Shown: one piece after another, positions 1 to 64,000 of the stretch
How positions within the stretch are numbered: position 1 is the first letter of the stretch
Layout: each line of letters opens with the position of its first letter
NCBI GenBank assembly: GCA_029237695.1
Contig: CM055272.1
Location: 12,946,042-13,010,041 of the forward strand
Reading direction: 5' to 3'
DNA from: Conchocele bisecta
Taxonomy: Eukaryota; Mollusca; Bivalvia; Lucinida; Thyasiridae
Length of the DNA: 64,000 nucleotides
Program-made: the position numbers and the translations under genes
Notes under the pieces: model-generated
Told to the model about the DNA's origin: nothing
Databases searched by the model: none
What the model saw: the letters and a program-made list of their open reading frames with translations, nothing else

Positions 1-448
1 TGATAGGATTTTACAAAGTATACCAACAACAATGCAAAGAAAGGCAGAACTTCTTTTAAGCATGCTGAAAGATAATCTAAAAATCAGTTGGGATGAAAAT
101 GGTTTAGTAACATATAAAGGAAAACTTATAAAGGGATCAAATATTATTGATTTAGTTAATGACACTTTACGTCAAAGAAAATGATTTAATCCCAGAGGTT
201 GGGAGACATTCAGTACAGCTTTACAGGAACTCAATATACCACAAGACGTAGTTGGTAATAGACAACGATGGAACTGGATGCATAAATATCAAACTGATAC
301 ATCTGACATTGAGTCGGATTCAATATTTAGTACACCTAAAACAGTAATGAAACATCGTAAAACACCAAAATCAAAAATTTCGATCACCCCAACTGGTATA
401 AAAAGAAAGTCTGATTCAACATATCTTAAAAAATGGGAGCCTTATTAA
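1..448 (+). pseudogene. Conserved Polinton protein of unknown function, 3' part, P1 copy
   Basis: This is the C-terminal part of the protein encoded at 24291-25015 in P2; the two align through the whole stretch. I do not recognise a domain. The visible sequence is hydrophilic, with a conserved segment around GNRQRWNWMH and a Ser/Lys-rich tail. Codon 182-184 is TGA where P2 has TGG, so the P1 copy has a nonsense mutation. The reading frame ends at TAA 446-448 and overlaps the integrase ATG at 433. Its place just before integrase in both copies suggests a virion or DNA-handling role, but that is inference. Confidence 0.7.
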
Positions 449-1548
449 AGCATAAAGAGAAGAAACTTAATTCATTACTAAAGAAAATATATTATGATCC
501 AAAAAGTTAAATTGCCTACACAAGTGCAAAACACTTGTATGATTCAATTAAACGAATAAACACATTTTCAGATGTTAGATTAAAACATATACAAGAATGG
601 TTGAGTAGACAGAAAACATATACACTTCATAAACAAATTCAAAGACGTTTTACACGTCGTAAGACAATAGTAGGAGGTATCGATCAACAATGGCAAGCTG
701 ATTTGGCAGATATGCAACAATTCTCAGGCGAAAATAAGAATCAAAGATATCTATTGAGTGTAATAGATGTATTTTCAAAATATGCCTGGGTCATGCCCCT
801 TCCTAACAAAACGGGGAAAACATTGATTAACGTGTTTGATTTGATAATGAAAACATCAAAACGCAGGCCACGGTCTTTACAAAGCGATAAAGGAACGGAA
901 TTTACAAATAAAGAATTTCAACATTTCTTGAAATCTAAGCACATTCATTTTTTCACAACCGAAAACCCTGAAACTAAAGCAAGTATAGTTGAACGATTTC
1001 AAAGAACTTTAAAAACACGTATGTGGAAATATTTCACATATCATCAAACTAGAAAATATATTGATATTTTACAAAATATTGTTGATGGATACAACCGAAC
1101 ATACCATCGTAGTATTAAGAGGACCCCAATTTCTGTCAATACCTCAAATGAAATTGAGGTTACACATGCATTGTATGGAATGAAACAAGCTATTTCAGCC
1201 AAAAACAAATTACATGTCGGTGATTTAGTTCGTATTAATAAAACAAAACGCACATTTGAAAAGGGTTATCTACCAAACTGGACGAAAGAATTATTTAAAA
1301 TATTTCATATTAATAAAAGTTTACAAGCAACTTATAAAATTGAAGATCTTGATGGTGAAAAAATAATGGGTACATTTTATGGAAAGGAAATTCAAGGTAT
1401 AAAAGATGATGAAATATATGAAATTGAATCAGTTCTTGCTCGACGTATAAGACGTGTAGGTAATAAAACAATCAAGGAAACTAAAGTTCGTTGGATGGGT
1501 TATCCGTCAAAGTTTGATAGTTGGATTTCAACATCAAACATAATATGA
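433..1548 (+). pseudogene. Polinton integrase (rve type) with C-terminal chromodomain, P1 copy
   Basis: Retrovirus-type DDE integrase that would insert the element and make 6-bp target duplications. The start is taken as ATG 433 because that frame runs into the core and P2 has the same ATG at 25000. A TAA at 508-510 breaks it. From about 535 the frame is open for 337 codons. The catalytic triad is visible as D in QWQADL, D in LQSDKGTEF and E in ASIVERF; the last two are 35 residues apart, the classic D-35-E spacing. The C-terminus (YEIESVLARR...KVRWMGYP...DSWIS) is a chromodomain, which in related elements can guide integration to modified histones. Only the N-terminal stop appears disabling. 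Confidence 0.9.
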
Positions 1549-1826
1549 ATGAACAAGATATAATTGAAAACGGAAAAATAGAAAAACAAGAGTTTTCATT
1601 TTGTGGTAAACGAATACCAAAAAATCAATTTCAATACATTTCTCAAGTAATTATAATATATGCAATTGTTACAACAGCCATCATTCATTTAAGTATCCAA
1701 AGTCCTAATCATGAATTGTGGCTCATTCTTTTAAGTAGTTCTCTTGGATACATTTTACCAAGTCCCGGGTTAAAATTTACCAAAAAACCCCAGACAGGCT
1801 TCGATTTTACAGACGGTAAAAAATGA
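1545..1826 (+). CDS. Small Polinton membrane protein, P1 copy
   Basis: A 93-codon frame beginning at ATG 1545, which overlaps the integrase stop TGA (1546-1548) in the pattern ATGA. It has a hydrophilic N-terminus and two hydrophobic stretches (about residues 36-54 and 63-75) long enough to span a membrane, then a Pro/Lys-rich tail ending before TGA 1824-1826. The P2 copy at 26106 aligns throughout. I know no specific function. A small membrane protein between integrase and penton suits a virion or host-membrane role. No lesion is seen in this copy. Confidence 0.6.
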   Translation: MNEQDIIENGKIEKQEFSFCGKRIPKNQFQYISQVIIIYAIVTTAIIHLSIQSPNHELWLILLSSSLGYILPSPGLKFTKKPQTGFDFTDGKK

Positions 1827-2721
1827 ATTCATTTTACGTAACCTTACTGAGTGATAGTTCTATGGATATTTATCCATCAAATATACAATGTTGTTTCAAA
1901 GTTAAATTACCTCGAACAGTTCGTATCGATAAAGAAAACTGGGAAATAGCATTAGCGGAATTAATTATTCCTTCACAGTTTTTAAATATCAACAAAGACC
2001 AAACAGAATTTAATATTATAACAAAAGATTTATCTTTCTACTCGGATGCTTCAGAAATAAAAAATAAGAAATTTGATATAAATGAGATAGGCTTTGGTGA
2101 AGATGGTACTCCTGTTAAATGGATTATTAAATTTAATTTTCAACCTGGATCCTATTCATCAATAGCTCATGTATTGGAAACTATTGATAATATCATTCAA
2201 GATTCTTTTGGTGATATTTTAAAAAAAAACAAGCAAGCGATTAACGTTTCATATTCTCCGGGTATGAAACGTCCAAAATTTTGTTTCCATAAAATTCGCA
2301 AAACAGGAATTAAATTTAACCATACATTGTTTTTAAAGTCAGGTGGAGATCCAAAGCTAGTAAACGATACATTTTTTTTTCAAACAGTAATGCAAATGAT
2401 TTTTTTCCACATTTGTCAAATTTAAATGAGGGGTTTAATCATTTGTTTATTTACTCTGATATTGTTGAATATTCGATTGTAGGACATATTCAAGCTCCGA
2501 TTTTAAGAGTTGTACCATTCAAAACATCAAATTCAATTGAAAATGATATAGGTAGTCAACATATTAACCATGAATTTTTAAACTTACATTATATGCCTAT
2601 ATCAAAATCTGAATTTGATACAATTCATATAAATATAAGAGGAGATTCTGGCAATCCTGTTCATTTTGTTCTTGGAAAGTCTATGGTGAAGTTACATTTT
2701 AGGAAAAGAAAAATAGATTGA
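1823..2721 (+). pseudogene. Penton / minor capsid-like protein, P1 copy (frameshifted)
   Basis: Starts at ATG 1823, overlapping the preceding stop (ATGA). Two frames, 1823-2425 and 2413-2721, together match the single frame of P2 (26387-27286). The shift lies in a T run near 2371-2380 that is longer than in P2. Features of the Polinton minor capsid/penton family are an N-terminal strand-rich part (VRIDKENWEIALAEL) and a conserved tail (SKSEFDTIHINIRG, LGKSMVKLHFRK). In intact elements this protein would form capsid vertices next to the major capsid gene. Assignment rests on position and tail motif, so it is less certain than the MCP. Confidence 0.7.
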
Positions 2722-2723
2722 AA

Positions 2724-3132
2724 ATGCATCCTGTATATCGAGGAGTTACACGTCAGTATGTGGCAGGTTTAGGATCCTTGTTCAAATCTGCAATTAGAAC
2801 CGTTTCTCCAATTATAAAACCAATAATAAAAACTGGAGTAAATTCTTTTAAAAATGAAGGAATGAAACAAGGAATAGGTTTAGCTCAAGATATTTGTCTT
2901 CCAACACAAAAATCCAAAGGATGTAATTATTTCAAGAGGTAAACAAACAATGAATTCACTAGGAAAATCGTTTTTGAAGAAATTAGGTATAAAAACAAAG
3001 AAAAATAAAAGGAAACATCAGTCGCGTTCAATACATCGAAGAGTTAAGGTCCATAAATCAAGTAACAATCAAAAAGGTCTTGGTAAAAAAAGGAGAAAAA
3101 TATCTAACAGAAATTTAGATATTTTTGACTAA
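2724..3132 (+). pseudogene. Small basic pVI/pX-like virion protein, P1 copy (frameshifted)
   Basis: Begins at ATG 2724 (MHPVYRGVTRQY), just after the penton stop. The N-terminal half has a Gly/Phe-rich amphipathic segment (GLGSLFKSAIRTV); the C-terminal half is strongly basic with KKNKRKHQSR. P2 27289-27657 reads through without a stop. Here a 1-base insertion near 2895-2905 shifts the frame to TAA 2940-2942, and the second half reopens at 2950. Small proteins of this shape sit between penton and major capsid in many Polintons and are compared with adenovirus pVI or core proteins. The role is inferred from shape and position. Confidence 0.6.
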
Positions 3133-3140
3133 AATAAAAA

Positions 3141-4448
3141 ATGATGCAAAACGGTTCTTGTGAATGTAGTAAGACTGAGTTGGATGTTCAATCAGTACCT
3201 CCAACCATGACTGCTATGCATGAAAGTCAGTGGATTGAACATTTTCCGATTTCCTCTCTCAACAATAATGCTCCAATAGAATTTGTAATTCCACCACAAA
3301 CAGATAAATGGACAGATTTATCTCAATCTTACATGTATTTGAAATTGAAAATTTTAAAAACAGATAATACTGTGTTACACGCAGATGATAATATTACGCC
3401 AGTTAACAATTTCTTTCATAGTATCTTCAGTAACATTGATTTATATCTAAACAATAAACTGATAACAAATAATTCTGATACATATCCTTTTCGGGCATAT
3501 TTAGAAAATCTTTTGTCATATAACGCTGAATGTAAATCAACACAATTAGCTGCTAGTGAAATGTGGATGAAAGATACCGCCGGTAAATATGAGATTGTTG
3601 ACATTGCAGGTGCAAATTTAGGTCTTAATAAGAGGAATTCATTTATTTCTGGGAGTAAAGTAATCGAACTTCAAGCACGATTGCATTTGGATTTATTTTT
3701 ACAAGAAAAATATTTGCCCAATGGAATTGAAATTAGAATAAGACTCAATAGAGCATCGTCAAAGTTTTGTTTAATAGGAGGCACTGGCGCACCAGATGTA
3801 AAAATAGATTTTGAAAATGTTAGTTTCAATGTAAGAACTGTTGAGCTATTACCTGCTGTGTCCAATGACATGAACAGACACATAGCTCAAAAGAATATGA
3901 AAATTCCTATACGTAGAGTAGAAGTCAAAACATTCACAATTGCAACTGGAATGCGCTCAAAAATAGAAGATCATCTTTTTCAGGGGCAATTACCAAAACG
4001 GATATTCATTAGTATGGTTGATAATGCTAATTTCAATGGGGAATACGCAAAAAATCAATTAAATTTTCATCATTTTAATCTATCAAAAATTGATGTAAAT
4101 TGTAATGGTCATGGTATTTTCAACCGTCCATTTGAGCCGGATTTTGAACATAAATTATATCTTAAATCATACATGTCTTTGTATCAAGCTGTGTCTTCAC
4201 TAGGTCAAAACAAATAATTTGATATTACTAGAGATGAATATGTAAATGGATATTGTTTGTGGGGATATGATTTGACACCTGACCAGGGCAGCGAAGAGGG
4301 ACACCTACACCCTATAAGAACTGGAAATCTACGACTTGAACTTCAGTTTGCCAGAGCACTTGAAAAAGTCATCAATGTCATAGTGTTCTCAGAGTTTGAT
4401 AACCAGATTGAAATAAATAGTCTTCGTGAAGTGATCACCGACTATTAA
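3141..4448 (+). pseudogene. Polinton major capsid protein (F54H12.2-like, double jelly-roll family), P1 copy
   Basis: Starts at ATG 3141. The N-terminus has the Cys-rich leader typical of this family (GSCECSKTELDV) and then WIEHFPISSL, PIEFVIPP, LYLNNKLI and YPFRAYLENLLSYNAE, matching the hexon-like protein of Polintons and adintoviruses. The frame is interrupted only by TAA 4215-4217 where P2 has TCA, then continues to TAA 4446-4448 with LRLELQFARAL, a typical C-terminus. It would be about 435 residues, shorter than many Polinton capsids. This copy keeps the central region that is deleted in P2. Confidence 0.85.
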
Positions 4449-4460
4449 TATTGGACAATT

Positions 4461-5077
4461 ATGAACAAAACAATCCTAAAAGTAACGTATTGGTGAAATC
4501 AACATCCAAAGATGGAAACCATCGAATTACAACACGGCTGAAGAGACTAAACGGAATAGTATGCCCAAAAGACAAGCTACCAAATCACAGACCATTAGAC
4601 GTCCAAGCGTACATAATCAACACGGATAATTCTGATCAACCTGGAAAACATTGGATAGCCATTGTATTCGACCAGAAGAATGAAGCAACCTACTTTGACT
4701 CCTATGGATTACCACCACTACATGAAGAAATATTGTCTTTCTTGACAAACAATTCTACGAAATGGACATTTAACAAACAGAGACTACAAAGTGTATTCAG
4801 TACAACATGTGGAAAATACTGTGTGTTTGTGTTGGTTGCGATTGCAAGAGGAAATACTCTGCGTCTCTGTATTCAACAAACATTCAGTTCATCAGATTAC
4901 TTCAAGAATGATAGGACTATAACGATCTGGTTCAAACATCACTTTGGAACACTCTACGAAGGACCTCAACAAAGTTCAACATATGTCGGATGTCAATGTT
5001 GTAAACCACAACAATATCATCATGCCATGTCTTTGCATTTTCCAAAATTACTTCATGTTACAAATATGTTAACATAA
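4461..5077 (+). pseudogene. Adenain-type cysteine protease, P1 copy (5' frameshift)
   Basis: Ulp1/adenain-like protease for capsid maturation. Catalytic residues are visible: His in GKHWIAI (codon 4649-4651), Asp in TYFDSYGLPP, Gln in LQSVFS, Cys in TTCGKYCVF (codon 4809-4811). The start is taken as ATG 4461 because P2 has the same ATG at 28674; here a missing base within the first ten codons shifts the frame, and about 20 bases present in P2 are absent near 4540. The C-terminus ends in a Cys pair (CQCCKP) before TAA 5075-5077. It is the last gene before the right terminal repeat. Confidence 0.85.
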
Positions 5078-5158
5078 TATTGCATGTACTTTTGTAAAGA
5101 TCAAATATGAATATCATATCTGGTCTATAATTCTATGTTGTAAAATATGTTGTTGTTC

Positions 5159-5164
5159 AATAAA
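5159..5164 (+). terminator. Polyadenylation signal after the P1 late gene array
   Basis: AATAAA lies 82 bases after the protease stop and is the first good signal downstream of the array. P2 has AATAAA at the corresponding place near 29379. It contrasts with the histone-type 3' ends seen in the P2 early region. Confidence 0.5.
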
Positions 5165-5401
5165 ATATTATTAAAACTTTACGTATCTCGTATTCAATTT
5201 TCCCCATAAATTAAAAAATACCAATATATTGATTTACAATCAATATTTATTTTCATTAACTTATGTCAATATTAGAGTTGTCAGAAGTGGATGAAAATTA
5301 TTTCTAGGACATTTTCATATGTATTTGATAATATTGGAGTTGTCAAAAATATTTGAAAATTATACACAGGAACAGTACACCCCTAAATGTTCAGGGTGAC
5401 A

Positions 5402-5720
5402 CTATAGCGTGATACAAGAAGTTTCCACCCGGATAAAATTCACGAATCTCCATCAAAATGGTTCAGGGGTGGCACTATGGGGTAATACAAGAAGTTTCCA
5501 CCCGGATAAATTTCAAGAATCTCCAACAAAATGGTTCAGGGTGGCATTATGGGGTAATACAAGAAGTTTCCACCCGGATAAATTTCACGAATCTCCAACA
5601 AAATGGTTCAGGGTGGCACTATGGGGTAATACAAGAAGTTTCCACCCAGATAAATTTCACGAATCTCCAACAAAATGGTTCAGGGTGGCACTATAGCGTA
5701 ATACAAGAAGTTTCCACCCC
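5402..5720 (+). repeat. 72-bp tandem repeat in P1 terminal repeat
   Basis: A unit beginning GTAATACAAGAAGTTTCCAC and containing CAACAAAATGGTTCAGGGTGG repeats a little over four times with a 72-base period. Because 72 is a multiple of three, two frames stay open across the array and look like repetitive ORFs; these are not believed to be genes. The P2 ends carry a related but longer unit with an extra AAGTCGAATTTAGG block. Confidence 0.85.
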
Positions 5721-5745
5721 TGATAATGGGAGTAATAAGGGGTGG

Positions 5746-5862
5746 CACCTATGGGGTACTTTTTTAGCATGTGTTTTTTTACATAGACACCCGGTGTTCC
5801 GGTAAAAAATGTCTATGTAAAAAACACATGTTAAAAAAGTACCCCATAGTGCCACCCATTAC
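5746..5862. repeat. Terminal hairpin-forming palindrome, right end of P1
   Basis: The outermost part of the terminal repeat is itself an imperfect palindrome: arms of roughly 45 bases running from GGGGTGGCACCTATGGGGTA and back through TACCCCATAGTGCCACCC, around a loop near ACCCGGTGTTCCGG. The same architecture, with diverged sequence, is seen at both P2 ends. Confidence 0.8.
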
Positions 5863-5867
5863 TATTT

Positions 5868-5960
5868 TTCTGCTTGAACGGCATAGCGTGTCAATGCAGG
5901 AAAGTAACTTACATGTCGATTTAATTATGTTTATTTCGGGCGAGATGTGATGGTTGCGCT
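5868..5960. repeat. Dispersed repeat fragment flanking P1 (partner at 7490-7690)
   Basis: GCATAGCGTGTCAATGCAGG and the following bases to TCGATTTAATTATG occur here and again at about 7512-7562. The next stretch here (TTTATTTCGGGCGAGATGTG) recurs inverted at about 7640-7665. This fits two copies of a small foldback-type repeat, one rearranged. Confidence 0.6.
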
Positions 5961-6220
5961 ATAATGCCTGACTATGGTGCGAATTGTGGACGAGAGGTTG
6001 TGCGTTCACAGATACTTTAGCACTATAGTGTCAGGTTGATTATGCCTTACTACTACATTCGTTCAAAGACTGAATTAAAGTCAGGGTGAAGACTGGTTCT
6101 ACCCAGTTGCATGGGTTATATGGTTTTCCTGTTAACGAACGCTAAGCCATGACAGTAGTTCATAAACAATGACGAGGTAGTACATGCAATAATGGACTAC
6201 TGATAGCAAGTTTTTTATAT

Positions 6221-7246
6221 TTGCTGAATGTCTGCGCTGATGCAGCGAAGAGGGGGAGTGTGTACGAGTGCGTACGGTGCAGTGGTGATGGTCCCCGCCA
6301 AATCAAGAACAGTTATCGCTACGTCCAGAAGCACGTGATGAAGGCCCATCTGACAGCTGAGGAGTGTCATCAGTATTGCGCGCTGTGTGACTTTAGGGCG
6401 AATGACCGCGACGAGTTAGTTCGTCACTGCAAGACATTTGTCAGGCATATGTAGATAGTTGAGGCCCAGCGCCGATTAGGTGTAATAGCGGACGAGTGTA
6501 TTTTTTTTCGTGTGGGCAGCAACCCACGTTACTTGACCGAGAGTGAAATTCGGATATACGACAGAGAAAGTTCCAGGATATAGTATGAGAGGAGGTCGGC
6601 GGAGCGGGGGCAGCTGACCAAGGTGACGAAGCGCGTGATGCCCAGCCCAAAGCAGCTGGCAGAGGCAGCCACGTCAGTGCTCCCGTCGCTTGAGGAGATG
6701 CGGCATTTCGGCGAGCCAGGCGAGATCCTGATAGCCACCGATATCACGACAACCATCTCGTCAGCTACCGCCTCCTCTGTCATCCCAGCTACCGCCTTCT
6801 CTGTCATCCCAGCTACCACCTCTCCTGCCACTCCAACTACTGCCTCCTCTGCCACTACAGCAACTGCCCCTGATGACCATGGAGGGTACGAGTCCTCCCT
6901 CGTCCAGCTCATCGTCTGCAAGTTCATCGTCAACTACATCAACGAGAAGGGGCCATAAGACCCAGATGGACTCGTTTCTGAGCGAGCTGAACAGGAACCT
7001 GTCCGTAACCAGCGAGTTCGTGGGCGCGTGTTTCCGGACGGGACAAACATCAGTGGACACTATGACGGAGTGCATGAACCGACAGACTGAGGCATTCCTG
7101 AAGATGACAAAGAAATTGCGTAGACTTAGTAACTTTTTTCCGAGACGAACTGGACTAACGTCACAGTGACAGACGAGACGGACCCGACAGACGAGAGAGA
7201 CACTCCGACAGACACAGACCATACTGATGAGGGGACACAATATCAA
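6221..7246 (+). pseudogene. Relic of C2H2 zinc-finger ORF, related to the Gypsy ORF3 at 50.6-51.6 kb
   Basis: The first frame (6221-6454) has two C2H2-like fingers: YECVRC...HVMKAH and YCALCDF...LVRHCKTF. The Gypsy ORF on the minus strand at 50.6-51.6 kb has the same arrangement (YRCQHC...HLYKDH; YCRVCLF...LVRHIES). After a stop and frameshift, frame 6623-6958 gives a Thr/Ala/Ser-rich repetitive stretch, as in the Gypsy ORF, and 6873-7169 gives Ser-rich then helical sequence. Region GC content is higher than its surroundings. I read it as the third ORF of a decayed LTR element; no pol sequence is visible beside it. Nothing suggests it is expressed. Confidence 0.55.
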
Positions 7247-7295
7247 ATATAGCGATTATGGTTATTCATAATCAAGTTTTATAATTTGTAGTGGG

Positions 7296-8696
7296 TGTTC
7301 GGAAGACCTCACACATAAGCAGAGGTTAATGTACCGGCCTGCTATACAGTGATCACAATGGCATCCGACTATTGGTTTCGCCGAAGTTCGGTAAATCTCC
7401 ATTGTAAATATCAATGATATATAACTAGGTCTGTTGGATAATATTACATAGTAGCGATCGCTAATCAGGTCCAGTTATAATAAGTAGTTTACCTGTAAAC
7501 TTTCTGCTTGATCCGCATAGCGTGTCAATGCAGGAAAGTGACATAAATGTCGATTTAATTATGGAATTTGAGCGTGTTTTCTGAGGATATCCCGAACCGC
7601 TAGACCATTGCGCATGCGCTAGATCACTTCCGGAACCATCACATCTCAGTCCGTCCGAAATAAACCCCATTAAACTCAAATTTAGCGTATTATGAGCGAA
7701 GCTGATATGGCAATTACGTTCAAAGACGACTATTAGTCGTAGTTGTGTTGTTTATAAAACAACTTTCATTCAAAATAGTGAACTTGTGCAGAACTTCTTT
7801 CCCACTGTATCCGGAGAAACTGTCAGGATCCCATTGTTGCTATGGGCGCGTAATGTTGATTTCACTATTGCTAATGTCAACCCTAAGGGTATAAATACCC
7901 GCGCACATTCAAATGAGATTATTCTGGGAGCCGGCAGAGCAGAGGAGAGTTATATTCAGCGGCTATTCTGACTTTACATATGTATGCACTAAGAAGTTAT
8001 TGTTCTAAATATACTTAATTGTATTATCTGACTTACATTAAGTCACATCTATCTTTAACAAATATAGGTGGGTATTGTTAGTATGAGTGTATTTTGCACA
8101 TAGTCAGTCCTTGTGGGTTTTTGGTGAAATATTGGATTTTTATTAATAACCCTCCCCCTTGTTATCCCAACTACCGTGATTACCCCTATCCTATGATGGC
8201 CAGTTATTTGGCTACTGTATCAATATGTATATATTAGAGTGGTGAAGGTTACCTCCCTTGCTGTGAGAATATTAAGATAGGAGGAGTGAGTTCCCCTATT
8301 TATCATTGCTCCCACAGTCTGGAAAGCTGTCTGATGTAGGGAGTTATTTCCCTTAGACCAGTATAGATCCTGATCAGCGATGGAGTGTCTATATACCTCT
8401 CTTGCAACCTCAGTTAGGAGATATTTCCTTGGTCACAAATTTAGAGAACCATCGTCTCTAGTTGTCTCTGCCTGTCGGTAAATTATTCAAGTTCCATCAA
8501 AGACCCCCTCAGCCCAGAATCATACCATCATACAGAAACCACACGACCTCGATTAGTATTGACTTGAAAGTGTAACCATTATGCATTATGGATTGTATGT
8601 AAATAAAATATACATGTAGTTATACACCTAATTGTTGTTCCCATCTTACTAGGCCCCTTATATCAGCCGCGGCACACGCTACCCAAACCCGTGACA
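7296..8696 (+). repeat. Possible solo or 3' LTR (boundaries uncertain)
   Basis: The block has LTR-like signals: a TG start after a G-rich tract (GTAGTGGG|TGTTCGG, 7296), a TATA box in GGGTATAAATACCC near 7890, AATAAA near 8603 and a CA end in CCCGTGACA at 8696. The Gypsy LTR at 48869-56968 also ends in CCCGT-ACA when read in element orientation. It lies directly downstream of the zinc-finger relic, where a 3' LTR would be. The repeat at 7490-7690 seems to sit inside it. No matching 5' LTR was found. Confidence 0.35.
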
Positions 8697-9574
8697 ATAA
8701 ATAACACTAGCAACTTAGATGGATGATATATAACATTGACGGAAACGTTTACTTATCTCCTATCATGTCATACATTATGTTTTATAATTCTCGGCAAGTT
8801 GACACGCCGGCTGCCATTCTGTTGACGACACATAAAACAACGTTATTTTAGATTGCATTAACAGTTTTCGTGCCCCCATTTGAAATTGTCTATGATAGTT
8901 AGTATATGTATTTTCTTAATAAAAATAAAACATATATATCGGGAGACCATGTCTCCTTTGGTTTCTGATGATAAGTATCAGGTATGGTGCAAAAAAGTGC
9001 CCAGCGTCCGTCAATGTGTATGCCTTACTTGAAACAGAGATAAACATTTCAATATTTCTTAAAATGCGTTCCGGGAATTGGGTGTAGTACACGAGGAGAG
9101 GCTCACTCATTGGCATGTTTCAGTTGTTTAAATTTCTTGCTACTAAAATAAAGAAGAAACTCTGAATTATATTTCCGTGGACCATTATAACGTATTGATT
9201 GGCAAGATGCAATATAAGCTGCCTTATGTCGCAACAATCATATTCGGTTAGAACGGCATCCGTCGCTGTTTTTATTTCCTGTTTTTTTTAACATGGAACA
9301 TCTCTGTCTACTATCATTCTACATTGCCATGTCAAACTGTGTGAACAAAACAATGACTGGTCAGGAAATTTATATTTTTTCGTTGAAATCGAAATATCAG
9401 CCGATATAAGGAAGATAAAAAGTTCATTAGGGGATTGTCGGTAGTTGGAGGGTGTTTTTTTTACTATGACGCTCTAATTAAATACACCGATAGTTAATGA
9501 AGACATCTTTATTGTCATAACGTTGAGTCATGACTGACGTTTTTCATAAACTGTTTTAATATGACGTAAAGCTG
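8697..9574. other. Intergenic DNA without recognised genes
   Basis: AT-rich sequence between the LTR-like block and the left end of P2. No protein frame with recognisable content and no clear repeat was found. Confidence 0.6.
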
Positions 9575-9580
9575 CGAGTT
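9575..9580 (+). repeat. Left target site duplication of P2 (imperfect)
   Basis: cgagtt directly precedes the P2 terminus; cgcgtt directly follows the right terminus at 30055-30060. Five of six bases match. Six-base duplications are typical of Polinton integration. Confidence 0.6.
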
Positions 9581-9590
9581 AGTAGTAATG

Positions 9591-9706
9591 GGTGCCACTA
9601 TGGCGTAGTTTTTTAACATGTGTTTTTTCCATAGACGGATTTTACCCTTGCACCGGTTGTCTATGGACAAAACACAAGTTAAAAAACTACGCTATAGGTT
9701 GCTACC
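9591..9706. repeat. Terminal hairpin-forming palindrome, left end of P2
   Basis: Arms run from GGTGCCACTATGGCGTAG through CATAGAC and back from GTCTATGG to CTACGCTATAGGTTGCTACC, enclosing a loop around TTTTACCCTTGCACCGG. It matches the P2 right-end palindrome and is structurally like that of P1. Confidence 0.8.
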
Positions 9707-9964
9707 CCGTACTACTCCAAACATACTTCCAGTCAACCTACATACTATTCATATAGGTATGCCTTGGTGAATTTTTCTCCTGGGGGTGTGGAAACTTCTT
9801 GTATTACTCCATAGTTGCACCCCTAAATTCGACTTGAAGATTTTGTTGGAGATTCGTGATTTATATCCGGAGTGGAAACTTCTTGTATTACTCCATAGTG
9901 GCACCCCTAAATTCGACTTGAATAATTTTGTTGGAGATTCGTGAATTATATCCGGGTTGGAAAC

Positions 9965-10772
9965 TACACAGGCTATATGGTGTAATATTTCCCGTCTGGA
10001 GGTAATTTCCTTCAGTACCTTCAGACGGGCAATATTACACCATATAGCCTGTGTAGAATCACAATAACGTATTTGTCATACCGCAGATCCTTAATTTGGC
10101 CGTATAAACATATCTCTTCTTTTGATCTTTGCGTTTTTTCAGGAAGAAAAATAATCCGAGATTCGATTTTCTACCGTCAGTCTTACTATAAAGGCGTAAA
10201 TGAATATTTGGGTTTTTTATTAAACGAAAACAAACTAGATATGGGGTAAGAAATCCATCGAAAACGACTTTATGACAGTTTTTTTATATCGTGTAATTTA
10301 ATTTATATTCCACTGCTCTATCGATCTGCTCTCCCTTTGGCGCCTCTAGAACAATGCCACTGGTTCCCAAACATTCGCTGTCATTGCTACGCCGCGTTTC
10401 GTGCGTGAACCCATAGTTTGTGACCTAAATATAGCCGTGTCACGAAGCCAAGTGTGATGAGATTTGAAAACACTAAACGGGACAGTTTGGCTAATTTGTC
10501 GCTCATATTTTGATGAGCGAAGAATATTTATGGACAAATAAACAATAAAGACTGGTTTTAAGTGTACAATCTTTTTACTTGTATTGATCAATTCGGGTTT
10601 TTGTTGTGCTTAGTGAGGAATACAATTCTTGCAAAATGTGTCTTCATTGGGCGCCAGGCGCCGGAGAGGAAACGCAATTCCTCTATGTCTGACGGCCTTG
10701 GCAGGTCATATCATATATATGACCAGGCAAGCTAGCCAATCAAAAGCCGAGAAACTTATCTGCGGTATGAAA
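9965..10772. mobile_element. Insertion of unknown type inside the P2 left terminal repeat
   Basis: The terminal-repeat match stops after GGTTGGAAACT and resumes at TACTCCACAGTGGCACC. The extra 0.8 kb starts with a strong hairpin (arms 9964-10000 and 10019-10055, CTACACAGGCTATATGGTG and its complement). It contains no recognisable coding sequence. I see no clean inverted termini for the whole block, so it may be a nested or truncated element. Confidence 0.6.
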
Positions 10773-11389
10773 ATACTCCACAGTGGCACCCCTAAATTCG
10801 ACTTGTACCATTTTGTTGGAGGGTCGTGGATTTATCCTAGTGGGTGTACTGTTCCCATATATAATTTTCACATATTTTTGACAACTCCAATATTATCAAA
10901 ACATATGAAAATGTCCAATAAATAATTTTCATCCACTTCTGACAACTGTAATATTGACATAAGTTGATGAAAATAAATATTGATTGTAAATCAATATGGT
11001 ATTTTTCAATTTATGGTAAAATTGAATACGAGATATGTAAAGTTTTAACAATATTTTATTGAACAACAACATATTTACAACATGTATGTTTAAGCTACAA
11101 TATTCAAGAAGCATGACGTATTTCCATTGGTTCGCACTGTCTCTGTCCATGAAGCGTCAGCAATGGGGGTCTTAGTCCAAGCATTGTTTCAGTCTTTCCA
11201 CTAATCCGTAAGTTCGGTTTGCAGTGATTGAATAAGAAATTCACAATGTTGTCATTGTATCGAAATACAAGACACGCTCATTTAACTTCTCCAAAATACT
11301 GTATAGTTCAAGTCATGCTGTTGCATATGATCCCACTATAACGTTTGATGTTGCATGGGATTCAATGTATTCAAGCCTAGTTTAATAGG

Positions 11390-12060
11390 GCTAACTGTAC
11401 TTTACGGAACGGAACGGAACCCAACAGGGGTTACACCGTTAAATATAAAACACATATTGACCAGGGTTCTACGTTTATCAATCACTTTTATTAACATTTA
11501 TAACAAGGATTGGACGTATTATTCTATATATAAATTTGAATTGGTGTCTTGTTGTGTAGCGACTGTATCGGTGCCATTACACACAGGAAACAATAGGGTC
11601 ACTAGCAATCGCCACGTCACCCAGTGGTGTGATGTGTAGAATGTGGTGCACCGTGCTACTACACAACTTGACACAGCCATAGACCGCACCACCTCTCCAC
11701 ATATCAGAATTGATCATAACAGCTAGTTCCTTGTTCCGTTCCGTTCCGTAACTGTACTTTACGGAACTAGATTTGTTTTTCGCTAGAATGCCGATAATCT
11801 TCCTAATAGGCGTCATCTAAGTGATGATGATCGGTTGTAAATGTGCCCATGTGATAACACTCTCAATGCCACTCCAGTGACTGAGAATTGAGCATAATAT
11901 TTGCTTGTTCCGTTCCGTTCCGTTAAGCAGTTAGCCCCTACGGTAACTGTACTTTACGGAACGGAACGAGATTGTTTTTCGCTAGAATACGGTTACTGAT
12001 ACTCTTCTGATACTCTTCCTACATACGCGTCATCTAAATCATAATGATTGGTTAAAACTG
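11390..12060. repeat. GGAAC-rich repeats and a roughly 180-bp tandem duplication
   Basis: GTACTTTACGGAAC occurs near 11399, 11754 and 11950, and CCGTTCCGTTCCG occurs in inverted sense near 11734 and 11911. Segments 11735-11850 and 11911-12050 share CTGTACTTTACGGAAC, TTGTTTTTCGCTAGAAT and a GTCATCTAA block, so they are a decayed tandem duplication. The stretch 11088-12120 otherwise shows no gene. Confidence 0.6.
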
Positions 12061-12121
12061 AGCATATGCTCAGAATTAACCATTAGGTTTGAGAGGAGTC
12101 TGAGTATGAAATTGATAACAA

Positions 12122-13305
12122 GTGTTATACCCTCGGCCCCGTATCTCATTTACATACCTATCTGCCCCCGCACAGTCCCACCCTACACATGTACGTATTC
12201 ATGAAGGTCTGGGTAGCCCGCCAAATAAGTACGAAAATCAAAGGGCTGAAGCCATAAACAGTGTCTTAAAAGAAGCAGTGGGTGAAGCTTCCGTTGACCA
12301 AGTGATTTGGTGTATGATAATGTTGTTTTGCCTCAAGAGAGAGAATGTATAAAAGCTATATATTCACAGGGCGAATACAGAATTGCCCACGAATTAAACA
12401 CCTAGAAGTGCACCCTTCCAAGTGGAAGACTATGAGTGTAGAGCAGACAAAGACATATAAGAAAGGTACTCTTTCCCACTCAATTGGAGTCCCAAGAGTT
12501 GATATATGTAATGTTATCGGTTCAAGGAGAAGAATGTGCCGATTATTTATCCAACGTGCCCAATGCAGTAGTAAGAAGTATTTGGCATGACGCTGAAACA
12601 TTGCCGTCAAATGCAAAATTTACGGACATTGATGAGACAAGTACATGTATTATTTACATTAAGAAAGCATTTGTTATCAATTGTAAAACGAAATGCTATA
12701 CACGTGAATGTGATCTGTTACGTCAACTTCAGTTATGTGCTGATAACAGATCTTCGGTTTTGGATCTTCTAAAGAATCGTAGATACCGTGCGTCTGTTGC
12801 AGTCCGGAAACATCTAAGTTCGTCGGCAGGAGAAAAGAGGGTGAAAAAACCACGTAAAGGCAAACAGAACGTTGTCAAGCGGCCTATACATACTGAGGTT
12901 CGTAGTCAACCACAAGTTGATCTTCGTCAGAAAAGACCATACCAGTTCAATGAAATTTGGCATAACGATGAACATTTTAATATTGAACATTTAGGTTAAC
13001 TCAACAAAACTAAACAAGTACATTGTATCTCGTACAGCTGTCTCCTCTCAGCAGTAAATACATTACCACCATACGACATAGTTTTCGGTCATAAAGAGAG
13101 GTATTATTACCCGTCTACTGATACTCAAGGAAATAAGCAAATTAAATCTAATTTCGAAAAACGTGCAACTAAATACTATTGCATAAAAAGAGAGTGTATC
13201 TTAAATAGACACCCATACTTCTGGACAGGCCTTATTAATCTACAGAGAGCGGACCTTCTACAATGTCACTTGCAGCTGCTACGTGATGTGTTTGATTTGG
13301 GCTGA
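12122..13305 (+). pseudogene. Unrecognised pseudogene lying inside P2 (possibly transposase-derived)
   Basis: Fragments in more than one frame look like one decayed protein: KYENQRAEAINSVLKEA near 12220, a long frame 12484-12999 (WHDAETLPSNAKFTDID; basic KRVKKPRKGKQNVVKRP; FNEIWHNDEHFNIEHLG), then a stop followed by a frame to about 13304 containing PPYDIVFGHKERYYYP and RHPYFWTG. The general look (a transposase-like AEAINSVLK segment, a basic linker and a compact C-terminal block) resembles genes dispersed by transposons in molluscs, but I cannot name the family. It occupies the space where the PolB C-terminus would be, so it is an insertion or replacement. Confidence 0.4.
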
Positions 13306-13411
13306 TAATTTGTTTCCACCAAATACCATTTGAATACAATGGATGTGCACATTTCAATATATTTCAATGGCCAATAGTACAGTACATATATATAATGTAG
13401 TCACGTAGGAT

Positions 13412-13890
13412 ATGTGCGCTAAAATTGACATTTTGGCTTTATCATATATAGATGAGAAGATCGTGAATCATTCCGATGTCGAAGATTTAGAGTCGGAACT
13501 GATAGAAAGTGAAGAGTATTCCATTGATTTGCGTCTAAAACTACGGAAACTGAAAGAGGACATTACGAAATCCAATGACAGTGTAGTGTTGGATACACAA
13601 GAGGACGCTAACAGTAGTGCAATAACTGGACAAGGTACAAACATTTCTAATTGTTCTATTCAACGAGGGCCAAGTTCAAATTCGTCATTTCATAGACTTC
13701 CGAAACTGCTCTTACCAACATTTAGCGGAGATGTCGCTGAATGGCAATCTTTCTGGGACTCGTATGAATCGGCTGTGCATTTGAATCCCACCCTGGCTGA
13801 TGTTCAAAAGTTCAACTACTTACGGTCCTTACTAGTAGGTACCGAATCAACCGCAATTGCAGGATTTCAACTTACTAACGCCTACTACCA
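13412..13890 (+). pseudogene. BEL/Pao gag fragment
   Basis: The frame contains LPKLLLPTFSGDVAEWQSFW followed by DSYESAVHLNP and VQKFNYLRSLL, the hallmark of BEL/Pao Gag (DUF1759 region). An acidic coil precedes it. It ends abruptly around AIAGFQLTN and the next frame belongs to the other end of the polyprotein, so everything from late gag to mid-integrase is missing. Confidence 0.8.
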
Positions 13891-14212
13891 ACGACCCATT
13901 TGATCGCCAGTCAGTTACAAAACTGGCTACGCACCAGACGATGATGATCAACCACTTCCGAGATAGATGGCGTCATGAGTATTTGACCGCTCTACGAGAA
14001 CGTCATCAGACGACAGGCAGAAATGATCAAACGATTTCTGTCGGAGACGTTGTGTTGGTCCACGATGATGTCCCTCGGTTTTTGTGGAAACTCGCAGTCG
14101 TTGAAGAATTAGTTCCGGGAAAAGATGGACTTATTCGCAGTGCTAAAATTCGAACACAGAATGGTTTTACAAATCGTCCAATAGTGAAACTATACCCTCT
14201 AGAAATGTGTTA
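13890..14212 (+). pseudogene. BEL/Pao integrase C-terminal domain fragment
   Basis: RDRWRHEYLTALRERHQ and VGDVVLVHDD...WKLAVVEEL...LIRSAKIRT...RPIVKLYPLE form the C-terminal domain that ends BEL/Pao polyproteins (DUF5641). It is joined directly to the gag fragment. A 3' LTR probably starts near 14408 (TGTAACATGAG after the G-rich GAATGTCGGGAAT) and stops by about 14560 where PolB sequence resumes. The whole remnant spans about 13.3-14.56 kb. Confidence 0.8.
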
Positions 14213-15785
14213 AATTAACTGTATAGAATGTGAAACTTGTACTGAGAACTGAATCTCAGAGACTTTATTTAGCAAAGATTTGTTATTTCATAAGTAAGTT
14301 TCATACTAAGTACTTTTCAGAAGTAATATATTTACTTCAGTGATATATTAAGTTACTTAATATTCTGCTATTCAGGCTACTTTTCGAGGCCCCGAGAATG
14401 TCGGGAATTGTAACATGAGATAAGAGCGTCAATCGTAACGTAACTTAACGTAACGTCCCACGCTTGCGGCGACGTCACTTCCGTTGTTATTGTTTATTAG
14501 TAACGTTAATGTCGAACCTGAAATACACAACAAGCTAAGCTAACATAGTTTGTTACTCCACTATATATTCCCATATGTTTGGTGCATCAAGGCAAATTCC
14601 TTCAGCTTCTTCATAGTCCTTAACAAATGTTTCTTTGTCTTTTTCTGATACACACCATCCGGGGTAACCACTTGCTTCTTGTTTGATTTTAAGAAAATTG
14701 TCCATATACCCAGAGAAAAAGTCATTAGATTTTTCAGAAAAATGCCATACTTCATAACACGTCTAACAAAGTGTTGTCACAGTCCAATGCATTAAACAAT
14801 TCTATTGTCACCCATGTACCAACCAAAGCTCTTTCTTCAATTATATGTGTACACTGTGTAGAACTTTCTTCTCCACATGTTATACATAGTGTAAACATGT
14901 GTTTGTTATTCCAATGTGTCGGTAACACGGGATGAAATATATTTTCAGGGGGAAGAACTTTACATTTTAGCAAACCCTCATACTGTCGGATGTTTTCTAC
15001 ATCAATGTTTTCTTTTGTCAAAATTTCGGGGTGTCCTATCGGATGTTCTTTGTGCTTACATACAAATGGATACAATGAACAAATATAAATAAATTTCATT
15101 TCGTGATCTGAAATTTCTTCAACATCGTATTTAATTTGTATGTCATTACAACGTCCACCAAACAATAAAGGACCAATTTGGTAGTCACCGCCATTCTTTT
15201 GCATGTTGGATAACAATATTGTTTTCGTGTGATTATACTTTGAATCCATCGAATATCTTTCATTGAACATTTACGTTTAATCGGATCTCTGCTTGAAATA
15301 ATTCCGATCTGGTTACTAGGCATGTATTTGCTACGCCAAACTTTGTTATATGCGTCAGCGATTGTACTGGCTTCTAAAAACGGATCTATACCACCATATT
15401 CCATGAATACCTTCCTGAATTCTCCACAGCCACGTCTCAAAATATCTACATCCGATCGACAATATTTCTCCATTTCTTGTTTGAAATTGAAACAATCATT
15501 GTTTTCCACACGTTCGTTATACCATGATAAAAACTTTTCCCTAGCAGTTGTCCCCATTCAATCTGGTTTGTAATAAGAGACATGCACGTATGGACCAACA
15601 TAATTGGCAAATTTGTCAGTATTTTCCCAATGTGGAAAATATCCCTTATCCATTTCTTTCAATTCAAAGGTTTCTGGAAATTTTGCCAATCCTGAACTTA
15701 TGAAATTATATGAATCAATCAATCTTATTCCTCCAGCTTCCAAAACCATGTTATTACCGTTCATTTTCATTATTACCCTTGGATG

Positions 15786-17000
15786 AATGGAATGGAATGG
15801 TGCTTAACGGCCCATCAACACAAAATAGTATCATTTAGGGCCAAGAAATGTAGATGAAGAATAAAAATAATAGTAATATAGTATTATATATATATGGTAG
15901 GCAATCAGATGATTAGGGTAAAAATACCAATACCATGAGCAATAGAGATGAGTAAAATGTATACATATGATAAAATAATAGAAATGAGAACCATGTATAC
16001 AATGATAAAATTAAATTTTCCGATACGAGTTAGTTTCATGGAGAAAGCGAAGCAAACCTTCAATGTTCTCCACATGGAATAGCTCCGCAAGTGAAGTAAC
16101 ATTGAAGTGTTGGCGTCGAATATCGGCAAAGTCGACACAGTCCAGTAGGATGTGTTACACGGTAAATGCGCTGTGGCATGGAATACACCATGGTCGCGGC
16201 TCACCCTTGATCATATACGAACGCGTTAGTCGTGTATGTCCAATGCGCAATCGACTAAGGACAACTTCATCCACGTCTGTAACCAGGAGTCCATTCGCAC
16301 AGAGTCGGTTTCACAGCATGAAGTTTATTATCTGTGAGCAGATCCCACAGGGTCTGCATTGTATCGGAGATGAATGAGTTGATGGATGATTTAAAATCAT
16401 GATAGCAAACAGGAAAATGAGAAGTCGGTAGCTCCATGGCGGCCTTGGAAGCACTGATACCAGTATGACTGGGGAGCCAACAAAAAATAATATCCTTGCC
16501 AGACGAATGTAAAATATGGTGTAGCTCCATGATTTGGCGGATAAGTGGATGTTCAAGCTTCATGTTGTACAAAGCTTGTAGTGAAGATAATGAATCGGAA
16601 AATAAAATGAATTGCTTTCTCCAAGATATTTTCGCAAAATCAAGAGCATGTAAAATTGCCCTCAATTCCGCAGAAAATATCGAAAATTTGTCTGGGAGTC
16701 TGGATTGAAGATCTCCCTCGGACAGCGGCAGCAGCTACTACCCGGTCCCTGACCTTTGAGCCATCAGTAAAAAGCGGAGTGTATGTATTGTATCTGTCTT
16801 TAACTTCAAGAAAAAGTGATTTAAAAATGGATGGATCAGTTGTTGCTTTCGTGTGCTGACTAAGTTCGAAGATCACCTTGGGCTGCTTCAATTGCCACGG
16901 TGGTGTATCTGGAACAGCGTATTTGGCAATGTGATCCATATCCAAGCCAGCATCGTGTATCAAAGGATCCATTCTCTTGCCGAATGGTGGCTTGAAGCTT
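15786..17000 (-). mobile_element. 5'-truncated Nimb/I-like LINE inserted in PolB
   Basis: On the minus strand this matches the 3' half of the LINE at 42.4-44.9 kb. It runs from the YDTVFHR/PLIHDAGL region through the RNase H motifs (LFSDSLSSLQAL; IIFCWLPSHTGI) and the C-terminal Cys/His region to a tail read as TTAAGCACCATTCCATTCC at 15787-15808. PolB sequence resumes on both sides. Stops and frameshifts are present. Confidence 0.85.
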
Positions 17001-17690
17001 GCCTTGGTTGAAACATTCCCTTTTCAATGAGATGGTGAAGTATGAATTGCCCATCATACGCTTTGAAATTATGTGCAATAGCTGTGACACCTTTATGTTG
17101 TTTTCAAAACAACCAATTACAAAATTCTGACAAAGTATTTTTTCCTTCAAATACTACTTCTCTTCCTCCAGGAAACCCGACTACAACATTCACAATTGAA
17201 TTCTAGTGGTTCATTCATACATTCATCACAAGCTCTGTGTGCAATACAATAGTTAGGAATGTGTACACCAGTGTCTTGTTGACATTTGAAATCATAAAAT
17301 ATGAAAAACGGTTCATGATCATCTTCTTCAGTTTTGCTTTTGACAGTATGACATTTGTGGTTAAAATTTACAATCTGTTTACAAAATTTGCATTTCTTCT
17401 TTCCTCTGCATGTATGATTCTTCTTTGTGTCGGCAAACTGTCCTCCACATTTGCCACAACATTTTATGAGTTGACAAATTGATTTCTTTTGTCGCCCTTC
17501 AATTTGCTTGTGATTTGCAAAACACATTCCACTATAAAATGTCCTGAGACAATCTTTGCACTTGATACAATCTACCACATGATTTTGTTTTGGAACGACA
17601 TGCCTGACACGAAGTAGGGCATATATGTGTTTCGCAATTTTGGTAAGCAACATCACAAATTTCACAATAGTAATGACATCCAAGAAAGAA

Positions 17691-18641
17691 GAGTTGGGTA
17701 TCGCCGGAAAAAACGTATCGCGATACGTATCATGATAGTCGGGACGTATCACGATATGTATCACCATAGTATCGCGGATTACTCTGATAACCAGTTACAC
17801 TGTTTTTGTACTGTGCAGCCAAAGTTGTGTACCATACATAGTTGTTGTGTGGTGTTTATCACTGTTTATAATTAGTTGTATGCATGTTCTACTCGTTTTT
17901 CTTTAATACAAAATAGATCAATTAGTTATATTGCATAATTAATTGGCCTCCAGACGGTTTTCAAATAATAAAAAAAATGCCCATGGACAGAAAGAGGTGG
18001 GGCTGTGGTGAGGGGGTGGAGGGCGCTTGGGTAGGGAGGATTGAAATTCTAATGTCTCAAAAAAAGATCGCTAAATGCACAATACTCAATAATAATGATG
18101 CAGCTCAATTTGATTGATACTAACATTGTGATTTGGAGTTGAATTTGTTTTATTATTATTATTTTTATTGAATTGTTGAACATATATTCAAAATGAATTT
18201 ACAAGGACCCACAAACACACAGAGGCATCATTAAACAACAATTTTGCACTTTAATTTTACACCAAAAACGGCCAGTTCTATTGTAACGCTGCCTTTTTCG
18301 ATGTGGAAGTGAAATAAAATGGTTGCGAAAACCCATGACACGGCTTGTGTTCCGAACTTCCGGTTTGATATGAAGTTAATAAAAAAAAATGCCATCAACT
18401 GCGCACAAGCCAAACGGTTCAATAAAGTTTTTTTTGTGCACATTAATGATTGTTAAAGAAACTGTCGATGTCCTAGGATGTCGAATCCAGAGGTTCCTAT
18501 AAAAATCACTTAATTACAATGTAGCTATCGTCAACTATCGATAGTTGGCAGTGCATCGCGATACATGTATCGTGAAGATATGTACCTCGATCTATCGATG
18601 CATCGATACTATCGATCCACGACTACAAGAAACCCAACACT
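17691..18641. mobile_element. Foldback/hAT-like non-autonomous element inserted in PolB
   Basis: The block starts GAGTTGGGTATCG and ends AAACCCAACAC, giving short inverted ends (GTTGGGT). Subterminal zones are rich in the same short words in both orientations (ATCGCGATAC, ATCGATAG). PolB reading continues from FLDV... on one side to the upstream part on the other. No transposase frame is seen and I could not find a clear target duplication. Confidence 0.5.
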
Positions 18642-19485
18642 AGTTGTAATGCAGTCATAGTGATCTTGATTATAGAATACATGTATCACTTTGCTGTATG
18701 ACTGAATTTCTGGATATTCAAACAACAATTCTGTTTTCAAATGTTGTTGATGAATCTTGCTCACATATTCTGGATACATACGTATATTATTGAATGTTCC
18801 TCAATTCCACAAGCTTTCTGTGGTGAAATTCCAACTTCATTCAATAATTTCCCTACTTCAATACGTTGTAACGATCTTCTGGAATCTCTGATTACATTCC
18901 ACCGCATATTTCATGTTGAAGAGACTTCTCGATCAGCATGACATTTTCCAACAACAATAGCCCCGGGATGCTGTCTTTTGAATTTTCAATTTTCACAACA
19001 GTTTTCTTCTTTTTCGTGAAAAACTCGACAATCAATTTCCGAGGTCGTCTTCTTTCTTCCAGAACCTGTTGGCATTTTGGTAAACGTTGTTTCGATTGTC
19101 ATCTCACCATCGTTCAAATTAAAATCCATATTCGATAGTGTAACTTTTCTATTGCTTGTAACAACATGCTCCCATTCAAATCTTCAACATTCAAGAATGG
19201 AATCGGTATCCCCATCTATAATGCAGGGTGATTTAATGTCACCCTGATTTTGTCGCGTGGATCTCAATCAATTCGCTAGATGATTTGATGAACAATATCA
19301 TCAAATAATATCCCCACGAAGTTTTGAGGGTGTTCAAATTTCTTGAATGTTGTTTTAAAAACTGATCATTCAGTTCTGAATTTTCTTGATCTTCGACTTT
19401 TTTCTTGTATAAGATCATACAATCTTCTAACATCTGGCGACTCTTCGGTTTCACTCTCGGTGTCCGAGTATGGTACAAGTGGCAT

Positions 19486-19626
19486 GTTGAAGGTTCATTC
19501 GTCAGAATAAAGTATCAAACAATTTGCAGCAGATTATATACTATTGCTACACCGTGACGACTATAAAAGAAGCCACAGACTCCAGATGGTCATCATTAGT
19601 CTACTGGACTCTGAAGGAAACTAGTC
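19486..19626. promoter_or_regulatory. Divergent promoter between PolB and the CCHC gene
   Basis: The 141 bases separate two ATGs pointing apart (19485 minus, 19627 plus). CTATAAAAG at 19561-19569 is a good TATA box for the rightward gene, 57 bases before its ATG. A second AT-rich site, ATTATATAC near 19533, could serve either direction. Confidence 0.55.
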
Positions 19627-20319
19627 ATGGACTCTCAAGCGACAGAACGTTCTTCCATTCAACTACAAAAACACGAGGAACATTTTGCTGACTATTTCGA
19701 AAGTATGAAATATTGGCACAAAGGATGTGAAATTAATTTATATGTAAATACGTTTACTCACGCAGTCGAATTCAGAAACATACCGAAAATCTATCCGATA
19801 AAATATATTGGAAACTTTGTTGGATCGTTTATATCTTACAACTATTCGGGCGATTCTGAGTACCTGATTTCTACACGGAAGAGGTTTAACAAATTCAGCA
19901 TCGATGAGAAATATGGAGGGGACGAAGTATCACCTAACATATGTTACATCTGTCAATCAACGGAGCATTGGGCTAATACATGCAGTCAGAAGATACAAGG
20001 AAAGTACATGGATGTGTTTGTGAATCTATATTCTCACGAAGTTCAATTTTCGGATTCGCCTAGTATCACCAAAGACATGTGTGTTGGAAAAGTCATGTCT
20101 TAATACAACGAAGAGAGTCATCTGAAGCTGCCGATAAATATTATGTACACTGGATGTTTCAACTGTAAATCGAAATCACATTGGGATAGTGATTGTGACC
20201 AGAAGCCAAGTTCGAAGACAGTGTAAGTTAAGGCCCCAGAGAAACCAGAGAACAGTCGTAAACGTAAACGCCAGGGTGAACCGAGTGTTACAGTCAAGAA
20301 GAAGAAATTGGACTTTTAG
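19627..20319 (+). pseudogene. Double CCHC zinc-knuckle protein with basic tail
   Basis: The frame begins MDSQATERSS and continues in one frame to TAG 20317-20319, interrupted by TAA at 20101-20103 and 20224-20226. The domains in order are an N-terminal region containing INLYVNTFTHAVEF, which partly recurs later as VNLYSHEVQF, so the protein may be an internal duplication. Then come a CCHC knuckle CYICQSTEHWANTC, a second knuckle CFNCKSKSHWDSDC, and a tail with NLS-like KRKR and KKKK. It would bind nucleic acid, probably in the nucleus. Divergent pairing with PolB suggests a replication or early role. I know no standard Polinton name for it. Confidence 0.6.
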
Positions 20320-20464
20320 ATTTGATTGATTTATATGTCTTGTTAAATGAATACAAGTTGAAATGTTTGTATTGTTTGTTATTTATCATTTTATAATTTG
20401 TATGGTCAATTCATATGATTTATAAAATGCAAGTGTTTCTCTCGGGAAATATGTCTAATAAAAT

Positions 20465-20725
20465 TCAGACAGATCTGGATACAAGTTATTCATTGTAACT
20501 TTCCACACAAAATTGTGTTTGGAAGGCCAGTAATAACCACGTCTTGCAAAGAATTGTCGTAACAATTCTTCGTTTCTCTTTTTCTTCATTATCATCATTT
20601 TTCCTGGAGAATACAATTTTTCTCAAAGGTTGAAAGAATTTCCTGATCTGCATTCTGGCATGTAAGAATGAATAGAATGATACTGTATGCTCAACATGTA
20701 GATCCAGAAATGATTTCATTGGATG
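20465..20725 (-). pseudogene. Possible small leftward gene of unknown function
   Basis: Minus-strand frames give MKSFLDLHVEHTVSFYSF and, after a shift, an Arg/aromatic-rich end (ARRGYYWPSKHNFVWKV) that looks protein-like. An AATAAA lies on the plus strand at 20457-20462 for the opposing CCHC gene, so the two would converge. No homology is claimed. Confidence 0.3.
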
Positions 20726-20806
20726 AAATTTAGAGGATTTGATTGAATAAGGATTCTGTCCCTCTCATTGGATGAATTTCAATCCGTGTTTACAGTCAAG
20801 CTTGTG

Positions 20807-20839
20807 TAAGTAGGTCAATCCGTTTGCTGGGTATAAAAG
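20807..20839 (+). promoter_or_regulatory. Promoter: shared upstream motif plus TATA box (copy 1)
   Basis: TAAGTAGGTCAATCC (20807-20821), ten bases, then TATAAAAG (20832-20839). The ATG of the next gene follows at 20889. The same motif at the same spacing precedes the gene at 21879. Confidence 0.75.
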
Positions 20840-20888
20840 CATGTGTTTTTAACACATACTTCACTTGCTTAATCGAACACTCAAAGAA

Positions 20889-21167
20889 ATGGATACTGAT
20901 CGAATCAATATGATGTCAAGGCGGATATCAGAATTGATTGAAGTAGCAGGGTCGATGAGGGAAGACATAGTAGCACTGCAATTGGTTACGGCTGACCTGG
21001 CGGCTAGAATAACGGAACAACCAAAACCTGTTTACAAAGAATTTGAAACGGACGACCGAACGAATTTTACTACAGAAACAAAACCTGATACTACTGGTAT
21101 AAGTCTTGCCAGAGTCAAAACTCGCGAATCAACCAGCAAATGGCGACGCATTTGCACTGAATATTAG
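20889..21167 (+). CDS. Small coiled-coil protein of unknown function
   Basis: A 92-codon intact frame starting at ATG 20889 (MDTDRINMMSRRISELIEV), 50 bases after a TATA box. Residues 1-45 have heptad-like hydrophobic spacing consistent with a coiled coil; the rest is polar and ends with a basic KWRR. The next small gene with the same promoter motif (21879-22480) also encodes helical sequence. A perfect histone-type stem-loop starts 30 bases after the stop. Function is unknown. Confidence 0.55.
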   Translation: MDTDRINMMSRRISELIEVAGSMREDIVALQLVTADLAARITEQPKPVYKEFETDDRTNFTTETKPDTTGISLARVKTRESTSKWRRICTEY

Positions 21168-21196
21168 TTTGTGTATGTGTACACTCTAAACAAAAC

Positions 21197-21212
21197 GGCC
21201 CTTTTCAGGGCC
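21197..21212 (+). terminator. Histone-type 3' stem-loop 1
   Basis: GGCCCTTTTCAGGGCC fits the replication-dependent histone mRNA consensus GGYYYUUHUHARRRCC with a 6-bp stem and 4-base loop. It has the A/C-rich 5' flank (CAAAAC) and ACCACACA after it. It lies 30 bases downstream of the 20889-21167 frame, on the same strand. The reverse complement does not fit the loop rule, so orientation is informative. Confidence 0.85.
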
Positions 21213-21430
21213 ACCACACATTATTACGAAAATATTACTTTCAAATGTATATCCTAATAACTTTGTATATTGAGGACCCCTTTTTACCGTTAGTTGTTAA
21301 ACACAAGATACATTTCGATTTGTAAAACATGTAATATCTTCAGATGTTATTTAAACATTTTATAAGTTAGCATGCGTACAATCTGATCCGATGTAATTTA
21401 TACATGCTTACTCTCAGGTCGGATGTAACA

Positions 21431-21440
21431 CTATATATTG
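21431..21440 (+). promoter_or_regulatory. TATA-like element before the Cys-rich gene
   Basis: CTATATATTG lies 33 bases upstream of ATG 21473. The TAAGTAGGTCAATCC motif is not present here. Confidence 0.4.
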
Positions 21441-21472
21441 AACCAGAAAAATAGGTTTTACATCAGTTCGCA

Positions 21473-21700
21473 ATGGACAAGTCTGGCGTATGCAACACAT
21501 GTAGGCAACGGTGCTATATTCAATGTGGGTTGTGTTACTGTATTGTAACACATAAGGGACAGAAACACAACTGTCCAGAAGAAGGGAAAAAAGAATGTTG
21601 GTTTGAATGTTGCAAATATTGCGACAACTGTATGGTAGCGCGTTCTGCATATTTTGGTAGAAGAAAACGGCTCTTTTCAGAGCCACACAAAGTTTCATGA
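21473..21700 (+). CDS. Small cysteine-rich protein of unknown function
   Basis: A 75-codon frame from ATG 21473. Thirteen cysteines occur in the first 54 residues, many as CxxC pairs (CNTCRQRC, CGLCYC, CKYCDNC) with a His/Cys cluster between (KGQKHNC), so it probably binds zinc. The last codons run through a histone-type stem-loop, which makes the annotated C-terminus doubtful: an ancestral stop just before the stem-loop could have been lost by a small frameshift. Flanked on both sides by genes with histone-type ends. Confidence 0.5.
   Translation: MDKSGVCNTCRQRCYIQCGLCYCIVTHKGQKHNCPEEGKKECWFECCKYCDNCMVARSAYFGRRKRLFSEPHKVS
21668..21683 (+). terminator. Histone-type 3' stem-loop 2
   Basis: GGCTCTTTTCAGAGCC keeps pairing although two stem positions differ from copy 1 (C-G replaced by T-A), a compensated change. 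It fits GGYYYUUHUHARRRCC. Flanks are GAAAAC and ACACAAAG. An AATAAA follows at 21700. Confidence 0.85.
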
Positions 21701-21811
21701 AATAAACCTTACCATTTTTACTGTAAAAAATAAGTAAAAAATGAAGTAACTTTTTCAGAGCATCGTTTTGTAAGCCACACTGTGATTGGTCACTTGATTT
21801 TTATCAATTTC

Positions 21812-21844
21812 TAAGTAGGTCAATCCTTCTGATGTGTATAAAAG
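21812..21844 (+). promoter_or_regulatory. Promoter: shared upstream motif plus TATA box (copy 2)
   Basis: TAAGTAGGTCAATCC (21812-21826), ten bases, then TATAAAAG (21837-21844). ATG 21879 follows 34 bases later. The spacing is identical to copy 1 although the intervening bases differ. Confidence 0.75.
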
Positions 21845-21878
21845 GCGATCATAAAATCATTAATTTACATTCGATACG

Positions 21879-22480
21879 ATGGCTGCCAACGGAAGGTACG
21901 ACTTTATCGGTCAAGAATTTGATTTATTAGTAGAGGCCATGGGTGATATATATCAGCCAACCTATCAGCCATAACAACAACAGCAACAGCCAACGGTTCC
22001 TGTATACGTCCCAACACCCAAGATAGAAAATTCTACATGATATCAACCAGGACAACATCAGACACAAATCCAAGGAAGGAAGAAAGAATACAACAACAGT
22101 GTATACCTGATCGTTTACCTCAGAAAGAAGACATGATGGTATTGAAAGAACTACAGAAACTGAACAACAATACAGAAAGAATATTACAGAAACTAGAGAA
22201 CATCGCATCACGACATCGTGTTCAACTGGACAGTATGACAGTCACATTATCAAGTAAACTAGAGAAGCAGTCTGCAAATCGGAACTTTACATTTAACACA
22301 CAGCCATTGAAAGTACCTACCAAGTTTGAATTGGACAAGAAAACAGTGGCACAGCTCAGTCAACATGTCGAGCGGACACTGTGTGATAGTTGGCGAAAAA
22401 ATACATATAAAAGTGGGGCTGTTGCACATCATAAACACATTCGTCCAGAAAAAGAAAATCATTTGATTCCACGAAAATAA
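21879..22480 (+). pseudogene. Gln-rich / coiled-coil protein of unknown function (broken)
   Basis: Starts at ATG 21879 (MAANGRYDFIGQEFDLLVEA). TAA at 21972-21974 interrupts a glutamine-rich stretch, a second stop follows, and a frameshift near 22040-22100 leads into the open frame that ends at 22480. The second half has a helical region (LKELQKLNNNTERILQKLENI) suited to a coiled coil, then a basic C-terminus. Shares promoter motif and 3' stem-loop type with the gene at 20889, so they probably belong to one expression class. Confidence 0.5.
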
Positions 22481-22567
22481 AATAGTACTAATCATATTTT
22501 TAAAAAAAAACACAAAATAAAAAAAGAAAATATTTTTTAAAGACACAAAAAAACACTAAGCCAACTC

Positions 22568-22583
22568 GGCCCTTTTCAGGGCA
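22568..22583 (+). terminator. Histone-type 3' stem-loop 3 (one mismatch)
   Basis: GGCCCTTTTCAGGGCA differs from the consensus only in the last base, losing the bottom stem pair. It lies 88 bases after the 21879-22480 frame and 9 bases before a perfect copy. Confidence 0.65.
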
Positions 22584-22592
22584 ACCCCAAAC

Positions 22593-22608
22593 GGCCCTTT
22601 TCAGGGCC
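22593..22608 (+). terminator. Histone-type 3' stem-loop 4
   Basis: GGCCCTTTTCAGGGCC with 5' flank CCCCAAAC and 3' flank ACCCCAAA, close to the canonical CCAAA...ACCCA context of histone genes. It forms a tandem pair with stem-loop 3 by what appears to be a short duplication. Confidence 0.85.
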
Positions 22609-22703
22609 ACCCCAAACTATTCGAACAGAATTCCTTTTCAAATAAAATATTGCTATACACATGATAGTGTATCTTAATACATGTGGACCTTGTACTGTAA
22701 ACA

Positions 22704-23229
22704 ATGGAGAACGAAGACATATTGTCTTTGTTATTTCAACATCCATGTAACATTTATGTAGCAGGTCCAAGTGGATGTGGAAACACTGAAATTGTACAAA
22801 AGATGATTGATTATCGCAAAGATTGATTTAATATTGTACCCGAAAAAGTAATATGGTGTTACAAAGAATGGCAACACAGCTATACCATTACGCAAGAAAA
22901 GTTCAATTTCCTTAAATTTATTGAAGGTATCCCAGATGATGAAAATGAAATTGTATCCGATGTATCAATTCCACATCTTGTAGTATTTGATGATATGTTA
23001 GGAGAACATGATGAAGAAAAAATAAAATAGGGTTTACAAAAATTACCAAAACAAACATTGAGTTTCATGGAAAAAAAATAAAAACGATATTAAACAATTA
23101 GCGGATCCTACAATTGATGATGATACAAAGAAAAAAATAATATTAAAACCTGGTGGTGGATGATTTTTAGGTGGTGTAATTATTAGAAGTTTATTTCGAA
23201 TGAAAGGTACACAAAAACGTGAAAAATAG
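22704..23229 (+). pseudogene. Polinton packaging ATPase (FtsK/HerA type), broken
   Basis: Starts at ATG 22704. The Walker A region reads NIYVAGPSGCGNTEIVQK, but codon 22782-22784 is AAC (Asn) where the loop Lys is needed, so ATP binding should be lost. Walker B is PHLVVFDDMLGE (about 22970-23005). TGA at 22824-22826, several later stops and frameshifts follow, and the tail ends in a Gly/Arg-rich segment (GGVIIRSLFRMKG). The family powers genome packaging into capsids. Position upstream of the capsid genes is normal for Polintons. Confidence 0.8.
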
Positions 23230-23759
23230 AAAACAAACCAAAAAAACAAACTGAAAAACAAAATAAAACACGAAGGAAAAAATCTAAAAAAAAAAACAAC
23301 TAAAAAGCAAAACGAATCTTCAAGATTTTCTCCAATGTCTAGTATGTCTACAAATCCGATTCCTGCTAATTCGTGTATATCTATATCAACGTTTCATACA
23401 CCATCATCTGTTGGAAAACCTCAGTTCACATCGACACAGCTTACCTTAAGATCTCCACAATTACCATTCACACCAACAAATAAATCTGCATCATCATACA
23501 ATACATCTTTTCTCAGTAATTTTGGTTCATTTGAGCGACAGCCTCCACAAAAAAAGAAGTATAAGCATAAACCTGAAATTGAAAATTGAATTAGACTTGT
23601 TAATAAAACATCAAAAGAAGATGAAAAACAGTCTAATGAATTGATTGCATTGGATGAACATCCAATAGCAAGGTTTTCGCCGTTGAGAACACATTTGAGA
23701 TCTCCTACGACTAAAGAAGTTGTCAAACGAAAACTTTTTTTCAAAACGAAAAGGAAATA
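23230..23759 (+). pseudogene. Ser/Pro/Lys-rich protein of unknown function
   Basis: Frames from about 23230 give a very Lys-rich start, then SSRFSPMSSMSTNPIP and a low-complexity Ser/Thr/Pro region with repeated LRSP motifs, and a basic end. TGA 23587-23589 breaks the frame, which continues in phase to TAA 23757-23759. Low complexity and high charge suggest a DNA-associated or scaffold-like virion protein; no family is recognised. Confidence 0.4.
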
Positions 23760-23888
23760 AAACATCTAAAAAGATTTTGCGTTTAAAAATCCAAAATTAA
23801 GAGTAAAAATAAAAAAGTTATTAGCAGTATAAAATACAGTTATTCATTAATTTTGAATCATTCAATATAAAGTATTGTTAGTATAAAG

Positions 23889-24291
23889 ATGGGTAATGTC
23901 AAGAGTAAAACCAATAAAAAGTAACCATTAATTAAAAAACATGGTGCTATGCTTTTGGCTATAGCTAATGAACATAAAGAGCATCGTTAAAAATTAATAA
24001 AAAAATGCACCAGATCATATAATTAAGTGTATTTGTGAAAGTTTTCACAATCTCTTAAAAGGCAATGTCACACTTACATCTGATCAGAAACATAAATTGT
24101 ATCTGAAGCGTAAACATCTCAGACAACTTGTATCAAAATCAATTTCAATTAAGAAAAATAAAAATATTATAAATCAGACAGGAGGATTTTTACCATTTTT
24201 TCTTCCATTATTACCATTAATAGGCAAAACTGTCATAGGTGGTGCACTTAGTATTGGTGCAGGAGCAGGTATTCGAGCTCTAGATAAATAA
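23889..24291 (+). pseudogene. Small basic/hydrophobic virion-type protein (pX-like)
   Basis: ATG 23889 opens a frame broken by early stops. From about 24010 the reading IIKCICESFHNLLKGNV is followed by LYLKRKHLRQLVSKS and then NQTGGFLPFFLPLLPLIGK and a Gly-rich membrane-active end. This order (KGNV, basic helix, GGFLP, hydrophobic) recurs widely in Polintons and adinto-like elements and is compared with adenovirus core protein X. The stop TAA 24289-24291 overlaps the next ATG (TAATG). Confidence 0.6.
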
Positions 24292-25015
24292 TGTCGGTCA
24301 GGAAAATGGCACATGTTCCTTTTCATTTACTGGAAGAAATGAATAAATGGAAAATAGAACAAAGTCAAAAACCTCAGCTTCCACCGGATCCACAAATTGC
24401 AAATACAGCTAAACTGCAAAAAAATATATCTAACGTTTTAGAACGAACAGATTTATCGGAAAGTGAAAAGGTAAAGCAACATGGCGAAACATTACATAAA
24501 TTTCAGGAATCATTTAAAAAAGTTTTAGAACCTCAACATGTTACAGTAAATGAAAGTACAAACATACCACTTAATGATAGGATTTTACAAAGTCTACCTA
24601 AAACAATGCAAAGAAAGGCACAACTTCTTTTAAGCATGTTGAAAGATAATCCAAAAATCAGTTGGGATGAATATGGTTTAGTAACATATAAAGGAAAACT
24701 TATAAAAGGATAAAATAGTATTGATTTAGTTAATGACACTTTACGTCAAAGAAAATGGTTTAATCCCAGAGATTGGGAGACATTCAGTACAGCTTTAAAT
24801 GAACTCAATATACCACAAGACGTAGTTGGTAATAGACAACGATGGAACTGGATGCATACATATCAAACTGATACATCTGACATTGAGTCGGATTCAACAT
24901 TTAGTACACAGTATTGAAACATCGTAAAACACCAAAATCAAAAATTTCAATCACACCAACTGGTATAAAAAGAGAGTCGGATTCAGCATATCTTAAAAGA
25001 TGGGAGCCTTATTAA
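24291..25015 (+). pseudogene. Conserved Polinton protein of unknown function, P2 copy
   Basis: ATG 24291 (MSVRKMAHVPFHLLEEMN) opens a 140-codon frame ended by TAA 24711-24713 where P1 has TCA. The frame then continues in phase with a TGG that is TGA in P1, so the two copies broke at different places. A later shift near 24910 leads to the Trp-Glu-Pro-Tyr end at 25015. It overlaps the integrase start at 25000. No known domain; helical N-terminal half. Confidence 0.6.
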
Positions 25016-26104
25016 AGCATAAAGAGAAGAAAATTGATTAAGTACTAAAGAAAATATATTATGATCCAAAAAGTTCAATTGCATAAACGGGTGTAAAACA
25101 CTTGTATGATTCAATTAAACGATTAAACACATTTTCAGATGTTAGATTAAAACATATACAAGAATGGTTAAGTAGACAGAAAACATATACACTTCATAAA
25201 CCAATTCAAAGACGCTTTACGCGTCGTAAGACAATAGTAGGTGGTATCGATCAACAATGGCAGGCTGATATGCAGCAATTCTCAGGACAAAATGAGATTC
25301 AAAGATATCTATTGTGTGTAATAGATGTATTTTCAAAATATGCATGGGTCATACCCCTTCCGAAAAAAACGGGGAAAACATTGATTAACGCGTTTGAATT
25401 GATAATGAAAACATCAAAACGCTAACCACGGTCTTTACAAAGCGATAAAGGAAAGGAATTTAAAAACAAAGAATTTCAACATTTTTTTAAATCTAATCAA
25501 ATTCATTTTTTCACAACAGAAAATCCCGAAACTAAAGCAAGTATAGTTGAACGATTTCAAAGAACTTTAAAAACACGTGTGTGGAAATATTTCACACATC
25601 ATCAAACTAGAAAATATATTGATATTTTACAAAATATTGTTGATGGATACAACCGAACATACCATCGTAGTATTAAGAGGACACCAATTTCTGTCAATAT
25701 ATCAAATGAAATTGAGGTTACACAGGCATTGTATGGAATGAAACAAGCTAATCAATCCAAAAACAAATTACATGTCGGTGATTTAGTTCGTATTAATAAA
25801 ACAAAATGTACATTTGAAAAGAATTACCTACCAAACTGGACGAAAGAATTATTTAAAATAGTTCATATTAATAAATGTTTACGAACTTATAAAATTGAAG
25901 ATCTTGATGGTCAAAAAAATAATGGGTACATTTCATGGAAAGGAAATACAAGGTATAAAAGATGATGAAATATATGAAATTGAATCAGTACTTGCCCATA
26001 GAACAAGACGAATTTGTAATAAAACAACTAAAGAAATAAAGGTACATTGGTCAGGATATCCAACAAAGTTTGACAGTTGGATTCCAAAAGCAAACATAGT
26101 TTAA
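25000..26104 (+). pseudogene. Polinton integrase with chromodomain, P2 copy
   Basis: Start ATG 25000 corresponds to 433 in P1. Lesions: frame breaks upstream of 25102, TAA at 25424-25426, and a frameshift near 25910-25920 in an A run. Core residues are retained in part: WQADMQQF (first Asp), LQSDKGKEF (second Asp), ASIVERF (Glu). The chromodomain frame is 25895-26104 (YEIESVLAHR, VHWSGYP). Compared with P1 a Leu-Ala-Asp segment after the first Asp is missing. Confidence 0.85.
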
Positions 26105-26105
26105 A

Positions 26106-26389
26106 ATGGATACGCTGGAAGACGGAAACAAAAGAAACACATCTGAAAAACGTGATTTTTCTTTTTGTGGTAATCGAGTACCAACAAATCAAGTTACTTA
26201 TGTTTCTCAAATTGTTATTATATATAAAATTGTTGTAACATCCATCATTCATTTAAGTTTACAAAGTGATAACCCCGAACTGTGGCTTATTCTTCTAATT
26301 AGTTTTCTATGATATATTTTACCAAGCCCAGGCTTAAATTTCATTAAACAGCCACAGACAGGTTTCGATTTTACAGACGGTAAAAAATG
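26106..26389 (+). pseudogene. Small Polinton membrane protein, P2 copy
   Basis: Starts at ATG 26106 and aligns with 1545-1826. TGA at 26310-26312 interrupts it where P1 reads on. Two hydrophobic stretches are visible before and after the break. The end overlaps the penton ATG (26387) in the pattern ATGA. Confidence 0.55.
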
Positions 26390-27286
26390 AATTATTTTTA
26401 CTTAACATTACTGAGTGATAGTTCTATGGATAGTTATCCATTAAATACACAATGTTGTTTCAAAGTTAAATTACCTCAGCCAGTTCGCATCGATAAAGAA
26501 AACTGGGAAGTAGCATTAGCAGAATTTATTTTTTCCGTCACAGTTTTTAAATATTACCAAAGACCAAACAGAATTTGATATTATAACAAAGGATTTATCT
26601 TTCTACTTGAATGTTTTAGAAATAAAAAATAGAAGATTTGATATAATTGAGGTAGGATTTGGTGACTATGATAGTCCGAATAAATGGGCTAGCAAATTTA
26701 ATTTTCAACCTGGATCATATTCATCAATAGCTCATGTATTGGAAGCAATTGATAATCTCATTCAAGATTCTTTTAGCGTTATTTTTAGAAAAAAAAACAA
26801 GCAATCGATTCACGTTTCATATTCTCAAGGGATGAAACGTCCAACAGTTGATTTCCAGAAAATTCTAAAAACAAGAATTAGATTTAACAGTACATTGTTT
26901 TTAAAGTTAGGTGGAAATCCAAAGCTATTAGGCAATACATTTTTTCCAAGCAGTGATGCAAATGATTTTTTCCCACATTTCTCAAATTTAAATGAGGGGT
27001 TTAATCATTTGTTTGTAAACTCTGATATTGTTGAATATTCGATTGTAGGACATATTCAAGCTCCGGTTTTAAGAGTTGTACCATTCAAAACATCAAATTC
27101 AATTGAAAATGATATTGGTAGTCAACATATTAACCATGAATTTTTAAACTTACATTATATGCCTGTATCAAAATCGGAATTTGATGCAATTCATATAAAT
27201 ATAAGAGGAGTTTCGGGTTATCCTGTTATTTTGTTCTTGGAAAGTCTATGATGAAGTTACATTTTATGAAAAGAAAAATAGATTGA
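26387..27286 (+). pseudogene. Penton / minor capsid-like protein, P2 copy
   Basis: ATG 26387 to TGA 27284-27286, aligned with 1823-2721. A frameshift near 26535-26580 splits it. From 26607 it reads openly through the T run that is lengthened in P1, which confirms that the P1 shift is a lesion. The end is shifted near 27225-27250, so the terminal strand (LHF) is out of frame. Confidence 0.7.
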
Positions 27287-27288
27287 AA

Positions 27289-27657
27289 TTGCATCCTGTA
27301 TATCGAGGAGTTACACGTCAGTATGGGGGCGGATTAGGATCCTTGTTCAAGTCCGCAATTAGAACCGTTTCACAATTTATAAAACCAATAATAAAAACGG
27401 TGATAAATTCTTTAAAAAATGAAGGAATGAAAGAAGGAATGGGTTTAGCTCAAGATATTTTTATTCAACATAAAAATCCAAAGGATGTAATTATTTCACG
27501 AGGTAAACAAACAATGTATTCAATAGGAAAATCGTTTTTAGAAAAATTAGGTATGAAAACAAAGAAAAATAAACGGAAACATCAGTCGCGTTCAGTACAT
27601 CGAAGAGGCAAGACCCATAAACCAAATAGGAATCAAAAAGGTCTACCAGAAATTTAG
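27289..27657 (+). CDS. Small basic pVI/pX-like virion protein, P2 copy
   Basis: The body is an intact frame of about 122 codons: HPVYRGVTRQYGGGLGSLF, an amphipathic middle, then KKNKRKHQSRSVHRR. The P1 start ATG is TTG here, so the normal start codon is lost even though the rest reads well. Its intact frame shows that the P1 copy contains a 1-base insertion. Confidence 0.55.
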   Translation: MHPVYRGVTRQYGGGLGSLFKSAIRTVSQFIKPIIKTVINSLKNEGMKEGMGLAQDIFIQHKNPKDVIISRGKQTMYSIGKSFLEKLGMKTKKNKRKHQSRSVHRRGKTHKPNRNQKGLPEI

Positions 27658-27680
27658 ATATTTTTTATTAAAATAAAAAA

Positions 27681-28661
27681 ATGATGCAAAACGGTTCTTG
27701 CAAATGTAGTAAGACTTAGTTGGATGTACAATCAGTACATCATGACTGCTAATCAAGAAAGTCAGTGGATTGAACATTTTCCGATTTCCTCTCTCAACAA
27801 TAATGCTCCAATAGAATTTGTAATTCCACCACAAACAGATAAATAGACAGATTTATCACAATCTTACATGTATTTGAAATTGAAAATTTTAAAATTAGAT
27901 AATGCTGTATTAAACGGAGATGATAATGTTGCTCCAGTTAACAATTTCTTTCATAATATCTTCAGTAACATTGATTTATATCTAAACAATAAACTGATAA
28001 CAAATAATTCTGATACATATCCTTTTCGGGCATATTTAGAAAATCTTTTGTCATATAACGCTGAATGCAAATCAACACAATTAGCTGCTAGTGAAATGTG
28101 GATGAAAGATACCGCCGGTAAATATGATGATGTTAACATTGGAGATGAAAATGTAGGTCTTAGTAAGAGGAATTCATTTATTTCTGAGAGTAAAGTAATT
28201 GAACTTCAAGGACGATTGCATTTGGATTTATTTTTACAAGAAAAATATTTACCAAATGGAATTGAAATTAGAATTGATAATGCAAGTTTCAATGGGGAAT
28301 ACGCAAAACATCAATTCAATTTTCATCATTTTGATCTATCAAAAATTGACCGAATTTTGAACATAAATTATATCTTAAATCATACATGTCTTTGTATCAA
28401 GCTGTGTCTTCACTAGGTCAAAACAAATCATTTGATATTACTAGATATGACTATGTAAATGGATATTGTTTGTTGGCTTATGACTTGACACCTGACCAGG
28501 GCAGCGAAGAGGGACACCTACAACCTATAAAAACCGGAAATCTACGACTTCAGCATTAGTTTGCCAGAGCACTTGATAAAGTCTTCAATGTCATAGTGTT
28601 CGCAGAGTTTGATAACCAGATTGAAATAAATAGTCTTCGTGAAGTGATTACCGACTATTAA
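27681..28661 (+). pseudogene. Major capsid protein, P2 copy (two internal deletions)
   Basis: Aligned with 3141-4448. Lesions: TAG early in the leader (codon GAG in P1), TAG near 27844 (TGG in P1), a loss of roughly 250 bases between GIEIRI and the NASFNGEYAK segment, and a second shorter deletion after LSKID that shifts frame. The N-terminal family motifs LYLNNKLI and YPFRAYLENLL are identical to P1. Confidence 0.8.
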
Positions 28662-28673
28662 TATCGGACAATT

Positions 28674-29298
28674 ATGAACAAAACCAATCCTAAAAGTAAC
28701 GTATTGGTGAAATCAACATCCAAATATGGAAACCATCGAATTACAACACATACTGGATCGAGAAATATGGCTAAAGAGACTAAAACGGAATAGTATGCCC
28801 ACAAGACAAGCTACCAATTCAGAGACCATCAGACGTGCGGGCGTACATAATTAACACTGATAATTCTGATCAACCTGGAGAACATTGGATAACCATTGTA
28901 TTCGACCAGAAGAATGAAGCTATCTACTTTTACTACCACCACTACATGAAGAAATATTGTCTTTCTTGACAAACAATTCCACGAAATGGACATTTAACAA
29001 TCAGAGACTACAAAGTGTATTCAGTACACGTGGAAAATACTGTGTGTTTGTATTGGATGCAATTGCAAGAGGAAATACTCTGGGTCGCTTTATTCAACAA
29101 ACATTCAGTTCATCAGATTACTTCAAGAATTATAAGATTGTAACGATCTGGTTCAAACATCACTTTGGAACACTCTATGAAGGACCCCAGCAAAGTTAAA
29201 CATCTATCGGGTGTCCATGTTGTAAACCACAACAATATCATCATGCCATGTCTTTGCATTTTCCAAAATTACTTCATGTTGTAAATATGTTACCATAA
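28674..29298 (+). pseudogene. Adenain-type cysteine protease, P2 copy
   Basis: Starts at ATG 28674 (MNKTNPKSNVLV), the frame used to place the P1 start. A shift near 28780, loss of the FDSYGLP segment and a shift near 28930 break it. The Cys region reads FSTRGKYCVF, so the catalytic Cys codon (TGT in P1) is gone and Arg stands there. Inactive. Confidence 0.8.
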
Positions 29299-29349
29299 TA
29301 TTGCATGTACTTTTGCAAAGATCAAATATGAATATCATATCTGGTCTAT

Positions 29350-30054
29350 AATTCCAGGTTGTAAATAAGTCGTGGTTCAATAAAACATTGTTAAAACTTT
29401 ATATATCTCGTATTCAATTTTACCATAAATTGAAAAATACCTTATTGATTTACAATCAATATTTATTTTTATCAACTTATGTCAATATTAGAGTTGTCAG
29501 AAGTGGATGAAAATTATTTATAGGACATTTTCATATGTATTTGATAATATTGGAGTTATCAAAAATATGTGAAAATTATATAGGGGAACAGTACACCCAC
29601 TAGGATAAATCCACGACCCTCCAACAAAATGGTACAAGTCGAATTTAGGGGTGCCACTATGGAGTAATACAAGAAGTTTACATTCCGGATAAAATTCATG
29701 AACCCTCCAACAAAATGGTACAAGTCGAATTTAGGGGTGCTACTATGGAGTAATACAAGTACTGAAGTAGTTTCCACCCCGGATAAAATTCACGAATCTC
29801 CAACAAAATGGTTCAAGTCGAATTTAGGGGTGCCACTATGGAGTAATACAATAAGTTTCCACACCCCCAGGATAAAATTCACCAAGGCATACCTATATGA
29901 ATAGTATGTAGGTTGACTGGAAGTAGGGTGGGAGTAGTACGGGGTAGCCACCTTAACTTGTGTTTTTTCCATAGACAACCGGTACAAGGGTAAAATCCGT
30001 CTATGGAAAAAACACATGTTAAAAAACTACGACATAGTGGCACCTATTACTACT
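29350..30054 (+). repeat. Right terminal inverted repeat of P2
   Basis: Inverted match to 9581-11087 without the insertion. The inner dyad lies at 29442-29462. The tandem zone 29600-29880 has about three units of 85-95 bases containing CAAGTCGAATTTAGGGGTG. The end TTACTACT at 30047-30054 mirrors AGTAGTAA at 9581. Confidence 0.85.
29943..30046. repeat. Terminal hairpin-forming palindrome, right end of P2
   Basis: AACTTGTGTTTTTTCCATAG and its partner CTATGGAAAAAACACATGTT pair around ACAACCGGTACAAGGG. The outer part of the arm (GTAGTTTTTTAAC) is deleted on one side relative to the left end. Confidence 0.75.
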
Positions 30055-30060
30055 CGCGTT
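30055..30060 (+). repeat. Right target site duplication of P2 (imperfect)
   Basis: cgcgtt against cgagtt at 9575-9580. Confidence 0.6.
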
Positions 30061-30199
30061 CGACGTCATTCACAAGATATGACGTAGAAACTAACGCTGA
30101 AGTAGCACGATTATAGTGTCTGGATGTTATATTTGGCTTTGTGAATGGGTCAGAAAGTCGGAGCCGTGGGACATATAGAAAAAGGCCTTGCCAATAAAA

Positions 30200-30297
30200 A
30201 CGTGGGGTAATGGTGAATGAATGTTTATATTGCCAGAAAATCTCCCATCTGATGTTGCTGATATATAAAGAACATTCATTCACCATTACCCACGTAC
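30200..30297. repeat. 98-bp foldback
   Basis: ACGTGGGGTAATGGTGAATG is answered by CATTCACCATTACCCACGT about 45 bases later. No gene nearby. Confidence 0.7.
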
Positions 30298-30410
30298 TAA
30301 ATTAATTAGCATTATTATCATGATTATACATTTTATATCAGACGTAAATGTCCACACTGATAACAGTGTTTCATTAAAATGTTAACGGACATTACTATTT
30401 ATTCTCTGTA

Positions 30411-30662
30411 TTAAAGGTACACCATACAAGCGTATAATTGTGTCACTATTCCGCCCGTTCTAAAAATTGCAAGTGGCCGCTATACAGATTGGATTTACGT
30501 CCGATAAAACATGTATAATAATGCCAATCAATACGTGGAGCAGTGGTGATAGCGGACACTCGTATTTTTTAGAACTGGTGGAATAGTGACACAATTATTA
30601 AATACACTTATTTAATTCCTATAAAGAACATTTTGTGCCTACAGAGTGGACATGTACCTTTA
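30411..30662. mobile_element. MITE with TAAAGGTAC ends
   Basis: Ends are TTAAAGGTACA and TGTACCTTTAG. Subterminal zones are inverted copies (TGTGTCACTATTCCGCCCG against GTGGAATAGTGACACA). Half copies occur at 30830-30955 and 46455-46565, so this is a dispersed family. Confidence 0.65.
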
Positions 30663-30829
30663 GTTTTGTATCATGTATGTGCAATGATTTTACTTTATAA
30701 TCTGTCGCAAATATTATTTGTTTAGGACCTTAGGTGACGCATTTTATTAGTATAAATAATTAAAAGATATGACTCATTTGCATATGAAAATAGCCTGATA
30801 CCATACTATACATACTACTAAATGATTAT

Positions 30830-30955
30830 ATCTGTATAGCGGGCACTCATACTTTTTAAAACTGGTAGAATAGTGACACAATTATACACTTATTTAATTC
30901 CCATAAAGAACAGTTTGTGCCTACTGAGTGGGCATGTACCTTTAAATAACTGCTT
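30830..30955. repeat. Half copy of the TAAAGGTAC MITE
   Basis: TAGAATAGTGACACAATTAT through CATGTACCTTTAA match the right half of 30411-30662. Confidence 0.65.
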
Positions 30956-32590
30956 TAAAACAACTCGCAGAGGATACACAGAGTGCCATTCGCTGAAGCT
31001 ATACAAGATACAAGATTGTATTTCCAATTAAGGGCCCTCAAGGGGCAAACAATTTCATACTTCGATTAGAGTGATTCATACATGAAAATAACAATTCAAT
31101 ACATGTATGATGTACATGTACATGTCATGTAAACTTGTGAACAATCACTACCGCAATAAAAGTCAATAATGTATGTATAAGACTGGATTTATCCGCGTTT
31201 CTCGAATGAATGAATCAGGAAATTGCCTAGTTCTCTGAAAATATTAGTGTTTTCACAAGATAGAAGCCAAATACTGAAAGACTGGAAAAGTTAGAACATT
31301 CTGATGAAATACATGACATTAAAATAGCTCTCTCTTGTGAGTAATGTGGACAATTGAACAAAAACTGTAGTTCATCTTCTATGGAATTATTCATACAATT
31401 GAATTCTCACACAATCTAGATTCTACTGGAGTCTTGTTGTATCTGCCAGTTTCTATTTTTAGTTTATGAGCACTTAAACGAAACTTGGCTACAGTATAGC
31501 ACTACGCATTTCAAAATTGTCAATACCATCTAAATAGTGTTCTAACTGATAATTATATTTAAATGTAAAGTAAGTCCTTAATTTACCAGTAGTAACAACG
31601 CTGTGTTTGAAATCCGTGACGCATACAACCCGCAGCTGTAACCGTAAAGTTATAAAATACCAGCGTCGTGAATGACGTCAAACGCGCAACGTTACGTCAC
31701 AATAAAACAACTATCATCGTAGTATCCTTAGTAGCGTACACACCTATAATTATTCAGCAATATGAAATAGGTACTACCTATGACGGGTGACGTTAGTGTA
31801 TAATAGTCCAGTCAGTTTATATCAATTTGTAGCCCAACCTTAACAAAATTGCAACATAAACTATTTTACTTGCATATGTGTCTGTGACGTGCTTATGATA
31901 CCATATTAAAAGTCTAGAAAAATCGAAGCAGGGGAAACAAGCTTAATTTGCATAAATCCAAGATGGCCGTCGTATACAGATATATCACGCTACTTTTGTC
32001 ATATTATCATTTGTAAATATTTGTTGGCGCAATTTACAGTGCTCAAATACATAGCTAAAGGTAAAAACCTCTGATAATAATACTATATATGAATTGAATC
32101 GTTCTGCCATTGGCATTAACATTCAAAATGGCCGCCAAAATAGCATGTGCACGAAAAACTCGCTCATTCACAATAAATTGCAAACATAACATATCAGGTG
32201 GAGACTCGTTATCTCAATGTATAATATCACAGATTTCCAGCGTAAACTATGTATGATACAAGTAGTTTGAAATAGAGATATTTAGCTCTTCAAATCAATT
32301 CACTCACCTCAGTTTGATTGTCCATTTGTATTAATATGTCAGTTGGGTTATAAGTCTACACAATAGGTCGGACTAACTGAGGTTTGTAACGTTAGTGCAT
32401 GCCACACCTCTGCAATCGCTGCATCCTGTGGAACATCCAAGTCCATGTTTTCTGGATGTACAACGTTTTGTATCGCATTTCAATTTACAGCTGCACCTGA
32501 TAGTCTTCAGAAGACTTTCGGAAGCAGGTGAACACTATATCTTTCTAGGAAGTACCTTGTTTTACAACAAACCATCCCCATTCCTGTGGT
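30956..32590. other. Intergenic DNA without recognised genes
   Basis: AT-rich, with two GGCCGCCATTTTG-like short words (AAGATGGCCGTCG, AAAATGGCCGCCA), but no frame that looks protein-coding and no clear element borders. Confidence 0.5.
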
Positions 32591-32596
32591 GCCAGT

Positions 32597-34842
32597 TCAT
32601 CTCTGAATCAATCCAGTTATGTACCTGAAGGTACACCTCATACTGTGGTATTTCGCTGCTGCTGATGTGGGTGGCAGTGCATGTACACACGTTGTACCTG
32701 CCGAGACTTTGATAGTAAATTTCTGGAACGAAGTGTATCTAGTCCTTCTGATATAACCCCACCGTAAAATCCCACTAAGTACACTCTCACCAGCTCGCAC
32801 TACACCATCATTTGCGCTGCTATCAACGAACACTTCTGCACATTCCTTTAAATGTTCGTTATTCATTACTTTCGCCAGGGCAGGCCCCTTACATATACCA
32901 AAGAGCCGTGATGCAGTGTACACCCTGCAATCTACATCTGGAACCCTGTTGCCATGTGGAATACGGCGTAATAGAGATCCACAATCAATCACGTGATTCA
33001 CGTTCTCGTTATCAATCTCAATGTTGCAACAGTGTCCCATGGCCCATATTGCATCTCCTAACGCTGTTGTTTTTTCGTGTCTGTCTTAGAAAACCCGATG
33101 ACAGGATACTGCACAGTTCGTATTTAAGTACGTGTGACATGTCACATCCGATCTGCTGGATACTACTGTAGGTCGTTGGAAAAGCAGCTGTGGATAGACA
33201 TTAATTGCTTCACTGTCTACTTTTACTGAAGGTTTTTTGTTACGTGTCACTGCTTTGTGTGGTCGTTTGAACGAATAATCCATTACAGTCTTGCTAATTA
33301 TTTTGTTAAGTACATTCAACACAATTTCTTTTGCCCTGTCGACATTTGTTGAAGAATCAGATGACACGCCTGTTTCTATATTTCGCAACAAATGATCTTC
33401 GTTGAACGGATTTCTTTCAAGAAGAAATAATGAGAACGTTCGCGTGTCTTTGTAGTCTATCTCTTTGGTTTGCTTGACCACATTCAATGTGTTGGCCACT
33501 TGTGTGATACTGATAATAGCCATTCTCCTTGCTGTGATTTTGTCAATGCTTTGCCTCTAGTCATATCTCATGTCGCATTTACACTTCTTTTTAAGACGTG
33601 TTCAATGACGAGATTAGCGCATAAGCCTGCCCATTACCTGGCGCTCCTACAAACAGCATGATGTCCTGATTTGAAAGTTTGATGTAGTTTGTAGTTGGTA
33701 GTCTCGGTCTGGCATCATTTACAAATACACATGTATACGCTGATTTCAGATTTTGATTGTGGCCTGCGGCAGCGAAGAACGGATACATTATAAGCGATAG
33801 ATGTGTACAATTAAGTTCCCTATCACATGTTCGCTCTGCTTTTATAAATGTTCTTAAATATGTCTATTATTTCCATATACTGAAGTCAAAGTGCTGCTGT
33901 TCGATATTCTTTTAATAACTATTTTCCTTCAGAGAAACGTGAATTGACGTGAAGAAGATCACTTTCAACGATAGACTTAACAGTAAGATTAACGGACAGA
34001 AGAACGTCGTATATTTTGCTAACGTCACTAATGTCGCCATAGGCTTCACCACTATAATTGTCTAGCGTGATATGTATTATCTCTTTTTCACTTCGAGCAG
34101 GTCCCTCATTTACGACGGGTTCAATTATCATGCCATTTCTGTCATATGTCCTGGCACACCAAAGCTCCGTGAGACGAGGATTGAATTCAAAGCGTTGTCA
34201 ACTAGCAAAAGACCCATGACCGCTCGTGCTACTGCTTTTCCGTTCAGCATTTGGCATTCAGTCCAGGGGCCCGTTTCACTAAACTTCGTACGACTAAGAA
34301 ATTCGTAAGTACAAAATTGAAATCCACAATAACATTTGTTCTGACAGCCGATTTTGGAAAGTCTTTCGTTGATGTAATGACATGAGCCCGTAGGTACAAA
34401 CTGTTCGCATTAGAGAAACACGTTAATGTGAGAAGTGAATTCATAGAAATCATCGTACGAACATTTTTATCGTACGATGTTTAGTGAAACGGGTCCCAGA
34501 TCCCTGCAAAAGCTGAACAATACATCCGAGGAAGCTCATGATTGTGTGAAATCAGCATAATCATAATACGATATCACGCAAACAGCTGAGTGCCTTCCAG
34601 TACAGCGGCTGACCAAAGGTAATTACCGGATTCACACCATAGTTCAATGCATGATCACAGACAAATTTCAAAATTGTGTATATACACATGTCACTCACGT
34701 TCACATCGATCATTGGCATACAACTATTGATGATTTGCCTCGAGTCTACTGAAGTAGAAATTTCAAAGTTATTTGACCTTGACTTTGGGGTGGGAAATGA
34801 AACTATGGATGATGATAGACATGCACACGAAGTGTCAAACAA
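32597..34842 (-). pseudogene. Decayed gene of an invertebrate multicopy family (unnamed)
   Basis: Several minus-strand frames seem to be parts of one protein. Upstream at 34842-34561: FVCDHALNYGVNPVITFGQPLYWKAL. Then 33788-33591: LSNQDIMLFVGAPGNGQAYA. Then 33523-33086 and 33040-32597, with VDCRVYTASRLFG and PPTSAAAKYHSMRCTFRY. The phrases ITFxQPLYxKA and LPPTxAAAKYHSxR recur, as far as I recall, in large uncharacterised families of molluscs and cnidarians. A 230-bp MITE at 34267-34496 lies within it. Frames are separated by stops, so it is a pseudogene or an intron-containing relic. Function unknown. Confidence 0.45.
34267..34496. mobile_element. MITE with CAG target duplication (copy 1)
   Basis: Inverted ends GGGCCCGTTTCACTAAAC and GTTTAGTGAAACGGGTCC (TTTAGTG part exact), inner zone TACGATAAAAATGTTCGTACG. 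CAG flanks it on both sides (34264-34266 and 34497-34499). A second copy is at 57429-57670. Confidence 0.75.
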
Positions 34843-34849
34843 TTATTTG

Positions 34850-36470
34850 ACATTTTTTACCATGACCTTGGTCAGAGGGGAGCACACCTGGGATGATGAA
34901 TGATGAGAAACATGCACATGAAATTTCAAGCCAATCTGTCATACGGTAAAGAGTTTATAGCAGAATGGAAAATATGATGGACAGTCAAGACAGACGGACG
35001 AACGGACGTACGACTTTTGCATTCCTATATCCCGTTTTAGCTATGCAAAAATGTTTACATTACAAACTTATGGCGCTTGATGATGTTCATGTATACGAAG
35101 TATGAAGTTAATCGAAATAAAACTGAATAATTGGTTCGTCTGTCAAACTATATATGACGGACATACAGACGGGCGGACGGACCTACCGACAGTTGCAAAT
35201 TATAATGCCCCCTGACCGGGTGTTGGTGCAGGGGAGGAGGGTGGGGGGGGGATAAAATACTTCAAAACATAAGTGGATATGTAAAATATTGATAAACAAT
35301 GAATATATAATATATATTAAAAACAACTGGCTTATGTCCGAAAATGACCACCATACGTTGAGAAAAAAAGTGTGCAAGGTTTGTTTTAGGATTATTTGCT
35401 AAATCACGTGTCTTTTATACAGAACAGAACATATCCTTTATTTGGCAATGATCTCAGACCACTTAGTGGTATATGAGTGCATACATGTACAAGCATAATT
35501 TATTATGAACAACAACAACAGCATGGCGAGAGTTATGTGGAAGTACTGTACTCGGTCTAATTTATCAGCGAACTTGTTTGCAGGCAAATTTAGCTAAATA
35601 GTCAACATCTATATATTTTGCAATGATTCGGCTTGATGGTATTTATCAGTAGCGAGTATTGACTGGGAGAAATTCATCAAGTATTATATGTAAAGGAACG
35701 TGGTCAGTAAGCTTGGATCCGAATCAGAACAATTTGTTTATTAAACATAGTTTGACAATAATTCCAATTCTTAGAAACTCATCTACGAGTCTATAGGAGT
35801 TAGATTTGGTAAAATTTAATGCTACGTCAAACATTTAACAATTAAATATACAAGCATATAGAAAACGGGTTGCAAGTATATTCGATTGCAAAAAAGCCCC
35901 GCACATCCCTGTGTGTCTCAGTCTCCAGGAATATGGAGAACGAGGCAGGGCATGTCAGGATGAATACATGGTGAATTGTAGTGGGACACACTCTCATCAG
36001 ATAGCGAAAATCGAAAGTTGGTGAGAGTATGTATGCCACTTAATACATAACTTATTATACAGTTTCTCGTAAGTTAGACATCGTAGTATGGGTGTGCCTG
36101 TATTGGTTGGATGCGGACCGCACGCACAAAGACAACTCATATATTTGTGTATGCGGCCTTCACCCTCCAATAGCATGCATATCGTGTCGTTATTTACCAT
36201 GCAAATATCATATCAATCCTTCATGAATATTGATAGGTGTGAACAATGTACATCTTGATTTACTAGTATGTGACTGAACAACAGTATGTTGTGTACTTTC
36301 TCATAATTGTCAGTAGTATAATATCTACAATTAGTGTAGCCCCGGATGAGATTGCTCAAAGTAAGCCATCCCAACAGGATCTGCACCACTTGTGAATGAC
36401 TCTGTGATGTATGATTACTATTGAACTATAATACAAAAGTCATAAATAACAAAATTATGAACATGTGAAT
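34850..36470. other. Intergenic DNA with GACGGACGG-type simple repeats
   Basis: Contains GACGGACGAACGGACGTACG (about 34990) and GACGGGCGGACGGACC (about 35168), a G-run near 35240, and otherwise no convincing frame. Confidence 0.5.
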
Positions 36471-36474
36471 TACT

Positions 36475-38487
36475 TTATAATCTAGGAGGTACATTTAAGT
36501 CAATAGTTATTGGAAAAAAACGCATAATCTCAGCAATAAAGATGCTCAACCGTCGTAACTGTATTTCTGACTTGCAATTGAGAAGTTCTTTGAATTTTAT
36601 AACATTTGGATACCGATAATAGTAACGTTTGAGATACAATTTTCGTTTATCCGAGAAATGTGGACAGACTAGCAGATAATGAAATTCGTCACCCAAATCA
36701 TTTTTATTACATATGGTACACTTACGTTCAGAATGGGGTATCCCTAACCATCTACCTGTCTCGATTGGGAGTTTATGATTACCTGTTCTAAATCTTACAA
36801 GATTATAGTACAATGATTGTGGTAAACATGTGAAGTATCCTTCTATATTTGTGTTATCTTTAAATAAATTATACATCTTACCTTTGTTAGATTCCGAGAC
36901 ACGTGAATGCCAGTTTTGGATAAATTAATCCATTAGAGTACGTTTAATTTTATTTTTACTTAGTTCCTGCATATTATAGTCTAGATTATTCCCCGTTTCA
37001 TTTACTATATGTTTTATGAACTGCAACCATTTAAAATTAGTGTTTTCAAGGTTCGAAATATATTCTAACATCAGATATGATAATTTAGTCTGGTTGCCAT
37101 TTACTATTCTATTCCAAAAACCTAACATCCTGGTTTTAATAGTAATCGATATTGGATGTCTACCGAGCTCGGCATATAACATGTATAACGGTGTGGATTT
37201 ACGACTTTTTGTTATTCGTCTTAAAAAGTCGGTATGTATTCGCTCCAGGATATCTAGATTTTCGTAGCCCCAAACTTCACACCCGTATGTCAGAATTGGT
37301 AGAATTGTATGGTCGAATAATTTTAGTTGGAGATCAATTGGTAGATCCAAGTTGTTAATACGTGTATATAGTAAAAATGTTGCCTTTTTTGCTTGTTGTG
37401 CTATATGTTTTCGGGCATTAAGAAAACTTCCGCTCCTTGAAAAGTATACACCAAGGTATTTGTACTCATTAACTATCTCTATTATTTCATTACCGATACA
37501 AAAATTATATTTTTTATTATTGTTAGTACCAAATACTATGACTTTAGTCTTGCTTATATTTATCTTTAGCTTCCATTCATTGCAATATAGCTGGAAATCG
37601 TTTAGACACCTTTGAAAACTTTTTTCGTCTTCGGCAGTAATTATGGTATCGTCTGCGTACAACAGAACTATTATTTTTATGAAAAAGGATGAGTCTATCG
37701 TTCGGTGGTGAATTTTGATACCGTCATTATTGTTGACCGATAGTGACATTTCAAGGTCATTCAAAAATAGTGAAAACAATATTGGTGACAAGTTTTCTCC
37801 CTGTCTGACTCCACAAAAGCTTGTAAATAATTGGGAAGTTTCGTTATTGTTTGAAACACACGATTTAATACCGTCGTACATATTATATATAACTCTGAAA
37901 AATAAACCATTTACGTTGGTACTCAGCAATTTTCGCCATAGTCCTATCCTCCAGACAGAATCGAAGGCTTGGGAAAAATCAATAAATGAACAGAATAACT
38001 TCTTTTTCTGTTTCCTCATTAGTTCTATTAATAAATGTAACACAAAAATATGGTCAGTTGTTGAGTATCCTTTCCTAAAACCAGCTTGATTATTTGACAA
38101 ATATTCGTTATAATCGACAAATTTCGTTAAACGTTTGTTTAGTAGCGCAGTAAACAATTTACCCAGACAACTAAGGATTGTGATTGGCCTGTAATTTGCA
38201 GGATTTTCAACATCACCTTTGTTTTTGAAAATAGGTTTAATTGTCCCGATTAGCCATGACTCTGGCAGTATACCTGTTGAAAGCACGATATTAAAAAGTG
38301 ATACATATACGGGTAGCAATATAGTTTGTGTGGTTTTAATGTATTCGTTTAAAATGTTGTCAGTACCACAGGCTTTCGCGTCTTTTAGTGTTTTGATTAC
38401 ATCTACTATTTCACGCTCAGTTATTGGACAATTTAGTATTTCGTCATCCTCACTAACGTCAAAATTTACTAGCGGTATTATCAGCAT
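36475..38487 (-). pseudogene. Non-LTR retrotransposon reverse transcriptase, 5'-truncated
   Basis: A 520-codon frame (38487-36925) contains the RT motifs in order: ANYRPITILSCLGKLF, QAGFRKGYSTTDHIF, FIDFSQAFDSV, GVRQGENLSPILFSLF, LLYADDTI (catalytic YADD), and a thumb region with LTYGCEVWGYEN. After a stop and shift, 36876-36475 gives the C-terminal zinc motif CTICNKNDLGDEFHYLLVC. The endonuclease is missing upstream of 38487. It differs from the Nimb-like LINE elsewhere and has no RNase H. Clade not assigned. The long intact RT frame suggests a fairly recent copy. Confidence 0.85.
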
Positions 38488-38489
38488 GT

Positions 38490-41400
38490 ATTATTGTATA
38501 TGACAGGGTAGGTAGATTAGATCTATAATACATATTTTACATTGTTTATGTTTCTTGATGGTTGCTGAAAACCGCGAAAATCCATGACAACGCCAATAAA
38601 CTTGTAAAACACGGGAATTACACTTGTATGAAAGCAACATCAGTATTATATAAACTTGATATTATCAGCAAACATGATAAAGAATGTAAAATAAACCTCG
38701 TCTTTAGAATTCATAATACTCTCATTAAAACCCAACGTGCAGAAAACGTCACCAATACAAGTCATTACGCGGCAAATTTGACATGTTTGCCTATGGTGGG
38801 CTGCAACGGCCATTCGTCTTATTGTCGAATAACCCAGTTTTAAAAGTCATTTTTATGGGATTTCCCTTATTCAGATTTTTCTAGACTTGATATGTTCTTT
38901 ATAATGCTATCTTCAACACATGTGTAAAGAAATATATTCTGTTGCAATTATGTTGAGGTGATCATACAGGCTGACTGGACTATAAAGGACAAGGCGCAAT
39001 AAGGCCAAAAATCGGCCCACACCCAAATTGGAAAATAACAGTGTAGTTATTGTAGTCTATAGTATTATACAGCACAAGTTTTTTAAAACATATGAACTCA
39101 ATGTCACATTCTCCTCTGATGTTCATGGAGTCTGGTGAGCGAATTAGGGCCATCATGGCCCTCTTGTGTCATTCTTCATCTACATTGATGGGCGGTTAAG
39201 CACCATACTATTCCATTCATTGATTGAATGGCGAGCAGTGCAGATCCTGACCTACATTGGTAACAAAACCAATAAGCCTCATATCACCAGTCACAACCAC
39301 ATTTATTCTACATGATACAAGTACAATGTCTGGACTATATTTCTTCCTTTCTTGTGTCCAGTGAATTATGTTCATTCGTCGCCACCGAGTCTGTGTCTTC
39401 TATAAAGGAAAGGTCTTCCGTCTGGAACAATACGTCGCTTTCATGCTTGAATAGTTTCTTGTTTAGTTCCATCATCCTCTTATATTTGTCTGAAAATATA
39501 TGCGAACATTGCTTCAATTATACATGTATTAGTTGATAATGAAGTGACGATGTTTTCGATTACTTATCTAATTTCAAACATATGCTACACTACTACTACT
39601 GCATACGCACTTTAATATTGTGCTGGAAATCAAGCAGCCTGATTGACTGAACCTGAGCTATGCCAAAGCTCAGGAATAGACAATGAAATTGCTTGATTGC
39701 GAGACGGATTTGACAATTGACAATAGATGTTTTGAAACGTCAATAATCTCACCAATATAATGAATGTCGTCAGATATGGCGTCTAATATACATGTAGTTA
39801 TTTGAACAACACATTTAACAAGCATTCCTATGTCTATGCTTAAACGAACCAGCTACATTGTATTGTACGAATCTTTTAAATTGAATCATCTTTGGTAAAT
39901 ATTAAAGTTACTGTAATATTAAAATGAAACATATGTATAAAACATGCTTTAATCTGTTCAATAAAATAGGCGGGTTCGCGGATAAGTTACATTTAGGTTT
40001 TAGGTTTTCCTTTTGATTCGCTTACTTAAAAAACCTGAATTATGTTAGCTTAGGTGTGATTTTCTTTTTGATTTACCTAAATACACACATGTCCCCTCTA
40101 TGCTTCCGTAAATAGCTAATAATAAAGACAACCACAGTAGCGATACATATGCCCATTACGATTAGATGGCAATACATAGAACATAGCTTCAATACAAAGT
40201 AATTGCACCATTCTTTTTGTACATGGCCTCATTTTACAAAATCGAAAGTTGACGAAATGTTCAGAGCCAATGCGATATGTGCGGAAACTTTCGGCAACTT
40301 TCGACAACTTTCGACGTCATTTACAGATAATATCATAGTTTCTGTCAATATCTTTCATGGAAAGTCGCACATCTGTTTAGATCAAAATCACTTGGTTTTG
40401 TCTTGTATGCACATGTGTATACTTGAGAGCATCACCAAGTTTATTTGTGAAGCGCAGTTCAGTTTCTACGCTGGCTATAACGCCAAACAACTTGGCGGAT
40501 TTTGACGTTACGTCAGTGGCGTAGCCAGAGCCTGATAAACACCGAGGCAATACCATTGGTCCGGCGAACGCCACGGACAATTTTTGAAAGATACATCGCA
40601 TGTTCTGCGTTTTGTCATATTTTAGAGCAATATGTTCGACAACATATTTTGCTATTTTTGTATGAAACGTTTTAAAATCATAGAGAATGGTAGATTAATT
40701 GATGGTATTTGCTACTGGGGGCTTGTTCCCGGGGTAAACACCGAGGCATAACATTACATGGTCACGAATAGTCAAATCACGATCTGGATTTAAGATGAAC
40801 ATGATGAAAGCATAAAATAATGATAATAATAATAAAATAAAATCCGGAAAATAACGTGGATACGGCGCTGTACGTGTGGTAGCATACGTATCTGACGTCA
40901 TATATATTGATCTTATAGATACACGTAGGCACATCATACACCGAAAATAGAAAGCACGCATCTGATTAGTCAATTGAAACCACAGCCTATAACATATGAA
41001 AAATCACAGTATATAAAATCTCCGTTTTACCAGTCTGTGTTTTACACCTTGACATGTAACCCTACGCGCTTTTGTAAACAATGGCCACCTGCGGGAATGC
41101 AAATATTTCAAAATTGATTTCGGTACATTTTAGGTTATCCATTCTGCCATATTAACAACCCAAAGCGGAAAAGAGAATCTACCAACGACTGACAAATGTG
41201 ACTTCAGTGTGGTGGCCCGTCAACAAATTCCAAAAAAATAGTACTCCAACCGCCTAATATACAGAATAATTTAGTAAAGTGCTCAAATGCAAACTGATTA
41301 TGTCAGTACCAACCAGCTTATAACTTTACGAAATCCAATGTGCAAATACATAACTATACATAATACACAGTATTGCAGATGGGTAACCACCTGAATTTGG

Positions 41401-42150
41401 CATAAATCCGGAGAAATCCTAGGCCTGTTGATACAATAAGTTGTTGACATTTCATTTGTAAAATCACACGAACCCAATGCAGAAATGTTGGCATTTCTTT
41501 GTGAATAAAAGCAAATAACTGTTACAGCTACACATAACAAAGCAATACAATTGTTAAAATAAACATTACAGTTGAATAAATGTATAGATGTCTTAGAAAA
41601 ATTCCCGTTAATCTCAATTTGAAATGGCAATATTCTTCGGCGGAGTTACATTTCTTCTAATTAATTTGGTGTGAGGCGGTTATAAATGACGACAACGTAT
41701 TGAAAAATATCACTGTTCGTGATATGCTACGACGTTGCAGAAAGCGGGGAGCACACTAGGTGCATTAGAATGTGGATAACCATGCTTTGTTTTTCGATTT
41801 ATCTAACGCGTCGCCGTAAAATTGATTCACAGACCATAAAACCTCCCACATACCGCTCCGAATCGAAAAACAAATCATGGTTATCCCCTAAGTAACTTCC
41901 ATTAGAACAACTCATTGACATTATAATTGGCGGAATGTGTCGTCCCTTAGTTTATACATGTGTATGTCACTTTAAAACTAACTAATATGACGTGAAGCCA
42001 ACAATTTCTGACAGATATGACGCCGATGATGGCCTGGAAATAGTTCAAAGGGAAGTGACTCCGATAGAAATCTTATTAAAAGGTTATGGCTCTTGGCAAA
42101 TCACCCTCGTGATCTGCCAAAAGCCATAACCTATTTATAAGATTGCTATA
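38490..42150. other. Intergenic DNA with scattered repeat fragments
   Basis: No gene recognised. Holds a LINE 3' tail near 39180-39230 (GGGCGGTTAAGCACCATAC), a TTACAGA-TTTCTGT repeat at 40245-40375 that recurs at 45985-46120, and foldbacks at 41778-41885 (GATAACCATGCTTTG, repeated inverted) and 42080-42131 (GGTTATGGCT against AGCCATAACC). Confidence 0.5.
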
Positions 42151-42157
42151 TACATAC

Positions 42158-42374
42158 CATCCGTTCTCAGTTCTTGTTTGAACTTGTACAGGTTTAATAC
42201 CGACGGCCATTGTGATAGGGTGAGGATGTGTTTATCACTCGGCCACTTTCCACAAAGATGTTCTATTCGCACGGAACCAACCAGTCGTACGCCATCAAAT
42301 GTGGGTCTGTAAGATACAAATATATGGCTGTGATTGGAGAAATGGGGCTCATGGATAGTTCTTGATGGTGAAAT
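42158..42374 (-). CDS. Candidate host-gene exon D
   Basis: An open minus-strand stretch preceded by a long T tract ending CTTGCTCAG (AG acceptor at 42376-42375) and followed by G|GTATGT (donor at 42157-42156). It encodes SPSRTIHEPHFSNHSHIF, RLVGSVRIEHLCGKWPSD, then HILTLSQWPSVLNLYKF. The GxWP turn followed by a strand recalls exon C, so both may be half-domains of a repeated alpha/beta-barrel (DUF1330-like) protein. Phase does not join directly to exon C, so an intervening exon would be needed. Function unknown. Confidence 0.45.
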
Positions 42375-42427
42375 CTGAGCAAGAAAAAAAAAACTAAATT
42401 TCAATTCAGACTATTCAGAACATTATA

Positions 42428-44896
42428 AACTGCTGAAGCATTTAACTGAACACTAGATAACTTCCTTGAAATATTTAATACCATTTGGGAACCAGGCGTT
42501 TTTCCGCCTTCAGGGCGGGAAGCTACAATCATACCTGTTCCCAAACCGGGCAAGGATCACACCGACCCATCGCACTAGCTGCCTTTGTAAAACCATGGAA
42601 CGAATGATTAACGACAGGCTGATTTCTGGAATCCAATGGACTGATATGTGAGTATCAGTCTGAAATTCGTCGCCAGAGAGGCACTGCCGATAATCTGGTT
42701 AGACTCGAAGCATTCATTCGAGACGGTTTTGTTGAGAATGAGCATATAGTTGCCGTATTGTTTTTACCTAGAAAATGGCATATGACACGACGTGGAAGTA
42801 TGGGATTATGAAGGACCTTCATGACCTCGGTCTGATTTTATTTCTAATTTTTTGAAAGACAGACAACTCCAAGTCCGAGTCGGTACAACCCTTTCCGATC
42901 CCCATGAACAGGAAATGGGTGTACCGCAGGGAAGTATATTGTCAGTTGCCCTTTTTAACATTAAACCGAATAATATTGTAAAATGCCTGCAACCAGGTGT
43001 TGACTGTTCTTTATATGTCGATGATGTTTTAATATGTTACAAATCAAAGAACATGCAAACTATTGAGCGCCAATTACAACTGAGCCTCAATAAAATTAAC
43101 ATGTGGGCCACAGAAAACGGCTTCAAATTTTCGAAATCGAAAACTAACTGCATGCATTTTTGCAAAAGACGCGGTCTTCACCCTGATCCCGAACTTAAAC
43201 TGGGATCACAATCCATCCCAGTTGTTCGGGAGCAGAAATTTCTTGGTCTTATCTTTGATCCTAAGCTCACCTTTAAACCTCATTTACGATACTTGAAAGC
43301 TAAATGCCAAAAAGCACTCAACTTAATGCCAGTGGTAGCAAATCATGACTGGGGTGATGACCGAAAGGTGCTGCACCGCCTTTACATCGCACATGTTCGC
43401 TCAAAACTAGACTACGGATGTACTGTATATGGTTCTGCCAGTAAATCCGATATTCGGACGCTCGATCCAATACACCACCAAGGCTTAAGACTCTGCCTGG
43501 GTGCATTCCGTTCGTTTAATGCAAAGAGCTTATATGCCGACGCAAATGAGCATTCTCTCCACGACAGACGCACCAAATTATCTTTGCAATACGCCACTAA
43601 ACTACATTCGAATCCATCTAATCCAGCTTATGACACTGTCTTTCATCGAACTACAGATGCTGTATTCGATAAGAAACCAAACTTCAATCCACCATTCGGC
43701 AAGATAATGGATCCTTTGATACACGATGCAGGCTTACATCTGGATCACATTGCCAAATACGCTGTACCAGATACCCCACCGTGGCAGTTGGAGCAGCCCA
43801 AAGTGATCTTCGATCTTAGTCAGCACACGAAAGCAACAACTGATCCATCCATTTTTAAATCACGTTTTCTTGAAGTTAAAGACAGATACAATACATACAT
43901 ACTGATGGCTCAAAGGACGGGGACCGGGTATCAGTTGCTGCCGCTGTCCCCGAGGAAGATCTTCAATCCAGACTCCCAGACAAATCTTCGATATTTTCTG
44001 CAGAATTGAGGGCAATTTTACTCGCCCTTGATTTTGCGAAAATATCTTGGAGAAAGCAATTCATTTTATTTTCCGATTCACTATCACTACAAGCTTTGTA
44101 CATCATGACAGTTGGACTTATCCACCAAATCATGGAGCTACATCATATTTTACTTTCGTCTGTAAGGACATTATTTTGTGTTGGCTCCCCAGTCATACTG
44201 GTATCAAGGGTAATGACAGGGCAGATAGTGCTTCCAAGGCCGCCCTGAAGCTACCGACTTCTAATTTTCCTGTTTGCTATCATGATTTTAAATCTTCCAT
44301 CAACTCATTCATCTCCGATACAATGCAGACCCGTTGGGATCTGCTCACAGATAATAAACTTCATGCTGTGAAACCGACTCTGAGCGAATGGACTCCTGGC
44401 TACAGACATGTACGCCGGGATGAAGTTGTCCTTAGTCGATTGCGCATTGGACATACACGACTAACGCATTAGTATATGTTCAAAGGTGGGCCGTGTCCAT
44501 GGTGTATTCCATGCCACAGCGCATTTACCGTGCATCACATCATACTTGACTGTATCGACATTGCCGATATTCGACGCAAACACTTCAATGTTACTTCAGT
44601 TGCGGAGTTATTCCAGGTGGAGAACATTGCAGGTTTGCTTAGCTTTCTTCATGAAACCAACTTGTATCGGAAGATCTGATTTTTATCCTTGTATACATCT
44701 TTCTCATTCTATAATTTTATACATGTTGTTCATTTATATTGTTCATCATATTAATATTTTTACCCTAATCATCTGATTGCCTACCACATCTAATATACTA
44801 TTTTACTATTATTTGTATTCTTCATCTACATTGCTTGGCCCTAAATAATACTCTCTTGTGTTGATGGCCGTTAAGCACCATGCCATTCCATTCCAG
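42428..44896 (+). mobile_element. Nimb/I-clade-like LINE, 5'-truncated copy
   Basis: Begins inside the RT domain and runs to the 3' tail GTTAAGCACCATGCCATTCC at 44870-44890. The main frame 42852-44009 has the catalytic LYVDDVLICYKS and thumb sequence (FLGLIFDPKLTFK). Shifted frames follow with RNase H (LFSDSLS; WLPSHTGIKGNDRAD) and a C-terminal zinc motif (CPWCIPCHSAFTVHHIILDC). RT followed by RNase H points to the I superfamily. Multiple shifts make it inactive. Homologous pieces lie at 15.8, 45.0, 59.5 and 61-64 kb. Confidence 0.85.
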
Positions 44897-44989
44897 GAAT
44901 GGAAGTAACAAAATTGATTTTTGCGCAGGTAGTTTTCGATTGTCATGTTTGTGTGAATGTGGGTCTATGGGAAATCAATTCACTGCCTG

Positions 44990-45200
44990 TTTCCTTTATG
45001 CTCAAGGGTGAGCCGCGTCTATGGTGTATTCCATGCCACAGCGCATTTACCGTGCCACACATCCTACTGGACTGTATCGACTTTCGACGCAAAACACTTC
45101 ACTCGCGGATTTATTCCAGGTGGTGAGCATTGCAGGTTTGCTTAGCTTTCTTCATAAAACCAACTTGTATCGGAAGATCTGATTTTTATCATTGTATACA
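44990..45200 (+). mobile_element. Second 3' fragment of the same LINE
   Basis: From TTCCTTTATGCTCAAGGGTG the sequence repeats the C-terminal zinc region (CIPCHSAFTVPHILLDC) and the start of the 3' UTR. It lies right after the tail of the previous copy. Confidence 0.75.
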
Positions 45201-45229
45201 TGCTTCTCATATCTATATCTATATATCTA

Positions 45230-46860
45230 TATTAGTGCCGGCGAGTATGACATTTATACGGCAACCATTGCTCCATGTAGCATAATAAAGGGCCTTGCAT
45301 AAATTCCGTTTATACCTGAAGTAACCTAATCAACCTGAAGTAGCATAATATACATGAAGTGTCGTTTTTTGCCTGTATTGTATCTGTATCACATTTGACC
45401 CCGAATCGCAGCCTCTGATTGGTCAGTCGCAACAGTAAATTTCAGATGGCGGAAAATATTAAAATCGAAATCGCTGTAGATTCAGCTGTATTTTGTCCAT
45501 TTTACAGTATAAGCGACGTAACCAACGACACGGACATGTCCATTATGATTGTAATGCTTATTATGACAACTATGGAGTCTAAAGTCAGTCACTATTGAAG
45601 CTCATCGCAAAGACATTCAGCCAATTAAGTTTAGTATGCGGTATAAATTAAATACATGGTTAATGCCGTCGAATATAAAATATATTCGATTTCGCCCGAA
45701 TAAAGCTGTCTACACCGAATATATTTTCTATTTGACGGCACTAACCATTTATTTTATGACTTAATGGTGAATTGCCGAGATTTATTAGTGGAATATCACT
45801 CAATATTACATTATGTGTTTGGTCTGCTTAATGTTTCCGTGCTGTACTTCGGACTCCATGCACTTTAAACAAATCAACTATATTTCGTACCACAGTAAAC
45901 GCAACAGCCCATACTCCTGTATTGCGTAACGTTACAATCACAATATCAAAATACATCTACAACTACATATGAGACAAGTCTAAGTGAGATATCTCATGCT
46001 ATATATGTGTTGACGAAATGTTCACTGCAAAGCATTCCGCATTTGCTATGATAATTTCGTCAACTTTCGTTGTCATTTACAGAAAATATCGGAGTTTCTG
46101 TAAATATTTTTCATGAAACGTCTTCTTAAGTATATCGCCCTGTGTTACACTACAGACAGAACATTCGGGCTAATGATAACGTTTCATTATAGTTATGTAC
46201 TCAGAACTAGGAGATACAATACCGTAGTTTGACGACCAGCTGCGACGTCAGATTTGCACACTCCCGGACTTCGAACGATTTCCAGTTATTATCTGGAGGT
46301 GGTGAGATCACAGCTAGGTAGAACACACTTTTCTCTGTTGGAACAAATGGTGTGGAAACTTAGGAATACAGCACGGCATACGTGATTGTGACTGACGGAT
46401 TGACACACCTAACGATGAATCTATTCTGAAGGATTTATATCCTAAAGTTGCGTTCCTATCTGTTAGGTACAAACTTTTCTTTATAGGAATTAAATAAGTG
46501 TATAATTGTGTAACTCTTCCACCAGTTTTTAAAAATTACGAGTGCCCGCTATATAGATATATTAATTTAGTGATATTTAATTTACTGATAGAGGCGCGCG
46601 GTTGTATCAGGCTATTTTAATATGCACATGAGGCAGGAGATTTTTAAATGATTTATACGAACTAAATATGTCACATGAATAGATACGCTGATCGACATAT
46701 TATAAAGTATGATCATTGCACATCAGAAAATCTAAAAGGAGAAAAATGTCGCCCCTGATATCAAACTGGCAATTCGCAATTGATATAAAAACAGTATACA
46801 TGTACTAGTGTGAAATAACACGTTCGGTAAATCAATGTTTATGTTGCCCGAAAACGTGAT
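45230..46860. other. Intergenic DNA, repeat fragments only
   Basis: Contains the repeat shared with 40245-40375 (45985-46120) and a half MITE at 46455-46565. No coding frame stands out. Confidence 0.5.
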
Positions 46861-46902
46861 ATGTAAAGAATGGACGAAACAAATATGTCTCGCTATATCA
46901 CG

Positions 46903-47312
46903 TATGATCACGTGGTTACAACAACAGCAACAAGTATTGAAGCTTCCAAAAGCCCACGTATTCTTTTATTTTATCCTTCATTATCTAACGGATTGTGCTT
47001 AAATATGGCGCATCAAACGCGTCTTGTCGAGCTGCATTTGGTGGTCTCCGTACGTTGGCCCAAACTTCTGTCGTTTTTGCGAAGAATCGATTCCCTTGTC
47101 TACAGACACGGTAATCGATTCTTCGCAAAAACGACATAAGTATTTGCCAAACTCCCGGTACCACCAAATGCAGCTCATGAATACGCGTTTGTTGCGCCGT
47201 ATGTCATCAAAATCCGTTGCATATTAAGAACAATATCAAATAATTCTTACTTTGGAGTGGGCGCTCTTTCAGCCATTGTTTTTGCTATTGTAACCACGTG
47301 ATCATGCACCCT
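46903..47312. mobile_element. Large foldback element, copy 1
   Basis: Outer arms: GATCACGTGGTTACAACA near 46910 against TTGTAACCACGTGATC near 47288. Inner arms: CGAGCTGCATTTGGTGGT against ACCACCAAATGCAGCTC. Core: GTCGTTTTTGCGAAGAATCG against CGATTCTTCGCAAAAACGAC. A second copy occupies about 57884-58232. Confidence 0.8.
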
Positions 47313-47499
47313 GTATATTACAGCCTGGGATGCGTTATATTCAAGTACAGACTAGCAGAAATCGTGACAAACAGGGGAGATCATTTGGCTTGGCATACAT
47401 TTGCATGTTCGCTATACATGTACCAGTAAGGAAAACTTCTGAAATGTCAATATATGTTGTCGTGTAATGATCATAATATACCACATTATTATTTTTTCT

Positions 47500-47575
47500 T
47501 CATGTACATTGCTTGGCCCTAAATGATTCTATTTTGTGCTGATGGGCCGTTAAGCACCATTCCATTTCATTTATT
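47500..47575 (+). repeat. LINE 3' tail fragment
   Basis: TGATGGGCCGTTAAGCACCA followed by TTCCATTTCATT is the end of the Nimb-like LINE, extremely 5'-truncated. Another such tail is at about 48700-48765. Confidence 0.75.
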
Positions 47576-47741
47576 TAGAACACTATGTTTTCGTTGGTTT
47601 AAACGTGGCACCAACGAAAGCATCGTTTTCTAATTTAAGAAACGAACACGATTTGAAAACGATGTGTAAATGATAGGTGGTAGTTATTTTGTGAAACCAG
47701 GAACGCCCGCAGCTAATCTACAACAACCAGTGCACGCTCAC

Positions 47742-47913
47742 CGTTTTCGTGTTCTCGTGTGGCCTCGGTTATGATGGCGTCTGCGAATACCAAGCCCTGC
47801 AGACTACAGCTGTCCTTGAATCCCGTGAACCATTCTACGGCACAATCCCGCGCCCCGAATACAAACACGGCCATCGACATTCTACAGGGCCATGGTCCTT
47901 CTGTGACGATGAC
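47742..47913 (-). CDS. Candidate host-gene exon C
   Basis: 172 open bases with AG acceptor (TTTAAACTAG, 47915-47914) and donor G|GTGAGC (47741-47740). It encodes VIVTEGPWPCRMSMAVFVF then GARDCAVEWFTGF and ADAIITEATREHEN. The pattern, an EGxWP turn, a hydrophobic strand, then a helix with paired aromatic residues, fits the second half of a DUF1330-like dimeric alpha/beta barrel. It starts in phase 0 and exon B ends in phase 0, so B and C can join directly. GC is higher than the surroundings, as expected for an exon. Confidence 0.5.
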
Positions 47914-48699
47914 CTAGTTTAAACAATATTTATTTCAAATTATAGCATGTGAGATATATATATACATACAACTGAGAACAGGATTAGAAGACAAGCTTTA
48001 ACACTTATGTGAATTCTTCTCCTGACGATTACATGGGGCGAATAAATACAGCGAAGATGTGTTGATTAGAAAATGAAGTCAAAACGATAGTTTTGTACAA
48101 CGATATGTATAGAAACGAGTATCGTTGTTTTGTTGTTATTTTTTTGTACTGAAAACCATAGTTTCTTTTAAATACTGCGCTTTCAACTATTTAAACGCCT
48201 GTCGTTTTGTTTTCAAAAACGAAAACGATGTTTTCGTTGGTTTAAACTGAAAGCGCGCTATAGCGGTTTATGCAAACAGTGCAGATCCAGGTGAGCCAGA
48301 TCTCCACTTTTGTAAATACATGTACATTTAATTTTCATAGTTTGAGAACAAAATATAAACCTTTTTCATAAAGTGACTAGTTTGAAAATGATTTTGTGGC
48401 GGTTGGATTGGTTGCAAAATTAACATATCACAATCCATTCCAGTTACTTAGTGATGAAAGTGGTTAAATCAACGAAAGTATCGTTTTCTAATTAGAAAAA
48501 CGATGTGTTTCACCGATTTACAATCAATGACATTCGTTTGTGGAATCAGGAACAAATCCGGACTGTAGAAGATATTTAATAGGCTGGTGTTTTATATCAA
48601 GTATGTAAGGCGAGGTTAAGAAACGCGTAGGAATCCCGAGGCTCGCCGGAAATTCACCACGGGTATTTAGGTGGCCGATCGACGTCGCCATTAAAACGG

Positions 48700-48765
48700 C
48701 ATTAAATGATACTCGTTTGTGTTGATGTGTCGTTAAGAACCATTCCATTCCATTAAAATGAGTAC
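48700..48765 (+). repeat. LINE 3' tail fragment
   Basis: TTGATGTGTCGTTAAGAACC then ATTCCATTCCATT, a diverged copy of the LINE terminus. Confidence 0.65.
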
Positions 48766-48868
48766 AGCATCGACTTCTATCCGTTTACATTTGATACAAG
48801 CCATGTAAATTTGCTTTGAACATTTCGTCAACTTTCATCGTTATGTACGGGATCGTACAATATAGTTA

Positions 48869-49872
48869 TGTTACGGGCAAGCGGTCAAGGCCTTGGTTTT
48901 CTAATGTTCCGCACATATGTCAGGATGCCGCCATTTAATCGCCTAAGTGAAGGGTCTCGGCTCGATCGGGATTCCGGATTAACGGGAAAACTCTAGACGG
49001 GACGCGTAGTAAACTTTCATCATTTAATAGTGACACGTAATAAATAACATGGCGATTCCTGTCTCGAGTTGACCCGTGGACCTTCAATATTAATACTAGT
49101 TATGCTTTTACTTAATTTACACCACCCCTGTAAGACCCTCCCAACCAAGGGAGATAATTCGTCCAAGCATTGGCCAGCTAAACGCACCAGTTACGAGAAA
49201 TACTAACTTATTGAATTCTGACAAGGAGGTGTTTTCAAAGAGAAATCTATTGAAGGTCCCAGAGTCCGCGTTTCTCGAGGCTTATATACCCAAGCATCTA
49301 GTCTCCAGCAAAAGTGGCTGGATTCCCAGCAACTTTCGCTGGAACCAGCGAAATACGTTGGCCAGCATATTGCTGGCCAGCGAATTACGCTGGTTTTATT
49401 GTGACACCCTTAGTTTCCAAATCACGCGCTCGACTAGATACAGTAGGTATAGCCTTGCACCCAAAAGATTACATGGAAAGTGGCATATACTTACAGAAAT
49501 ATGGATACTAATATAATTATTTGAGAATGGAATAACTCTGTGGCTGGCGACTATTTGTTGATATTCGCTATTAGCAACATGGAACAGTTTAAATCATAAT
49601 TCCTGTAATCTCTAAACTATTTCCAAAATGGCGGACATCGATCAAAACAATTCAGACGTGTGTGCAATAAGTGATACAATGGTTCGGATACTCATCTCAC
49701 AGACTTATATTCTATCTGAATACCATGTAAATGTACAAATGAAGCTTGTGTTAAAGCAGCAAGATATGACATAACAGGGTAAGCTTGATAAATGCATGTC
49801 AACTGCATGTGTAAACCATTTGTTTACAAATTAAACAGTCAATATTGGTTGATTGAAGGCTATACCATTACA
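48869..49872 (-). repeat. 3' LTR of the Gypsy element
   Basis: Plus-strand borders TGTTACGGGC and CCATTACA. It matches 55982-56968 with about a dozen substitutions by eye and a 17-base block (near 49066-49082) absent from the other LTR. Inside are nested short palindromes built on CCAGC/GCTGG (49305-49392). Confidence 0.9.
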
Positions 49873-50620
49873 TTACACCCCGCCGACTAATCGAAATGTC
49901 CTCATGAGCCTTCAAGTGCCAGAAGGTCCTTTAAAAGATGCACTTTAAACCAATAATCAAATCATTACATAAATACGTCAGAGGCACCTTAAGTGCTGCA
50001 TATATTTTATACCTAAGTCACCTTAATTGAAAAATGGTATAATGAACACACATAAATCACAGTTTACTGAATCAATACGTATATACAATTAATTGATCTG
50101 ATGACAATGGTATGAACAATATTTTCCAGACAATGTCTTAATAGGCAAAGGTTAGTTGATGGAGTCGATATTGTTAATAAAATATCAGACCAGATTGTAT
50201 AAAGTAGCAACATTGCTGGTAGGATACCTAACGTAACAACACGACATACATATAGCTGTACCAACAAGAAACCTGTGCGTATTACCGAATCAGTTTGCTA
50301 ATCTGACATGAAAACATGTTAAAGTTTTGCCAGCCACATATAAATTGATACCTTAGCAATGATGTACGATACCACGCGCAGGTGGAATCGTATGTTAACC
50401 TAACCAAAAACTGTACACCTAATTAGTAGAAAAAAATATGGGTACAAGGCAGATTATAAAAGAAAGAAGGAATAAAACTAATGTCTCTTCTTGGGGACGG
50501 CCACGACCCGTGACTTGATCTTCTTTGGCGATCGATCTGGGGTGGGGGTGCGTCGCCGTTTTCCCGGTTGTCTCGTGGGCTGGCTAGACTCGCCTTCCGT
50601 CCGTCGCAGGAAGCCCGTCA
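49873..50620 (-). other. Gypsy 3' non-coding region with polypurine tract
   Basis: Between the third ORF stop and the 3' LTR. Next to the LTR the minus strand reads GTCGGCGGGGTGTAA, a purine-rich tract in the right place for plus-strand priming. No frame of note in the rest. Confidence 0.5.
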
Positions 50621-51751
50621 TTACAGCCCGGAGCAACCCAAACTGCACGGCTGTCTGTCGATCGCACCAACTACCCGGTCGGTTAGTTGGCGGATCGCGA
50701 CCACAAGGTCGTGGTTAACGTCCTCCTTGGGCTCCGTGGCAGGCTCCGTGGCAGGCTCAGTGGCAGTGACAGGCTCCGTGGCAGGCTCAGTGGCAGTGGC
50801 AGGCTCCGTGGCAGGCTCAGCACACGAGGTGCAGTCGAGGCCCGATGACACAACAACTCCTGGCAAATACTTGGGAATGTCTGCTGGGGGAGGAGAGGGT
50901 GAGTATCGGAGGGTGCTCTGCCGCGTTGCTATCGGTGTGAATAATGATGTTACAGTATTACTCGCGATACCAGCAACCGATGCAGGGGGCGTCACACCAG
51001 CGAATGGCATGGCGGTATAGGCCATTACGTTAGCGCGGGGTGTGGTGGCTGTCGTCTTGAAGGCAGGGGGCATCAGGTTTGGCTGCGGCGTTCCAATGAT
51101 TTCGTTGGCATCGAACGTGCCCAGTATATCATGCAGGATGTTGTCGACCAATGGTGCTGGTGGCGCAGGTGCCGTCTCCACGGGCCTACGAGAACGGGTC
51201 GCCGACACATCTTCTGAGGCCGTATTACCCAGGCGGATAAATTCCACGCCCTCCTTCACCGTATAAGGATCGTTCGACTTGAGCAATGCCTCGACATTGG
51301 TGGTCGGCGCACCCCGTATCACTAACTCAGCCATCTTCAGTTGATGCGGCCTGTATGACTCAATATGTCGGACAAGGGTTGTTTCATCCGTGCTCCGGAA
51401 CAGACACACCCGGCAGTAAAACGGCGCTTGAGTGAGCGGGACGTGATCTTTGTAGAGGTGGGCGATCACCCGCCTCTTCTCCCCGTTGTACGGTGTCACC
51501 GTGGTGCAGTGCTGGCACCGGTATACATGCCCTCGACTGGCCACTCCCGATTTCGCCACTGACAGGATCTGCGACATCTTGGAATAATCCTGGAAGTATA
51601 ACGGGGAACGACACCGTGAGACATAGATATAGGCGCCGGCAGATACATGTACATGTATACCCCATATAGTCCCCAGATTACATGTATATATAATATACAT
51701 CCCTTCCAATTTCCTTAAACGTTCAGACTTTCCTGAATGGCTAGGATCCAT
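50621..51751 (-). CDS. Gypsy third ORF: two C2H2 fingers plus Thr/Pro/Glu repeats
   Basis: A 376-codon frame overlapping the end of integrase. The likely start is Met59 (51577, MSQILSVAKSG), since the first 58 codons look non-coding and a CTTCCAG site sits just before it. Fingers: YRCQHC...HLYKDH and FYCRVCLF...LVRHIES. A middle region of low complexity follows, then an EPATEPATATEPATEP repeat (50715-50820 in DNA) and a helical end (AIRQLTDRVVGAI). Position after pol is where env or accessory genes sit. Fingers suggest nucleic-acid or chromatin binding. The homologous relic at 6.2-7.2 kb shows the ORF type is not unique to this copy. Confidence 0.7.
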   Translation of the reverse strand: MDPSHSGKSERLRKLEGMYIIYTCNLGTIWGIHVHVSAGAYIYVSRCRSPLYFQDYSKMSQILSVAKSGVASRGHVYRCQHCTTVTPYNGEKRRVIAHLYKDHVPLTQAPFYCRVCLFRSTDETTLVRHIESYRPHQLKMAELVIRGAPTTNVEALLKSNDPYTVKEGVEFIRLGNTASEDVSATRSRRPVETAPAPPAPLVDNILHDILGTFDANEIIGTPQPNLMPPAFKTTATTPRANVMAYTAMPFAGVTPPASVAGIASNTVTSLFTPIATRQSTLRYSPSPPPADIPKYLPGVVVSSGLDCTSCAEPATEPATATEPATEPVTATEPATEPATEPKEDVNHDLVVAIRQLTDRVVGAIDRQPCSLGCSGL

Positions 51752-53346
51752 TCAGGAATATCCTTCCGCTCATACGGTTTCATTTTATTATGGTGCAGTA
51801 CGAAAACGGGACCATTGGACCGCAACTGGACAGAGTATGTTAGTTCATTGTGTCTCTTAATGATAATACCCGGTCCTTTATACGCCGGCTGCAGTTTCTG
51901 ACATAGTCCAGGGGCCAGGGAGGCATTTTCGACCCATACAACATCGCCGCGTTTAAAGCTAAAAACAGACAGTCTGGCGTCGTATAACCTTTCTTGACGA
52001 TGTGCATTGGCAGACAAGTGTTTCCTTGCGATTTCATGGGACTGTTGCATGCGAGATCTGAGATGGTTCACATAGTCGCCATAGCTTGTAATTTCAGGCT
52101 GATAACTGCGTATGCCACCATACACTAGTTCGGCCGGCAATCTAACTTCTCTACCAAGCATGAGCAAATTTGGGGTTAGGCCAGTGGATTCATGGGGGGT
52201 GGCTCGGTATGCGGCTGCCAGGCAACCCAGATTGAGGTCCCAATTTTCTTGTTCACCGCGCAAATACGACTTTACCATGCGAAGGAGGGTACGGTTGAAA
52301 CGTTCGGCCTGACCATTACACTTAGGATGTCTCGCGGATGTTCGTGTTTTCTTAATCTCAAGTAAACGGCATAATTCGCGAAATATTGAACTTTCGTAGT
52401 TTCGACCCTGATCCGAGTGCAAGGTTAGACAACAGCCCAGGCGACTAATAACTTCATTCAACAGTTTGTTCGCGCATGTTTTTGCGGTTTGGTCCGGGAC
52501 GGCCATTGTTTCAACCCATTTTGTGAAATGGTCTGTAGCCAGTAGTATATAGCGATTACCCCGCGGCGTGAGTGGTAGCGGACCAAGTAGATCAGTAGCT
52601 AATCTATCCAGGGGAGAACCAACTAACATCCTACCAAGTGGGGCGCGTGGATTGCGATGGGGTTTCCTAATAGCGGCGCATGTCTCGCAATGTCTCAACC
52701 ACAAGTTCACGTCATCTCTTATCCCAAACCAGTAAAACCGCTGGAGTGTCTTTTCCAGTGTTTTCTTCCTGCCTAGGTGACCTGATAGTAGAGTATTGTG
52801 CATCTGATATAGCACATTCTCTTTCAATGATGTAGGTACAATGAATTGCAGATGAGAGCCTGAATTATCTTGTCTGTGGAAATAGCGATGCATACATCCA
52901 CGGTGCATGATGAGTGATTTCCAGATACTCCAATAGTATCGTAAGGTGGGGCTCTGTGAAACAACATCTGAATGTGGTGGGCGCACTCCTGTTTTCAAGG
53001 CATCTATAATGAATCTGAGATCAGGGCCACTGTACTGCATGGCCTGTACCTTGACCATATCCTGATCAGACATCCACTGATTAACCGAGGTTGTATCAAA
53101 CGCAGCACTACTACTGGTAGCCTGTGGGGATGATACAGGATCAGTCATTGATCGGGTAGTCACGGCACGTACGGCACATGCCTTATCTGCACTGTTCGCC
53201 GTCTCACCAGGGGGCACAAAAAGACCGGTCTGTTCAATCATGCCCTTTGAGCGTTTAGTACATTTAGAACATGGGCCACACTGTAGAATTTCTAAATTAT
53301 CAGCATCCTGGCAGTGACAATTCCATGGATCTGGGCAGCGAGACAA
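51715..53346 (-). CDS. Gypsy integrase (with pre-integrase linker)
   Basis: 543 codons, read as open from 53346. In this frame the sequence just upstream already gives HGNADALSRC, the RNase H/integrase linker, so the true polyprotein began earlier. Zinc domain HNTLLSGH...CETC, then catalytic Asp in LATDLLGPL, Asp in LHSDQGRNYE and Glu in CNGQAERFN. The C-terminal SH3-like region (FKRGDVVWVEN...YKGPGIIIKRH...VLHHNKMKPY) lacks a chromodomain. No stop within the domain. Confidence 0.9.
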   Translation of the reverse strand: MSRCPDPWNCHCQDADNLEILQCGPCSKCTKRSKGMIEQTGLFVPPGETANSADKACAVRAVTTRSMTDPVSSPQATSSSAAFDTTSVNQWMSDQDMVKVQAMQYSGPDLRFIIDALKTGVRPPHSDVVSQSPTLRYYWSIWKSLIMHRGCMHRYFHRQDNSGSHLQFIVPTSLKENVLYQMHNTLLSGHLGRKKTLEKTLQRFYWFGIRDDVNLWLRHCETCAAIRKPHRNPRAPLGRMLVGSPLDRLATDLLGPLPLTPRGNRYILLATDHFTKWVETMAVPDQTAKTCANKLLNEVISRLGCCLTLHSDQGRNYESSIFRELCRLLEIKKTRTSARHPKCNGQAERFNRTLLRMVKSYLRGEQENWDLNLGCLAAAYRATPHESTGLTPNLLMLGREVRLPAELVYGGIRSYQPEITSYGDYVNHLRSRMQQSHEIARKHLSANAHRQERLYDARLSVFSFKRGDVVWVENASLAPGLCQKLQPAYKGPGIIIKRHNELTYSVQLRSNGPVFVLHHNKMKPYERKDIPEWILAIQESLNV

Positions 53347-53413
53347 AGCATCGGCATTGCCATGCTTTTTACCTGGCCTATATTATATACTGAAGTCGAA
53401 TGAGGATAGAATT

Positions 53414-55801
53414 TCAATCCACCTGGCAATTCGGCCTTTTGGTTCCTTCAGCCGGAAAAGGAATGTAAGTGCCTGGTGATCGCCTGCCTAACAAATACTG
53501 TCGATAATATTCTACAAAGTGCCGTACAGCTAGAAGCTCCTTGTCAGTGATGCAGTAGTTCCGTTCTGCTTTGTTCAAAGTCCTACTCCCATAACTAATA
53601 ACACGCTCTTGTCCATCCTGTATTTGGCTAAGAACGCCGGCTATTTGGGTGTCACTAGCATCTGTGTCTAATATGTAGAGACCATCATTTTTGGGGTGAG
53701 CCATTATGTCTGAGCCACTCAATTTCTCCTTCAACAAGTCAAATGCTTGTTGACAAGCTTCTGACCACACAAATGATGCACCTTTGAGCGTCAATTGTGT
53801 GAGCGGATGGACAAGATCACTATATCCTTTGATAAAGCGGCGATAGTATGATCCAAGACCGAGGATTTGTCTTACATGAGTTGGGGTGGATGGGATCGGC
53901 CATTGCTTTATCTTTGCGATATTTCCTGGGTTTGGTAGTATGCCTTTGGCGGAGACCAGATGCCCAAGGAAATTGACCTCCGTTTGTAATAACTGTTTTA
54001 TCAGCCCGTAGTCACTATCCTCGTCATCATCGTCCGAAAAACTTACTTTTCTTGGACTGCGGCCATAACTATCAGAGTGCCCGTGCCTGGCCTCCGTATA
54101 GTGTACTACATGACGTACAGCTTCTTCTATCGTGCTTGGTTCCTTGGACCATTCTATAGCAAACTGTAAATCATGGTCGTGTAATCCCGCCAAGAATCGA
54201 TCAACTAAAGCCTGTTGCCTAATTTCCGGGTCCTTCCGTGCATATGCCTTATCGTACAGGCGCTTTAGTTCGGAGGCAAAATCCTCCACAGATTCTCCAT
54301 TGCGCTGATTACGTTTCCCAAATTGTACACGATATGTCTTGTGGGTCTCCTCGTTCAAAAATCGGGAATTTAACTGTGCCACTAATCCGTGGTATTCATA
54401 TCTGCAGTCCGCAGAAATTTGATCGAAAACAAAGTGTGCTGCGGTCCCGTCTAAGCGCTGTACCAACTCGCTGAGACATCGGCTCGAGTCCCATTTGTGA
54501 ATGTTGGCCACCGTTGTAAATCGGGCATGCCATATTTTCCAGTTGCTTTTTGTATCACCCGTGAATGTGGGAAGTTTGGTGTGTGCCATGGAAGGAATGT
54601 TATGGTGGGTTTGTGGTGTCATATATTGTGTACTTGTATTCCCGCTATGGCTACTCGGGTTACTGTGTACAGTATTACATATGGGTACATGTACGTCACT
54701 GCCAGTTACATGGTCAGGCAAGCACATGCAACTCGGTGCTATAGCGGCGGATGACGACTGAGTGGTAACTGCACTCCGTGACCGGATCGTACTTCCGGTA
54801 CTCGGACCAGTCACCAAACATGCAATGGCCGGTTCGGTGTGGTGCGTAATATGTACAGCTGCGGATCTGGGCATGTTTGGATCTTGTATGGTGTCCACGT
54901 GACCGGGAATATGCATATGGTCTGATGACTGTGTAGACTGTGTGGTGCGGAGATCTACCTGATTACCAGATTGGCTTAAGTTACTGGATGTGCTAGTTAA
55001 AATCGGGGTGTCCCCATTTCGTGGGGCGGACACTTGGCTACAAGTCAGAACGCCAGCTAAATCGCGCATTTCCTGGCGGAGCACCTCACTGGTTTGCTGG
55101 ACCATATCACGGATCATATCACGCATTCCGCGCTGAAAGCAATCATTGTTTTGTTGCGACAGCTGTGCCGCCTGTGCCATTTGTGACAGAGTGTTGCTAA
55201 GAGTTTGTTGATTTTGTTTGGCTATGTCGTTCATTCCCTTTACCCACTGAGCCATGTCCACCATTGAAGAAAGTAGGGTCTGTGTAAGATCGGGTGATAG
55301 TTGTGTATTTTGCTGGGTAGCAGTGTAGTCTCTTTGTGAAGGAACTGCTTGGGTTTGTGTCAATGGCAATGTATCCCCATTTGGCAGACACATATCCGGT
55401 CCATTATGCTCGTGGAATGTGTCAGTTATTGGACCCACTTGTTGACCCAGGTTAATTGTGGATGCATATTCGTAGTTGGTGCGTTCTGTGTGACACCTCG
55501 GGACACCAGTATGGAAAGAGAAAGTGCTCATGGACGCTAACGAGCTGTTTAAAACGGCCCCGTGCGACAGAGCATTCACATGTGGGTGTGACGGCTTAAC
55601 GTTGGTATTGGGTGGAGGGCAACTCTTAATTGATGTGTCACTCGCATATTCCCTGGCTCTAGAGCTCGGTCTCGTATTCTGGGCATATGAGAGAGACACC
55701 GTATCACATTCAGAGTCGGAAGTAACATCTACGTCACTCGGCAATGCGGCGCGACCATTCGATTCCGCGCGAGATTTCTTCACCGCTCGGCGCTTACCCA
55801 T
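53414..55801 (-). CDS. Gypsy Gag fused in frame to RT thumb and RNase H (deletion product)
   Basis: 795 codons from ATG 55801 (MGKRRAVKKSRAESN). Residues 1-400 are polar and Gln/Ser-rich with a possible coil; about 405-570 is a retrotransposon Gag domain (KLPTFTGDTKSNWKIWHARF; LDGTAAHFVFDQIS; ESVEDFASELKRLYDKAY). At QLLQTEVNFLGH the sequence jumps to the RT connection region (ILGLGSYYRRFIKGYSDL) and RNase H (YILDTDASDTQIAGVLSQ; LNKAERNYCITDKELLA). Protease and the YVDD palm are missing. A small deletion near 53472 then shifts frame, and a TAA near 53385 separates it from integrase. Confidence 0.85.
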   Translation of the reverse strand: MGKRRAVKKSRAESNGRAALPSDVDVTSDSECDTVSLSYAQNTRPSSRAREYASDTSIKSCPPPNTNVKPSHPHVNALSHGAVLNSSLASMSTFSFHTGVPRCHTERTNYEYASTINLGQQVGPITDTFHEHNGPDMCLPNGDTLPLTQTQAVPSQRDYTATQQNTQLSPDLTQTLLSSMVDMAQWVKGMNDIAKQNQQTLSNTLSQMAQAAQLSQQNNDCFQRGMRDMIRDMVQQTSEVLRQEMRDLAGVLTCSQVSAPRNGDTPILTSTSSNLSQSGNQVDLRTTQSTQSSDHMHIPGHVDTIQDPNMPRSAAVHITHHTEPAIACLVTGPSTGSTIRSRSAVTTQSSSAAIAPSCMCLPDHVTGSDVHVPICNTVHSNPSSHSGNTSTQYMTPQTHHNIPSMAHTKLPTFTGDTKSNWKIWHARFTTVANIHKWDSSRCLSELVQRLDGTAAHFVFDQISADCRYEYHGLVAQLNSRFLNEETHKTYRVQFGKRNQRNGESVEDFASELKRLYDKAYARKDPEIRQQALVDRFLAGLHDHDLQFAIEWSKEPSTIEEAVRHVVHYTEARHGHSDSYGRSPRKVSFSDDDDEDSDYGLIKQLLQTEVNFLGHLVSAKGILPNPGNIAKIKQWPIPSTPTHVRQILGLGSYYRRFIKGYSDLVHPLTQLTLKGASFVWSEACQQAFDLLKEKLSGSDIMAHPKNDGLYILDTDASDTQIAGVLSQIQDGQERVISYGSRTLNKAERNYCITDKELLAVRHFVEYYRQYLLGRRSPGTYIPFPAEGTKRPNCQVD

Positions 55802-55959
55802 CGTGAATAAATCTGACGGATGTCTGTATGTGTGTATTACTTATCGTCCGAGGGGCGTAATGACGTTGGTTTCTATACTCGATTTCTTGTTTGAACAAAT
55901 TCCGTGTGTTGTTTTTCCAGGCGTGAATATCGGATCACTAGATCTCATGGGAATGAGAT

Positions 55960-55977
55960 CCCACTCTACTGACACCA
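55960..55977 (-). promoter_or_regulatory. Primer binding site of the Gypsy element
   Basis: Reading minus from 55977: TGGTGTCAGTAGAGTGGG, four bases after the 5' LTR. It begins TGG, complementary to a tRNA CCA end; a leucine tRNA is plausible but not verified. Confidence 0.7.
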
Positions 55978-55981
55978 ATTA

Positions 55982-56968
55982 TGTTACGGGCAAGCGGTCA
56001 ATGCCTTGGTTTTCTAATGGTCCGCACATATGTCAGGATGCCGCCATTTAATCGCCTATATGAAGGGTCTCGGCTCGATCGGGATTCCGGATTAACGGGA
56101 AAACTCTAGACGGGACGCGTAGTAAACTTTCATCATTTAATAGTGACACGTAATAAATAACATGGCGATTCCTGTCTTCAATATTAATACTAGTTATGCT
56201 TTTACTTAATTTACACCACCCCTGTAAGACCCTCCCAACCAAGGGAAATAATTCGTCCAAGCATTGGCCAGCTAAACGTACCAGTTACGAGAAATACTAA
56301 CTTATTGAATTCTGACAAGGAGGTGTTTTCAAAGAGAAATCTATTGAAGGTCCCAGAGTCCGCGTTTCTCGAGGCTTATATACCCAAGCATCTAGTCTCC
56401 AGCAAAAGTGGCTGGATTCCCAGCAACTTTCGCTGGAACCAGCGAAATACGTTGGCCAGCATATTGCTGGCCAGAGAATTACGCTGGTTTTATTGTGACA
56501 CCCTTAGTTTCCGAATCACGCGCTCGACTAGATACAGTAGGTATAGCCTTGCACCCAAAATAGATTACATGGAAAGTGGCATATACTTACAGAAATATGG
56601 ATAATAATATAATTATTTGCGAATGGAATAACTCTGTGGCTGGCGACTATTTGTTGATATTCGCTATTAGCAACATGGAACAGTTTAAATCATAATTTCT
56701 GTAATCTCTAAACTATTTCCAAAATGGCGGACATCGATCAAAACAATTCAGACGTGTGTGCAATAAGTGATACAATGGTTCGGATACTCATCTCACAGAC
56801 TTATATTCTATCTGAATACCATGTAAATGTACAAATGAAGCTTGTGTTAAAGCAGCAAGATATGACATAACAGGGTAAGCTTGATAAATGCATGTCAACT
56901 GCATGTGTAAACCATTTGTTTACAAATTAAACAGTCAATATTGGTTGACTGAAGGCTATACCATTACA
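55982..56968 (-). repeat. 5' LTR of the Gypsy element
   Basis: 987 bases, TG...CA, same order as 48869-49872. It should contain the promoter. An antisense frame of about 100 codons (56305-56604) is shared by both LTRs and is not considered a gene. Confidence 0.9.
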
Positions 56969-56972
56969 GTTA

Positions 56973-57425
56973 GTTATTTCCCTTTGCAAATCTATTTATA
57001 GTGATCCGGTCCTACGCTGCATTTTAGCGTTTATTTCTTACTGAAAAACACAAGAAAAATGAGTTTTGCGAACTGAGTAGACCCAGATCAGACTGCACAT
57101 ATGTGCAGTCTGATCTTAGTCCACACTGTTTGCAATAAAAGTAATAAGTGTGAAAATATAAATATGGCAAATAAAGCAGCTCCGGATCAGATTGTACAGC
57201 TATATAGGATACCATGGATCAACACTAGTCGAAATCACTATTAACAATATTGACTCCTTTTCACAACAAACCATGCTACATTCGCTCTTTTTACAAGCAA
57301 TAAGGCCCTAAACTACACAATTTGGACCGGATTTCTATAAATAAATTCAACGGGAGATAACTAACTACGATCCCTCATTATTTTATAGAAATATTATATA
57401 TAGTGTTATTACACTGTATATGTAC
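56973..57425. other. Short intergenic segment
   Basis: Contains a small hairpin (AGACTGCACATATGTGCAGTCT, read as two 11-base arms near 57092-57113). No gene. Confidence 0.6.
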
Positions 57426-57428
57426 CTG

Positions 57429-57670
57429 GGGTCCGTTTCACTAAACTTCTTACGACTAAAATGTTCGTAAGTTCAAATTTAAGATCGTCTGTAAATTTCA
57501 ATTTATGGATTTACATTTATTGAGCATAGGCTGCATATGCAGCCTATGCTCAATAAATGTAAATGCATCACTTGTTTACAAGAAAACATTATTAATGTGA
57601 AATTTACAGACTATCATAATTTTGCACTTACGAACATTTTAGTCGTACGAAGTTTAGTGAAACGCCCCCC
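57429..57670. mobile_element. MITE with CAG target duplication (copy 2) at a splice donor
   Basis: Ends GGGTCCGTTTCACTAAAC and GTTTAGTGAAACGCCCCCC, same family as 34267-34496. CTG (CAG on minus) flanks both sides (57426-57428, 57671-57673). A perfect 56-base palindrome centred on GCATATGC occupies 57509-57564. Confidence 0.8.
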
Positions 57671-57859
57671 CTGAGGTGCAAGCGCCGCGAGGGATCCTTT
57701 ATTTGCGTACATTCCAGCTCCAAACTCGACAAGCCTCGTACGAAACACGGACACATAGCTATCGGGGAATCTCAGCAGGAGGTAGGCGCCTTTCTTCGAC
57801 GCTGGGCTGGTCGCTGATCCAGGAGATTTGATGTCCGTCAATGAGTCGTCTTTGGGTTA
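57671..57859 (-). CDS. Candidate host-gene exon B
   Basis: Open minus-strand stretch encoding SPASKKGAYLLLRFPDSYVS then FRTRLVEFGAGMYANKGSL and AALAPQ. A strand-helix-Gly pattern fits the first half of a DUF1330-like barrel, completed by exon C. The acceptor is uncertain: TTTTACAG precedes 57859, but the first codon in phase would be TAA; CCCAAAG before 57849 is an alternative. The exon ends in CAG directly at the MITE; beyond the MITE the sequence continues CAG|GTACAT, a good donor. MITE insertion therefore duplicated the exon's last CAG. Confidence 0.5.
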
Positions 57860-57883
57860 CTGTAAAACAGCGTAAACCCACTC

Positions 57884-58232
57884 CAAAGTAAGTATTATTT
57901 TATATGCAGCGGATTTTTGCGGAGCAAACGCGTCTTCATGAGCTGCATTTGGTGGTCCCAGGAGTTCGGCACATACTTATGTCGTTTTTGCGAAGAAACG
58001 ATTTTCGTGTCAGTAAACACGGAAATCGATTCTTCGCAAAAACGACCGAAGTTGGCCCACGTACCGAGACCACCAAATTCAGCTTAACAAGAAGCGTTTG
58101 ATGAGCCATATTTCATCAAAATCCAATCCGTTACATAATAAGGACAAAATAAAGAATACGTACTTTGAATCGGAGGCGCTTCTGGAAGTTTCAGTAATTG
58201 TTGTTGTTGTAACCACGTGATCATACACCTTG
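57884..58232. mobile_element. Large foldback element, copy 2
   Basis: GAGCTGCATTTGGTGGTCCC against ACCACCAAATTCAGCT, and GTCGTTTTTGCGAAGAAACG against CGATTCTTCGCAAAAACGAC. The outer left arm (CACGTGGTTAC) is missing here, while the right one (GTAACCACGTGATCATAC) is kept. Confidence 0.8.
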
Positions 58233-58249
58233 GATACACGATATCGCCT

Positions 58250-59090
58250 AACGAGATTGCCAGAAAGCCATGGCACGATGGTTTTATTATACAATATCAA
58301 CGACTTTCTCACTGTATCCAACGCCGTGACGAAACTAATATATAGAGTATCTCGAACTCGTTTCCATTTGATATGAGATTTATGAAACTCGTCAGCAATG
58401 TTATGCATTGTAAATTGTGCGTGACTCGTTTCATAAAACACATATAAATAACGCATGTATTTGTTTGATAAATCGAAATAACATGATATTTGCAGAATTG
58501 AATCAATATACTTTTATGTACTTTTAATACACAACTATTTGTTCGGGCTATACTGTATCGGGTGGTACAATATATTTCTTCAATCACTCAACCGTATTGG
58601 TTAGATACAATTACATGTTTATGTTCAAGAAATGACGTTCATATGTATTTGAAAATATATACATTTATTCACATATTATACAATTATCGCCATGTTGTGA
58701 GATCAATACATGGTTTTATCGACCCGATATACGGGTTGATAAAACCACGTATTGACCGATACGGCCAGGCGATAATTGTTTTATTACCAATTGAGAAACT
58801 CCCACATGTGTCCCCTTTTCGATGATATATATCCATTGCCGGTGAAGAGTGTGATATGATTAGCAACGACATGGATTTTAATTACGTCAAAGAGACTTTA
58901 GCCAATCAACAACGTCGCTCCGCCTTCAGGTGACTCAATATGACATTTTGAATCGACGTTCTCAGTCAATATGCATTTATATCAAAGATCACGTGACCAG
59001 CATCTGACCAATCGCAGACAATGATATTTCTCGATTCATAATAACATAGTGAACATAGGAACACATCTACGACAATACGCGCCAGTTGGT
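58250..59090. other. Intergenic or intronic DNA
   Basis: Lies between candidate exons A and B. Holds a hairpin at 58696-58755 (AATACATGGTTTTATC against GATAAAACCACGTATT). No gene signal. Confidence 0.5.
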
Positions 59091-59097
59091 TGGTTAC

Positions 59098-59228
59098 CTC
59101 CTGCGGAATATCCTTAAGCTGGGCGGGCGGTGCTGAGGGGAATTTCGGTACAGGTGTTCTGGCATTCGGAATCAGCGAGAGAACTTCGGTGGCCTTCGCT
59201 ACTTGCGGCGTTTTAGCTGTAGGCTTGG
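59098..59228 (-). CDS. Candidate host-gene exon A
   Basis: 131 bases with a pyrimidine-rich acceptor (CTCAATGTTAATACAG) and donor GAG|GTAACC. It encodes a Pro/Ala-rich linker: PTAKTPQVAKATEVLSLIP and PVPKFPSAPPAQLKDIPQE. Starts after two bases of a split codon and ends in phase 0. It may be the upstream neighbour of exon B; GC content is exon-like. No domain. Confidence 0.45.
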
Positions 59229-59303
59229 CTGTATTAACATTGAGAGGTATTATGAGAAAAGCAATGCGATTTGTAGTTCCGGGCGATAACCATATGTGAC
59301 TAA

Positions 59304-59474
59304 CGTGTGGCAGGGATGGTAAACTTGCTGAAAAAATATGTTTAGAAACCTGCAGAAAGCCAGATAAATATAAAAAAAATGGTCATGACACAATATCACA
59401 TCTAAATGCCTATAGTTCTAGGCATAACAACATATTTGGGCAATTTGTAGCAATTTTACCATCCCTGCCACGTG
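59304..59474. mobile_element. Small inverted-repeat element
   Basis: CGTGTGGCAGGGATGGTAAA at one end and TTTTACCATCCCTGCCACG at the other, AT-rich inside. Confidence 0.7.
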
Positions 59475-59524
59475 TTATTCACCTGTGTGCATGCATCATA
59501 TGATACATACAGTAAGGTAGTGTT

Positions 59525-60095
59525 GCAGAGTTCATTTAATACATGATGCTGGTTTAGATCTGGATCACTCTGTCCCAGATACTCCACCGTGGCAGTTGGA
59601 GCAGCCCAAGGTGATATTCGACCTTAGCCAGCACACGAAAGCAACAACTGACCCATCCATTTTTAAAATCACTTTTTCTTGAAGTTAAAGACAGATACAA
59701 TACATACACTCCGCTTTTCACTGATGGCTCAAAGGACGGGGATCGGGTAGCTGCTGCTGCAGCTGTCCCCGGGGAGATCTTTAATTCAGCCTCCCAAATA
59801 AATCTTCGATATTTTCTGCGGAATTGAGGGCAATTTTACTCGCCCTTGATTTTGCGAAAATTCATTTTATTTTCCGATTTATTATATTCACTACAAGCTT
59901 TACACAACGTGAAGCTTGAGCATCCACTTATCCGCCAAATTACTATTTTGTGTTGGCTCCCCAGTCATACTGGTATCAATGACAATGACAGGGCAGATAG
60001 TGCTGCCAAGGCTGCCCTGGAGCTGCCGACTTCTAATTTTCCTGTTTGCTATCATGATTGTAAATCATCATCCCTTAACTCGTTCATCTCGCAGG
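59525..60095 (+). mobile_element. Internal fragment of the Nimb-like LINE
   Basis: Matches the RNase H part (LFSDLLYSLQALHNVK; WLPSHTGINDNDRAD). Smaller deletions than other copies; both ends truncated. Confidence 0.8.
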
Positions 60096-60770
60096 TGACG
60101 CCTGACTTTGACGCGGTCTGCAGGCTTAATCTTGGAATTGCCATCGCAATTCCAAGGGATTTCGTTTGCAATTCCCAGAGAACTAACAAGGGGTGGGAAA
60201 TAACTGGGTTATGTGCATGCACTAGCTATTGGTGCATGCATATATTACCTAAACACCCCTTAGTGAATCGTAGGTACTCTATGTATTCCCGTACAAAGGG
60301 CGCCTTTGTGCGTGATTGTGTAGGGGAGCCTGGCTGGCCGTTTGCCGTGGCCTGCGACCCGGACGTTTTAGAGGAAGTGATCGTGGTGGGTGAATGTCTT
60401 GCGTGGCAGAATTGCATTACTACAATACACCACTTCGGCCCTGACTTCAAGTCGCGACTGGAGCATATATATATCTTTTCCTTTGTTTTGTGATTGCATT
60501 TCATATATACGTGAGTACATTATCATGTTCCCTTTTACATTGTGTGAGCTGTCCGCGGCTCTAGTAGGTGTCACGGTTTAGTGTGACACGAGTGAGTTTG
60601 TTTGTCTTGCTCGAGTATATCACTATGTATCCTTGGTGTGCGGTGCGGAGACCCGCGCAATTATCACATCCCCGTGTAGGGTTGCACGGAGGGTGGGGGA
60701 CATAGTGATGAATATACCGGCCTACTGATATGCATCGCCACTATTATCCATAAACTCAATTGATTGGAAG
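60096..60770. other. Unassigned stretch with an open frame
   Basis: The LINE frame runs on into about 130 extra codons (to 60493) with EPGWPFAVACDPDVLEEV and CITTIHHFGPDFKSRLE. The GC is raised. It could be a captured exon or another element's ORF; I recognise no domain. A short dyad TATCACTATGT/ACATAGTGA lies at 60618-60712. Confidence 0.3.
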
Positions 60771-60799
60771 TCGTCCAGCTAACCTTGTTCAACTGGCCC

Positions 60800-61888
60800 T
60801 TCTAAGAAACGGCAACCTACTGAATATAGTTTTTCCCTCAACGATCACTACAACAACATCAGTCAGAACTATAGCATGTACCCACTTGGCCTCGATTCCT
60901 TGTGGTCCATGCAACTGACACAAACAAACCTCTAGGAAAATTGTCTGTCTTTGTTTTATCAAAGATACTGAATAGTGTGGCAGGAGAGCCCAATAACTTG
61001 AAACGGTTGCGCTCTGGTGACCTTCTCATTGTAGTTGACAGAAAGAGCCATGCATAGAATCTACTCCAAGTTCTTGGATACTCCTGTCGACATCCAGCCA
61101 CACAAATCTTTGAACAGTTGCAAGGGAGTTGTCCGATCTCAGGAGTTTGCTGATCGAACAACTCGAGCCACAAGGAGATGCTGATGCTCGAAAGATTAAT
61201 AGAAAAGTGAACGGACAACCAGTCCCTACTAATACCTTCGTTCTGACTTTCAATCAAACCGAACTACCGAAACAACTTAAACTTACCAGATGGTTACTCG
61301 TCACAGTAGACCCATACATACCAAACCTGTTGCGCTGTTACAACTGCCAATTGTACGGCCACCACAAAGACATGCAAGAGAGAGCTTGCATGTGCACGCT
61401 GTGACATTGCCAAGCACACCAATGACAACTGTGTGGAGGCCGACCATTGTGTCAACTGTGGCGGTAACCATTCGGCATACTCGAAAGACTGCCGGAAGTG
61501 GAATATCGAGAAAGAGATGGTTCGCGTGAAACATACACGCAACGTATCATTCTCTGATGCCAGGAAGATTGTTGAAATGCCAACAACTCCTATCCCTGGC
61601 TTCTCTTATGCTTCGGTTGCAGTCTCTCGCAAGCTCAGCAGAACAATTTCAACCCAAACGGACGTTTCTTGGAAACCAGCTGAACAACCCACTATAACGT
61701 GGCCCTATAATACACCACACTACAAGCCTTCCACTATATGTAACTCATCGTCTTCACAGACACAATCTCCCAGAGGCCGGAGCCCAAATTCTTCAACCGC
61801 GAAACCGTCTTCGGAAGGCAAAACCTCAAAAGTCTCGCCTTCCAAAAGCCCTAATGGTCATGCTAAACAAAAGACCTTAAACGCATGA
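60800..61888 (+). pseudogene. Nimb-like LINE ORF1 (Gag-like, zinc knuckles)
   Basis: Frames give, in order, an RRM-like part (KLSVFVLSKILNSVAGEP; LRSGDLLIVVDRKSHA), a segment around PTNTFVLTFNQTELPKQ, then knuckles LLRCYNCQLYGHHKD, CARCDIAKHTNDNC and HCVNCGGNHSAYSKDC, and a Ser/Pro-rich tail. Shifts near 61060, 61150 and 61390 break it. This ORF1 binds RNA in active elements. Confidence 0.75.
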
Positions 61889-62150
61889 CGGCCGTGTCTC
61901 CTGTGCGATCACGGCAAGGGCCGGCCTCTCCACTACCAATCAGGGATAGGCCCATTGCCATGGAGAGGATCCCTGCGAAACCGCCCAGGAAAGGGTCTGA
62001 TGACCTTGGATCACAGAAGGGGGCAGACGGTCCCATCTCACTTAAGAACAGGTCTGAGTCGTTGGACTCTATGGAGACTGAAGAGTCTTCGACACTACAA
62101 CTCCCAAACCTGTTCCACACCGCAAACCCATACTTCCACCTACATAAACA

Positions 62151-64000
62151 TGGATACTATTATCCAATGGCACTGTCGAGGAATTAAAGCAAATATTGAC
62201 GAATTAACAATTGTATTAAGTCAAGACAACCCCATTGCTGTTTGTCTTCAGGAAACATTCCTGAAATACATTTTCTTTTAAATCGCATGCATTATACAGT
62301 AAGTGTTTAGATAACACTGAACGCGCATCAGGTGGAGTCTCAATCCTTGCATCCCACATAGTCTTGTGAATTTTAACACTAATCTTCAGACTGTGGCCGT
62401 TAGTGTTACGATGCACAATACTATTACATTCCACGATCTGCAGTCCTGTTAAAATCATAACTAGATAATATTGTCTCTCAGCTCCCTTCGCCTTTCATTC
62501 CCCTTGGCGACTGTAACGGACATAACATGCTTTGGGGTTGTAAAGACACAAACAAAAAGGGGGAACTTATTGAAAAATTTCTTTCCGATCACAATCTCAG
62601 CATTTGTAATGATAAATCTTAGCACATCCCTCAACCGGTTCATATTCCTCTCTGGATTTAACTCTGTGTCATCCTTCTCTGTATTTGGACTTTACGTGGA
62701 AAGTTGGTGACGACCTATGTGGGAGTGACCACTTTCCTGTCTTCTTACAGAGTAATGGACCACCATCCACTGGTCCAGAGGTGGAAATTACATAATGCCG
62801 ATTGGGACACATTTCGTAATATGTGCATGATTGAACTAGATTTTGACCGCTTTCGCGATGTGGAAGATCCACTAGAACACTACGTTTCCCTTTTACACGA
62901 TATTGCAGAAAAGACAATACCAAAAACCTCGGCAAAGCCCAAACGTGTCAATAAACCATGGTTTGACGAAGAATGCAGAGGCAATGACTGCTCGTAAGCA
63001 GTCTATTCGTCAAATCAATAATCAAGCAACACCAGAAAACTTAAATGGTCATATAATGTTTAGAGCTGAAGCTCGACGCACTACCAAAGCTAGCAAGAGA
63101 AAGACTTGGAGATCTTTTGTCTCCAATTTGAACTCTCGATCAAAAATGAAAACAACATGGGACATGATTCGTAAGATAAACGGTAAAGGTAAATCGACTT
63201 CTATCAATCACCTCAACAAAGCAGGACATAAAGTATCTTCGAAAGCAGACATTTCAAACACATTAGCAGACACCTTCTCCAAGAACTCCTCATCCAATAA
63301 TTATTCTGAGGAGTTCTTGAAGATGAAATCTGATCAAGAAAAAAAACAACTATATTTCAATGGAGACAATTCTGAACACTACAACGCTCATTTCTCTATG
63401 AGGGAATTAAAAGCTACCCTCGATAAAGCACATGATACATCAGCTGGCCCTGATGATATCCACTACCAACTGCATAAGCATTTACCTGAACACTCTTTAG
63501 ATAACCTCCTTGAAATATTTAATACCATTTGGGAACAAGGCGTTTTTCCGCCTTCATGGCGGGAAGCAACAATCATACCAGTTCCCAAACCGGACAAGGA
63601 TCACACCGACCCATCCAGTTACCGTCCCATTGCACTTACTAGCTGCGTCTGTAAAACCATGAATACTATTGTAAAATGCCTGCAACTAGGTGTTGACTGT
63701 TCTATATATGTTGATGATTTTGTAATATGTTACAAATCAAAGAACATGCAAACTATTGAGAGCCAATTACAACTGAGCCTCAATAAAATTAACAAGTGGG
63801 CCACAGAAAACGGCTTTAAATTTTCGAAATCGAAAACAAATGCATGCATTTTTGCAAAAGAAGCGGTCTCGAACTTAAACTGGGATCACATCCCATCCCA
63901 GTTGTTCGGGAGCAGACATTCCTTGGTCTTATCTTTGATCCTAAACTCACTTTTAAACCTCATTTACGATACTTGAAAACTAAAGGCCAGAAAGAACTCA
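62151..64000 (+). pseudogene. Nimb-like LINE ORF2, endonuclease and RT, cut by window end
   Basis: ATG 62151 (MDTIIQWHCRGIKANIDEL) starts the endonuclease, which is broken after CLQETFLK but still shows GDCNGH and, after shifts, GSDHFPVFL (to about 62750). The linker and RT follow (62903-63976): DKAHDTSAGPDDIHYQLHKH, SYRPIALTSCVCKTM. There it jumps to IVKCLQLGVDCSIYVDDF; the fingers/palm part between these motifs is deleted. The YVDD remains. The element leaves the window at 64000. Confidence 0.85.

Follow-up and report, generated by a model that had tools for sequence, protein, structure and literature searches.

Histone-type promoters and 3′ stem-loops at the small genes of a Polinton-like transposon in the bivalve Conchocele bisecta

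The window analysed here, a 64,000-nt stretch of the Conchocele bisecta genome, contains two Polinton copies. The first is truncated at the left edge of the window, with integrase, capsid and protease frames between positions 511 and 5074. The second, which bears the stem-loops described below, is decayed: pieces of its PolB lie at 14.7–17.8 kb on the minus strand, remnants extend to ~29 kb, and the small loop-bearing genes are located between PolB and the remnant of the packaging ATPase (Table 1). Judged from its gene content, the element appears to be a Polinton/Maverick of the animal adintovirus-like kind, combining PolB (DNA_pol_B_2), a retroviral-type (rve) integrase, an adenovirus-type protease (adenain), a capsid protein and a packaging ATPase; within this set the rve and Peptidase_C5 matches lie under the Pfam cut-offs on broken frames, the capsid is assigned by sequence homologues and the ATPase by motif alone. 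The capsid frame at 3141–4214 has 273 homologues. Among the 120 of these that were listed, the named relatives are from bivalves (Mercenaria, Crassostrea, Ostrea and Saccostrea), and the sole non-bivalve label is one bacterial MAG record. Viral relatives with DNA were found neither by the capsid protein search nor by the capsid alignment.

Table 1. Features of the decayed Polinton copy in the window
Feature	Position	Strand	Evidence
PolB, fragmented, with other repeats in between	14755..17794	-	DNA_pol_B_2, 53 bits for 14755-15270
Gene D remnant (66 aa in other copies)	20455..20622	-	comparison with other copies
Gene A promoter element AAGTAGGTCAATCC, TATA box at ~20832	20808..20821	+	exact in host H2B promoter (L011), same TATA offset
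Gene A, 92 aa	20889..21167	+	open frame; Pfam 0 families
Gene A histone-type stem-loop (16-mer 21197-21212) and purine-rich downstream region	21192..21237	+	RF00032, 40.2 bits; 29 nt past stop
Gene B promoter, H4-type element and TATATA	21369..21437	+	aligns with H4 upstream of the host (L009), 83% over 60 nt, E 3.8e-10
Gene B, Cys-rich; frame overruns its own stem-loop here	21473..21700	+	ORF
Gene B histone-type stem-loop (16-mer 21669-21684), stem pair 4 T-A not C-G	21664..21709	+	RF00032, 41.7 bits
Gene C promoter AAGTAGGTCAATCC and TATAAAA	21813..21843	+	exact 13-mer
Gene C, reading frame broken in window copy (open part 22037-22480)	21879..22480	+	ORF and sequence
Upstream one-mismatch copy of gene C stem-loop	22568..22583	+	pattern match
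Gene C histone-type stem-loop (16-mer 22593-22608)	22588..22633	+	RF00032, 35.7 bits; AATAAA within next 45 nt
Packaging-ATPase remnant, without stem-loop	22707..23170	+	Walker A-like motif, by eye
Polinton integrase, broken, without stem-loop	25087..25962	+	rve, E 2.5e-5 and 0.0016, both under Pfam cut-off
Major capsid protein remnant, without stem-loop	27847..28413	+	same family as window 3141-4214, by eye
Adenovirus-type protease remnant, without stem-loop	28784..28966	+	Peptidase_C5, E 0.00046, just under Pfam cut-off

The initial annotation had described four 16-base elements fitting the histone stem-loop consensus on the plus strand of the window. All four are there, at 21197, 21669 (not 21668, as first given), 22568 and 22593; three are exact and the one at 22568 has a single terminal mismatch. 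A fifth 16-mer, with one mismatch, lies elsewhere in the window at 60795. Dinucleotide shuffles gave 0.40 matches on average and 3 at most, and 0 of 100 reached five. The loops of genes A, B and C matched the Rfam model RF00032 with E-values from 6e-9 to 1e-6 (scores in Table 1; the gathering score of the model is 34), the copy at 22568 being absent from the matches even at E up to 1. By these sequence matches the window loops can be classed, as RNA elements, with the RF00032 family. The 46-nt loop region of gene B also aligns with host H4 3′ ends at 80–83% (E 9e-8 to 8e-7). The compensated pair noted in the second loop, T-A for C-G, is present as described. That the loops come after gene ends likewise holds, whereas the overlap of the second loop with the end of its gene is true of the decayed window copy only: gene B overruns its loop here because the stop of other copies is missing, and in five of those (L005, L006, L007, L013 and L016) an in-frame stop lies, by eye, 16 nt before the loop.

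We searched the host assembly (1.89 Gb, 1196 contigs) with RF00032 and found loops after the homologous genes in many other Polinton copies. The best of 257,327 candidates comprised at least 75 scored matches, at least 68 of them above threshold, and the DNA around 74 of the 75 was compared by tblastn with the window genes and the core histones. Polinton small genes precede 61 of the 68 above-threshold matches (gene A 52, gene B 5, and 4 in what we call the B slot). Five lie behind histone genes, four labelled H4, with one of these labels (the L008 match) resting on a weak partial H4 hit, and one labelled H2A. The other two have no gene hit; to the eye, the flank of one resembles that of gene A, and the second is in a stretch with H2A/H2B-like hits. 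For all 75 scored matches the corresponding numbers are 56 for gene A, 5 for gene B, 4 for the B slot, 1 for gene D, 6 for histones and 2 without a gene, with one locus left out. That the region might be an inserted fragment of a histone cluster was also considered, and rejected: when core histones and H1 were among the tblastn queries (E 1e-4), the two loci covering window positions 19692–23209 (L014 and L033) matched Polinton queries only, with no sign of histone sequence in the region.

Since loci were mostly fetched through the gene A loop, the count for gene A itself (57 of the 63 gene A ends in fetched loci) is biased, and neighbouring genes are the fairer test. Counting 16-mers with at most one mismatch and including the window copy, loops end gene D at 41 of 45 places, at 38 of them exactly 16 nt past the last residue, gene C at 37 of 42 (within 350 nt) and gene B at 7 of 8, while the packaging ATPase has none in 27 (within 350 nt). 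Mononucleotide shuffles reached loop level in 1 of 900 cases for gene D, 0 of 840 for gene C, 0 of 160 for gene B and 0 of 540 for the ATPase, and on the antisense strand at the gene ends in fetched loci nothing matched even with one mismatch allowed. Gene D runs opposite to genes A, B and C, and its loop is on its own strand. The window copy of gene D is one of the four loopless among 45: its own loop (~20440, minus strand) is lost and the downstream purine stretch, by eye, is kept. Five of the six loopless gene A ends are in loci (L034, L039, L051, L052 and L059) that each also have a loop-bearing gene A end. Elsewhere, the pattern GGYYCTTTTCAGRRCCAC was found in three stretches of IMG/VR, which resembled phage or bacterial DNA by eye and all stayed below the RF00032 threshold, and, by pattern match alone, in 68 stretches within 257 Gb of prokaryote contigs. 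A chance origin was rejected on the shuffles, the zero control counts and this rarity elsewhere.

Promoter positions revealed a second set of genes beyond PolB, of which one stretch was read (L142). It contains two minus-strand genes, each with a histone-type promoter: gene E, of 135 aa, with a perfect loop 20 nt past its stop, and gene B2, of 70 aa, with a loop 16 nt past its stop. B2 is a Cys-rich relative of gene B (local score 122 against a shuffle maximum of 54). In four of six stretches the B slot is occupied by a 49- or 50-aa frame related to gene E that replaces gene B and has both a promoter element and a loop (one of the loops mismatched); in the other two (L047 and L061) no frame of 40 aa or more was found. 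The element has at least six small loop-ending genes, A, B, C, D, E and B2, on both strands, E and B2 being known from one copy. This goes beyond the initial annotation, as do the host-histone-type promoters before five of them. A Pfam scan of five of the genes gave no family for A and E and nothing above cut-off for B, C and B2, with no histone recognised. Gene A had no homologue among 5.8 billion proteins, and protein relatives of the B/B2 pair were not found.

Upstream regions of the small genes resemble those of host histone genes. Polinton genes A and C share with the host H2B gene of L011 the element AAGTAGGTCAATCC, placed just upstream of the TATA box, and gene B shares with the H4 genes of the host a TTACTCTCAGGTCGGATGTA block upstream of TATA. 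Besides the match given in Table 1, the gene B promoter aligns with the L010/L011 upstream regions at 87% over 52 nt. In the sister copy L060, the gene C promoter has a 20-nt match at 95% to the host H2B promoter (E 0.003), and the gene A promoter aligns at 85% over 92 nt with the stretch before a host H2A frame (L004; E 4.8e-19). No start codon could be seen in this H2A frame, and the gene may accordingly be damaged. Incomplete frames occur among the other host histones too, with clear starts for H4 (L010, L011) and H2B (L011), and the host side of the comparison therefore rests most firmly on these genes.

Local alignment scores to host histone upstream regions were 61 for gene A (L060), 48 for B2, 44 for E and 36 for B, against shuffle maxima of at most 18 (16 for gene B's own); six late-gene upstream stretches scored 7–10. 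The promoters of the window copy scored 19 (A) and 18 (C), barely over shuffle maxima of 15 and 16, and gene A of the window against H2B scored 15, under the shuffle maximum of 17. Overall, promoters of H2A/H2B type precede genes A, C, E and B2 and one of H4 type precedes gene B, all five resembling histone promoters of the same genome. Gene D shares the divergent region with gene A; in the two copies examined, three or four CCAAT boxes were counted for gene D, and no TATA was matched within 330 nt.

Within the fetched loci, with overlaps removed, the 13-mer AGTAGGTCAATCC with at most two mismatches precedes gene A at 47 and gene C at 38 places (43 and 36 exact), with a TATA 10 nt past it at 42 and 36 places, respectively; inside the window it occurs at the gene A and gene C places only. 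There are 17 promoter-element places without a gene hit behind them, 5 of which lack a TATA, including exact matches in the host histone loci L010 and L011. Genome-wide, the promoter element with TATA occurs 832 times, compared with 0 for the reversed pattern, and exact gene A units running from promoter to loop occur 123 times, compared with 0 in the control. One such unit lies 3.9–4.3 kb left of the window, the expected site of the small genes of the first Polinton copy. The structural genes examined have neither a loop nor a histone-type promoter. We conclude that the small genes are flanked on either side by histone-type cis elements and that many copies carry these. The promoters constitute an independent second leg for the proposed link to host replication.

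Stem sequences differ between the genes in a manner that preserves pairing: GGCCC/GGGCC in A and C, GGCUC/GAGCC in B, GGUCC/GGACC in D and AGCCC/GGGCU in B2. Three pairs are changed on both sides (pair 3 in D, pair 4 in B and the outer pair in B2), and these compensated changes distinguish one gene from another rather than the copies of a single gene. A few loops contain a broken pair; among the seven gene B loops, two have pair 3 disrupted. Together with the Rfam matches and the loops of other copies, the compensated pairs uphold the claim of the initial annotation that successive Polinton genes end in histone-type 3′ stem-loops. Downstream of the loop, the purine fraction at +13 to +21 is 0.96–0.98 in gene D and 0.79–0.97 in host histones; in gene A it is 0.99 and 0.84 at +16 to +21, and genes B and C are less marked. 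An AAGAAAG-type host core (by regular expression; AGAAAG and the like) is present in 40 of 41 gene D and 11 of 11 host regions, compared with 1/60 for A, 0/7 for B and 0/36 for C. The downstream element 12–15 nt past the loop is thus host-like in D, whereas A, B and C have a purine bias only, with a weaker core match. The gene D 3′ region aligns with that of host H4 at 89% over 44 nt (E 3.5e-7).

These observations suggest that the small Polinton genes are probably expressed like replication-dependent histone genes and tied to the S phase of the host. A Polinton lineage would have placed its small accessory genes A, B (or the B-slot replacement), C, D, E and B2 into host-style histone expression units, in which a short single-frame ORF is followed by a 3′ loop and, near the place of the histone downstream element, by a purine block; upstream, genes A, B, C, E and B2 have a histone-type promoter with TATA. 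Factors that activate histone genes at S-phase entry would transcribe the small genes, and SLBP together with the U7 machinery would cleave their mRNAs just past the loop, leaving no poly(A) tail. SLBP domains were detected at three host loci, with both halves of the domain at two; the RF00066 search for U7 snRNA was without a match anywhere, the controls being equally silent. The abundance of small-gene mRNAs would then track the S phase of the host, or the cleavage and germ-cell stages in which histones are plentiful, a timing that would coincide with conditions favouring replication of the element by its own PolB. Their size and position make the small genes candidate early genes; expression of the structural genes would follow, from mRNAs polyadenylated in the ordinary way. 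From the cis elements we infer both how the RNA is processed and when in the cell cycle it is made. Against this reading stand the AATAAA signals at B and C, the weaker core in A, B and C, mixed conservation, broken pairs, the low scores of the A and C promoters in the window and the possible damage to the host H2A gene used for comparison. A more far-reaching form, towards which we lean with greater reserve, is that a virus-like transposon rebuilt non-histone early genes as replication-dependent histone genes, with separate H2A/H2B- and H4-type promoters and SLBP/U7 3′ ends, so that its early phase would be confined to S phase and might take place within the histone locus body.

The loops might instead merely provide tail-less 3′ ends without a cell-cycle purpose, serving the short genes as a compact signal for termination and export, while AATAAA would give B and C an alternative route. 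The genes are indeed short and the loops compact, and AATAAA or ATTAAA lies within 45 nt of the loop in 35/36 cases for C and 6/7 for B (A 1/60, D 0/41, host histones 1/11). Genes B and C may therefore end in two ways, with ordinary polyadenylation possible. This explanation leaves the histone-type promoters unaccounted for, and we regard it as unlikely. Another possibility is that abundant loop transcripts act as decoys that soak up SLBP or U7 snRNP, cut the histone supply and keep the DNA of the element nucleosome-free, the coding parts mattering less. Several loops per element in many copies would suit such a sponge, as would intact loops beside decayed reading frames like those of the window; it would need no gene per loop, however, and the loops stand at a fixed distance past conserved frames (the 16 nt of gene D) and are paired with promoters in the manner of an expression unit. 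We consider a decoy role quite improbable.

Passive capture, in which a piece of a host histone cluster was acquired, its flanks duplicated among the small genes and the result kept by descent alone, would explain why promoters and 3′ ends resemble host H2A, H2B and H4 genes, and the loop region of the B slot does resemble a duplicate of that of gene A. Conservation is also mixed. In gene D the loop (0.96) exceeds spacer (0.87) and coding sequence (0.90), whereas in gene A, among young copies, it is no more conserved than the spacer (0.90 against 0.95; coding 0.89); the copies compared are ~90% alike and the contrasts modest. Against mere descent stand the several promoter types, the three stem types with compensated pairs, the number of exact gene A units and the loop base. 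Among 16-mers within one mismatch, the loop is UUUC in 60/60 cases for A, 7/7 for B, 37/38 for C and 40/41 for D, while it is UUUU in 11/11 host histone loops; the Polinton loops were therefore not copied recently from the host loops examined here. Capture of this kind seems very improbable to us, and the case for selection draws mainly on the contrasts between genes, on the joint occurrence of promoter and loop, and on the fact that structural genes are excluded. A palindrome working at the DNA level in replication, packaging or recombination would likewise keep compensated stems, but it is hardly credible here, as each loop lies on the strand of its gene, even for D, E and B2, which read in the opposite direction, as the asymmetry of the loop and the purine block downstream obey the histone RNA rule, and as the palindrome is absent behind the ATPase.

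If expression of the small genes does follow the histone pattern, the element would represent the first known case of a mobile element using the histone gene programme, and would illustrate a new way of timing selfish replication. A mobile element that joins the histone loop and matching promoters to unrelated proteins would also provide a natural test of what determines S-phase specificity, with numerous naturally occurring variants of the stem, the loop, the downstream element and the promoter among the exact gene A units of one genome. The timing of Polinton expression in animals is now directly testable with existing kinds of RNA data. To our knowledge, the histone stem-loop is in animals nearly exclusive to histone mRNAs, and hardly any non-histone use is known. 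Full-text literature searches, in the passages they returned, contained no report of histone stem-loops in Polintons, Mavericks or viruses.

Compared with other Polintons/Mavericks, the element resembles them in its core genes and differs in having small genes with histone-type promoters and 3′ ends. The comparison with replication-dependent metazoan histone genes, which covers one host assembly, is closer. Common to both are the stem-loop consensus with AAAC before and usually AC after it, the short distance from stop to loop, a short single-frame ORF and promoter sequence matching the H2A/H2B and H4 types of that genome; a purine block 12–13 nt past the loop is host-like in gene D and a bias only in A, B and C. 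The Polinton genes differ in that their proteins are not recognisable histones, their loop base is not that of the host, the stems GGUCC, GGCUC and AGCCC occur, B and C also have AATAAA, and the genes sit in a virus-like transposon. They thus appear to be built like histone genes, yet fall outside the definition of a histone gene. Small DNA tumour viruses also tie their early expression to host replication; the known cases achieve S-phase coupling through Rb-binding proteins or E2F sites, whereas the cis elements of the Polinton are those of the histone genes themselves.

Genes E and B2, two of the small non-histone Polinton genes that end in a histone-type 3′ stem-loop, share a locus of the host assembly (L142), where two more frames, of 148 and 124 aa and both without a loop, lie between them. 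Gene A-like copies were observed as a tandem pair in L032, L038 and L041; each copy has one stem-loop, and the loops are ~650 nt apart. A third kind of small frame follows gene A in one clade, and no consensus loop was found near it in L026 or L060. The host loci with a domain of the stem-loop-binding protein (SLBP) of histone mRNA are listed with the other features in the table.

Coordinates of genes, repeats and other elements in the window and the host assembly
Feature	Position	Strand	Remark
Genes E and B2	L142 1-3301 = C1:158021200-158024500		beyond PolB; histone-type promoters and loops
Third kind of small frame, MIIISLLNSEAK...	L026 1672-1854; L060 2674-2877		behind gene A, one clade
SLBP-domain loci (n = 3), putative genes	G000 C8:30.26 Mb, C17:49.80 Mb, C17:51.23 Mb		host assembly
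Long hairpins	window 5736-5861, 9970-10050, 47064-47141		likeness to microRNA models, sub-threshold
One repeat, two copies	window 15761-17001 and 43678-44917		inverted orientation
Reverse transcriptase frame, LINE type; Ty3-type element with gag/pol-like frames	window 36478-38490 and 51718-55840	minus	judged by eye

Another Polinton copy, truncated by the window edge, was observed at window positions 511-5074; its integrase, capsid and protease frames are longer. Outside the window, C8:12941761-12942160 holds a gene A unit running from histone-type promoter to loop.

The two copies of the inverted repeat, one of which is contained in the PolB region, are 79-95% similar, piece by piece. The long hairpins look like small inverted-repeat transposons.
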